The notes under the pieces were generated by a model. That model saw only the letters and a list, made by a program, of their open reading frames with translations, was not told where the DNA came from and searched no databases. Both the position numbers and the translations under genes were made by a program. From Rhodocyclaceae bacterium (GTDB lineage Bacteria > Pseudomonadota > Gammaproteobacteria > Burkholderiales > Rhodocyclaceae), in contig JARRBR010000006.1 in the NCBI GenBank assembly GCA_029982755.1, positions 1 through 45,999 of the forward strand: a stretch of 45,999 bases of DNA. The letters are read 5' to 3'. Below, piece after piece: positions 1 through 45,999 of the stretch (positions within the stretch are counted from its first letter, which is position 1; every line of letters starts with the position of its first letter).

Positions 1-26
1 GTCCGCCGAAAAAGCGCCGTATCTGA
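1..26 (+). CDS. rpsK: Ribosomal protein S11, 3' end only (partial)
   Basis: The first 26 bases read as the last codons of an open frame ending PPKKRRI-stop (stop at 24-26). This is the characteristic basic C-terminus of 30S protein S11. The gene normally lies directly upstream of rpsD in the alpha operon, and 14 bases separate the two here. Everything upstream is outside the window. Confidence 0.85.
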
Positions 27-40
27 CAAGGAGTTGATAA

Positions 41-670
41 GTGGCTCGTAATCTCGATCCCAAGTGCCGTCAGTGCCGTCGCGAAGGCGAAAAGCTGTTC
101 CTGAAGGCCGAGAAGTGCTTCACCGACAAGTGCGCCATCGAGCGCCGCGCCTATGCGCCTGGCCAGCATGGCCAGCGTTCCGGCCAGCGCCTGTCGGGCT
201 ACGGCGTTCAGCTGCGTGAAAAGCAGAAGATTCGCCGCCTTTATGGCGTGCTCGAGCGCCAGTTCCGCAAGGTCTACGCCGAGGCGGATCGCCGCCGCGG
301 CCAGACCGGCGAGAACCTGCTGCAGCTGCTGGAAGGTCGTCTGGACTCCGTTGCCTATCGCATGGGCTTCGGTGGTTCGCGCGCCGAAGCGCGCCAGGTC
401 GTTCGTCACAATGGCGTGCTCGTCAATGGCAAGCGCGTCAATATTCCGTCGTACGTCGTGCGTCCCGGTGACGTGGTCCAGCTCACCGAGCAGGCCCGTG
501 GTCATCTGCGTGTGAAGGCCGCCCTCGAGGCCGCCGAATCGCGTGGCTTCCCCGAGTGGCTGGAAGTCGACGCCAAGGCCGGCAAGGGCACGTTCAAGGC
601 CTACCCGGTTCGCAGCGAACTGCCTGCAACGATCAATGAAGGCCTGGTCGTGGAACTGTACTCCCGTTGA
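41..670 (+). CDS. rpsD: 30S ribosomal protein S4
   Basis: Primary 16S rRNA-binding protein of the small subunit; in other bacteria it also acts as translational regulator of the alpha operon. The product is 209 residues, close to the E. coli length of 206. It has the N-terminal S4 domain and the RNA-binding S4 fold ([15 protein letters not shown] region, about residues 94-110), and ends in the family VELYSR. The start is GTG at 41, preceded by an AAGGAG ribosome-binding site at 28-33. The N-terminus carries four cysteines (C9, C12, C26, C31), the zinc-ribbon (C+) form of S4, whereas the E. coli protein lacks this set. It is followed by rpoA in the normal operon order. Confidence 0.97.
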
Positions 671-709
671 TCGGGAGGCTGATCCTCTTCTAGTTCCGAG
701 GAAATGCTG

Positions 710-1690
710 ATGCAAAGCAATGTACTGCTGAAACCGCGCATCATCGACGTCCAGAGCACCTCGCCGGTCCAGGCGCGGGTGACGATGGAACCGTTCGAGC
801 GCGGCTTCGGCCATACGCTGGGGAATGCGCTGCGGCGCATCCTCCTGTCGTCGCTTCCCGGCCATGCGCCGACGGAAGTGGCGATCGAAGGGGTGCTCCA
901 CGAGTACTCCACGCTCGACGGCGTGCGTGAAGACATGGTCGACCTGCTGCTGAACCTGAAGGGCGTGGTGTTCAAGCTCAACGGTCGCAGCGAAGTGACG
1001 CTTCGCCTCGCGAAGTCGGGCGAGGGTGTCGTGACCGCCGGTGATATCGAAGTCAGTCACGACGTCGAGATCATCAACCCGGACCACGTCATCGCCCACC
1101 TCGCGCCGGGCGGCAAGCTCGACATGCAGATCAAGGTCGAGGAAGGCCGCGGCTACGTGCCCGGCAACGCCCGTCCTAACAGCGCGGAGAGCAAGGCGAT
1201 CGGACGTGTCGTGCTGGACGCCTCCTTCGGTCCCGTGCGGCGCGTCAGCTACCTGGTGGAAAGCGCCCGCGTCGAGCAGCGCACCGACCTGGATCGCCTG
1301 ATCATCGACATCGAGACCAACGGTGCGGTCGATCCGGAAGAAGCCATCCGCTACGCAGCGCGCGTGCTGATGGATCAACTGTCGGTGTTCGCCGACCTGC
1401 AGGACACCGCGCCGGTTCGCTCCGACGAGGTCGCCCCGGTCGTCGATCCGCTGCTGCTGCGTCCGGTGGACGATCTCGAGCTGACGGTGCGTTCGGCGAA
1501 TTGCCTCAAGGCCGAGAACATCTACTACATCGGTGACCTGATCCAGCGCACCGAGACCGAGCTGCTGAAGACCCCGAACCTGGGCCGCAAGTCGCTCAAC
1601 GAGATCAAGGAAGTGTTGGCCTCCCGCGGGCTGACGCTTGGCATGAAACTGGAAAACTGGCCGCCGGCCGGGCTTGAAAAGCTCGGTTGA
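710..1690 (+). CDS. rpoA: DNA-directed RNA polymerase alpha subunit
   Basis: Scaffold subunit for RNA polymerase assembly. The N-terminal domain (about residues 1-230) holds the dimerisation segment around [13 protein letters not shown]. The C-terminal domain (about 250-326) holds the helix-hairpin-helix surface that contacts UP-element DNA and activators ([14 protein letters not shown], then [16 protein letters not shown]). An in-frame ATG lies at 704, but the GAGGA ribosome-binding site at 698-702 would be only one base from it. The same site is seven bases from the ATG at 710, so 710 is chosen (326 residues, N-terminus [10 protein letters not shown] as is usual in betaproteobacteria). It lies between rpsD and rplQ. 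Confidence 0.97.
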
Positions 1691-1715
1691 GTCGCCGGGC
1701 AAGTGAGGAATTGAA

Positions 1716-2114
1716 ATGCGTCACCGTAATGGTCTTCGCAAGCTGAATCGTACCAGCAGCCACCGCCAGGCGATGTTCCGCAACATGGCCAACTCGCTGC
1801 TGCGTCACGAAGCGATCAAGACGACCCTGCCGAAGGCGAAGGAACTTCGCCGCGTGGTCGAGCCGATGATCACCCTGGGCAAGAAGCCCAGCGTCGCCAA
1901 CCGTCGCCTGGCCTTCAACCGCCTGCGCGACCGCGACATGGTGGTCAAGCTCTTCGACGAGCTGGGCCCGCGCTTCGCCAACCGCAACGGCGGCTACCTG
2001 CGCATCCTGAAGTGCGGCTTCCGCGACGGCGACAACGCGCCGATGGCGTACGTCGAGCTGCTGGATCGCCCGGACGTCGAAGCGGTGGAAGTGGAAGAGG
2101 CGGAAGCGGCCTGA
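1716..2114 (+). CDS. rplQ: 50S ribosomal protein L17
   Basis: Large-subunit ribosomal protein and last gene of the alpha operon. The N-terminus [20 protein letters not shown] is the family signature. The body is a compact L17 fold ending at about residue 118, followed by an acidic tail ([11 protein letters not shown]) common in proteobacterial L17. At 132 residues it is slightly longer than the E. coli protein (127). A GAGGAA ribosome-binding site at 1705-1710 fits the ATG at 1716. An intrinsic terminator follows 19 bases after the stop. Confidence 0.97.
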
Positions 2115-2133
2115 TCGCGGCTGAATCCGAACG

Positions 2134-2160
2134 AAAAACCGGGCCTGGCCCGGTTTTTTT
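2134..2160 (+). terminator. Rho-independent terminator of the ribosomal alpha operon
   Basis: The stem CCGGGC/GCCCGG (2139-2144 with 2148-2153) has a three-base loop and is flanked by five A residues upstream and seven T residues downstream (2154-2160). The A and T runs can extend the stem. This is a classical intrinsic terminator placed just after rplQ. Confidence 0.93.
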
Positions 2161-2264
2161 ACGCCTGGTCCTTTTGCTGCGGTTGCGGGTCGGGCATGGT
2201 GTGGAAGGCTGCCGGGCAGCAGCGCCGGCGCTGCCGGATCCGGCGCGTCAAGGGAGGGAAGGCA

Positions 2265-3287
2265 ATGGGTGTGACCCTGGTGACCGGGGGTGCGGGCTAC
2301 ATCGGCTCGCACACCTGTGTGGAACTGCTGGCCGCGGGGCGCGAGGTGGTGGTGGTGGACGATCTGTCCAATTCCTCGCCCGAGGCGCTGCGCCGTGTCG
2401 AGGCGCTGGGTGGGCGCGGACTGAACGCCTTCGTGCGCGGGGACGTGCGCGATCGCGCGCTGATGGCGCGGATCTTCGCCGAGCACGCGGTGGAGGCGGT
2501 GATCCACTTCGCCGCAAAGAAGGCGGTCGGCGAGTCGGTGGCGCAGCCGCTGGCCTACTACGACAACAACCTCCAGGGCCTGATCAGCGTGCTGCAGGCG
2601 ATGGACGCGGCAGGCTGCCGGCGGATGGTGTTCAGCTCGTCGGCGACCGTCTACGGCGATCCGGCCAGCGTGCCGATCGACGAGGGTTTCCCGACCACGG
2701 CGACCAATCCGTATGGCTGGACCAAGCTGATGGGCGAGCAGATCCTGCGCGACCTGGGCAAGGCGGACGCGCGCTGGAACATCGTGCTGCTACGCTATTT
2801 CAATCCGGTGGGCGCGCACCCGAGCGGGCGCATCGGCGAGGATCCGGACGGCCTGCCCAACAACCTGATGCCCTATGTGAGCCAGGTCGCGGTCGGTCGC
2901 CTGCCGCGGCTGCGCGTGTTCGGCAACGACTATCCGACGCCTGACGGCACCGGGGTGCGGGACTACATCCATGTGGTGGACCTCGCGCTCGGCCACCTGC
3001 GTGCGCTCGAGCGCATCGAGGCCCTGTCCGGCGTGACCACGCTCAATCTCGGCACCGGGCGCGGCTACAGCGTGCTCGAGATGGTGAAGGCCTTCGAGGC
3101 GGCATCCGGTCGGGCGGTGCCCTACGACGTCGTCGAGCGTCGCCCGGGCGATGTCGCCGCGTGCTGGGCCGATCCGGGCCGCGCGCGCGAGCTGCTGGGG
3201 TGGACGGCCGAGCGCGACCTGCAGGCGATGTGCGAGGACGCGTGGCGCTGGCAGCGCCTCAATCCGCGCGGATACGAAGACGCCTGA
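2265..3287 (+). CDS. galE: UDP-glucose 4-epimerase
   Basis: NAD-dependent short-chain dehydrogenase/reductase-type epimerase interconverting UDP-glucose and UDP-galactose (possibly also the N-acetyl forms), feeding nucleotide sugars to LPS and exopolysaccharide. It has the Rossmann motif TGGAGYIG at residues 7-14, the catalytic Ser in SSSATVYG (124-126) and the YxxxK pair Y150/K154 in NPYGWTK. Its 340 residues match the family. The open frame extends upstream to 2196, but the ATG at 2265 has an AGGGAGGGAA ribosome-binding site and begins exactly at the family N-terminus, so the first 23 codons are excluded. It is convergent with uvrA. It could supply sugars to the XrtA locus, although it is far from it. 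Confidence 0.95.
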
Positions 3288-3302
3288 GCTCGCGAGCGGT
3301 CT

Positions 3303-6125
<2,823 letters not shown>

Positions 6126-6182
6126 GGCTGCGGCCGGGCGTGGGGAAACCGGAGACTATACGACGATACGCCCGCCCCGGAA

Positions 6183-6191
6183 TGCTAGAAT
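6183..6191 (+). promoter_or_regulatory. Extended -10 promoter (TGCTAGAAT) for the MFS gene
   Basis: TGCTAGAAT at 6183-6191 is an extended -10 element (TGn plus TAGAAT), 29 bases before the ATG of the transporter gene. No good -35 hexamer is seen at the expected distance, which is tolerated for extended -10 promoters. The same nine bases precede the small gene at 24886. Confidence 0.5.
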
Positions 6192-6220
6192 CCCGCTCTT
6201 TGATCCAGCCGGTTCCTCGT

Positions 6221-7426
6221 ATGTCCGTTCCCGCACGCGACCCGATGACGCGCGAAGAACGCCGCGCCGGCATGAGCCTCGCCGCGATCTTCGCCCTGCG
6301 CATGCTCGGCCTGTTCCTGATCCTGCCGGTGTTCGCGGTTCACGCAGCCGGGATCCCCGGCGGCGACAACCTCACCCTGGTCGGTCTCGCGATCGGCGCC
6401 TACGGTCTCACCCAGGCCTGCCTGCAGATCGCCTACGGCGCGGCCTCCGACCGCTTCGGGCGCAAGCCGGTGATCGTCTTCGGCCTCGTGCTGTTCGTCA
6501 TCGGCAGCGTGGTCGCGGCGCTCGCCGACGGCATCCACATGATCATCGTCGGCCGCGTGCTGCAGGGCGCGGGTGCGATCTCCGCCGCGGTCACCGCGCT
6601 CGCCGCCGACCTCACCCGCGACCAGCACCGCACCAAGGTGATGGCGATGATCGGCTCCTCGATCGGCCTGGTGTTCGCGCTGTCGATGGTGGCCGCGCCG
6701 CTGCTGTATGCCGCGATCGGCATGGCCGGCATCTTCTGGCTCACCGCGGCGCTCGCCTTCGGCGCCATCGGCGTGCTGCTGTGGGTGGTTCCGGAGGCGC
6801 CGCCGGTGCCGCGCGCCACCGGCAGACTCATCGACGTGCTGCGCGACGGCCAGCTGATGCGGCTGAACTTCGGCGTGTTCGCGCTGCACCTGATCCAGAC
6901 CACGATGTGGGTGATGGTGCCTTCGGCGCTGGTCGCCAGCGGCGGCCTGCCGGTGCCCGAGCACTGGAAGGTCTACCTTCCCGCAGTGCTGCTGTCCTTC
7001 GTGGTCATGGTGCCGGCGGTGATCGTCGCCGAGCGCCACGACAAGATGAAGCCGGTGTTCAACGCCGCCATCGTGCTGCTCGCCATCGTGCAGTTCGGCC
7101 TGTGGCTGTTCGGCGACGGCCTGATACCATTGGCATTGTTGCTGACGCTCTTCTTCGTCGCCTTCAACGTGCTCGAGGCCACCCAGCCGTCGTGGATCTC
7201 GCGCATCGCGCCACCCAGCTCGAAGGGTACGGCGCTGGGCGTCTACAACACGCTGCAGTCGGTCGGGCTGTTCCTCGGCGGCGTGCTCGGCGGCTGGCTG
7301 GGGCAGGCCTTCGGGCCGGCGGCGGTCAGCCTGTTCTGCGCCGGGCTGGCGCTGGCCTGGCTGGCGCTGTCGAGCTCGATGAACCCGCCGCCGTTGCGCG
7401 TGGCGCCAGCCGCGGCGCCGCGCTGA
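6221..7426 (+). CDS. Major facilitator superfamily exporter
   Basis: Inner-membrane transporter of the drug/proton antiporter type. The 401 residues show about twelve hydrophobic segments and the MFS motif A-like loop between helices 2 and 3 ([17 protein letters not shown]). The open frame continues upstream to a GTG at 6140. The ATG at 6221 ([15 protein letters not shown]) is preferred because the upstream residues are not hydrophobic and a promoter-like TAGAAT lies between the two. It sits between uvrA and ssb, a common order in betaproteobacteria. The substrate cannot be read from sequence. Confidence 0.88.
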
Positions 7427-7499
7427 GGTTTGATTCACGATCCACACCGCGGGGCGGCGCAGCGCGCGCCGCACGCGAACCCATTCAAAGGAGAACCGG

Positions 7500-7994
7500 A
7501 TGGCATCCGTCAATAAAGTCATCCTGATCGGCAACCTCGGCGCCGATCCGGAAAGCCGCTTCGCCCCCTCCGGCGACGCGATCTGCAACATCCGCCTGGC
7601 CACCACCGAGACCTGGCGCGACAAGAACACCGGCGAACGCCGCGAGGCCACCGAGTGGCACCGCGTGTCCTTCTACGGCAAGCTCGCCGAGATCGCCGGC
7701 CAGTACCTGCGCAAGGGCAGCCAGGTCTACATCGAGGGCAGCCTGCGCACCCGCAAGTGGCAGGACCAGAGCGGCCAGGACCGCTATACCACCGAGATCC
7801 GCGCCGACGAGATGAAGATGCTCGGCCGCCGCGAGGGCGGTGACGCGCCGATGCGCGGCAACGAGGGCGGCGGCTGGGATGCCCCCGCGCCGGCACCGCG
7901 CAGCGCCCCGGCCCAGTCCGCGCCGCGTCCGCAGTCGCCTCCGGCGCAGCAGTCGGGCGGCTTCGGCGACTTCGACGACGACATCCCCTTCTGA
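7500..7994 (+). CDS. ssb: Single-stranded DNA-binding protein
   Basis: Binds single-stranded DNA in replication, recombination and repair. The OB-fold occupies about residues 1-110 ([18 protein letters not shown] start, then [20 protein letters not shown]). A flexible Gly/Pro/Gln-rich linker follows, and the acidic tip DFDDDIPF recruits partner proteins. It has 164 residues, with a strong AAGGAG ribosome-binding site before the ATG. No promoter is obvious in the 73 bases after the transporter gene, so co-transcription with it is possible. Confidence 0.97.
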
Positions 7995-8096
7995 CGGTTA
8001 CCTGCTGCCCGCCATCCTTTCCGCCTTGCGGACCGGGGCGGGCGGGAGATTGAAAGCGGCAAAGCCGACCCCAGATCGGCGACAGGAGGAGCGATC

Positions 8097-9062
8097 ATGA
8101 AGGACCTCACAAGCTACGCCGACGGCGTGCATGCGGTGGATTCGGGCTACGGCCGTCCACAGCTCGCCGCCGTCCACGTCGTCGTGCAGGACGGTCGCGC
8201 GGCGATCGTCGATACCGGCAGCAACGCCTCGGTGCCGCGCGTGCTCGGCGCGCTCGCCGCCCTGGGCATCGCGCCCGAGGCGGTGGATTGGGTGATGCTG
8301 ACCCACATCCACCTCGATCACGCCGGCGGCGCCGGCAGCCTGATGTGCGCGCTGCCGCAGGCAAGGCTGCTGGTGCATCCGCGCGGCGTGCGCCACATGG
8401 TCGACCCCACCAGGCTGTGGGAAGGCACGAGCGCGGTGTATGGCGCCGAGCGTGCCTACGAGCTCTACGGCCGCCTGGTGCCGGTGCCCGCCGAGCGCAT
8501 CGTGCCTGCGACCGACGGCCTCGAGATCCGGCTCGGCAGCCGCCAGTTCCGCGTCTTCGACACCCCCGGCCACGCCCGCCATCACATCTGCATCTGGGAT
8601 GCGAGCGCGCGCGCCTTCTTCACCGGTGACACCTTCGGCCTGTCCTACCGCGAACTCGACGTCGATGGTCGCCCCTTCATCATGCCGACCACGACGCCGA
8701 CGCAGTTCGAGCCGCAGGCCATGCACGCCTCGATCGACCGCATGCTGGCGATGCAGCCGCAGGCGATGTACCTGACCCATTACAGCCGCGTGACTGAGGT
8801 CGAGCGCCTCGGCGCCGACCTGCACCGGCTGATCGACACCATGGTCGCGGTCGCCTCGGCCGCGCGCGGCACCGGCGTCGCCCGCCACGTCGAGATCCTC
8901 GCCGGCCTCGAGCAGATCGTGCGCGAGGAGGCCGCCCGCCAGAACTGGGCGCTCGGCGAGGACGACACGCTCGAGCTGCTGCGCATGGACCTCGAGCTCA
9001 ACGCCCAGGGTCTCGGCGTCTGGCTCGACAGCCTGCGCGTGCCCGAAGCGGAAACGGCCTGA
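8097..9062 (+). CDS. Metallo-beta-lactamase-fold hydrolase
   Basis: Binuclear-zinc hydrolase of unknown substrate. The motif HxHxDH is at residues 70-75 (H70, H72, D74, H75). Downstream ligands appear as GHARHH, FTGDT and the late YLTHYS histidine, so the metal site looks complete. About 70 residues follow the MBL core and may form a substrate-specificity helix bundle. It has 321 residues, and an AGGAGG ribosome-binding site precedes the ATG. It lies two bases before tcdA, so the two are probably co-transcribed. Glyoxalase II or a lactonase are possible activities; nothing in the sequence decides. Confidence 0.85.
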   Translation: MKDLTSYADGVHAVDSGYGRPQLAAVHVVVQDGRAAIVDTGSNASVPRVLGALAALGIAPEAVDWVMLTHIHLDHAGGAGSLMCALPQARLLVHPRGVRHMVDPTRLWEGTSAVYGAERAYELYGRLVPVPAERIVPATDGLEIRLGSRQFRVFDTPGHARHHICIWDASARAFFTGDTFGLSYRELDVDGRPFIMPTTTPTQFEPQAMHASIDRMLAMQPQAMYLTHYSRVTEVERLGADLHRLIDTMVAVASAARGTGVARHVEILAGLEQIVREEAARQNWALGEDDTLELLRMDLELNAQGLGVWLDSLRVPEAETA

Positions 9063-9064
9063 GC

Positions 9065-9907
9065 ATGCAGCCGGCGGACTTCGACCTCGACCCCGCGCGC
9101 CGCTTCGGGGGCATCGACCGCCTGTACGGGGCCGGCGCCATCGACGCCCTGCATGCCGCGCACGCCTGCGTGATCGGCATCGGCGGCGTCGGCTCGTGGG
9201 CGGTCGAGGCGCTCGCGCGCAGCGGCGTCGGCCGGCTCACGCTGATCGATCTCGACCACGTCGCCGAGTCCAACATCAACCGCCAGGCCCATGCGCTGGA
9301 CGCCACGCTGGGCATGGCCAAGGTCGGCGCCATGGCGGCGCGCATCGGCGGCATCAACCCGGCCTGCCGGGTCGAGGTGGTGGAGGATTTCGTCACCGCC
9401 GACAATGCCGCCGAGCTGCTCCAGGGCTTCGACGTCGTCGTCGATGCGATCGACAACGTGCGCGCAAAGGTGGCGATCGCCGCCGTCTGCCGCCAGCGCC
9501 GCATCCCGCTGGTGATGGCCGGCGGGGCAGGGGGCAAGCTCGACCCCGCGCGCATCTGCGTCGACGACCTGTCGCGCACGCTGCAGGATCCGTTGCTGTC
9601 CAAGGTGCGGGCGCGGCTGCGCAAGGAGCACGGCTTCACCCGCGATCCGAAGAAGAAGTTCGGCATCGAGGCGGTGTTCTCGACCGAACCTCTGCGCTTT
9701 CCGGCGGTCCAGGCCTGCGACGCGGATGCCCATGCCGGCACCGGACGCGCGGCGCCCCACGGGCTGGCCTGCGCCGGATACGGCTCGAGCATGGCGGTCA
9801 CCGCCAGCGTCGGCCTGTTCTGCGCGGCGCGGGCGCTGGACCACCTGTTGCGCGCGGGCTCCGGTCGTCTCGAACCCGTTGCCGCCCTACCCACGGAGAT
9901 TGCCTGA
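9065..9907 (+). CDS. tcdA: tRNA threonylcarbamoyladenosine dehydratase (CsdL type)
   Basis: ATP-dependent enzyme of the E1/ThiF/MoeB family that cyclises t6A37 to ct6A on tRNAs reading ANN codons. The nucleotide-binding motif is GIGGVGSWAVEALARSG, followed by DLDHVAESNINRQ, the adenylation signature of this family. Length is 280 residues against 268 in E. coli. It has no rhodanese or MoeZ-type extension, which argues against MoeB or ThiF. It is the second gene of a compact set; its stop overlaps the cbiX start by one base. Confidence 0.88.
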   Translation: MQPADFDLDPARRFGGIDRLYGAGAIDALHAAHACVIGIGGVGSWAVEALARSGVGRLTLIDLDHVAESNINRQAHALDATLGMAKVGAMAARIGGINPACRVEVVEDFVTADNAAELLQGFDVVVDAIDNVRAKVAIAAVCRQRRIPLVMAGGAGGKLDPARICVDDLSRTLQDPLLSKVRARLRKEHGFTRDPKKKFGIEAVFSTEPLRFPAVQACDADAHAGTGRAAPHGLACAGYGSSMAVTASVGLFCAARALDHLLRAGSGRLEPVAALPTEIA

Positions 9908-10293
9908 TGAGCGCTGCGCCCCGATCCGATTCCGCCATCGTCCTGTTCGGCCACGGCGCCCGCGACCCCGAGTGGGCGGGGCCGATGCGCCGCATCCGCG
10001 ACACCCTGCTGGACCGCCGCGATGCACCGCGGGTGGAGCTCGCCTTCCTCGAGTTCATGAGCCCGACCCTGCCCGAGGCGATCGCCGCACTGGCCCAGGC
10101 CGGGGCGCGCAAGGTCGCGGTCGTGCCCGTCTTCCTCGCCCAGGGCGGCCACCTCAAGCGCGACCTGCCGGTGCTGCTGGACGAGGCGCGCGCCGCCCAT
10201 CCCGGCTGCGAGATCACGCTCGCCACCGCGGCCGGCGAGGCCGAGCCCGTCGTGCGCGCGATGGCCGACTACGCTGCGAGCTGCCTGGGCTGA
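9907..10293 (+). CDS. cbiX: Small CbiX/SirB-type sirohydrochlorin chelatase
   Basis: Short single-domain chelatase of 128 residues. It belongs to the family that inserts Co, Fe or Ni into sirohydrochlorin for cobalamin, siroheme or related tetrapyrroles. The two expected metal-site histidines are H16 in VLFGHGARD and H82 in FLAQGGHLKRDLP. The length fits the short (CbiX-S) form that works as a dimer. The ATG at 9907 overlaps the tcdA stop (TGATG), so translation is coupled. The nucleotide frame is open further upstream, but that part overlaps tcdA and is not coding. Metal specificity is not predictable. Confidence 0.85.
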   Translation: MSAAPRSDSAIVLFGHGARDPEWAGPMRRIRDTLLDRRDAPRVELAFLEFMSPTLPEAIAALAQAGARKVAVVPVFLAQGGHLKRDLPVLLDEARAAHPGCEITLATAAGEAEPVVRAMADYAASCLG

Positions 10294-10397
10294 GTCGGCG
10301 CTTCGCAGCCACGGTCCCGCTGCGGCAGTGACGGCCCTGCGGCCGGCGTCGCGGCCGAACGCCGTCAGCCTTCTTCCCGCCCGCTGCGCGGGTTCCT

Positions 10398-10417
10398 GCA
10401 CGTTTGCCGTGCGTTTT
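10398..10417 (+). terminator. Possible weak intrinsic terminator after cbiX
   Basis: The stem GCACG/CGTGC with loop TTTGC is followed by GTTTT. The stem is only five base pairs, so efficiency is doubtful. It would separate the cbiX transcript from the RND operon promoter that starts 15 bases later. Confidence 0.35.
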
Positions 10418-10431
10418 GACGCCAGGGGATC

Positions 10432-10467
10432 TTGACCGGCTTAAATATAAGAATATACTTATTTATA
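10432..10467 (+). promoter_or_regulatory. Strong sigma70-like promoter with overlapping AT-rich dyad operator
   Basis: TTGACC (10432-10437) and TATACT (10454-10459) are separated by 16 bases, a near-consensus sigma70 promoter. The -10 lies inside an imperfect inverted repeat, TAAATATAAG (10442-10451) and CTTATTTATA (10458-10467), matching at eight of ten positions around a six-base centre. This AT island stands out in very GC-rich surroundings. A repressor bound here would block RNA polymerase; the AT-rich dyad recalls ArsR/SmtB-family operators, but no such regulator gene is in the window. The expected transcription start (about 10465-10467) coincides with the ATG of the next gene. Confidence 0.7.
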
Positions 10468-11549
10468 TGAAGCCGATCATGATCCCCGTTCCTGCGCGCG
10501 CCGCAGGGATGCTGCTCGCCGCCGCGCTCGCCATCGCCAGTGGCGGGGTACGTGCGGAAGTTCCGACCGTCCGCATCGAGTCGCGCGCCCTTGCGCCCGC
10601 GGTCGCCGCGGAGGCCACCATCGAGGCGGTACGCCAATCCACGCTCGCCGCCCAGATGCCGGGCCGCATCATCGCGCTTGGCGCGGACGCCGGCGACCGT
10701 GTCGCCAAGGGCCAGGTACTCGTGCGCATCGATCCCGCCGAAGCCGCGGCGGCTGTGGCGGCAGCGGAGGCGGGCATCGCCCAGGCGCAGACCGCGCTCG
10801 CCAACGCCCGTGCCGAGTACGCCCGCGCACGCAGCCTGGTCGAGCGCAAGTTCCTCAGCCAGTCCGCCCTCGATGGCGCGCGCACGCAGTTCGAGGCCGC
10901 CGAGGCCCAGCTGCGCGCCGCCCGTGCGCAGCGCGAGCAGGCGGCCACGGTCCGCGGCTATGCCGAGGTGGTCTCGCCGCTGGATGGCCTGGTCGCCGCG
11001 CGCCACATCGAGGCCGGCGAGATGGCCCAGCCGGGGCGCAACCTGCTCACCGTGTACGACCCCGCGCAGATGCGCGCGGTGGCCGACCTCGCGCCGCAGC
11101 GCCTGGCCGAACTCGGCGCTGGCCCGCTGCGCGCCAGCGTCGAGCTGCCCGCCAGCGGCCGCATCATCGAGGCCGCCGCGGTGACCGTGCTGCCCGCCGC
11201 CGACGCCCGCACCCACACCGTGCGCGTGCGCGTGGACCTGCCGGCAGGGGTGGCCGACGTGCTGCCGGGCAGCTTCGCGCGCGTGCATTTCCATGGCACG
11301 GCCGCCGCGGAAGGCACTGCGGGCCCGATCGTGATTCCCATCGCCGCAGTGCTGCGTCGCGGCGAACTCACCGCGGTCTATGTCGCCGACGCGCAGGGCG
11401 GCTTCGCGCTGCGCCAGATCCGTCTCGGCCGCGCGCTGCCCGGCGGCGAGGCGGTCGAGGTGCTGTCCGGTCTCAGGGGTGACGAGACCCTGGCTCTCGA
11501 TCCGGTCCGTGCCGGCATCCAGGCCCGCCCGGCTGCGGCCGCGCGTTGA
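10467..11549 (+). CDS. RND efflux periplasmic adaptor (membrane fusion protein)
   Basis: Links an inner-membrane RND pump to an outer-membrane channel. The 360-residue protein starts with a Sec-type signal peptide (hydrophobic about residues 14-26, Ala-rich cleavage near 30). A lipoyl/barrel-sandwich half follows (LAAQMPGRIIALGADAGDRV), then an Ala-rich alpha-hairpin (about 90-160), the second lipoyl half and a beta-barrel. The open frame extends to 10404, but that part overlies the promoter. ATG 10467 lies at the predicted transcription start with no ribosome-binding site. ATG 10479 has a weak GAAG at the right distance and is the alternative. No TolC-like channel is encoded nearby. Confidence 0.88.
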   Translation: MKPIMIPVPARAAGMLLAAALAIASGGVRAEVPTVRIESRALAPAVAAEATIEAVRQSTLAAQMPGRIIALGADAGDRVAKGQVLVRIDPAEAAAAVAAAEAGIAQAQTALANARAEYARARSLVERKFLSQSALDGARTQFEAAEAQLRAARAQREQAATVRGYAEVVSPLDGLVAARHIEAGEMAQPGRNLLTVYDPAQMRAVADLAPQRLAELGAGPLRASVELPASGRIIEAAAVTVLPAADARTHTVRVRVDLPAGVADVLPGSFARVHFHGTAAAEGTAGPIVIPIAAVLRRGELTAVYVADAQGGFALRQIRLGRALPGGEAVEVLSGLRGDETLALDPVRAGIQARPAAAAR

Positions 11550-11563
11550 GCCGGGAGGCGACC

Positions 11564-14500
11564 ATGGACAAGCCCCTCGGCATCTCCGGCCGCATCGCGG
11601 CCGGCTTCCAGCGCAACGCGATCACGCCGCTGCTGGCGCTCGTGCTGCTGCTCGCCGGCATCTTCGCCACGCTGATCACGCCCAAGGAAGAAGAGCCGCA
11701 GATCGACGTCACCATGGCCAACGTGCTGGTGCCATTCCCGGGCGCCTCGGCGCGCGACGTCGAGGCCCTCGTGGCGCGCCCGGCCGAGCAGGTGCTGTCG
11801 CGTATCGCCGGCGTCGAGCACGTCTACACCGTGTCGCGCCCCGGCATGGCGGTGATCACCGTGCAGTTCGAGGTCGGGGTGCCCAACCAGACCGCGCTGG
11901 TGCGGCTCTACGACACCGTGGATTCGCACGCCGACTGGCTGTCGCCGCAGCTCGGTGTCGGTCAGCCGCTGATCAAGCCCAAGGGCATCGACGACGTGCC
12001 CATCGTCAGTTTCACGCTGTGGACCGCCGACCCCGAGCGCGCCGCCTTCTCGCTGCAGCAGGTCTCGCGTGCGATCGAGACCGAGCTCAAGCGCATCCCC
12101 GGCACCCGCGACGTCGCCACCATCGGTGGCCCCGGCCACGTGATCCGGGTGAACATGGACATCGAGCGCATGAACGCGCACGGCATCACCGCGCAGGACC
12201 TGCGCGGCGCGCTGCAGCTCGCCAACGCCTCGCAGCCGGCAGGCAGCCTGGTCGCCGGCAACAGGGAAGTCCTGGTACAGACCGGCACCTACCTGGAATC
12301 CGCCGAGGACGTGCGCAAGCTGGTGGTGGGCGTGTCCGAGCGCCGGCCAGTGTTCCTGCGCGACGTCGCCGAGGTGGTCGATGGCCCCGACCAGCCTGCG
12401 CAGTACGTCTGGTTCGGCACCGGCGCCGCTGCGGATGAGCGCGGCATCGGCCAGCAGGGTCTGTTCCCCGCGGTCACGCTGGCGCTGTCGAAGAAGCCCG
12501 GCGCCAACGCCGCCGACGTCGCCCAGGCGGCGCTGCAGCGCCTGGAGAACCTGCGCGGCAGCCTGATCCCGGAAGGGGTGGAGATCACCGTCACCCGCGA
12601 CTACGGCAAGACCGCCAACGACAAGGCCAACCAGCTCATCGGCAAGCTCGCCTTCGCCACCGCCGCGGTGGTGGCGCTGGTGTTCTTCGCGCTGGGCCGA
12701 CGCGAGGCGATCATCGTCGGCATCGCGGTTTCGCTGACGCTCGCCGCCACGCTGTTCGCCTCCTGGGCCTGGGGCTTCACGCTCAACCGGGTGTCGCTGT
12801 TCGCGCTGATCTTCTCGATCGGCATCCTGGTCGACGACGCCATCGTGGTGGTCGAGAACATCCACCGCTGGCACACGCTCGAGCCCGACACGCCGCTGTG
12901 GAGGCTGATTCCCAAGGCGGTCGACGAGGTCGGCGGCCCCACCATCCTCGCCACCTTCACGGTCATCGCGGCGCTGCTGCCGATGGCCTTCGTGACCGGG
13001 TTGATGGGTCCCTACATGAGCCCGATCCCGATCAACGCCTCGATGGGCATGTTCATCTCGCTGGTGGTGGCCTTCGTGGTCACGCCCTGGCTGGCGCAGA
13101 AGCTGCTCAAGAACGTCGACGCCCACCACCACGAGGGCGAGGACAAGCTGACGCGTCGCCTCGACGGCCTCTTCCGCCGCGTCATGACGCCGATGTTCGA
13201 TGCCCGCCGCGGCGGCCGCAACCGTCTCGCGCTGTGGGTGGCGGTGTTCGCGCTCATCGGGGCCTCGGTGGCGCTGCCGGTGGTGCAGCTCGTGGTCATG
13301 AAGATGCTGCCCTTCGACAACAAGAGCGAGTTCCAGGTCGTGCTCGACATGCCGGTGGGCACCCCGGTCGAGGACACCGCGCGCGTGCTCAACGAGATCG
13401 GCGCCCATCTGGCCACCGTGCCCGAGGTCACCGACTGGCAGTCCTACGCGGGCACCGCCGCGCCGATCAACTTCAACGGCCTGGTGCGCCAGTACTACCT
13501 GAGGAGCGCGCCGGAGCAGGGCGACATCCAGGTCAACCTGGTCGACAAGACCGCGCGCAGCCGCCAGAGCCACGAGATCGCGGTGTCGGTGCGCGACGCG
13601 GTCACCGAGATCGCGCGCCGCAATGGCGGCAACGCCAAGGTGGTGGAAGTGCCGCCCGGCCCGCCGGTCCTGTCGCCGATCGTGGCCGAGATCTACGGCC
13701 CGGACTACGACGGTCAGGTGGAAGTGGCCAAGCGCGTGCGGGCCGCCTTCGAGGACACCGCCGACATCGTCGGCGTGGACGATACGGTCGATGAGGACGC
13801 GCCCAAGCTGGTGCTGCGCGTCGATCAGGCCAAGGCCGCGCGCATGGGCGTGGCGCAGGCCGACATCGTCGAGGTCGTGCGCCTGGGGCTGTCGGGCGAG
13901 AACGTCACCCCGGTGCATGGCGGCGACAACAAGTACGAGATCCCGGTGCGCATCCAGCTGCCGGCGGTGCGCCAGTCCGACCTCGCCGACCTGCTCGCCA
14001 TGCAGGTGCGCGCGCGCATGGGCGACAACGCCGGCCAGCTGGTGAAGATCTCCGAGGTGGTGCAGGTCGCCGAGACCCGCCGCGAGCAGATCCTGTATCG
14101 CAAGGACCTGCTGCCGGTGGTGTACGTGACCGGCGACATGGGCGGCAAGCTGGATTCGCCCCTGTACGGCATGTTCGACATCCGATCGAAGGTGAATGGC
14201 ATGGCACTCGAGGGCGCGCCGGGGCTCGCCGGTACGCTCGGCGAGTGGTTCATCCGCCAGCCCGCCGACCCCTACGCCGGCTACCAGCTGAAGTGGGACG
14301 GCGAGTGGCAGATCACCTACGAGACCTTCCGCGACATGGGCGCGGCCTACGCGGTCGGCCTGGTGCTGATCTATCTGCTGGTGGTGGCGCAGTTCAGGAG
14401 CTATCTGGTGCCGCTGATCATCATGGCGCCGATCCCGCTCACCATCGTCGGCGTGATGCCCGGCCACGCGCTGCTCGGTGCACAATTCACCGCCACTTCG

Positions 14501-14839
14501 ATGATCGGCATGATCGCGCTCGCCGGCATCATCGTGCGCAACTCCATCCTGCTGGTGGACTTCGTCAATCAGCAAGTCGCCGAAGGAATGGAGTTCGGCG
14601 AGGCGCTGATCCGCGCCGCCGCGGTGCGCGCCAAGCCGATCGGGCTCACCGCGCTGGCGGCGATGATCGGCGCGGTGTTCATCCTCGACGACCCGATCTT
14701 CAACGGCCTGGCGATCAGCCTGATCTTCGGCATCTTCGTGTCCACCGTGCTCACCCTGGTGGTGATCCCGGTGCTCTACTACGCCGCCATGCGCGGCCGC
14801 ATCACCCGTCTGCAGAACCCCGAGGAGAACCCCGCATGA
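11564..14839 (+). CDS. RND efflux permease
   Basis: Proton-driven inner-membrane pump of the AcrB/HAE superfamily, 1091 residues with the usual two repeats of one plus five transmembrane helices and two large periplasmic loops. The proton-relay acidic pair is visible in helix 4 (SIGILVDDAIVVVENIHR), and helix 10-11 contains the region GIIVRNSILLVDFVNQ. The ATG at 11564 has a GGGAGG ribosome-binding site; a TTG at 11546 is an unlikely alternative. It resembles the group of RND pumps with an N-terminal PKEEEPQIDV motif rather than the close AcrB group, so the substrate is uncertain (small organics or metals are both possible). Its last four bases overlap the DUF2892 gene. Confidence 0.92.
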   Translation: MDKPLGISGRIAAGFQRNAITPLLALVLLLAGIFATLITPKEEEPQIDVTMANVLVPFPGASARDVEALVARPAEQVLSRIAGVEHVYTVSRPGMAVITVQFEVGVPNQTALVRLYDTVDSHADWLSPQLGVGQPLIKPKGIDDVPIVSFTLWTADPERAAFSLQQVSRAIETELKRIPGTRDVATIGGPGHVIRVNMDIERMNAHGITAQDLRGALQLANASQPAGSLVAGNREVLVQTGTYLESAEDVRKLVVGVSERRPVFLRDVAEVVDGPDQPAQYVWFGTGAAADERGIGQQGLFPAVTLALSKKPGANAADVAQAALQRLENLRGSLIPEGVEITVTRDYGKTANDKANQLIGKLAFATAAVVALVFFALGRREAIIVGIAVSLTLAATLFASWAWGFTLNRVSLFALIFSIGILVDDAIVVVENIHRWHTLEPDTPLWRLIPKAVDEVGGPTILATFTVIAALLPMAFVTGLMGPYMSPIPINASMGMFISLVVAFVVTPWLAQKLLKNVDAHHHEGEDKLTRRLDGLFRRVMTPMFDARRGGRNRLALWVAVFALIGASVALPVVQLVVMKMLPFDNKSEFQVVLDMPVGTPVEDTARVLNEIGAHLATVPEVTDWQSYAGTAAPINFNGLVRQYYLRSAPEQGDIQVNLVDKTARSRQSHEIAVSVRDAVTEIARRNGGNAKVVEVPPGPPVLSPIVAEIYGPDYDGQVEVAKRVRAAFEDTADIVGVDDTVDEDAPKLVLRVDQAKAARMGVAQADIVEVVRLGLSGENVTPVHGGDNKYEIPVRIQLPAVRQSDLADLLAMQVRARMGDNAGQLVKISEVVQVAETRREQILYRKDLLPVVYVTGDMGGKLDSPLYGMFDIRSKVNGMALEGAPGLAGTLGEWFIRQPADPYAGYQLKWDGEWQITYETFRDMGAAYAVGLVLIYLLVVAQFRSYLVPLIIMAPIPLTIVGVMPGHALLGAQFTATSMIGMIALAGIIVRNSILLVDFVNQQVAEGMEFGEALIRAAAVRAKPIGLTALAAMIGAVFILDDPIFNGLAISLIFGIFVSTVLTLVVIPVLYYAAMRGRITRLQNPEENPA

Positions 14840-15057
14840 CCACCAACGACTATGTGCGCGCCTTCGCCGGCGCCTTCGTCCTGATCTCGCTCGCGCTCGG
14901 CGTCGAAGCTTCGCCGCTGTTCGTCAGCAAGCATTTCCTGTGGGTGACCGCCTTCGTCGGCGCCAACCTGTTCCAGAGCGCATTCACCGGCATCTGCCCG
15001 CTCGTGAACATCCTGCACAGGCTGGGCGTCAAGGACGGCCCGGCGCGCTGCAACTGA
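14836..15057 (+). CDS. DUF2892 (YgaP-like) small membrane protein
   Basis: A 73-residue protein with two hydrophobic segments (about residues 9-25 and 33-48) and the family motif FTGICPLVNIL near residues 50-60. It is recognised as DUF2892, the transmembrane module also fused to rhodanese in YgaP. The ATG overlaps the RND permease stop (ATGA), so it is translationally coupled to the pump and probably functions with it. DUF2892 genes are often found near sulfide- or persulfide-handling genes, which is only a hint. The single cysteine of the CPL motif is conserved. Confidence 0.82.
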   Translation: MTTNDYVRAFAGAFVLISLALGVEASPLFVSKHFLWVTAFVGANLFQSAFTGICPLVNILHRLGVKDGPARCN

Positions 15058-15064
15058 GACCGCG

Positions 15065-15571
15065 TCAGCCGCGGCGCAGCAGCATCCAGCCGGCGAACAG
15101 CACGGTCGCGGTGAAGCTCACCAGCGACCAGTTGGCGATCGACAGGCCGAGGAAGGTCCATTCGATCACGGTGCAGTCGCCGGCGCCGCGGAAGATCATC
15201 GGCAGCGCCTGCGCGAGCGGGAAGCTCTCGAGCATGAACTCCAGGCCCGGGCCGCACTCCGGGATCAGCGGCGGGTCGATCTGCATCCAGCTCTGGCGTG
15301 CGGCGATGACGCCGCCGGTCAGCGCGGCCGCGCCGATCAGGCCGGCATAGACGCGCTCGCCGGCGCGGCCGGGGGCGTGGATGGCCGCGATCAGGGCGAT
15401 CAGCGCCGCGGTCGCGAAGGCGTAGCGCTGCATGATGCACATCGGGCACGGCTCCAGGCCGACGACGTGCTGCAGGTAGAGGCCGAAGCCGAGCAGCCCG
15501 GTCGCGACCAGGAACAGCGCGAGATAGAGCATGCGTGCGGGCAGGTGAAGGATTCGTGCAATCAGGGTCAT
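15065..15571 (-). CDS. dsbB: Disulfide bond formation protein DsbB
   Basis: Inner-membrane quinone reductase that re-oxidises periplasmic DsbA. It has four transmembrane segments in 168 residues and two redox pairs: C42/C45 in EPCPMCIMQRY and C106/C133 in the second periplasmic loop, matching the E. coli positions 41/44 and 104/130. The open frame continues upstream to an ATG at 15601. The ATG at 15571 (MTLIARIL) gives the family N-terminus, and a TACAAT -10-like element overlaps the upstream ATG. It is convergent with the efflux operon, with seven bases between stops. Confidence 0.92.
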   Translation of the reverse strand: MTLIARILHLPARMLYLALFLVATGLLGFGLYLQHVVGLEPCPMCIMQRYAFATAALIALIAAIHAPGRAGERVYAGLIGAAALTGGVIAARQSWMQIDPPLIPECGPGLEFMLESFPLAQALPMIFRGAGDCTVIEWTFLGLSIANWSLVSFTATVLFAGWMLLRRG

Positions 15572-15599
15572 CGTGTCTGGGTATCCGGAAGAGGGCGCC

Positions 15600-15605
15600 A
15601 TTGTA
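15600..15605 (-). promoter_or_regulatory. Possible -10 element (TACAAT) for dsbB
   Basis: Reverse-strand TACAAT lies 28 bases before the chosen dsbB ATG, which would give a leader of about 20 bases. No convincing -35 is seen 16-18 bases upstream. The element overlaps the alternative ATG at 15601, supporting the shorter dsbB start. Confidence 0.35.
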
Positions 15606-15711
15606 AGCGGCGCCTCGCGCCCAGGGGGCGCACGTCATCGCGCAGCTGAAAGGCGCAGTTCCCACTGCCTTTCCGCACGCCTGCCTCCGACCGCGGCTCC
15701 CTGACGTCAGT

Positions 15712-16608
15712 TCAAGCGACGAACGCCGCCTGCAGCATGTCGAGGAAGGCGCGGGTCTTGGCCGGCATCAGCTTGCGTCCCGGGAACACCGCCCAGGCGG
15801 TGATCGACGGCAGGTGCCAGTCGGCCATCACGCGCTGGAGTTCGCCGCGGCGCACGTAGGGGGCGGCGAAATAGTCCGGCACCGCGGCGATGCCGGTGCC
15901 GGCACGCGCGAAGCGGATCAACAGCTCGGGTGAATTGGCGGTGATCGAGCCTGGCGGCACGCCCTCCCAGCGCTCGCTGCCGTGCAGCAGCGTCCACCCG
16001 ATCGGCTCGCCGGTGCGCGCCAGCAGGCGCAGTGCGCGGTGGCGGCAAAGTTCCTCGGGCGCCGATGGTTCGCCGTGTTCGGCGACGTAGCCGGGCGAGG
16101 CGTAGAGGCCCGACGGGAAGTCGGCCAGCCGGCGCGCGGCGAGCAGGGTGTCGTCGGGCAGGGCGCCCATGCGGATCGCAAGGTCGAAGTTCTCGCCGAG
16201 CAGGTCCACCCGGCGTGGCGACAGGTCCAGCTCCAGCGTCACCGCCGGGTGCAGCGCCGAGAACGCGGCCAGCATGTCGGTCAGCAGCAGGTTGGCGAAG
16301 TCGTTGGGCATCGACACGCGCAGCCGCCCGCTCGGCCGCGCCTGCCTGTTCTCCGCCAGCGCGGCCACCGCGCCGACCTCGGTCTCCACCTGACGCGCGT
16401 GCTCGAGCAGGGCGCTGCCGAACTCGGTGATGTTCAGGCGCCGCGTCGTGCGCAGCAGCAGGCGCTCGCCCAGCCGCTCCTCGAGCTGTGACAGCCGCCG
16501 CGACACGGTCGATTTCGGCAGGCCGAGGCGGTCCGCGGCGGCGGTGAAGCTGCCCTCGTCGACGACGCGCACGAAGATCAGCAGGTCATTGGGGTCTATT
16601 TGTTCCAT
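15712..16608 (-). CDS. LysR-family transcriptional regulator
   Basis: DNA-binding regulator of 298 residues. The N-terminal winged helix-turn-helix is at about residues 16-60 (EGSFTAAADRLGLPKSTVSRRLSQLEERLG). The effector-binding domain covers about 90-295, in the CrgA-like subgroup with the motif PSGRLRVSMP. It is divergent from azoR with 96 bases between starts, the usual arrangement in which the LysR protein controls the neighbouring gene and itself. A perfect inverted repeat (TTGTTCC-N6-GGAACAA, 16600-16619) overlaps its own start codon. Confidence 0.93.
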   Translation of the reverse strand: MEQIDPNDLLIFVRVVDEGSFTAAADRLGLPKSTVSRRLSQLEERLGERLLLRTTRRLNITEFGSALLEHARQVETEVGAVAALAENRQARPSGRLRVSMPNDFANLLLTDMLAAFSALHPAVTLELDLSPRRVDLLGENFDLAIRMGALPDDTLLAARRLADFPSGLYASPGYVAEHGEPSAPEELCRHRALRLLARTGEPIGWTLLHGSERWEGVPPGSITANSPELLIRFARAGTGIAAVPDYFAAPYVRRGELQRVMADWHLPSITAWAVFPGRKLMPAKTRAFLDMLQAAFVA

Positions 16609-16666
16609 GTGGGGAACAATGATGTCTATTTCGATGGATTAATGCAAAGAAGAGAATTCAATAGAC
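16594..16666. promoter_or_regulatory. LysR/azoR divergent control region: palindrome plus three GTCTATT motifs
   Basis: The region holds a perfect seven-base inverted repeat TTGTTCC/GGAACAA (16600-16606 and 16613-16619). GTCTATTT occurs directly at 16594-16601 and 16624-16631, exactly 30 bases apart (about three helical turns). The inverted form AATAGAC is at 16660-16666. On the reverse strand a TTGCAT-N17-CATCAT pair could be the LysR promoter. The spacing on one DNA face is what a LysR tetramer would contact. Binding is inferred, not shown. Confidence 0.55.
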
Positions 16667-16704
16667 TTCGCTTCACCTGATCCCCAACCGAAGCGGACCC
16701 GAAC

Positions 16705-17304
16705 ATGAACATCCTGCAGATCAACGGCAGCGCCCGTTCCGAAGGCGCCAACTCCACCCGTCTCGCCACCGACATCGTCGCCCGCCTGCGCGCCGCCGAT
16801 CCCGCGGCGACCGTCGTCGTGCGCGACCTGGCGCGCTCGCCGGCGCCGGTGGTCGACGAGGCCGCGCTCGGCGCCCTGTTCACCCCGGCCGAGCAGCGCA
16901 CGCCCGAGCAGGCCGCCCGCGTGGCCGCCAGCGATGCGCTGATCGCCGAGGTCCAGGCTGCCGACGTCGTGGTCATCGGCGTGCCGATGTACAACTTCAC
17001 GATCTCCTCGCAGCTCAAGAACTGGATCGACGCCATCGCCCGCGCCGGCGTCACCTTCCGCTACACCGAAAACGGTCCGGAAGGCCTGCTCAAGGGCAAG
17101 AAGGTCATCCTCGCCTTCGCCCGCGGCGGTCGCTACCGCGGCACGGCGGCGGACACCCAGACGCCGTACCTGCAGACCGTGCTCGGCTTCGTCGGGATGA
17201 CCGACGTCCGCCTCGTCTATGCCGAGGGCCTGAACATGGGCGAGGAGGCGGCGACCCAGGGCTTCGCCGAGGCCGCGGCCGACATCGAGGCCGCGCTGGC
17301 CTGA
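16705..17304 (+). CDS. azoR: FMN-dependent NADH-azoreductase / quinone reductase
   Basis: Flavodoxin-fold two-electron reductase of quinones and azo compounds; a homodimer with FMN in E. coli. The 199 residues match the family length. The FMN-phosphate loop [13 protein letters not shown] lies at about residues 8-20. The FMN-binding segment [16 protein letters not shown] lies at about 93-108, and a Gly-rich segment (ARGGRY) is near 137. It is transcribed away from the LysR gene and followed 82 bases later by a pirin gene. This pairing suggests a response to quinones or electrophiles. Confidence 0.9.
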
Positions 17305-17386
17305 TCCCCTCGGCCGGCGCAGGCCGGCCGCGCACAAGGAGGGCGGGGCCACCCGCCCCGCACCCCCGATCCCAAGGAGAACGCAG

Positions 17387-18262
17387 ATGAGCACCGCCCG
17401 CCTTCCCTCCGCCCGCGTGAGCCGCCCGCGCGCGCTCGAACGCCTGGTCACCGGCATGCCCACGTCGGATGGCGCCGGCGTCAAGCTCACCCGCGTGCTC
17501 ACCCAGAAGCTGCAGCGCCGGCTCGATCCCTTCCTGATGCTCGACGCCTTCGGCAGCGACAAGGCCGACGACTACATCGCCGGCTTCCCCGACCACCCGC
17601 ACCGCGGCTTCGAGACCGTCACCTACATGATCGCCGGGCGCATGCTGCACCGTGACAGCGCCGGCCACGAGGGCCTGCTCGAGAACGGCGGCGTGCAGTG
17701 GATGACCGCCGGGCGCGGCGTGATCCACTCCGAGATCCCGCAGCAGGAGGAGGGCCTGATGGAAGGCTTCCAGCTGTGGCTGAACCTGCCCGCGAAGGAC
17801 AAGATGAGCGCGCCCTGGTATCGCGACTTCGCCGCCACCGAGCTGCCGCGCTTCACCACCGAGGCCGGCGTCGAGGCGATCGCGATCGCCGGCGACAGCC
17901 ACGGCGTCAGCGGCGCCGTCAGCCGCGAGACCACCGCGCCGCTCTACCTCGACCTGCACCTTCCGGCCGGTGCCCGCTTCGCGCAGCCGCTGCCCGCCGG
18001 GCACAACGCCTTCCTCTACGTCTATCGCGGCGAGCTGAAGGTGGACGGTGACACCGTGCCGGTGCGCAACATGGCGATCCTCGCCAACGACGCGGACAGC
18101 GATGGCGTAGTGATCGAGGCCGCGACCGACACCCGCGCGCTGCTGATCGCCGGCCGCCCGCTCGGCGAGCCGATCGCGCAGTACGGTCCCTTCGTCATGA
18201 ACACCGAGCAGGAGATCTACCAGGCGGTCGCCGACTACCGCGCGGGGCGCCTGGCGGCCTGA
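17387..18262 (+). CDS. Pirin-family protein (probable quercetinase-like cupin)
   Basis: Bicupin of 291 residues. The metal-binding residues of pirin are all present: H70 and H72 in FPDHPHRGFETV, then H114 and E116 in GRGVIHSEIP. The C-terminal cupin domain (about 180-280) follows. Bacterial pirins such as YhhW have quercetin 2,3-dioxygenase activity in vitro; the physiological substrate is unknown. It has an AAGGAG ribosome-binding site and lies downstream of azoR in the same direction, so it may belong to the LysR-controlled unit. Confidence 0.9.
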   Translation: MSTARLPSARVSRPRALERLVTGMPTSDGAGVKLTRVLTQKLQRRLDPFLMLDAFGSDKADDYIAGFPDHPHRGFETVTYMIAGRMLHRDSAGHEGLLENGGVQWMTAGRGVIHSEIPQQEEGLMEGFQLWLNLPAKDKMSAPWYRDFAATELPRFTTEAGVEAIAIAGDSHGVSGAVSRETTAPLYLDLHLPAGARFAQPLPAGHNAFLYVYRGELKVDGDTVPVRNMAILANDADSDGVVIEAATDTRALLIAGRPLGEPIAQYGPFVMNTEQEIYQAVADYRAGRLAA

Positions 18263-18318
18263 GGGCCGCGCCTCAGGGTTCCGCGGGGCGCGAAGGCGGG
18301 TGAATCGGAGCCGGTGCA

Positions 18319-18389
18319 ATCGCGACTTCCGTCGCTCTCACCGGCCCGCGCCGCCGACCTAACCCTGTGGGAGCGACGGGAGTCGCGAT
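18319..18389. repeat. Inverted pair of REP-like palindromic units (type GTGGGAGCGACGGGAGTCGC)
   Basis: The 23-base unit at 18319-18341 and the 23-base unit at 18367-18389 are reverse complements with two mismatches, separated by 25 bases. Each unit has its own internal partial palindrome (GCGAC/GTCGC). The pair sits between the convergent pirin and ybiB genes, as bacterial interspersed mosaic elements usually do. The head GTGGGAGCG is shared with the other REP type in this window. It may also act as a bidirectional transcript end. Confidence 0.75.
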
Positions 18390-18414
18390 CCCTTGCGGCC
18401 GGCCCGCGCCGCGT

Positions 18415-19329
18415 TCAGCTGGCAAGGGATGCGAGCGCGGCAACCTGCCTGAGGATTGGCTCGGGCATGGCGACCTCGCCCGCCAGCATGGCGCGGATCA
18501 GCGCGGCGTTCTCCGCCACCGAGGGCGCATCCGGCAGGCCGGCAAGCGGCGGCGCGCCGCCTTCCTCGCCGGCGACGCCGATCGAGGCCTCGCCGTCCAC
18601 ATACACCTTCATCTCCGGGCAGCGCCGCGGGTTGGCGTAGATCTCGCCCTCGGTGCCGCGCATCAGCATCGCCCGGCCACCATCGGCGCGCAGGAAGGCA
18701 TCCATGCGCTCCAGGTACTCCGGGTGGGTCACCGCCACCACGCGCACGCTGCGTCCGCGACAGGGGTCGATGAGCTTGGCCATGGTGTGGCCGCTGGCGC
18801 GCACGCCCATGCGCAGGCGCAGCGCGAGCAGCGGGTCGAGCCCGGGCAGCAGCTTGTCCACGCCTATGCAGGCGATGCGCCGCTGCGCGAGCTGCGCGGC
18901 GGCCTCGGCGGCATCCGCCGCCGGATGCAGGTCGAGCGCCGCGAGCAGTTCGAACGGGCTCACCCGCGTCTCGAAGTCGTGCCGCCCCTGGATCAGCACC
19001 GGCACGCCTTCGCGCGCCAGCAGCAGCGCCACCAGCGGCATCAGGTTGGCCTGGCGGCGCGCGCCGTTGTAGGTCGGCAGCACCACGCAGCGCGGGCCGT
19101 CCGGCACCGTCACCTGTGCCGTGCGCGCGTCCATCGCCTGCTTGAAGCCGAGCAGTTCCGGCAGCGCCTCGCTCTTGATGCGGAACGCGATCAGGATTGC
19201 GCCGAGCTCGAGCTCGGGCACGGCACCGTCGAGGATGTCGCCGAAGAGCGCCGCCGCTGCGGCCGTGTCCAGGTCGCGGGCGCCCTTGGCGCCCCGCCCG
19301 ATTTCCTTGATGATTGCGCCGTATTTCAT
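18415..19329 (-). CDS. ybiB: YbiB-type nucleic-acid-binding protein (TrpD2 family)
   Basis: A 304-residue protein with the anthranilate phosphoribosyltransferase (TrpD) fold. E. coli YbiB is a homodimer that binds nucleic acids without transferase activity and is induced with dinG in DNA damage. The N-terminus MKYGAIIKEIGRGAKGARDL and the helical N-domain (about 1-70) are typical, and the glycosyltransferase-3 domain follows. The frame is open up to 19434, but ATG 19329 gives the family start. A CATAAT hexamer (19337-19342, reverse strand) lies so close that transcription may begin at the start codon. It is not a tryptophan gene in this context: no other trp gene is nearby. Confidence 0.82.
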   Translation of the reverse strand: MKYGAIIKEIGRGAKGARDLDTAAAAALFGDILDGAVPELELGAILIAFRIKSEALPELLGFKQAMDARTAQVTVPDGPRCVVLPTYNGARRQANLMPLVALLLAREGVPVLIQGRHDFETRVSPFELLAALDLHPAADAAEAAAQLAQRRIACIGVDKLLPGLDPLLALRLRMGVRASGHTMAKLIDPCRGRSVRVVAVTHPEYLERMDAFLRADGGRAMLMRGTEGEIYANPRRCPEMKVYVDGEASIGVAGEEGGAPPLAGLPDAPSVAENAALIRAMLAGEVAMPEPILRQVAALASLAS

Positions 19330-19336
19330 GGCGGCG

Positions 19337-19342
19337 ATTATG
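19337..19342 (-). promoter_or_regulatory. Possible -10 element (CATAAT) for ybiB with leaderless geometry
   Basis: Reverse-strand CATAAT ends seven bases before the A of the ybiB ATG at 19329. No ribosome-binding site fits between them. The -35 is not convincing. If real, the transcript starts at or within a base of the start codon. Confidence 0.35.
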
Positions 19343-19491
19343 GCGGGCTTCCCGCACTGCGGCCAGCCGGTTCTGCGTGTGTCAGGCAACGCATCTGCGC
19401 GTGAGCAGGGCTGTCCGCGAACTGGCTCCGGCAAGAGCGTAATCCGGTCCCGCTACGCAGCCCCCACCATCCCCCGGAGGAGTCTTCGCCA

Positions 19492-20373
19492 ATGGACGTC
19501 GGATTCATCGGTCTCGGCCTCATGGGCCGGCCCATGGCCCTCAACTTGATCAAGGCCGGCCACCGCGTGCACGTGTGGAGCCGCCGGCGCGCGTCCATGC
19601 AGCCGCTGCTCGAGGCCGGCGCCGGCGATTGCGCGAGCGCCGCCGAGGTCGCGCGCCGTGCCGCGGTTACCATCAGCATGGTGGCCGACGCGCCCGACGT
19701 CGAGCAGGTCACGCTCGGCCCTGACGGCGTCGCCGACGGTGCCGGCGCCGGCCACATCCACATCGACATGAGCACCATCGCCCCGGCCGCGGCGCAATCG
19801 ATCGCCGCGCGCCTGGCCGGGCGCGGCATCGTCGCCCTCGACGCCCCGGTCTCCGGTGGCGAGCCCGGCGCCATCGCCGGCACGCTCACCATCATGGTCG
19901 GCGGCGAGCTTGAGGCCTGCGCGCGCGTGCACCCGCTGTTCGCGGCCATGGGCAAGTCCATCACCCGCATCGGCGACGCTGGCGCCGGCCAGGTCGCCAA
20001 GGCCTGCAACCAGATCATCACCGGCGTGGGCGTGGCGTCGGTGGCGGAAGCGCTCAACTTCGCCGCAAAAAGCGGCGTCGACGGCGCGAAGGTGCGCGAG
20101 GCCCTGCTCGGGGGCTTTGCGTATTCACGCATCCTGGAAAACCACGGCCAGCGCATGCTCGAGCGCAACTTCAAGCCCGGCTTCAAGGCCTGGATGCACC
20201 AGAAGGACATGCGCATCGTCATGGACGAGGCCCACCGCCTCGGCCTGGCGCTGCCGACGGCCGCGGCCACCATGCAGCTCTTCAACGCCATGGCCGGCAG
20301 CGGCATGGGCGAGGATGACTCCGTTGCGATGCTCAAGCTCTTCGAGCGCATGAGTGGCGGCGCGGGCGAATGA
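19492..20373 (+). CDS. Beta-hydroxyacid dehydrogenase (tartronate semialdehyde reductase-like), copy 1
   Basis: NAD(P)H-dependent reductase of the 3-hydroxyisobutyrate dehydrogenase family. It has 293 residues, with the Rossmann motif GFIGLGLMG at residues 4-12, the substrate motif DAPVSGG (117-123) and the catalytic Lys K170 in GAGQVAKACNQ. The C-terminal helical domain runs from about 175. Length and motifs fit 2-hydroxy-3-oxopropionate reductase (GarR/GlxR), 3-hydroxyisobutyrate dehydrogenase or succinic semialdehyde reductase; sequence alone does not separate these. A GGAGGAG ribosome-binding site precedes the ATG. It is followed 20 bases later by a paralogue. Confidence 0.88.
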   Translation: MDVGFIGLGLMGRPMALNLIKAGHRVHVWSRRRASMQPLLEAGAGDCASAAEVARRAAVTISMVADAPDVEQVTLGPDGVADGAGAGHIHIDMSTIAPAAAQSIAARLAGRGIVALDAPVSGGEPGAIAGTLTIMVGGELEACARVHPLFAAMGKSITRIGDAGAGQVAKACNQIITGVGVASVAEALNFAAKSGVDGAKVREALLGGFAYSRILENHGQRMLERNFKPGFKAWMHQKDMRIVMDEAHRLGLALPTAAATMQLFNAMAGSGMGEDDSVAMLKLFERMSGGAGE

Positions 20374-20393
20374 ACGGGGCAGGGGAGACAAAC

Positions 20394-21254
20394 ATGAAGA
20401 TCGGATTCATCGGCCTGGGCGTGATGGGCGAGCCCATGGCCCGCCACCTGCGCGCCGCCGGCCACGACCTGGCGGTGTGGGCGCGCCGTCCCGAATCGGC
20501 CGCGGCGCTGGTCGCCGAGGGCTTGCCGCTGTGCGCGACGCCGGCCGAGCTGGCCGCGCGCAGCGAGGTCGTCATCACCATCGTCACCGCCAGCGCCGAC
20601 GTCGAGGCGCTCGCCTTCGGTGCGGAGGGGCTGGCCGCGGGCTTCGCGCCCGGCGGCATCCACGTCGACATGAGCACGATCGCGCCGGCGACCGCGCGTG
20701 CGCTCGCCGCACGCTATGCCGAACGCGGCATCGGCTGGGTCGACGCGCCGGTGTCCGGCGGCGGCCAGGGCGCGCGCGACGCCACGCTGGCGATCATGGC
20801 CGGCGCCGAGGACGAGACGCTCGCCCGCGTGCGGCCGCTGTTCGAGGTGCTCGGCAAGCGCATCGTGCACATCGGCCCGCCCGGCGCCGGCCAGGTCGCC
20901 AAGGCCTGCAACCAGATGATCATGGTCGCCACCATCCAGGCGTGCGCCGAGGCGGTCAGCCTCGCCAACGCCCACGGCGTCGACGTCGCCGCGGTGCGCC
21001 AGGCGTTGATGGGCGGCTCGGCAGGGTCGAAGGTGCTGGAGGTGATGGGCGCGAAGATGGTCGAGCGCGACTTCGGCGCCGGCATCGAAGCCCGCCTGCA
21101 TCACAAGGACTTCGCCATCCTGATGGACGAGGCCGCAAGGCTCGGTGCGCCGCTGCCGGTGGCGGCCCAGGTGTGGCAGCAGCTCAACGCGCTGATGCGC
21201 GCGGGCTGGGGGCGCGAGGACACGTCCAGCCTGCTGCGGGTGCTGGAGCGCTAG
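20394..21254 (+). CDS. Beta-hydroxyacid dehydrogenase, tandem paralogue (copy 2)
   Basis: Same family as the preceding gene, 286 residues. GFIGLGVMG lies at 4-12, DAPVSGG at 117-123 and catalytic K170 in GAGQVAKACNQ. The motif numbering is identical to copy 1 through residue 170, so the first domains align without gaps. The frame is open from 20370, but ATG 20394 has an AGGGGAGA ribosome-binding site. A 35-base exact nucleotide match covers the catalytic-lysine region of both copies (19981-20015 and 20883-20917). This is likely an old tandem duplication with divergent substrate specificity. It ends convergent with the aldolase gene. Confidence 0.87.
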   Translation: MKIGFIGLGVMGEPMARHLRAAGHDLAVWARRPESAAALVAEGLPLCATPAELAARSEVVITIVTASADVEALAFGAEGLAAGFAPGGIHVDMSTIAPATARALAARYAERGIGWVDAPVSGGGQGARDATLAIMAGAEDETLARVRPLFEVLGKRIVHIGPPGAGQVAKACNQMIMVATIQACAEAVSLANAHGVDVAAVRQALMGGSAGSKVLEVMGAKMVERDFGAGIEARLHHKDFAILMDEAARLGAPLPVAAQVWQQLNALMRAGWGREDTSSLLRVLER

Positions 21255-21326
21255 CGTGGCGCTGCGCTCCGTCGAATTCTTCATCCGCCCGCACGGATGC
21301 CGGGGCCATCGGAGGCGACCGCCGTC

Positions 21327-21355
21327 GTAGGGGCGACCCGCCGGGTCGCCCCTAC
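21327..21355. repeat. Perfect 14-bp palindromic hairpin between convergent genes
   Basis: The arm GTAGGGGCGACCCG (21327-21340) and its exact reverse complement (21342-21355) are separated by a single base. It lies between two convergent genes. It resembles a dispersed REP-like unit more than an intrinsic terminator, since no T run follows on either strand. It may still stop or protect both transcripts. Confidence 0.75.
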
Positions 21356-21366
21356 CCTGTCATGCG

Positions 21367-22175
21367 TCAGCGCCGCGGCTTGCCGTACCACCTGAAGCGT
21401 TCGATCACCTCGGTCATCTCCTCGTCCGACAGCAGCACCGGGTCGCCCAGCTGCAGGGTGCGCCAGTACTGCGCGCACAGGGTCTCGAACTCGATCGCCA
21501 GCGCGAGCGCGTGGGCGAGGTCGCGGCCGTACACCACCATGCCGTGGTTGGCGAGCAGGCAGGCGTTGCGGCCTTCCAGCGCGGCGACGGTGGCGTCCGA
21601 CAGGGCCTGGGTGCCGAAGGTGGCGTAGCGCGCGCAGCGTACGGTGGTGCCGCCGAAGCGAGCGATCATGTAGTGGAAGGGCGGGATCCCGCGGCGCTGG
21701 CAGGCGAGCGCGGTGGCGAACGGGGCGTGCGCGTGCAGCACCGCGCCTGCTTGGGGAAAGGCCGTATAGATGTCGTGGTGCAGCTTCCACTCCGAGGACG
21801 GCGCGAGTGCGCTGGTGTAGCTGCCGTCGGCCTCGACCGCCACCATGTCCTGCGGCCGGCAGCGCTCGGCGGGCATGCCGCTGGGCGAGATCAGCATGCT
21901 CGTCGGGGCGGACGCGGAGCGCGCCGAACCCGGGGACGCCTCACCTGGCGCCGATCCCGCGCGATCCGTGTCGTGGCCGCCCGGCGCCTGCCGGCGCTGC
22001 CCTTGCGCCGAGGCGCTCGCGCCTGCGTCGGGCAGCCGCACGCTCGCATTCCCCGCGGTGCCGACGTTGAGGCCCGCGTCCGACATCGCGCGCAGCGTGG
22101 CCAGCAGCTCGGCGCGCAGCGGATCCGGCGGCTGCCAGCCGGCCTCCTCGTGGATGCAGATGCCAGGGGTGTCGC

Positions 22176-22179
<4 letters not shown>
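21367..22179 (-). CDS. Class II aldolase/adducin-family protein (FucA/Ald2/MtnB-like)
   Basis: Zinc-dependent lyase of 270 residues, nearest in pattern to L-fuculose-1-phosphate aldolase. Visible are NVGTAGNASVRLP (39-50), MLISPSGMP (95-103), the probable catalytic E130 in PSSEWKLH, the zinc ligands H149 and H151 in VLHAHAP, and H212 in LANHGMV. The end, DPVLLSDEEMTEVIERF, resembles the FucA C-terminus. Residues about 52-94 form an Ala/Ser/Gly/Arg-rich insertion absent from typical members, which explains a length well above the usual 210-230. Its ATG overlaps the mtnA stop. Beside mtnA it may act on methylthioribulose- or deoxyribulose-1-phosphate, as Ald2-type aldolase or MtnB dehydratase. 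Specificity is not decided by sequence. Confidence 0.8.
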
Positions 22180-23246
<1,067 letters not shown>

Positions 23247-23291
23247 CGGGCCAGGGTCTCTGAAGGAGGAGGGATTTCGGCAGGCACCGCA

Positions 23292-23314
23292 TTCGCGGGC
23301 AAGCCCGCTCCCAC
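23292..23314 (-). repeat. REP-like unit (GTGGGAGCGGGCTTGCCCGC type)
   Basis: A 23-base element whose reverse strand starts GTGGGAGCGGGCTTGCCCGC, containing the internal palindrome GCGGGC/GCCCGC. It lies just upstream of the mtnA start. The same unit occurs as a perfect inverted pair at 40058-40124 and as variants at 23369, 23414 and 24771. Confidence 0.8.
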
Positions 23315-23368
23315 CGTCATTTTCGGCGCAGCGCCCTGCGTGAGGGGCGCGCCCGTTTCGGGGCAGCA

Positions 23369-23390
23369 TTCGCGGGCACGCCCGCCGCAC
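23369..23390 (-). repeat. Degenerate REP-like unit
   Basis: A 22-base variant of the element at 23292 in the same orientation, with changes in the second half of the stem and the tail. It is the middle of three units between mtnA and the aminotransferase gene. Confidence 0.6.
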
Positions 23391-23413
23391 CGCGCGTAGC
23401 GGTGAAAGGCGCG

Positions 23414-23436
23414 GTGGGAGCGGGCTTTGCCGCGGA
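23414..23436 (+). repeat. REP-like unit, opposite orientation
   Basis: A 23-base unit starting GTGGGAGCGGGCTTTGCCGC, in the opposite orientation to the units at 23292 and 23369. Together the three form a mosaic element filling most of the 200-base gap between mtnA and the aminotransferase stop at 23447. Confidence 0.7.
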
Positions 23437-23446
23437 CTTCATGCGC

Positions 23447-24604
23447 TCAAATCGTGCACAGGCGCTCGCAGGCGGCGGCCAGCGTGCTTTCGCTCTTGGC
23501 GAAGCAGAAACGGATCACGCGCTCGTCGCGGCCGTCGGCGAAGAAGGCGGATACCGGAATCGCAGCCACCCCGACGTCGCGCGTCAGGTGCTCGCAGAAG
23601 GCCGCATCGCCCAGGCCCGAGATCGCGTCGTAGCGTGCGAGCTGGAAGTAGGTGCCGCGCGAGGGCAGCAGTTCGAAGCGCGAGCCGGCCATGGCGTTGC
23701 GGAAGAAATCGCGCTTGGCCTGGTAGAAGGCGGCCAGCCCGAGGTGGCGCGAGGCGTCGGCCATGTAGTCGGCGAGCGCGAGCTGCACCGGGGTGTTCAC
23801 GGTGAACACGTTGAACTGATGCACCTTGCGGAACTCCGCCATCAGCTCGCGCGGCGCCAGGATGTAGCCCACTTTCCAGCCGGTGATGTGGTAGGTCTTG
23901 CCGAAGCTCGATACCACGAAGCTGCGCGCCGCGAGCTCCGGATGCGCGGCGCAGCTCGTATGCGTGGCGCCGTCGAAGACGATGTGCTCATAGACCTCGT
24001 CGGCCACCACCACGATGCCGGTGCCGCGGGTAAGCGCCGCCAGCCGGTCGAGGTCGTCCCGCGTCCACACCGTGGCGGTGGGGTTGTGCGGGGTGTTGAT
24101 CATGATCATGCGCGTGCGCGGCCCGATCGCTGCGGCCACCGCCGCCCAGTCCGGCCGGTAGTCGGGGGCGGCCAGGCGCATGCGCACCGCCTTGCCGCCG
24201 GCGAGCTCGATCGCCGGCACGTAGGAGTCGTACACCGGCTCGAACACGATCACCTCGTCGCCCGGGCGCACGCAGGCGGTCACCGCGGTGAACAGCGCCT
24301 GGGTGGCCCCCGCGGTCACGGTGATCTCGTGTTCGACGTCGTAGCGGGTGCCGTATAGCGCCTCGACCTTGGCGGCGATCGCCGCGCGCAGCGGCAGGGA
24401 GCCGGCCATCGGCGCGTACTGGTTGTGGCCGGCGCGCATCCAGTGCGCGACGCGCTCGAACAGCAGGTCTTCGGCGTTGAAGTCGGGGAAGCCCTGCGAC
24501 AGGTTGATCGCGCCGCATTCCTGCGCCAGGCGCGACATTACGGTGAAGATGGTGGTGCCGACGTTCGGCAGGCGGGATTCGATGGGGGCGGGGAAGCTCG
24601 GCAT
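23447..24604 (-). CDS. PLP-dependent aminotransferase (methionine aminotransferase type)
   Basis: Fold-type I class I/II aminotransferase of 385 residues. PLP contacts are visible: N174 in NTPHNPTATVW, D202 and Y205 in VADEVYEHIVF, and the Schiff-base lysine K236 in SSFGKTYHITGWKVGY. The arginine anchoring substrate carboxylate is in VIRFCFAKS near the end. The N-terminal phrase LSQGFPDF and overall pattern match YbdL-type methionine aminotransferase and kynurenine aminotransferase-like enzymes. YbdL-type enzymes transaminate ketomethylthiobutyrate to methionine, the last step of methionine salvage, which fits mtnA upstream. Aromatic aminotransferase activity is an alternative. Confidence 0.87.
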   Translation of the reverse strand: MPSFPAPIESRLPNVGTTIFTVMSRLAQECGAINLSQGFPDFNAEDLLFERVAHWMRAGHNQYAPMAGSLPLRAAIAAKVEALYGTRYDVEHEITVTAGATQALFTAVTACVRPGDEVIVFEPVYDSYVPAIELAGGKAVRMRLAAPDYRPDWAAVAAAIGPRTRMIMINTPHNPTATVWTRDDLDRLAALTRGTGIVVVADEVYEHIVFDGATHTSCAAHPELAARSFVVSSFGKTYHITGWKVGYILAPRELMAEFRKVHQFNVFTVNTPVQLALADYMADASRHLGLAAFYQAKRDFFRNAMAGSRFELLPSRGTYFQLARYDAISGLGDAAFCEHLTRDVGVAAIPVSAFFADGRDERVIRFCFAKSESTLAAACERLCTI

Positions 24605-24770
24605 GGCGGCAGGGGCGGAGTCGGAGGCGGTGGCGGGTCACGGGCAAGCAGGCCTGCATTGTCGCAAACCCGGCGCGGCGAGGGGGCGTGATCGTGGCAG
24701 GATCGCCTGCCGCTGGCCCGCTCCCGTCGGCGCGGACCCGCCCGCGAACAGGCCGTTCGGGTGACCGCCA

Positions 24771-24793
24771 TCCGTGGGCAAACCCGCTCCCAC
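24771..24793 (-). repeat. REP-like unit upstream of the pil regulatory genes
   Basis: A 23-base variant of the GTGGGAGCGGG-type REP unit on the reverse strand, with two or three changes from the 23292 copy. It lies in the 281-base divergent gap between the aminotransferase and the small gene at 24886. The rest of that gap holds only a promoter-like element at 24829 and no gene. Confidence 0.65.
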
Positions 24794-24828
24794 GGCCCGC
24801 TCCCCGACCTGGGTGGGGCGGACCTGCG

Positions 24829-24837
24829 TGCTAGAAT
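24829..24837 (+). promoter_or_regulatory. Extended -10 promoter (TGCTAGAAT) for the 24886 gene and pilSR
   Basis: TGCTAGAAT at 24829-24837, followed by CC, is identical to the promoter element at 6183-6191. It is 48 bases before the GTG start at 24886. No good -35 is present, as expected for the extended -10 class. It would drive the small cysteine-rich protein, the kinase and the response regulator as one transcript. Confidence 0.5.
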
Positions 24838-24885
24838 CCGGGCGTCTTCCATACCCGCCGGCGCACCTTCAGCGCTGCCCCAATC

Positions 24886-25125
24886 GTGCGCAATCTGCTC
24901 ATCGTCATTCTGGTCTTCATCGGCATCTGGTGGGCGCGCGGTGCGCTGCGGCGCTTCAAGGCGCAGGGCGGGCTGCGGCGCAAGGAGGCCAGGCCGGTGT
25001 CGGCCGAACGCATGCTCGAGTGCCGGCACTGCGGCCTGATCGTGCCCGAGTCCGAGGGCGTGCGCGCCGGCGAGGACTTCTATTGCTGCGAGGCCCACCG
25101 CAGTGCCGGGCGGCGCGCTGGCTGA
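24886..25125 (+). CDS. PP0621-type small membrane-anchored Cys-rich protein
   Basis: A 79-residue protein with an N-terminal transmembrane helix (about residues 3-17) and a basic linker. A small zinc-ribbon-like C-terminus has CxxC at C46/C49 and the CC pair C67/C68 followed by H71. It matches the uncharacterised PP0621 family, usually found beside pilSR-type kinase genes. The start is GTG at 24886; no earlier in-frame start is sensible. Its last 23 bases overlap the kinase gene, suggesting coupled translation. Function is unknown; a redox- or metal-sensing accessory to the kinase is conceivable. Confidence 0.78.
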   Translation: MRNLLIVILVFIGIWWARGALRRFKAQGGLRRKEARPVSAERMLECRHCGLIVPESEGVRAGEDFYCCEAHRSAGRRAG

Positions 25126-26713
25126 GCCGCTCACCACCGTGCCCTACGCGGACGGCGACCGCGCGCGCCGCGTCTCGCTGCGCTACCTGAACCTGTTCCG
25201 GCTGATCCTGGCCGGGTTGTTCCTCGTCGCCGGACGCGAACTGGGCCTCGGCGACGAGGCGCCGCGCATCTACCAGCTCGTCGCCCTCGGCTATCTCGGG
25301 GCGGTGCTGGCGCTGGGTTTTCCGGACGCGGCGCGGCGTCTCGGTTTCGAGCGCACCGTCGCGCTGCAGGTGGTCATCGACGTGATCGCGCTGTCGCTGA
25401 TGATGTGGCTCAGCGGTGGCTACCGCAGCGGCATTCCGGCGCTGATCATGGTCATGCTGGCCGGCGCCGGCCTGATCGCCGAAGGGCGGATGGTGTTGTT
25501 CACCGCCGCGCTGGCGACCATCGCGGTGCTGATCGAGAACACCTGGCGCTACGTCGGCGGCCGGCACTCGGTGGATTTCCTGCAGGTCGGCATCTTCTGC
25601 GCCGGCTTCTTCGGCATCGCGGTCGTCGCCCGCCTGCTGGCGATGCGCGCCCAGGCCAACGCCTCGCTCGCCGCCGAGCGCGGGGCGGCGCTCGCCAAGC
25701 AGCAGGCGGTCAACGAGCACATCATCCGCGACATGCGCGACGGCGTGATCGTCGTCGATGCGCGCGGCCGCATCCTGCACGCCAACCCGCAGGCGGTCGA
25801 CCTGCTGGGCATGATGCACACCCGCGCCGACGGGCTGGAGGGGTTGGCGCTCGGTGATCTCGACGCCGCCTTCGAGCCGATGCTGCAGCCAGCCGCCGCG
25901 CCCGGCGCAGGCGTCGACGGCCGCCTGCTGCGCGTCGGGCCCGGCGGGCGCCTGATCCACTGCCGTGCGGTGGCAGGGGAGGCGGGCAGTGCGGCGGCGG
26001 GCGACACGCTGCTCTACCTCACCGACTACGAGGACATCCAGCGCCAGCTGCAGCAGATCAAGCTCGCGGCCCTCGGCCGGCTCACCGCCAGCATGGCGCA
26101 CGAGATCCGCAATCCGCTGTCGGCCGTCACCCATGCGGCCGAGCTGCTGCGCGAGGAGAAGCGCGGCGAGATGCAGGCGCGCCTGGTGCGCATCATCAAC
26201 GACAACGCCCGCCGTATCGAGCGCATGATCCGCGACGTGCTCGCCCTCGGCCGTCGCGAGCAGGCGATCCCCGAGCCCGTGACGCTGGCGACCTTCGTCG
26301 GCGAGGTCATCGACGCCCGCGTGTTCCGCGCCGCGGACGAGTTGCCGCTGTACGCCGTCGACATCGATCCGGCGCTGACGCTCGCCATGGACCGCGCCCA
26401 CCTCTACCAGATCCTCGACAACCTGCTCGCCAACGCCACGCGTTACTGCTCCGGTCGGCCCGGCGCCATCCGCCTGTGGGCCGAAACGCTGCCCGGCGAG
26501 CGCATCGCCCTGCACGTGCAGGACGACGGCCCCGGCTTCGACGAGGCCGTCCGCGCCCATCTGTTCGAACCCTTCTTCACCACCCACCCCAAGGGCACCG
26601 GGCTCGGCCTCTACATCGCCCGCGAACTCGCCGAAGCCAACGACGCCGAGCTGGAGCTCGCCAACGCCGGCCCCGGCGCCCATCTGGTGCTCAGCGCACG
26701 CATACACCCATGA
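25103..26713 (+). CDS. pilS: PilS-like sensor histidine kinase
   Basis: Membrane kinase of 536 residues. Six hydrophobic segments lie between about residues 25 and 185, then a short coiled segment, a PAS domain (about 205-310, DGVIVVDARGRILHANPQA), HisKA with the phosphorylated H333 in ASMAHEIRNPLSAV, and an ATPase domain with DDGPGFDEA and GTGLGLYIA. This is the architecture of PilS, which in Pseudomonas senses inner-membrane pilin and controls type IV pilus expression. The start is GTG at 25103, within the preceding gene; no upstream alternative preserves the domain start. The last bases overlap pilR (ATGA). Confidence 0.83.
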   Translation: MPGGALAEPLTTVPYADGDRARRVSLRYLNLFRLILAGLFLVAGRELGLGDEAPRIYQLVALGYLGAVLALGFPDAARRLGFERTVALQVVIDVIALSLMMWLSGGYRSGIPALIMVMLAGAGLIAEGRMVLFTAALATIAVLIENTWRYVGGRHSVDFLQVGIFCAGFFGIAVVARLLAMRAQANASLAAERGAALAKQQAVNEHIIRDMRDGVIVVDARGRILHANPQAVDLLGMMHTRADGLEGLALGDLDAAFEPMLQPAAAPGAGVDGRLLRVGPGGRLIHCRAVAGEAGSAAAGDTLLYLTDYEDIQRQLQQIKLAALGRLTASMAHEIRNPLSAVTHAAELLREEKRGEMQARLVRIINDNARRIERMIRDVLALGRREQAIPEPVTLATFVGEVIDARVFRAADELPLYAVDIDPALTLAMDRAHLYQILDNLLANATRYCSGRPGAIRLWAETLPGERIALHVQDDGPGFDEAVRAHLFEPFFTTHPKGTGLGLYIARELAEANDAELELANAGPGAHLVLSARIHP

Positions 26714-28116
26714 CTAACGTCGAACGCCGCAACCGCCCGCAATCCATCGACGTCCTGGTCGTCGACGACGAGGACGACATCCGCGAACTGCTCGAGCTGT
26801 CGCTGATGCGCATGGGGCTCGCCTGCGACACCGCCGGCTCGGTGCAGGCCGCGCGCGAGCTGCTCGCGCAGCGCCGCTACCGCCTGTGCCTGACCGACAT
26901 GCGCCTGCCCGACGGCGACGGTCTGGAGCTGGTCGAGTTCATCCAGGGCTGCCAGCCCGGACTGCCGGTGGCCGTCATTACCGCCTTCGGCAGCATCGAG
27001 ACCGCGATCCGCGCGCTCAAGCTCGGCGCCTTCGACTTCGTCACCAAGCCGGTCGAGCTCAAGGCCCTGCGCGAGCTCGTCAGCCACGCGCTCAAGCTCA
27101 AGGACGGCGCCGACGAGGCCCCCGCGGCCGGCGGCGCGCGCGCGCTCATCGGCCATTCGCCGGCCTTCGTCCAACTGCGCGGCCAGGCCGAGAAGCTCGC
27201 GCGCAACCAGGCGCCGGTGTTCATCCACGGCGAATCGGGCACCGGCAAGGAGGTCATCGCGCGCTACATCCACGGCCTCGGGGCGCGCGCGGCCGGCCCC
27301 TTCGTGCCGGTGAACTGCGGTGCGATCTCGCCCGAGCTGATGGAGAGCGAGTTCTTCGGCCACCGCAAGGGCAGCTTCACCGGCGCGGGCACCGACAAGG
27401 AAGGCCTGTTCCAGGCCGCCAACGGCGGCACGTTGTTCCTCGACGAGATCGGCGAGCTGCCGCTGGCGATGCAGGTCAAGCTGCTGCGCGCGATCCAGGA
27501 GCGCGCGGTGCGCCCGGTCGGTGCCCATGCCGAGGAGCCGGTGGACGTGCGCATCCTGTCGGCCTCGCACCAGGATCTCGGCCGCCTGGTCGCCGAGGGC
27601 CGCTTCCGCCAGGACCTGTTCTTCCGCATCAACGTCATCACCCTGCGCGTGCCGCCGCTGCGCGAACGCCGCGAGGACATCCCCGAACTCGCGACCCACA
27701 TCTTGGCACGGCTGGCCGCGCGCGAGGGCGGCGCGCCGCGCCGCCTGTCGCCGGATGCCCTGCAGGCGCTGCAGCGCTACGCCTTCCCGGGCAACGTGCG
27801 CGAGCTGGAGAACCTGCTCGAGCGCGCCTGCGCGCTGTGCGAGGGCAGCGAGATCGGCGCCGCCGACATCGAGCTCTATCCCGAGCACACCGCATCGGGC
27901 TGGCTGGCCGACAGTCTGGCCGGCGGCTACCAGGAACCGGCGCAGCCGGAGCCCGCTGCCGGCGCCGAGGCCGTCGAGGCGCCGGACGAGGCCGAGCGCC
28001 TGCGCATCATCCGCGCCCTGGAACAGACGCGCTGGAACCGCTCCGCCGCCGCGCGCAACCTCGGCATGACGCTGCGCCAGCTGCGCTACCGGCTGCAGAA
28101 GTGGGGGATGGAGTAA
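26710..28116 (+). CDS. pilR: PilR-like sigma54-dependent response regulator
   Basis: NtrC-family activator of 468 residues. The receiver domain has phospho-acceptor D63 in CLTDMRLPDGDG. The AAA+ domain has Walker A GESGTGK (174-180), the sigma54-contact loop GSFTGA (221-226; Ser for the usual Ala, as in PilR proteins) and Walker B FLDEIGEL. A Fis-type HTH ends the protein (RSAAARNLGMTLRQLRYRL). The ATG at 26710 overlaps the kinase stop. No pilin gene is in the window, so the targets lie elsewhere. The exopolysaccharide operon 1.8 kb downstream shows no sigma54 consensus upstream of its first gene. Confidence 0.87.
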   Translation: MTNVERRNRPQSIDVLVVDDEDDIRELLELSLMRMGLACDTAGSVQAARELLAQRRYRLCLTDMRLPDGDGLELVEFIQGCQPGLPVAVITAFGSIETAIRALKLGAFDFVTKPVELKALRELVSHALKLKDGADEAPAAGGARALIGHSPAFVQLRGQAEKLARNQAPVFIHGESGTGKEVIARYIHGLGARAAGPFVPVNCGAISPELMESEFFGHRKGSFTGAGTDKEGLFQAANGGTLFLDEIGELPLAMQVKLLRAIQERAVRPVGAHAEEPVDVRILSASHQDLGRLVAEGRFRQDLFFRINVITLRVPPLRERREDIPELATHILARLAAREGGAPRRLSPDALQALQRYAFPGNVRELENLLERACALCEGSEIGAADIELYPEHTASGWLADSLAGGYQEPAQPEPAAGAEAVEAPDEAERLRIIRALEQTRWNRSAAARNLGMTLRQLRYRLQKWGME

Positions 28117-28236
28117 GGGTGAAGCGGGGCGCGGACTTGCGGAGGCGGGACCTCACGCGCCGGTGCTCCCGCGTCCGGGCATGCCTTCCCAGTGATGAAG
28201 CGGGCATTTTTCTCGCCGCCCGGCGGGGCGAGTGAA

Positions 28237-28242
28237 TAGAAT
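28237..28242 (+). promoter_or_regulatory. -10-like element (TAGAAT) with leaderless geometry
   Basis: TAGAAT at 28237-28242 lies six bases before the ATG at 28249, placing the expected transcription start on the start codon. Just upstream, 28212-28232 forms a GC-rich hairpin (CTCGCC...GGCGAG) over the place where a -35 would be. No ribosome-binding site precedes the ATG. Confidence 0.45.
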
Positions 28243-28248
28243 GTCGGC

Positions 28249-29658
28249 ATGAACCCGACCATCCTCCATCACGGCGCACGCCATGGCGTTACCGGCTCCT
28301 GTCATCAGCTCTTCGTCGAGGGCGACAACAGCTTCCTGGTCGACTGCGGCCTGTTCCAGGGCACCGAGACCGCGCCCGACGGCAAGGCCGGCGCCGACCG
28401 GCTCGACATCGACTTCCCGGTCGCCGGCATCGGCGCGCTGGTGCTGACCCATGTCCATATCGACCACTGCGGCCGCCTGCCGTGGCTGCTGGCGGCCGGC
28501 TTCAAGGGGCCGATCCTGTGCAGCGAGCCCTCCGCGCGCCTGCTGCCCACGGTGCTGGCCGACGCCTTCCAGGTCGGCGTCAGCCGCAACAAAGCGATGG
28601 TCGAGCGCTACCTCGACATGGTCGAGCCGCGCATCCGCGCGCTGCCCTACGGCAAGTGGCACACGATCTACCGCAGCGCCGGCGCCAGCTGCCGCATCCG
28701 CCTGCAGCGCGCCGGGCACATCCTAGGGTCGGCCTACGTCGAATGCGAGCTGTCCGGCGCGGCCTGGCCCGAGCCGCGGCGCGTGGTCTTCTCCGGCGAC
28801 CTCGGCGCGCCGCATGCGCCGCTGCTGCCGGCGCCGCGCCCGCCGTGGCAGGCCGACGTGCTGGTGCTCGAGACCACCTACGGCGACCGCGAGCACGAGG
28901 ATCGCCGAAAACGGCGCAAGCGTCTGCAGGCAGTGGTCGAGCATGCGCTGGAGGACGGCGGCACGGTCATCATCCCGGCCTTCAGCATCGGCCGCACCCA
29001 GGAGTTGCTCTACGAGTTCGAGGACATCCTGCACACCGAGCGCCGGCATCCCGGCAGGCACGCCGACAAGTGGGCGGGGCTGAAGATCTTTCTCGACTCG
29101 CCGCTCGCCCAGCGCTTCACCGAGCTTTATCGCGAACTCCAGCCCTTCTGGGATGCCGAGGCGCGGGCGCGGGTGCGGGCCGGTCGCCAGCCGCTGAGCT
29201 ACGATCAGCTGGTCGCCATCGACAGCCACGAGCGCCACCTCGCCAACGTGCAGCGCCTGGCGCGCAGCCGCGAGCCCGCCATCGTCATCGCCGCCAGCGG
29301 CATGTGCGCCGGGGGCCGGGTGGTGAACTACCTCAAGGCCATGCTCGGCGACCCGCGCCACGACGTGCTCTTCGTCGGCTACCAGGCGCGCGGCACGCCC
29401 GGCCACGCCATCCAGACCTACGGCCCGCGCGGCGGCTACGTCGAGCTCGATGGCGAGCGCATCGACATCCGCGCCGGCGTGGATTCGATGTCGGGGTATT
29501 CGGCGCATGCCGACCAGGCCGACCTCACCCGTTTCGTCACCCGCATGCGCCATCTGCCGGGCGAGGTGCGCCTGGTGCATGGCGAAGACGAGGTGCGTGC
29601 GGCCTTCGCGCGCCACCTCGGCGCCGCGACCGGCGGCAGGGTCCGGGTCGTGGCCTGA
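28249..29658 (+). CDS. Beta-CASP metallo-beta-lactamase-fold ribonuclease-like protein
   Basis: Zinc-dependent nuclease family of CPSF73/YsnA type, 469 residues. MBL motif 2 is H68-x-H70-x-D72-H73 in LTHVHIDHCGRLP. Then come GHILGSAYVE, FSGDLGAPHAPLLPAP and the beta-CASP segment with IPAFSIGRTQELLYEFEDIL and SGMCAGGRVVNYLK. The RNA-specificity loop ends GYQARGTPGHAI, followed by SGYSAHADQADL. No KH domain is present. Substrates are probably RNA ends; the cellular role of these bacterial proteins is poorly known. The gene stands alone between pilR and the exopolysaccharide operon. Confidence 0.88.
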   Translation: MNPTILHHGARHGVTGSCHQLFVEGDNSFLVDCGLFQGTETAPDGKAGADRLDIDFPVAGIGALVLTHVHIDHCGRLPWLLAAGFKGPILCSEPSARLLPTVLADAFQVGVSRNKAMVERYLDMVEPRIRALPYGKWHTIYRSAGASCRIRLQRAGHILGSAYVECELSGAAWPEPRRVVFSGDLGAPHAPLLPAPRPPWQADVLVLETTYGDREHEDRRKRRKRLQAVVEHALEDGGTVIIPAFSIGRTQELLYEFEDILHTERRHPGRHADKWAGLKIFLDSPLAQRFTELYRELQPFWDAEARARVRAGRQPLSYDQLVAIDSHERHLANVQRLARSREPAIVIAASGMCAGGRVVNYLKAMLGDPRHDVLFVGYQARGTPGHAIQTYGPRGGYVELDGERIDIRAGVDSMSGYSAHADQADLTRFVTRMRHLPGEVRLVHGEDEVRAAFARHLGAATGGRVRVVA

Positions 29659-29749
29659 GCATCCGCGCTGGTTGACCCCGGCGTGCCCCGGCTCGTGCGG
29701 CGCGCAATTCCGTCCTGCATGCCGTGTCCCGCACGGGAAAGGCGGCATT

Positions 29750-29763
29750 CCTGCAGCTGCAGG
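29750..29763. promoter_or_regulatory. Perfect 14-base palindrome upstream of the exopolysaccharide promoter
   Basis: CCTGCAGCTGCAGG is a perfect 14-base inverted repeat without spacer. It ends 29 bases before the -35 hexamer of the predicted operon promoter, a usual place for an activator site. No regulator is assigned. The 241-base gap around it holds no gene; its first 90 bases show only a short CCGTG/CACGG stem. Confidence 0.35.
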
Positions 29764-29792
29764 CCGGCGCCAGACCGGGCGTAGCCGTGCAT

Positions 29793-29821
29793 TTGTTCCT
29801 GTGTGGGCTTTCGCGTATCTT
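29793..29821 (+). promoter_or_regulatory. Predicted sigma70 promoter of the XrtA exopolysaccharide operon
   Basis: TTGTTC (29793-29798) and TATCTT (29816-29821) are separated by exactly 17 bases. The leader would be about 70 bases before the first gene, which has an AGGGGGA ribosome-binding site. No sigma54 TGGCAC-N5-TTGC element was seen in the gap. It could serve all twelve co-directional genes. Confidence 0.55.
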
Positions 29822-29899
29822 CATACCATCATCAAAAATGTCTGGTCTCCTGCGACCGGCATGTGATTCGCGGTTCCAAGCAATTCAGGGGGATTCGTC

Positions 29900-30529
29900 A
29901 TGGGCAGCAAGATTCGGGGCATGTGGTCTGGGGTGGTTCGTTTCCTGATGCTGGGGGCCGCCGTCGGCGTGCTCGCCGGCTGTGCGTCTTCCTTCCCGTC
30001 GGCGCCGCCCGCCGCGGCCGATGCCGAATACAACTACCTGATCGGCCCGGGTGACACCCTCAACATCGTCGTCTGGCGCAACCCGGAGCTCTCCATGTCG
30101 GTGCCGGTGCGCCCCGACGGCAAGATCACCACACCGCTGGTCGAGGATCTGCCGGCGATCGGCAAGGACTCCACCACGCTGGCGCGCGACATCGAGAAGG
30201 AACTCGCCAAGTTCATCCGCGAGCCGGTGGTCACCGTGATCGTCACCAACTTCGCCGGCCCTTACAGCGAGCAGATCCGCGTGGTCGGCGAGGCCGCAGA
30301 GCCGCGCATCCTGCCCTACACGCAGAAGATGACCCTGCTCGACGTCATGATCGCGGTCGGCGGCCTGACCGAGTTCGCCGACGGCAACGCCGCGAGCATC
30401 CTGCGCACCGGCGAGGGCAACAAGCAGTACAGCGTGCGCATCAAGGATCTGATCAAGCGTGGCGACGTGTCGGCCAACGTCGAGATGCGTCCGGGCGACG
30501 TGCTGATCATCCCGCAGAGCTGGTTCTGA
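29900..30529 (+). CDS. XrtA-system polysaccharide export lipoprotein (Wza/EpsE-like)
   Basis: Outer-membrane/periplasmic export protein, 209 residues. The signal sequence ends in lipobox LAGC with lipidated C28. The polysaccharide export (Poly_export) domain begins YNYLIGPGDTLNIVVWRNPELS, and a SLBB-type beta-grasp domain follows (VVGEAAEPRILPYTQKMTLLDVMIAVGG). It is much shorter than E. coli Wza (379 residues) because extra SLBB domains are lacking, the size of the exosortase-A-linked subfamily. It is the first gene of the operon and is followed by the Wzz-like gene after 82 bases. Confidence 0.9.
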   Translation: MGSKIRGMWSGVVRFLMLGAAVGVLAGCASSFPSAPPAAADAEYNYLIGPGDTLNIVVWRNPELSMSVPVRPDGKITTPLVEDLPAIGKDSTTLARDIEKELAKFIREPVVTVIVTNFAGPYSEQIRVVGEAAEPRILPYTQKMTLLDVMIAVGGLTEFADGNAASILRTGEGNKQYSVRIKDLIKRGDVSANVEMRPGDVLIIPQSWF

Positions 30530-30611
30530 TCCCGGGATCCCGATCCACCCTTCGGGCAGGGCCGGCACCGCGCAGGCGGTGAGGTCCGCCCCGAATCCTG
30601 CGAGCTGATTC

Positions 30612-32156
30612 ATGGAAGAACTCGTATCGCAAATCACCGGCTACCTGCGCGGCATGTGGCGCTTCCGGTGGTGGGGGCTCGCGCTCGCCTGGATCGTCGG
30701 CATCGTCGCCGGTGTCGTGATCTACAAGATGCCCGACAAGTACGAATCGAGCGCGCGCGTTTTCGTGGATACGCAGTCGGTGCTGCGGCCGCTGATGGCG
30801 GGGCTTGCGGTGCAGCCCAACGTCGACCAGCAGATCGCCATGCTCAGCCGCACGCTGATCAGCCGCCCGAACGTCGAGAAGCTGATCACCATGGCCGACC
30901 TCGACCTCGGTGTGAATACGCCCGCGCAGCGCGAGGCGCTGATCACCCAACTGTCCGAGGACCTGCGCATCGGCTCGGCGGACCGCACCAACCTGTTCAC
31001 TCTGTCGTACTCGGACACGCGGCCGGAGAAGGCGCAGCGCGTCGTGCAGTCGCTGCTGTCGCTGTTCGTCGAGTCCGGCCTGGGCAGCAAGCGCCAGGAT
31101 GCGGACGCCGCGCGCCGCTTCATCGAGGAGCAGATCCGCAGCTACGAGCACAAGCTCACCGAGGCCGAGAACCGGGTGAAGGAGTTCCGCCTGCGCAACA
31201 TGGGCTTGCTCGGCGACGGTGCGCGTGACTACGTCGGCCAGATCGGCGCGCTGTCCGAGCAGGTGCAGCAGGCCCGGCTCGAACTGCGCGAAGCGGAGAA
31301 CGCCCGCGACTCCCTGCAGCGCCAGCTGGTCGGCGAGGAGCCGGTGCTGCTGCCGCAGACGCCGTCGGCGTCGGGCGTGTCGATTCCCGAGATCGACGGC
31401 CGCATCGACACCCTCAAGCGCAACCTCGACGAGCTGCTGCTGCGCTACACCGACAAGCATCCCGACGTGGCCGGCACCCGGCGCCTGATCGAGGAGCTCG
31501 AGGCGCAGAAGCTCGAGCAGGTGCAGGCCATGCAGGCTGCGGGAGGCAGCCAGTTCGGCGCGCTCGATTCCAACCCGGTGTACCAGCAGATGAAGCTCGC
31601 CCTGGTGCAGGCCGAGTCGCGCGTGGCCTCGCTGCGGGTGCGCGTGGGCGAGTTCCAGGGGCGCCTCGACCAGCTGCGCGAGCAGGCGCGCATGGTGCCG
31701 CAGGTGGAGGCGGAACTGGCCCAGCTCAACCGCGATTACGCCGTCCACAAGAGCAACTACGACGCCCTGGTCGCGCGCCGCGAGTCGGCCAGCATTGCGG
31801 TGGACATGAACACGCAGACCGGGGTGGCGGACTTCCGCGTCATCGATCCGCCCACGCTGGCGACCAAGCCGTCGGCACCCAACCGCCTCCTGCTGATCCC
31901 GCTGGCGGGCCTGGTCGGCCTTGGCGCCGGCTTCGCGCTGACTTTCCTGATCAGCCAGCTGCGTCCGGCATTCACCGATCCGCGCTCGCTGCGCGAGATC
32001 AGCGGCCTGCCGGTGCTGGGCACGGTCTCCATGCTGCGCACCCGCGAGCGTGCGGCGGCGCGGCGACGCGGTCTGTTCGCCTTCGGGCTCGGTGTCGCGG
32101 CCTATACCGGTGCTTTCGCCGCGGCCGCGGCCGCCTTGCGCTTGATCCAGGGTTAA
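30612..32156 (+). CDS. XrtA-system chain-length determinant protein (Wzz/GumC-like)
   Basis: Polysaccharide co-polymerase of 514 residues. The Wzz domain starts with a transmembrane helix at about residues 20-38. A long periplasmic coiled-coil region (about 170-400) carries alternating acidic and basic heptads, with a GNVR-type segment. A second transmembrane helix is near 420-440, followed by a Pro-rich cytoplasmic piece (LRPAFTDPRSLREISGLPVLG). It lacks the fused C-terminal kinase; the kinase is the separate next gene 13 bases on. Together they should set chain length and couple export to phosphorylation. The start ATG has a poor ribosome-binding site. Confidence 0.9.
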   Translation: MEELVSQITGYLRGMWRFRWWGLALAWIVGIVAGVVIYKMPDKYESSARVFVDTQSVLRPLMAGLAVQPNVDQQIAMLSRTLISRPNVEKLITMADLDLGVNTPAQREALITQLSEDLRIGSADRTNLFTLSYSDTRPEKAQRVVQSLLSLFVESGLGSKRQDADAARRFIEEQIRSYEHKLTEAENRVKEFRLRNMGLLGDGARDYVGQIGALSEQVQQARLELREAENARDSLQRQLVGEEPVLLPQTPSASGVSIPEIDGRIDTLKRNLDELLLRYTDKHPDVAGTRRLIEELEAQKLEQVQAMQAAGGSQFGALDSNPVYQQMKLALVQAESRVASLRVRVGEFQGRLDQLREQARMVPQVEAELAQLNRDYAVHKSNYDALVARRESASIAVDMNTQTGVADFRVIDPPTLATKPSAPNRLLLIPLAGLVGLGAGFALTFLISQLRPAFTDPRSLREISGLPVLGTVSMLRTRERAAARRRGLFAFGLGVAAYTGAFAAAAAALRLIQG

Positions 32157-32169
32157 ACGAGGCATCACG

Positions 32170-33132
32170 ATGAGTCTCATTGAAAAAGCCGCGCAACGCC
32201 TCGACCAGCTCAAGCAGGCCTCGGCCGAGCCCGGGGACGAACAGCTTCAGCCGCAAGCGGTCCGGCCCGCGGCGGGTGCCGGGCACGATGCAGCCGCGGC
32301 GGCGCCCGCGAAAAGCCTCACCCAGTCCTCCGAGGTGCCGCTGACCGTACCCCTGGCGCAGGCGGCGCCGGTGTCGCGCACGGCCTACATCGATCTCGAC
32401 GCCTTGGCGGCCAAAGGCATGGTCACCCCCGACCAGCCGCGCTCGGCGATCGCCGAGGAGTTCCGCGTCATCAAGCGGCCGCTGTTGCGCAATGCCACCG
32501 ACACCAGCGCGGTGCGTATCGAGAACGCCAACCTGATCATGGTCACCAGCGCCCTGCCGGGCGAGGGCAAGACCTTCAGCGCGATCAACCTCGCGATCAG
32601 CATGGCGATGGAACTCGACTACACGGTGCTGCTGGTCGATGCCGACGTGTCGCGGCCCTCGGTGTTCCGTCAGCTCGGCCTGCCGCCCGAGCGCGGGCTG
32701 ATGGACGTGCTGGCCGGCGAGGTCACCGACCTCAGCGAGGTCCTGCTGCGCACCAACATCGAGAAGCTGTCGATCCTGCCCGCCGGCATGCCGCATCAGC
32801 GCGCCACCGAGCTGCTCGCCTCGGAGAACATGAACCGCCTGCTCAAGCAGATCGCCAGCCGCTACTCCGACCGCATCGTCATCTTCGATTCGCCACCGCT
32901 GCTCGTGACCACCGAATCGCGCGTGCTCGCCACCCACATGGGCCAGGTGCTGATCGTGGTCGAGGCCGAGCGCACGACGCACGCCTCGGTCAAGCAGGCG
33001 CTGTCTACGATCGAAAGCTGCCCGATCAAGCTGATGATGCTCAACAAGTCGCGTCAGAGCGGTCCCGGGGCGTATTACGGATATGGATACGGATATGGTT
33101 ATGGTGAAAAGCCGCGCGAAACCGCGGCCTGA
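32170..33132 (+). CDS. XrtA-system tyrosine autokinase (CpsD/Wzc-C-like)
   Basis: BY-kinase of 320 residues. Walker A is TSALPGEGKTFSAIN (about 126-140), Walker A' LLVDADVSRPSVFRQLG (154-170) and Walker B RIVIFDSPPLL. The first 100 residues are a linker rich in Ala, Gln and Pro. The C-terminus has a tyrosine cluster of six Tyr between 302 and 311 alternating with Gly, the expected autophosphorylation tail. That tail is encoded by a short tandem GGATATGGATAC-like repeat overlapping the start of the next gene. It pairs with the preceding chain-length protein. Confidence 0.92.
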   Translation: MSLIEKAAQRLDQLKQASAEPGDEQLQPQAVRPAAGAGHDAAAAAPAKSLTQSSEVPLTVPLAQAAPVSRTAYIDLDALAAKGMVTPDQPRSAIAEEFRVIKRPLLRNATDTSAVRIENANLIMVTSALPGEGKTFSAINLAISMAMELDYTVLLVDADVSRPSVFRQLGLPPERGLMDVLAGEVTDLSEVLLRTNIEKLSILPAGMPHQRATELLASENMNRLLKQIASRYSDRIVIFDSPPLLVTTESRVLATHMGQVLIVVEAERTTHASVKQALSTIESCPIKLMMLNKSRQSGPGAYYGYGYGYGYGEKPRETAA

Positions 33133-34615
33133 AGGGGCTGTTCCGCGCCTAGCTTTGGTCGCCGCGCTGCTGCTGCCGCTCGCCGCGCCGGGAATCGCGC
33201 AGGCGCAGACGGTGCGCATCCAGCCCACCCTCGACACCAGCCTGACCTGGACCGACAACGTCGATACCGACGACGACAACGCGCAGCAGGACTGGATACT
33301 GGAGGTTTCACCCGGGGTGTCGATCAGCCGCGAGTCGGGGCGCTTCAGCGGTGCGCTCGACATGCGCCTGCGCAATACCATTCACGCCGAGCAGACCGAG
33401 GACAACGCGACCTATCTGGCGCTGCAGGGCCAGGGCACGATCGAGGCCATCGAGGATGCCTTCTTCGTCGACCTCGGCGCCTCGATCAGCCGTGACAACC
33501 GCTCCGCGTTCCGCGGCCGCTTCGCCGGCGACACGCTCGACACCGACGAGGAGAACGAGACCCGGCTATTCTACGTCGGCCCGCGCTTCGCCTTCCGTTT
33601 CGGCGAGAGCGGGCTGGGCAACATCGGCTACCAGCAGCGCTGGCTGAGCGGCGGTGACCAGGCCCTGGGCGACCGGACGACCGGCACCTGGAACGTCGGC
33701 GTGGCCGATCCGGTCGCACTGCGCCTGTTCGGCTGGGGGCTGGACTACCAGCGCACCGACACCCAGTACGACGAAGGCGACACCCGCGACCTCATGCAGG
33801 AAATCGGCCGCGCCACCCTGTTCATCAACCTCGACCCGCAGTTCAGGCTGCGCGCGATCGGGGGCTACGAGTCCAACGACTATTCGACGGTGCAGGGCGA
33901 GAGCGGCCCCATCTGGGGCGCCGGCTTCGACTGGTCGCCGACCGAACGTACCTCCATTTCCGCCACCGGCGAGGACCGCATCTTCGGCACCGGCTACGAC
34001 GTCTCCGTGCAGCACCGCATGGCGCGCTCGGTGTGGAGCTTCTCGGCGGTCCGCGACATCACGTCCTCGGTGGACGAGCTCGGCGAGACCCTGCTGCTGA
34101 CGCCGCAGAACATCCTGGACCTCGAGGAGCTTCTCATCACCGACCCGGACGCGGTCGACGATTACCTCGCCGGGCTGACGCCGCTCTTCATCCGCACCAA
34201 CAGCTACTACCTCAGCAAGGCAGTGCGCGCCGCCGTCACCCTGATCGGCGTGCGCAACACGGTCACGGTCGGCGTCGCCCAGACCGACCGCTCGCAACTC
34301 GACACCCTCGGTTTCACCGGGCTGATCGACGACGAGTTCGACACCTACGACCGGGTCAAGTCGCGCGAGGCCTTCGTGGCTTTCGATCACAAGCTGTCCG
34401 GCCTGGCCACCCTCAGCCTCGCGCTGCAGCGTTCGAAGTCGCAGGGCTACGGCGAGGACGACGACGAGACCACGCGCACCGCCTATACCGTCGGCGTGAC
34501 CCGCAGCCTGGGCCCCCGGACCCGCGCCAGCCTCACCTACCGCCACACAAGGTCCGAAGGCAGCGACGCATACACCGAGAACACCATCGTCGCCGCGGTC
34601 GGCATGCGGTTCTGA
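33101..34615 (+). CDS. XrtA-system outer-membrane beta-barrel protein (TIGR03016 type)
   Basis: A 504-residue secreted protein. A signal peptide (about residues 14-36, ending AQAQ) is followed by many alternating short beta strands rich in Asp, Thr, Arg and aromatic residues. The final strand, ending VAAVGMRF, has a terminal Phe, the outer-membrane barrel signature. It is recognised as the barrel of exosortase-A loci, perhaps the outer-membrane passage for the polymer. In-frame ATGs are at 33083, 33095 and 33101, all inside the kinase tail; 33101 leaves the best signal peptide and has a weak GGAT 6 bases upstream. The start is uncertain. Confidence 0.82.
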   Translation: MVKSRAKPRPEGAVPRLALVAALLLPLAAPGIAQAQTVRIQPTLDTSLTWTDNVDTDDDNAQQDWILEVSPGVSISRESGRFSGALDMRLRNTIHAEQTEDNATYLALQGQGTIEAIEDAFFVDLGASISRDNRSAFRGRFAGDTLDTDEENETRLFYVGPRFAFRFGESGLGNIGYQQRWLSGGDQALGDRTTGTWNVGVADPVALRLFGWGLDYQRTDTQYDEGDTRDLMQEIGRATLFINLDPQFRLRAIGGYESNDYSTVQGESGPIWGAGFDWSPTERTSISATGEDRIFGTGYDVSVQHRMARSVWSFSAVRDITSSVDELGETLLLTPQNILDLEELLITDPDAVDDYLAGLTPLFIRTNSYYLSKAVRAAVTLIGVRNTVTVGVAQTDRSQLDTLGFTGLIDDEFDTYDRVKSREAFVAFDHKLSGLATLSLALQRSKSQGYGEDDDETTRTAYTVGVTRSLGPRTRASLTYRHTRSEGSDAYTENTIVAAVGMRF

Positions 34616-34626
34616 GCGGAGCGCCG

Positions 34627-35712
34627 ATGTACGAATCCTTCTTCAAGCTCAGCGGCAAGCCCTTCCAGCTCAATCCCGACCCCGCCTTCTTCTACGGCAG
34701 CCGGGGCCACCGCCGGGCGATGGCCTACCTCGAGTACGGCCTGCACCAGAGCGAGGGCTTCATCGTCATCACCGGCGAGATCGGCGCCGGCAAGACCACG
34801 ATCGTGCGCAGCCTGTTCGAGCAGCTCGACCCCGAGCGCGTCGTCGCCGCCAACATCGTCAGCACCCAGATCGACGCCAGCGACATGCTGCGCCTGGTCG
34901 CGGCCGCGTTCGGCGTTCCCAGCCGCAACCTCGACAAGGCCGGGCTGCTGCTGGCGCTCGAGACCTACCTGGTTTCGGTCGCCGCGGCCGGCAAGCGCGC
35001 GCTGCTGATCGTCGACGAGGCGCAGAACCTCACGCCGGCGGCGGTCGAGGAACTGCGCATGCTGTCCAACTTCCAGCTCGAGGACCACGCCCTGCTGCAG
35101 AGCTTCCTGGTCGGCCAGCCGGAATTCCGCGACATGATGCAGCGCCCCGAGATGCAGCAGCTGCGCCAGCGCGTGATCGCCTCCTACCACCTCGGCCCGC
35201 TCGACGCCCAGGAAACCCGCGGCTACATCGAGCACCGCCTGTCGCGCGTGGGCTGGGCCAGGGACCCCGATTTCGAGCCCGGCGCCTTCACCGCAATCTA
35301 TGGCTACACCGGCGGCATCCCGCGCCGCATCAACACCCTGTGCGACCGGCTGTTGCTGTCCGCCTACCTCGGCGAGCGCCACCTGATCGGCGAGAGCGAC
35401 GTCCGCGAGGTGATCGACGGGCTGAAGGAAGAGTTCGCCCCCGGGCGTGCGCGTCCGCTGCAGGCGCCGCAGCCCGCGGCGGGCGGCGACGCGGAGCTCG
35501 CGCTGCGCCTCGACGCCCTCGCGCTCGAGCGCCTGCGCGTGCCGCCCGAACTCGCCACGCAGGCCGCCGGCCTCGCCGGCAACTACGACCTGCAGCGCAT
35601 CGAGGCCCGCATCGCCGGCCTCGAGCAGTCGCTCTCCGCGACCCTCCAGGTCCTCTCCCAACTACTGCAGGCGGTGCGTCGCGACGCGCCGGCAACGGAC
35701 GAATCCGAATGA
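34627..35712 (+). CDS. XrtA-associated AAA ATPase (ExeA/GspA-like, TIGR03015 type)
   Basis: AAA ATPase of 361 residues. The N-terminus MYESFFKLSGKPFQLNPDPAFFY is the family opening. Walker A is GEIGAGKTT (50-58) and Walker B is ALLIVDEAQNLT, with the arginine-rich GGIPRRINTLCDRLL later. After about residue 270 comes a Pro/Ala linker and a C-terminal coiled segment. It lacks the peptidoglycan-binding domain of ExeA. In exosortase-A loci it follows the barrel gene and probably helps export or assembly. It starts 11 bases after the barrel stop and overlaps wecB by four bases. Confidence 0.88.
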   Translation: MYESFFKLSGKPFQLNPDPAFFYGSRGHRRAMAYLEYGLHQSEGFIVITGEIGAGKTTIVRSLFEQLDPERVVAANIVSTQIDASDMLRLVAAAFGVPSRNLDKAGLLLALETYLVSVAAAGKRALLIVDEAQNLTPAAVEELRMLSNFQLEDHALLQSFLVGQPEFRDMMQRPEMQQLRQRVIASYHLGPLDAQETRGYIEHRLSRVGWARDPDFEPGAFTAIYGYTGGIPRRINTLCDRLLLSAYLGERHLIGESDVREVIDGLKEEFAPGRARPLQAPQPAAGGDAELALRLDALALERLRVPPELATQAAGLAGNYDLQRIEARIAGLEQSLSATLQVLSQLLQAVRRDAPATDESE

Positions 35713-36872
35713 GCACGACACCCGTCAAGCCGGCACCGGTCATCTGCGTCGTCGGCGCGCGCCCCAACTACATGAAGGTCGCGCCCATCATCCGCGCCTT
35801 CGCCGCCCACAATCCGCCGATCCGCACGCTTCTGGTGCACACCGGCCAGCACTACGACCCGGCGATGAAGGACCGCCTGTTCGCCGACCTCGAACTGCCC
35901 GAGCCCGACGTCAACCTCGCCGTCGGTTCCGGCTCGCACGCGGTGCAGACCGCCGAGGTCATGAAGCGCTTCGAGCCGGTCATCGACGAACACGGCGCGC
36001 GCGCGGTGCTGGTGGTGGGCGACGTCAACTCCACGCTCGCCTGCGCCCTGGTCGCCAGCAAGCGCCACATCCCCGTCGTCCATGTGGAGTCCGGCCTGCG
36101 CAGCTACGACCGGCGCATGCCCGAGGAGATCAACCGTGTCCTCACCGACCAGATCTCCGACGTGCTCTACACCACCGAGCGCTCCGCCCACGACAACCTC
36201 GCACGCGAAGGCATCCCCGCCGAGCGCGCGGTCTTCGTCGGCAACGTCATGATCGACAGCCTGCGCGCAAGCCTGCCCAAGGCGGTGCCCGCCGACGTGC
36301 TGCTCGCCGATGCCGGCCTGGATGCGGGCCGCATCGCCGGCGGCTACGGCGTGGTCACCCTGCACCGGCCGTCCAACGTCGATGACCCCGACGTCCTTGG
36401 CCCGATCATCGACGCGCTGCGCAAGCTCGCCGAGCGCCTGCCGCTGGTCGTCGCGCTGCATCCGCGAACCCACGGCAACCTCGAGCGCTTCGGCATGCTC
36501 GGCCGGCTCGACACCCCGGGCTTCCTGATCCTGCCGCCACAGGGCTACCTGGAGATGCTCGGCCTGATGTCGGGCGCGCGCATGGTGCTCACCGACTCCG
36601 GTGGCATCCAGGAGGAAACCACCGCGCTCGGCGTGCCCTGCATCACCATCCGCGAGAACACCGAGCGTCCGATCACCGTGGAGCAGGGCACCAACACCCT
36701 GGTCGGCATCGACCCGCAGGCCATCCTCGCCGCGGCGCGCGGCGTGCTCGCCACCGGCGGTAAGGGCGGGCGCATCCCCGAGCTGTGGGACGGTCGCTGC
36801 GCCGAGCGTATCGCTGCCCACCTGCACGACTGGCTGCTGCGCTTCGAGGCCGGCCCGCCTGCCGGAAGCTGA
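35709..36872 (+). CDS. wecB: UDP-N-acetylglucosamine 2-epimerase (non-hydrolysing)
   Basis: Interconverts UDP-GlcNAc and UDP-ManNAc, giving ManNAc-type precursors to the exopolysaccharide. It has 387 residues against about 376 in E. coli. Motifs are VVGARPNYMKVAPI at the N-terminus, HTGQHYDPAM, HVESGLRSYDRRMPEEINR and LTDSGGIQEE near 290-300. The ATG at 35709 overlaps the preceding stop (ATGA). No UDP-ManNAc dehydrogenase (wecC) is next to it, so ManNAc itself, or a uronate formed by an enzyme encoded elsewhere, may be the building block. Confidence 0.94.
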   Translation: MSTTPVKPAPVICVVGARPNYMKVAPIIRAFAAHNPPIRTLLVHTGQHYDPAMKDRLFADLELPEPDVNLAVGSGSHAVQTAEVMKRFEPVIDEHGARAVLVVGDVNSTLACALVASKRHIPVVHVESGLRSYDRRMPEEINRVLTDQISDVLYTTERSAHDNLAREGIPAERAVFVGNVMIDSLRASLPKAVPADVLLADAGLDAGRIAGGYGVVTLHRPSNVDDPDVLGPIIDALRKLAERLPLVVALHPRTHGNLERFGMLGRLDTPGFLILPPQGYLEMLGLMSGARMVLTDSGGIQEETTALGVPCITIRENTERPITVEQGTNTLVGIDPQAILAAARGVLATGGKGGRIPELWDGRCAERIAAHLHDWLLRFEAGPPAGS

Positions 36873-36873
36873 C

Positions 36874-37713
36874 ATGGACACCCGCATCACCAACGCCTTC
36901 ACCTGCGACGTCGAGGACTACTTCCAGGTCTCCGCGCTGGCGCCGCACTTCCCGCGCAGCCAGTGGGACAGCGTGCCGTGCCGGGTCGAGGGCAACGTCG
37001 AGCGCGTGCTCGAACTGCTCGACGGTCATGGCGCGCGCGGAACCTTCTTCACCCTGGGCTGGATCGCCGAGCGCTTCCCGCAGCTCGTCCGCCGCATCGC
37101 CGATGCCGGCCACGAGGTCGCCAGCCACGGCTACGGCCACCAGCGCGCGAGCGACCTGACGCCAGAGGCCTTCCGCGCCGACATCAGGCTCGCCAAGGCC
37201 ATCCTCGAGGACATCACCGGCCGGCCCGTCACCGGCTACCGCGCGCCCAGCTTCTCGATCGGCACCGCCAACCTGTGGGCGCACGACTGCATCGCAGAGG
37301 CAGGCTACCGCTACAGCTCCAGCGTGTATCCGGTGCGCCACGATCACTACGGCATTCCGGATGCGCCGCGCTTCCCGTGGCGGCTGCCCAATGGCCTGGT
37401 CGAGGTGCCGATCACCACCCTGCATTTGTTCGGACGCAACTGGCCGGCGGGCGGCGGCGGCTTCTTCCGCCTGCTGCCCTATTCGCTGTCGCGCTGGCAG
37501 ATCGCGCGTTTCAACGCCCGGGACAAGCGCCCCGCGATCTTCTACTTCCATCCCTGGGAGCTCGACCCCGACCAACCGCGCGTGACCGACGCCACGACAA
37601 AAACCCGATTCAGGCATTACATTAACCTTGAGCGTACGGCGGCGCGGCTCGACCGGCTGCTCGCCGACTTCTCCTGGGGACGTGCAGACGAGGTTTTCTG
37701 CGACGCCGCCTGA
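36874..37713 (+). CDS. XrtA-system polysaccharide deacetylase (DUF3473 type)
   Basis: NodB-homology carbohydrate esterase of 279 residues. Motif 1 is CDVEDYFQ (11-18) with the catalytic and metal aspartates, and motif 2 is SHGYGHQ with metal ligands H85 and H89. Motif 3 is GYRAPSFSIG, and FYFHPWELDPDQP is the late segment. The C-terminal DUF3473 domain marks the exosortase-A subgroup. No signal peptide is seen, so it likely acts on cytoplasmic or membrane-facing intermediates, removing N-acetyl groups from HexNAc residues. It starts one base after wecB. Confidence 0.92.
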   Translation: MDTRITNAFTCDVEDYFQVSALAPHFPRSQWDSVPCRVEGNVERVLELLDGHGARGTFFTLGWIAERFPQLVRRIADAGHEVASHGYGHQRASDLTPEAFRADIRLAKAILEDITGRPVTGYRAPSFSIGTANLWAHDCIAEAGYRYSSSVYPVRHDHYGIPDAPRFPWRLPNGLVEVPITTLHLFGRNWPAGGGGFFRLLPYSLSRWQIARFNARDKRPAIFYFHPWELDPDQPRVTDATTKTRFRHYINLERTAARLDRLLADFSWGRADEVFCDAA

Positions 37714-37728
37714 ACCGACAGGACCCGG

Positions 37729-38787
37729 ATGCCCAGCATGGACCGATTGCCGATCAGTGTCAGCATGCTTACCCAATCGCAACGCGAGCGCTGGGACGCC
37801 TTCGTTCACAGCTGCCCGCAGGCCACCTTCTTCCATCTCTCGGCCTGGCAGGGGATCCTGGAAGAGATCTTCGACCACCGCAGCTTCTACCTTTACGCCG
37901 AGCGCGCGGGCGAGATCGTCGCCGTGCTGCCGCTCGCCGAGGTCCGCAGCCGCCTGTTCGGCCACGCACTGACCTCGCTGCCCTTCTGCGTCTATGGCGG
38001 CATCGCGGCCGACGTCGATGCCGGCGCCGACGTCGCGCACGAACTCGAATCCAAGGCCGAGACGCTCGCCCGCGCGCTGGGCGTGCAGTACCTCGAGTAC
38101 CGCAACCTGCGCCCCCGCCACCCGGACTGGCCGCGGCAGGACCTCTACGTCAGCTTCCGCAAGGAGATCCTCCCGGAGGTCGAGGCCAACATGCTCGCCA
38201 TCCCGCGCAAGCAGCGCGCCATGGTGCGCAAGGGCATCAAGAACGGTCTCATGAGCGAGATCGACGAGAGCGTCGACCGCTTCTTCGCCCTCTACGCCGA
38301 CAACGTGCTGCGCCACGGCACCCCGGCGCTGCCAAAGAAGTACTTCCAGCGCCTCAAGGATGTCTTCGGCGAGGCCTGCGAGGTCCTCACCGTGGTCGGC
38401 CCCGACGACAAGCCGCTGTCCAGCGTGCTGAGCTTCTACTTCCGCGACGAGGTCCTGCCGTACTACGCCGGCGACGACGTGGCCGCGCGCGAGCTCGCCG
38501 CCAACGATTTCAAGTACTGGGAGCTGATGCGCCGCGCCTGCGAGCGCGGCTGCAAGGTCTTCGACTACGGCCGCAGCAAGGTCGGCACCGGCCCCTACGA
38601 CTTCAAGCGCAACTGGGGCTTCGAGCCGCAGCCGCTGTCCTACGAGTACCGCCTGTACAAATGCGACGGGGTTCCGCAGCACAACCCGGCGAACCCGAAG
38701 TACCGGACCTTCATTTCGCTGTGGAAGCGCCTGCCGATCGGGGTGGCAAACCGGCTGGGGCCCTACATCGTGCGCAACCTGGGGTAG
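37729..38787 (+). CDS. XrtA-system FemAB-like acyl/aminoacyl transferase
   Basis: GNAT-fold protein of 352 residues of the FemAB/peptidoglycan-bridge family, in the group found in PEP-CTERM/exosortase-A loci. Features are FFHLSAWQGILEEIFDHRSFYLYAE near the N-terminus, the second GNAT half at about 190-320, and FDYGRSKVGTGPYDFKRNWGFEPQPLSYEY. It probably adds an amino-acyl or acyl group to an aminosugar, which would fit the deacetylase encoded just upstream making free amines. This is an inference. Starts at 37729 and 37738 are both possible; 37729 follows an AGGA ribosome-binding site. Confidence 0.88.
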   Translation: MPSMDRLPISVSMLTQSQRERWDAFVHSCPQATFFHLSAWQGILEEIFDHRSFYLYAERAGEIVAVLPLAEVRSRLFGHALTSLPFCVYGGIAADVDAGADVAHELESKAETLARALGVQYLEYRNLRPRHPDWPRQDLYVSFRKEILPEVEANMLAIPRKQRAMVRKGIKNGLMSEIDESVDRFFALYADNVLRHGTPALPKKYFQRLKDVFGEACEVLTVVGPDDKPLSSVLSFYFRDEVLPYYAGDDVAARELAANDFKYWELMRRACERGCKVFDYGRSKVGTGPYDFKRNWGFEPQPLSYEYRLYKCDGVPQHNPANPKYRTFISLWKRLPIGVANRLGPYIVRNLG

Positions 38788-38791
38788 GGCG

Positions 38792-40156
38792 GTGACGCAG
38801 GATAAAGCGGGGCTCCCGCCGGTGCTTTATCTGACGCACCGCATTCCTTATCCGCCCAACAAGGGGGACAAGGTCCGCTCCTTCAACATCCTGCGCCAGC
38901 TCGCACGCACCCACCGCGTCTGGCTCGGCACCTTCGTCGACCACCCCGACGACCAGCGCCACATTCCCGCGCTTGCCCAGTGGTGCGCACAGACCTGCGT
39001 GATCCCGATCGAGCCCGGCATCCGCCGCCTCGCCAGCCTGCACGGCCTGCTGCGCGGGGAGGCGCTCAGCCTGCCGTACTATCGCAGCCCGCGCCTGTCC
39101 GACTGGGTGGAGCGCAACGTGGCCGAGCACGGCATTAGGGCCGCGGTGGCATTCTCCGGGCCGATGGCGCAATACCTCGACGTCCCCGGGCTCGCGCGCC
39201 GCATCATCGACTTCTGCGACGTCGACTCCGCCAAGTGGACGCAGTACGCCGCCGAGCACCGCTGGCCGATGTCCTGGCTCTACCGCCGCGAAGGCGCGCG
39301 CCTGCTCGATTTCGAGCGCGCAGCCGCCGCCCGCGCCGACGCCAGCCTGTTCGTGACCGCGGCCGAGGCCGAACTCTTCCGCCGCGCCGCACCCGAAGCC
39401 TCGAGCCGGATCGGCGTCATGCAGAACGGTGTCGATGCCGATTTCTTCTCGCCCGCGCATGGCGGCGAATCGCCCTATCCGGTGGGTGGCCCGGTCATCG
39501 TCTTCAGCGGCGCCATGGACTACTGGCCCAACGTCGATGCGGTCGGGTGGTTCGCGACCGAACTCCTGCCGCGCATCCGCCAGCAGGTGCCCGGCGCGCG
39601 CTTCTGGATCGTCGGCATGAATCCGGCCCCCGCCGTGCAGGCGCTGGCGGGCGAGGGCATCGTCGTCACCGGCACGGTGCCCGACGTGCGCCCCTACATC
39701 GCCCATGCCGACGTGGTCGTCGCCCCGCTGCGAATCGCGCGCGGGATCCAGAACAAGGTGCTCGAGGCAATGGCCATGGCGCGCCCGGTGGTCGTCTCGG
39801 CCGGCTCCGCCGCCGGGCTCGCCGCCCGCCCCGGGCAGGACTGCGAGATCGCCCACGATGGCGACGACACCGTCCGTCATGTCATTCAGCTCCTGCACGA
39901 CCCCGCACGCCGCGATGCCATGGGCGCTGCCGCGCGCACCTGCGTGATGGAAAACTACAGCTGGCAGGCCCACCTCGCCCAACTCGACGAGCTTCTCACC
40001 GTTGAGTCAGTCCCGTCGGGAGCAGTCCCGGTGGGAACGGTTCCTGTGGGCGCCGCCGTGGGAGCGGGCTTGCCCGCGAATACGGCCTCCGAGCAGCCTC
40101 TTTCGCGGGCAAGCCCGCTCCCACGGAACCCGCTTTCCTCCCGATCGCCGCGCTGA
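38792..40156 (+). CDS. XrtA-system glycosyltransferase (TIGR03087 type) with repeat-derived C-terminal tail
   Basis: GT-B fold (GT4-like) transferase of 454 residues. The N-domain opens with LYLTHRIPYPPNKGDKVRSF. The C-domain has FSGAMDYWPNVDAV and the nucleotide-sugar region APLRIARGIQNKVLEAMAMARPVV. The fold ends near residue 405 (AQLDELLTVES). The last about 48 residues are encoded by three degenerate 15-base repeats (VPSGA, VPVGT, VPVGA) and then by an inverted REP pair (40058-40124), so they are not part of the family. The start is GTG at 38792, four bases after the preceding stop. Confidence 0.88.
   Translation: MTQDKAGLPPVLYLTHRIPYPPNKGDKVRSFNILRQLARTHRVWLGTFVDHPDDQRHIPALAQWCAQTCVIPIEPGIRRLASLHGLLRGEALSLPYYRSPRLSDWVERNVAEHGIRAAVAFSGPMAQYLDVPGLARRIIDFCDVDSAKWTQYAAEHRWPMSWLYRREGARLLDFERAAAARADASLFVTAAEAELFRRAAPEASSRIGVMQNGVDADFFSPAHGGESPYPVGGPVIVFSGAMDYWPNVDAVGWFATELLPRIRQQVPGARFWIVGMNPAPAVQALAGEGIVVTGTVPDVRPYIAHADVVVAPLRIARGIQNKVLEAMAMARPVVVSAGSAAGLAARPGQDCEIAHDGDDTVRHVIQLLHDPARRDAMGAAARTCVMENYSWQAHLAQLDELLTVESVPSGAVPVGTVPVGAAVGAGLPANTASEQPLSRASPLPRNPLSSRSPR
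40010..40054 (+). repeat. Three degenerate 15-base tandem repeats in the glycosyltransferase tail
   Basis: Units at 40010-40024, 40025-40039 and 40040-40054 follow the pattern GTCCCGGTGGGAACG and encode VPSGA, VPVGT and VPVGA in frame. They run directly into the REP pair at 40058 and share its GTGGGA core, so they may be decayed REP ends. Confidence 0.65.
40058..40124. repeat. Perfect inverted pair of REP-like units inside a coding region
   Basis: The unit GTGGGAGCGGGCTTGCCCGC plus GAA (40058-40080) and its exact reverse complement (40102-40124) are separated by 21 bases. This is the best-preserved example of the REP family in the window. It lies within the open frame of the glycosyltransferase upstream of xrtA. 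As RNA it would fold into a stable hairpin 41 bases before the xrtA start. Confidence 0.88.
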
Positions 40157-40164
40157 CGCACGCC

Positions 40165-41685
40165 ATGCCCTTCAATTCCCGCGCCTTCTCCACCGTCGCG
40201 CTCGCACTCGCGCTCACCTTTCTTTGGGTGCTCGGCTGGTACTGGCAGACGGCGCAGGAGATCGCCGGCATCTGGTGGCGCTCCGACACCTTCGCCCACG
40301 GTCTCGTTGTGCTCCCGGCCTTCGCCTGGCTGGTCTGGGATGCCCGCGAGCGCATCGGGGAACTGCAGCCGCAGCCGGTGGGCTGGATGGCGCTGCCCAT
40401 TCTCGCCGCCGGCTTGTTGTGGATGCTCGGCGGCATGGTCAGCGTTGCCGCGGCCCAGCACTTCGCGCTGTTCGCCATGCTGGTGTCGGCCTTCGTCGGC
40501 GTGCTCGGCTGGGGTCTGAGCCGAATGCTGCTGTTCCCGCTCGCCTTCCTGTTCTTCGGGGTGCCGATCGGCGAGTTCATGCTGCCCACGCTCATGCATT
40601 ACACCGCCGAATTCACCGTCTGGGCGCTGCGCCTCTCGGGCGTGCCGGTGTATCAGGAAGGCCTGCACTTCATCGTGCCCAACGGCCGGTGGTCGGTCGT
40701 CGAGGCCTGCAGCGGCATCCGCTATCTCATTGCCTCGCTGATGGTGGGCGCGCTCTATGCCTACCTCAACTACACGAGCCTGAAGCGCCGGCTGCTGTTC
40801 ATGCTGGTCGCGCTGGCCGCGCCGATCGTCGCCAACTGGCTGCGTGCCTACATGATCGTCATGCTGGGCTACCTGTCCGACAACGAGATCGCCGCCGGTG
40901 TCGATCACATTCTGTACGGCTGGGTGTTCTTCGGCATCGTCATCTTCCTGATGTTCTGGGTCGGTAGTCGCTGGCACGAGGGGCGCGAGCCTGTGCCACC
41001 GGCCGGACGGGCTGCGATCCTGTCGGGGGAGAGGCGTGTGCACTGGAGCCGCTTGCTGGCCCTGATGGCGGCGGTCGCGCTCTTTCCGCCCGTTCTCAGG
41101 ATCCTCGATGCGCCAGTGCCGGATTTCCCGGTCACGCTCGCGCCACCTCCGCCGGCAGCCGGCTGGAGCGCTCCGGCGGAGCACCCCTTCGAATACCGTC
41201 CGTTCTACGCCGGCGCGCGTGCCCAGGCGGAGCAGACCTACGTCGCTGCGGGCGATCGGCTCCCGGTCGCGTACTTCGCCGCCTGGTACATCGGCCAGCG
41301 CGAAGGCAGCGAGATGGTCGCCTGGGGGAATGGTCCGGGCTCTGCGGCCATTGGGGGTGTCGGCCTGATGCGCAGCCCGCGTCCGCTCACCATCGGCGAC
41401 CAACCGCTCCGGGAAAACCTGTTGTCCACCAAGCGAGGCGCCGTCCTCACCTGGCACGGATACCGCATGAATGGCCGCATGCTCGCCGGCGACACCGAGG
41501 CAAAGTTGCGCCTGGCGCTTGCCCGCCTCGTGGGGCAGTCGGACGAGTCCGCAGTCTTCGTGCTGAGCACTCCGGTGGCCGGTGACGAGGATCGCGCCCG
41601 CGAACGGCTGCGTGCCTTCCTCGCGGTCCATGGCCCCGCGATGGAGGCCACATTCGAGTCCGTTGTGCGGAGCATCCCGCAATGA
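40165..41685 (+). CDS. xrtA: Exosortase A fused to an EpsI domain
   Basis: Polytopic inner-membrane cysteine transpeptidase that recognises the C-terminal PEP-CTERM signal of exported proteins. The 506-residue protein has about eight hydrophobic segments to residue 270. The catalytic residues are visible: C182 in VEACSGIRYL, R227 in ANWLRAY, and H248 in VDHILYGWVFFG. A soluble periplasmic EpsI domain follows from about 290 to the end (WSAPAEHPFEYRPFYAGA and later VLTWHGYRMNGRMLAGD). The fusion is usual for the XrtA class. No PEP-CTERM substrate is in the window. The ATG at 40165 is nine bases after the glycosyltransferase stop, and the stop overlaps the next gene (ATGA). Confidence 0.94.
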   Translation: MPFNSRAFSTVALALALTFLWVLGWYWQTAQEIAGIWWRSDTFAHGLVVLPAFAWLVWDARERIGELQPQPVGWMALPILAAGLLWMLGGMVSVAAAQHFALFAMLVSAFVGVLGWGLSRMLLFPLAFLFFGVPIGEFMLPTLMHYTAEFTVWALRLSGVPVYQEGLHFIVPNGRWSVVEACSGIRYLIASLMVGALYAYLNYTSLKRRLLFMLVALAAPIVANWLRAYMIVMLGYLSDNEIAAGVDHILYGWVFFGIVIFLMFWVGSRWHEGREPVPPAGRAAILSGERRVHWSRLLALMAAVALFPPVLRILDAPVPDFPVTLAPPPPAAGWSAPAEHPFEYRPFYAGARAQAEQTYVAAGDRLPVAYFAAWYIGQREGSEMVAWGNGPGSAAIGGVGLMRSPRPLTIGDQPLRENLLSTKRGAVLTWHGYRMNGRMLAGDTEAKLRLALARLVGQSDESAVFVLSTPVAGDEDRARERLRAFLAVHGPAMEATFESVVRSIPQ

Positions 41686-42842
41686 CGCGGACCACGGGCG
41701 CCTACGCCACGGGGCAGCGCCCGCTAGTCATGCACGTGCTCTACAGCTTCGACGTTGGCGGCCTCGAGAACGGGGTGGTCAATCTGATCAATCACATGCC
41801 GCCCGAGCGTTTCCGTCATGCGGTGGTCGCGCTCACCCAGTGTGTGCCGTCCTTCTGCGCGCGGGTGCGACGCAGCGATGTCGAGTTCATCTCGCTGCAC
41901 AAGCCGCCCGGCCACGGCGTGCGGCTCTTTCCTGCGTTCATCCGGCTGTGCCGTCGCCTGCGCCCGGCGATCGTGCACACCCGCAACCTGGCTGCGCTGG
42001 AGTTCGCCGTGCCGGTCGCGCTGGCGGGCGTCCCGGCGCGGGTGCATGGCGAGCATGGTTGGGATACCGCCGATCCAGGCGGCACGCGACGCAAGTATCA
42101 GTTGCTGCGCCGCGCCTACAGCCCCGTCGTCAGCCGCTACGTCGCCTTGTCGCGACAGATCGAGTCCTATCTGGTCGATCGGGTGGGTATCGCGCCCGGT
42201 CGGGTCGAGCGCATCTGCAACGGCGTCGACACCGTCCGCTTCCGGCCTGCCGCGGCCCGTGAGCCGCTCGCCGGCAGCCCTTTCGACGATCCGGACGCGA
42301 TCATCGTCGGCACCGTCGGCCGGCTGCAGACGGTCAAGGATCAGGTGAACCTCGTTCGCGCGCTCGCCATCGCGCGCGGTCAGGGTAGGGCGGGCGCGCG
42401 CTTGCGCCTGCTCATCGCCGGCGACGGCCCTCAGCGCGCCGAGGTCGAGGCCGAAATCCGTGCCGCCGCCATCGGCGACGTCACCTGGCTCGCCGGCGAG
42501 CGCGGCGACGTGCCCGAGGTGATGCGTGCGCTCGACGTGTTCGCGCTTCCCTCGCAGGCCGAGGGCATCTCCAACACCATCCTCGAGGCCATGGCCAGCG
42601 GCCTGCCGGTGGTCGCGACCGCGGTCGGTGGCAACGCCGAGCTGGTCGCCGAGGGCGAGACCGGCGCCCTGGTTCCGGCGCAGAATCCCGACGCCATGGC
42701 GCGGGCATTACTGCGCTACACTGAGGATGCTGCATTGCGACAAGCTCATGGTTTAGCCGCTCGCAAGCGGGTGGAGCAGAATTTCAGCATCGACGGCATG
42801 GTCGAGCGCTACGCCGCGCTGTATGAAGATTTGCTCAAGTGA
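41682..42842 (+). CDS. XrtA-system glycosyltransferase (TIGR03088 type, GT4)
   Basis: GT-B glycosyltransferase of 386 residues. The N-domain motif VMHVLYSFDVGGLENGVVNLI is followed by HGEHGWDTADPGGTRRKY. The C-domain has GTVGRLQTVKDQVNLVRA and the EX7E-like donor site ALPSQAEGISNTILEAMASGLPVVAT. The ATG overlaps the xrtA stop by four bases. This is the second sugar transferase of the locus. The acceptor and sugar are unknown, but UDP-ManNAc/GlcNAc derivatives made by WecB are candidates. Confidence 0.92.
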   Translation: MTRTTGAYATGQRPLVMHVLYSFDVGGLENGVVNLINHMPPERFRHAVVALTQCVPSFCARVRRSDVEFISLHKPPGHGVRLFPAFIRLCRRLRPAIVHTRNLAALEFAVPVALAGVPARVHGEHGWDTADPGGTRRKYQLLRRAYSPVVSRYVALSRQIESYLVDRVGIAPGRVERICNGVDTVRFRPAAAREPLAGSPFDDPDAIIVGTVGRLQTVKDQVNLVRALAIARGQGRAGARLRLLIAGDGPQRAEVEAEIRAAAIGDVTWLAGERGDVPEVMRALDVFALPSQAEGISNTILEAMASGLPVVATAVGGNAELVAEGETGALVPAQNPDAMARALLRYTEDAALRQAHGLAARKRVEQNFSIDGMVERYAALYEDLLK

Positions 42843-42864
42843 ACGCATGTAAAGGACCCTGATC

Positions 42865-44799
42865 ATGTGTGGCATCGCCGGCCTCTTCGACACCCGCGGC
42901 AAGCGCGACTTCGACCGCGCGCTGATGCAGCGCATGAACGACGTCCAGCACCACCGCGGCCCGGACGAGGGCGGCTACCACTTCGAGCCCGGCGTCGCGC
43001 TCGCCCACCGCCGGCTCTCTATCATCGACCTCGCCACCGGCCAGCAGCCGCTGTTCAACGAGGACGGCTCGGTGGCCGTGGTCTTCAACGGCGAGATCTA
43101 CAACTTCCAGGAACTCGTGCCCGAGCTCGAGGCGCTCGGCCACGTCTTCCACACCCGCAGCGACACCGAGGTCATCGTCCATGCCTGGGAGGCCTGGGGC
43201 GAGGACTGCGTGCAGCGCTTCCGCGGCATGTTCGCCTTCGCGCTGCACGACCGCAACCGCGACACCCTGTTCATGGCGCGCGACCGCCTCGCGGTCAAGC
43301 CGATGTTCTACGCGCTGCTGGCCGACGGCACGCTGGCCTTCGGTTCCGAGCTCAAGGTGCTGATGCAGCACCCCGACCTCGATCGCCGCATCGACCCGCT
43401 CGCCGTGGAGGAGTACTTCGCGTTGGGCTACGTCGCCGAACCGCGCACGATCTTCCTCGGCGCCCGGAAGCTCGGCCCCGGCGAATCGCTGTGCATCCGC
43501 CGCGGCCAGCCCGTCCCCGAACCCCGGCAGTACTGGGACGTGCGCTTCACTCTCGACAACCCCATCAGCCTCGAAGACGCCACCGCCGAGCTCGTCGAGC
43601 GCCTGCGCGAATCCGTGCGCCTGCGCATGATCGCCGAGGTGCCGTTGGGCGCCTTCCTGTCCGGCGGTGTGGATTCCAGTGCGGTCGTCGCCACCATGGC
43701 GGGCCTGTCCGCCGAGCCGGTCAACACCTGCTCCATCGCCTTCGACGACCCCCAGTTCAACGAATCCGAATTCGCACAGAAGGTCGCCGACCGCTACCGC
43801 ACCAATCACTTCGTCGAGACGGTCAAGTCCGACGATTTCGACCTCATCGACACGCTGGCCGCGCTCTACGACGAGCCCTACGCCGACAGCTCCGCCATCC
43901 CCACCTACCGCGTGTGCCAGCTCGCGCGCAAGAAGGTCACTGTGGCGCTGTCCGGCGATGGCGGGGACGAGAGCTTCGGCGGCTATCGGCGCTACCGCAT
44001 GCATCTGATGGAAGAGAAGATGCGCTCGGCCCTGCCGCTGGGCCTGCGTCAGCCGGTGTTCGGTTTGCTTGGGCGGGTCTATCCGAAGGCCGACTGGGCG
44101 CCGCGCGTGCTTCGTGCCAAGACCACCTTCCAGGCCATGGCGCGGGACGCCACCGAGGCCTACTTCCACAGCGTCTCCATCCTGCGCGGCGACATGCGCG
44201 CCAAGCTCTTCAGTGCGGATTTTCGCGGCAAGCTGGGTGGCTACGACGCGCTCGACGTTTTCCGCCGCCATGCCGCGAACGCCGGCACCGACGATCCGCT
44301 GGCGCTGATCCAGTACCTCGACCTCAAGACCTACCTGGTCGGCGACATCAACACCAAGGTGGACCGCGCCAGCATGGCCCACTCGCTGGAAGTGCGCGAA
44401 CCGCTGATGGACCACAAGCTGGTCGAGTGGCTTGCGACGCTGCCCTCCGGCCTCAAGATCCAGGGCAACGAAGGCAAGTACCTGTTCAAGAAGGCGATGG
44501 AGCCCTTCCTGCCCGACGACGTGCTCTACCGCGCGAAGATGGGATTCTCGGTGCCGCTCGCGCGCTGGTTCCGCGGCCCGCTCAAGCAGCGCGTACGGGA
44601 CGCCGTGCTGGGCGAGACCCTCGCCGCCACCGGGATCTTCAACCGCGAGTGCCTGCAGCACCTGGTCGACGCCCACCAGTCCGGCGCCCGCGACTACAGC
44701 GCGCCGCTGTGGACCTTGTTGATGTTCGAGGCCTTTGTGCGGAACATCGGGGGCAGTTCGTTCGCGCAAGGGCAATCTCCCGCCGAGTGTGTGGTCTGA
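42865..44799 (+). CDS. XrtA-system amidotransferase (asparagine synthase-like)
   Basis: Class II glutamine amidotransferase, 644 residues. The nucleophile is C2 in MCGIAGLFDT. The GATase domain runs to about residue 210 (RGPDEGGYHF, FNGEIYNF). The synthetase domain has the PP-loop SGGVDSS near residue 267 and a late KVDRASMAHSLEVREP segment. In exosortase-A loci this protein is thought to amidate carboxyl groups of uronate sugars; true asparagine synthesis is the alternative. It is the last gene of the operon, and an IS element begins 8 bases after its stop. Confidence 0.92.
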   Translation: MCGIAGLFDTRGKRDFDRALMQRMNDVQHHRGPDEGGYHFEPGVALAHRRLSIIDLATGQQPLFNEDGSVAVVFNGEIYNFQELVPELEALGHVFHTRSDTEVIVHAWEAWGEDCVQRFRGMFAFALHDRNRDTLFMARDRLAVKPMFYALLADGTLAFGSELKVLMQHPDLDRRIDPLAVEEYFALGYVAEPRTIFLGARKLGPGESLCIRRGQPVPEPRQYWDVRFTLDNPISLEDATAELVERLRESVRLRMIAEVPLGAFLSGGVDSSAVVATMAGLSAEPVNTCSIAFDDPQFNESEFAQKVADRYRTNHFVETVKSDDFDLIDTLAALYDEPYADSSAIPTYRVCQLARKKVTVALSGDGGDESFGGYRRYRMHLMEEKMRSALPLGLRQPVFGLLGRVYPKADWAPRVLRAKTTFQAMARDATEAYFHSVSILRGDMRAKLFSADFRGKLGGYDALDVFRRHAANAGTDDPLALIQYLDLKTYLVGDINTKVDRASMAHSLEVREPLMDHKLVEWLATLPSGLKIQGNEGKYLFKKAMEPFLPDDVLYRAKMGFSVPLARWFRGPLKQRVRDAVLGETLAATGIFNRECLQHLVDAHQSGARDYSAPLWTLLMFEAFVRNIGGSSFAQGQSPAECVV

Positions 44800-44807
44800 A
44801 TTACTTC

Positions 44808-44825
44808 AGGGCGCCTCGAAAAACC
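44808..44825 (+). repeat. IS left inverted repeat
   Basis: The terminal repeat begins AGGGCGCCTCGAA and pairs with 45981-45998 with two mismatches. It starts eight bases after the amidotransferase stop. Confidence 0.75.
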
Positions 44826-44911
44826 TCTGCCTCGCGCACCCTTGGTAAAATCACGACGTCCTGAACCCCTGCAGCCTGCACCGATGAAACCGCGTAGCGC
44901 TATTAACGTCG

Positions 44912-45832
44912 TTGGCGGCCGAGGTGGATGAGGTTGCGCCGCGCCCGGTGAGCGCGCAGGGCGGGCGTCCGCCGTACCCGACCGAGACGATGGTGCGGGT
45001 CCTGGTGCTCAAGCGCCTGTACAACCTGTCCGACGAGCAGATGGAGTACCAACTGCTCGACCGCATGAGCTACAAGCGCTTCTGCGGACTGGCGAACGCG
45101 ACCAACGTCCCGGACCGCACCACGGTATGGACCTTCGAGAACCGGATCGGTGAAGCGGGCGCCAAGGCGCTCTTTGACGGTGTCTCGGCGCAACTGCTCA
45201 GGAAGGGTTTCATCGCGCGCGGCGGTCAGATCATCGACGCCACCTTGGTGCCGGCGCCCAAGCAGCACAACAGCCGAGGCGAGAAGGCGCTGATCGAGCA
45301 CGGTGCGATGCCCGCCGACTGGAAGCCTGCGAAGCGGCGGCAGAAGGACATCGACGCCACCTGGACCAAGAAGCACGGCAAGAGCCACTTCGGCTACAAG
45401 CTCTCGATCAACGTCGACAAGAAATACAAGATCATCCGCCGGATCGAGACCGACACGGCGAGTACGCACGACAGCCAGCACTTCGACAACGTCTTCGATG
45501 CGGGCAACACGAGTCGGGACGTCTATGCTGACCGGGGCTACCCGTCCGAGGCGCGCGAAGCCTGGCTCAAAGAGAAGGGCTTCCGCAATCAGATCCAGAG
45601 GAAGGGCAAACGCAACAAGCCGCTGTCCGAGTGCCAGCAGCGGCGTAATCAGCGCATCGCCAAAACGCGCGCCCGGGTCGAGCATGTCTTTGCCGCCATC
45701 GAGCAGATGGGCGGTAAGTTGCTGCGTACCATCGGCCAGGCGCGGGCGAACTTTGCCATGACGATGATGGCCGCCTGCTACAACCTGAAGCGGCTGGTCT
45801 ATTTCCAGAAGACCGGAATCGAGGCCTTCTGA
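44912..45832 (+). CDS. IS5-family transposase, probably 5'-deleted
   Basis: DDE transposase, 306 residues from a TTG. Catalytic residues are D109 (GGQIIDATLV), D207 (VYADRGYPS) and E257 (RVEHVFAAI). The DUF772-type N-domain RPPYPTETMVRVLVLKRLYNLSDEQ is present. The frame opens abruptly at LAAEVDEV. An ATG at 44884 starts MKPRSAINV but is in another frame and stops at 44929-44931. I infer a small internal deletion fusing that normal start out of frame to the body, removing about 30 codons. The enzyme core is intact but the start is doubtful. Confidence 0.78.
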   Translation: MAAEVDEVAPRPVSAQGGRPPYPTETMVRVLVLKRLYNLSDEQMEYQLLDRMSYKRFCGLANATNVPDRTTVWTFENRIGEAGAKALFDGVSAQLLRKGFIARGGQIIDATLVPAPKQHNSRGEKALIEHGAMPADWKPAKRRQKDIDATWTKKHGKSHFGYKLSINVDKKYKIIRRIETDTASTHDSQHFDNVFDAGNTSRDVYADRGYPSEAREAWLKEKGFRNQIQRKGKRNKPLSECQQRRNQRIAKTRARVEHVFAAIEQMGGKLLRTIGQARANFAMTMMAACYNLKRLVYFQKTGIEAF

Positions 45833-45980
45833 CGCCCGAAATGGGCCGAATCGCCGATGCCTGGGGCGATTCGAGGCGAAAACGGGGCAACCCCGCCGAG
45901 AAACGCGGTGGTTTGCCAGAGAAATTGGGTCGAATTCGGTCGCGGTCATCATTGCGCGGCGGGATTTACTGAAAACCTCG

Positions 45981-45998
45981 GGTTATTCGAGGTGCCCT
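45981..45998 (-). repeat. IS right inverted repeat
   Basis: The reverse strand reads AGGGCACCTCGAATAACC, matching the left end with two mismatches. The window ends one base later. Confidence 0.7.
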
Positions 45999-45999
45999 T

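Follow-up and report, generated by a model that had tools for sequence, protein, structure and literature searches.

An XrtA/PEP-CTERM exopolysaccharide cluster in a Thauera draft genome with genes for a predicted N-aminoacyl-hexosaminuronamide

Gene order at the locus

The window (the whole stretch of DNA analysed, 45,999 nt) is one entire contig of an incomplete Thauera draft genome that is 86% complete. Twelve consecutive genes with intact reading frames occupy positions 29900-44799, all on the plus strand. Family membership was judged by curated NCBIfam bit-score cut-offs, and in the profile search each gene exceeded that of its expected model. The series begins with a Wza-type export protein (29900..30529; TIGR03027, 240.1 bits, cut-off 180), a Wzz-type chain length determinant (30612..32156; TIGR03007, 630.3 bits, cut-off 278.85), a tyrosine autokinase (32170..33132; TIGR03018, 289.8 bits, cut-off 230.65), an outer-membrane protein (33155..34615; TIGR03016, 332.2 bits, cut-off 90.85) and an AAA ATPase (34627..35712; TIGR03015, 424.4 bits, cut-off 324.5). 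These are followed by a WecB-like UDP-GlcNAc 2-epimerase (35709..36872; TIGR00236, 290.5 bits, cut-off 210.15), a polysaccharide deacetylase with a DUF3473 domain, assigned from Pfam and conserved residues as well (36874..37713; TIGR03006, 448.8 bits, cut-off 276.2), and a FemAB-like transferase with a FemX fold (37729..38787; TIGR03019, 516.4 bits, cut-off 260.35). The remainder comprises the glycosyltransferase stp1 (38792..40156; TIGR03087, 553 bits, cut-off 316.65), exosortase XrtA (40165..41685; TIGR03109, 337.6 bits, cut-off 208), which includes a C-terminal EpsI domain (TIGR02914, 73.8 bits, cut-off 42.8), the glycosyltransferase stp2 (41682..42842; TIGR03088, 533.3 bits, cut-off 409.05) and an AsnB/WbpS-type amidotransferase (42865..44799; TIGR03108, 1109.9 bits, cut-off 816.9). 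Family membership thus shows export parts of the Wzx/Wzy type, two glycosyltransferases, the exosortase and three enzymes predicted to modify sugars.

This bears out an earlier note on the same DNA, which described a twelve-gene XrtA exopolysaccharide core running in one direction and correctly placed the starts of the deacetylase (36874), FemAB-like (37729) and amidotransferase (42865) genes. The many four-base overlaps that it reported come down to two of the 11 junctions (ATPase/epimerase and XrtA/second glycosyltransferase); at the other nine the genes stand 1 to 82 nt apart, all these lengths depending on the start codons chosen. The TIGR03016 gene has an uncertain start (33083-33155), and the upstream ATG codons at 33083-33101 would make it overlap the kinase gene. 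An upstream NtrC-type regulator was rejected as PrsR (337.5 bits, cut-off 502.6), and a scan for sigma-54 sites found none before the 12-gene cluster or before the beta-CASP gene.

At its downstream end the cluster is cut off by an insertion element, with which the contig also stops. This IS5-like element (44808-45998, plus strand; 18-nt inverted ends with two mismatches), which the earlier note overlooked, lies outside the system, starts 9 nt past the amidotransferase gene and terminates with the contig. Its transposase is encoded at 44924-45832 on the plus strand (DDE_Tnp_1, 102.9 bits; DUF772, 81 bits). A minus-strand open reading frame opposite the transposase (44903-45952) matched no family and was rejected as a gene.

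Partner genes elsewhere in the genome

Several components that had been called absent are indeed missing from the window but are present in the genome. Contig C177 groups the priming transferase TIGR03013 (506.2 bits), PrsK (855.4 bits), PrsR (734.2 bits) and PrsT (883.2 bits), all above cut-off, with a TviB-like UDP-sugar dehydrogenase whose gene adjoins PrsT; a second PF02397 gene is present on contig C152. Four of the five genome matches to PEP-CTERM proteins were above cut-off, on contigs C89, C82, C108 and C30 and none on the contig of the window, and one of the proteins is PepA-like (NF033554, 100 bits, cut-off 80). Upstream of these four genes, the sigma-54 scan gave a good site (L025) and a poor one (L026) and none before the other two, for one of which the upstream stretch is shortened by a contig end. 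The flippase and the polymerase are likewise missing from the window. The polymerase was not recovered from the 86%-complete draft either: the best match to the TIGR03097 polymerase/ligase, on contig C59, was rejected at 34 bits (cut-off 188.1), and a search with a relative's protein also found nothing. Contig C177 was rejected as the lost downstream end of the cluster, since the XrtA and TviB genes lie 0.2 to 1.9 Mb apart in three single-contig congeners (G008, G005, G017).

Conservation in related loci

Gene content was compared in 80 related loci, and co-occurrence in 41 genomes, mostly of one genus, with genes in relatives taken from ORF listings or tblastn. The deacetylase and FemAB genes are adjacent in all 64 loci that hold both, overlapping by a few bases in two. 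Among the 63 loci with about 10 kb of sequence upstream of the amidotransferase, 56 also have the deacetylase, FemAB and XrtA. Presence of FemAB agrees with that of XrtA in 40 of the 41 genomes, as does that of the amidotransferase (40/41), an agreement equally expected from co-inheritance of one cluster in genomes that are mostly of one genus. Of the 56 loci with both genes that flank the epimerase, 17 lack the epimerase between them, so it is not obligatory.

Relatives of the TviB-like enzyme with more than 60% identity are found near the amidotransferase in 23/80 loci, and in 17 of the 18 loci holding both, the TviB-like gene follows XrtA by 40-158 nt. The dehydrogenase, at 60% identity or above, occurs in 17 of 22 genomes with the amidotransferase and in 7 of 19 others, so the coupling of the two is loose.

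Proposed pathway

The locus is an XrtA/PEP-CTERM exopolysaccharide cluster of a Thauera species, and its product is probably an N-aminoacyl-hexosaminuronamide within an exported glycan. Catalytic-type residues are conserved in the sugar-modifying enzymes (in the amidotransferase, the N-terminal Cys, C2, and the SGGxDSS loop, S266-S272), and no hydrophobic segments were found in the sequences of the deacetylase, the FemAB-like protein or the amidotransferase. Modification would take place in the cytoplasm, on a nucleotide sugar or a lipid-linked oligosaccharide. The TviB-like enzyme, a plausible source of uronate given its place beside PrsT and its relatives near the amidotransferase in other loci, would oxidise UDP-HexNAc, and the WecB-like enzyme may epimerise the sugar. 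The deacetylase would then free the 2-amine, the FemAB-like enzyme would add an amino acid from aminoacyl-tRNA onto it, and the amidotransferase would convert the carboxylate to an amide. From sequence and the structural model, we infer that the three enzymes fit one small sugar, modified by deacetylation, aminoacylation and uronate amidation. The chemistry outlined in the earlier note survives in that it is plausible for the deacetylase and the FemAB-like protein to catalyse successive steps, their genes being adjacent in 64/64 loci, and in that the amidotransferase belongs to the family of WbpS and WbqG; its picture of a system without partners does not.

The modified sugar might decorate the polymer or be the amine acceptor through which XrtA joins PEP-CTERM proteins. 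Decoration, as the earlier note had it, is quite possible, if short of an even chance: deacetylation, N-acylation and uronate amidation of the repeating unit would set its charge and stickiness, while XrtA sorts proteins independently. A deacetylase of the wider cluster in Thauera MZ1T is required for flocs, and the wild-type exopolysaccharide is partly deacetylated (as described in part of PMC4784049). That enzyme is Tmz1t_3249, however, whereas the counterpart of the window gene is Tmz1t_3276, and we rejected their identity on these locus tags; primers for 3249 and 3244 had no site in the window, four genome stretches or 17 related loci. The holdfast pathway of Caulobacter offers further support, since HfsH and HfsK form a similar deacetylase/Fem-like pair and the relevant passages of PMC5362036 mention no exosortase for it. 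Plain decoration leaves the agreement of FemAB and the amidotransferase with XrtA unexplained, although co-inheritance would suffice.

More tentatively, and with less likelihood, the free alpha-amine of the N-aminoacyl-hexosaminuronamide may be the nucleophile for XrtA, in which case a sugar-borne amino acid would link PEP-CTERM proteins covalently to the exopolysaccharide. This would explain the three modifying genes and also their company with XrtA.

Another view concerns the donor and the acceptor. The FemAB-like protein might be a CoA-dependent acyltransferase, with NodA acting after NodB as a parallel, and the amidotransferase might act on a non-uronate carboxylate. The best Pfam family of the FemAB-like protein is Acetyltransf_6 (57.5 bits, against 35.3 for FemAB), which leaves room for a CoA donor because the fold alone does not fix the donor, and a CapK/PaaK-like ligase encoded downstream in 43/80 related loci could activate an acyl group. 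Against this, among the matches listed for the predicted structure (pLDDT 90.0), the top 11 solved structures are all FemX, FemA or aminoacyl-tRNA-dependent peptide synthases (Z 27.4-25.6; for the FemX-type entry 4ii9_A, Z 26.7 over 294 residues, rmsd 3.2), followed by 11 MprF or aminoacyl-PG synthases (Z 19.8-18.0), and other tandem GNATs start at Z 17.7. Foldseek returned the same leading folds. The TIGR03108 family, moreover, includes the known uronamide enzymes WbpS and WbqG according to a portion of PMC7468200, and this alternative appears unlikely overall.

It is similarly doubtful that the cluster is non-functional in the source strain, the element 9 nt after the amidotransferase having severed the downstream genes from transcription: the element's position and the failure to find in the draft either the TIGR03097 gene or the glycosyltransferase stp3 (downstream in 52/80 and 72/80 related loci, respectively) speak for it, but no reading frame among the 12 genes is broken, the element may represent a repeat collapsed where the assembly broke off, and in a draft 86% complete the two genes may be merely unassembled.

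Comparison with known systems

The system is of a known kind and, as a gene cluster, ordinary. What the earlier note treated as new ground had already appeared in print, with each gene listed, for Thauera MZ1T (Tmz1t_3270-3282), of the same genus as the window, and for psc1 of Rubrivivax gelatinosus in PMC3684757, parts of which also describe an amidotransferase transposon mutant as partly planktonic and raise the uronamide idea. Both clusters resemble the window in their export genes, epimerase, deacetylase, FemAB, glycosyltransferases and amidotransferase, and in having a gene for a membrane protein at the position of XrtA. The exosortase lies between stp1 and stp2 in the window, whereas ten other loci, among them that of Thauera aminoaromatica S2 (L030), have it after the amidotransferase; psc1 has a capL gene inside the cluster according to the same text, whereas the TviB-like gene of our genome is on another contig. 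The MZ1T exopolysaccharide was reported as rhamnose, galacturonic acid, GlcNAc and N-acetylfucosamine, with no aminoacyl uronamide reported in the relevant part of PMC4784049. This composition counts against an N-aminoacyl-hexosaminuronamide, but the method may or may not detect such a sugar.

Many floc-forming sludge bacteria carry XrtA systems, and the present cluster is well suited to finding out what an exosortase attaches its proteins to. The predicted protein adduct has a definite chemical form, and Thauera MZ1T, Rubrivivax gelatinosus and Aquincola tertiaricarbonis are relatives open to mutation and complementation. PMC7468200, as far as the sections drawn on here go, called the attachment partner of exosortases an unidentified compound in 2020 and gave a linking sugar for them as speculation (section 20). 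To this the present analysis adds the fold ranking, the strict adjacency of the deacetylase and FemAB genes, and the co-occurrence with XrtA counted genome by genome. A literature search for FemAB together with exosortase found nothing, probably because that paper embeds the name in pep-cterm_femAB.

HfsH and HfsK of Caulobacter resemble the window's polysaccharide deacetylase and Fem-like transferase, and acylation of the amines freed by HfsH has been proposed (in a passage of PMC5362036). When the control genome of Caulobacter vibrioides was searched with the TIGR03019 profile nothing matched, which sets HfsK apart from the close members of that family. In its proposed chemistry the cluster resembles the Wbp/Vim system of Porphyromonas gingivalis. 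There, in the account given in sections of PMC7468200, VimE, VimA and WbpS are assigned the same three steps of deacetylation, aminoacylation and uronate amidation, VimA matches TIGR03019, and the linking sugar that results holds type IX cargo. In both systems a deacetylase, a TIGR03019-related transferase and an amidotransferase of the WbpS family accompany transpeptidase machinery for protein sorting, but that of Porphyromonas also needs WbpB/E/D for 3-amino steps and serves the type IX sortase, whereas the window encodes an exosortase. If such a sugar also serves XrtA, PEP-CTERM sorting, sludge flocs and type IX secretion would be united in one chemistry.

Organization of the XrtA gene cluster

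The twelve plus-strand genes at positions 29900-44799 constitute a well-formed XrtA system of known kind, one that has already been published for Thauera. The earlier note's reading of this run as an exopolysaccharide core is borne out gene by gene, each scoring above the curated cut-off of the expected NCBIfam model, and XrtA carries a C-terminal EpsI domain; the many four-base overlaps reported there were reduced to 2 of 11 junctions. The genome belongs to the genus Thauera: 12 of the best 13 loci for the amidotransferase are from that genus and one is from a proteobacterium (identity 87-94%). The draft comprises 3,236,988 bases in 180 contigs and is 86.21% complete; the window spans its contig C95 from end to end (45,999 bases). 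Immediately 5' of the cluster, at 25103-29658, lie genes for a histidine kinase whose membrane domain is PilS-like, a sigma-54 regulator of the NtrC type and a metallo-beta-lactamase protein of the beta-CASP group; the kinase and regulator are not PrsK and PrsR.

Among related loci, the deacetylase and FemAB genes adjoin in all 64 that have both. Where ATPase and deacetylase are both present (56 loci), the epimerase separates them in 39. Zoogloea clusters (L045, L046, L048-L051, L054) have no WecB-like epimerase at this place. The position of the exosortase gene shifts inside the cluster: the window's order (stp1, XrtA, stp2, amidotransferase) occurs in 28 of the 61 loci with all four genes, and an XrtA match is found 3' of the amidotransferase in 10 (L028, L030-L032, L035, L036, L046, L048, L049, L097).

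An IS5-like element (44808-45998) begins 9 nt past the amidotransferase stop codon (44799). It has 18-nt inverted ends with two mismatches, the right one lying one base from the contig end, and its transposase has DDE_Tnp_1 and DUF772 domains. A search that scored 40 of 92 candidate places in the draft matched the element once, which would fit a collapsed repeat or a single-copy element. In the living strain the operon may be interrupted by this element; alternatively, the element may mark an assembly break only.

Downstream genes were counted in 80 named related loci. The glycosyltransferase stp3 (TIGR04063) is present in 73, 3' of the amidotransferase in 72 and at most 300 nt away in 54; 54 loci have the TIGR03097 polymerase/ligase, and 52 have it on the amidotransferase strand and 3' of that gene. 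When only the 49 loci of at least 21 kb are counted, these numbers are 48 for stp3 and 43 for TIGR03097. In Thauera phenylacetica (L034, 11951-20062) the downstream genes encode an unmatched protein, stp3, a UbiG-like methyltransferase, a glycosyltransferase, a CapK/PaaK-like ligase and TIGR03097. A second, weakly matched deacetylase-like gene is also seen in this stretch.

Partner genes on other contigs

Most of the genes that had been listed as absent are found elsewhere in the genome, namely those for the priming transferase, PrsK, PrsR and PEP-CTERM proteins; stp3 and TIGR03097 were not found in the 86.21% complete draft, one of the searches for them lacking its own positive control. Contig C177 encodes, in order, a TIGR03013 priming transferase, PrsK, PrsR, PrsT and a TviB-like UDP-sugar 6-dehydrogenase. 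It looks like a separate locus rather than the lost end of the window's cluster, because in G017, G005 and G008, three Thauera genomes that each consist of a single contig, XrtA lies 0.2 to 1.9 Mb from TviB. Four PEP-CTERM proteins above cut-off, one of them PepA-like, are encoded on four contigs other than that of the window. On contig C30 (L026, 8928-10727) an acyl-CoA ligase-like gene lies two genes 5' of the PepA-like PEP-CTERM gene; it matches the exosortase A-associated ligase TIGR03098 weakly (98.9 bits, cut-off 592.35).

Modifying enzymes and a possible uronate source

None of the three modifying enzymes (deacetylase, FemAB-like protein, amidotransferase) has a hydrophobic segment that exceeds the threshold applied, which places them probably in the cytoplasm, acting on a precursor. 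Residues of catalytic type are conserved in at least 98% of related sequences: in the deacetylase D12, D15, H85, H89, R123 and H226, and in the amidotransferase C2 together with the loop S266-S272. These are the CE4 and AsnB catalytic positions, respectively.

The predicted FemAB model, a confident one (pLDDT 90.0, pTM 0.89), was ranked by fold, and the top 50 entries were listed among 999 aligned chains. Entries 1-11 of these 50 are FemX, FemA and aminoacyl-tRNA-dependent peptide synthases (Z 27.4-25.6), entries 12-22 are MprF or aminoacyl-PG synthases (Z 19.8-18.0), and other tandem GNATs follow from Z 17.7 down. The robust gap is the one below entry 11, 18.0 and 17.7 being tied; Foldseek leaders agree with those ranked by Z. 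MprF-type domains use aminoacyl-tRNA. Counting against an amino-acid donor, Acetyltransf_6 outscores FemAB in Pfam. The amidotransferase matches TIGR03108 with 1109.9 bits, the family in which excerpts of PMC7468200 place WbpS and WbqG.

A uronate for the amidotransferase could plausibly be supplied by TviB relatives. These are found near the amidotransferase, at >60% identity, in 23 of 80 loci, and 40-158 nt 3' of XrtA in 17 of the 18 loci with both. In a set of 41 genomes the two are loosely coupled, such relatives being present in 17 of the 22 that have the amidotransferase and in 7 of the 19 that do not.

Comparison with known systems

Given the published work on such systems (PMC3684757, PMC4784049, PMC9850573, PMC1569441, all consulted as excerpts), the phrase 'largely undescribed' suits the chemistry of the polymer but does not suit the locus. 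PMC1569441 first described the PEP-CTERM/EpsH system. The equivalent cluster of Rubrivivax gelatinosus and Thauera MZ1T has export genes, an epsC epimerase, a nodB-like deacetylase, femA, glycosyltransferases, a membrane protein and the asparagine synthase wbpS, whose transposon mutant was partly planktonic; uronamide formation was proposed (PMC3684757). Flocs require a deacetylase from the wider MZ1T cluster (PMC4784049). This enzyme is Tmz1t_3249, whereas the window's deacetylase corresponds to Tmz1t_3276 in the table of PMC3684757. In Aquincola floc formation, epsB2, prsT and pepA are needed or active (PMC9850573). The chemistry proposed earlier, in which a deacetylated HexNAc is acylated by the FemAB-like protein and a uronate amidated to give an unusual charge pattern, is reasonable but unproved.

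Co-occurrence was scored in 41 genomes (that of the window, 24 of the genus and 16 of the order). Over cut-off, XrtA agrees with FemAB in 40 of 41 and with the amidotransferase in 40 of 41. Fisher values overstate this association, because the genes form a single cluster and 20 of the 23 XrtA genomes come from a single genus. G021 and G019 deviate: G021 (540 contigs) has FemAB but no XrtA, and its amidotransferase is in pieces below cut-off, whereas G019 (77% complete) has XrtA but no amidotransferase. In two genomes, G028 and G029, the exosortase matches are weaker and fall short of the XrtA cut-off, and FemAB is not matched; any FemAB link would thus be specific to XrtA rather than general to exosortases.

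The three modifying enzymes are no universal signature of linking sugars, because, in the excerpts consulted, Porphyromonas attachment works without WbpS (PMC13086638) and linking sugars are possible in Prevotella intermedia without VimA and VimE (PMC11969387). A term search of the available text of these two papers returned neither exosortase nor PEP-CTERM. In excerpts of PMC7468200 the authors speculate that exosortase-linked relatives may make the unidentified exosortase acceptor; no test of this idea was seen among the papers since 2020 that were listed (25 of 31), subscription journals and preprints being outside the scope. According to the same excerpts, Porphyromonas attaches its type IX cargo through an amide bond to 2-N-seryl, 3-N-acetylglucuronamide; the enzymes named for the steps are VimE, a putative deacetylase, VimA, a TIGR03019 match, and WbpS. 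This pathway is a better frame for the window, where three like enzyme kinds lie beside XrtA. Of the candidate readings of the cluster, a linking sugar for XrtA is the most interesting, if a rather unlikely one.
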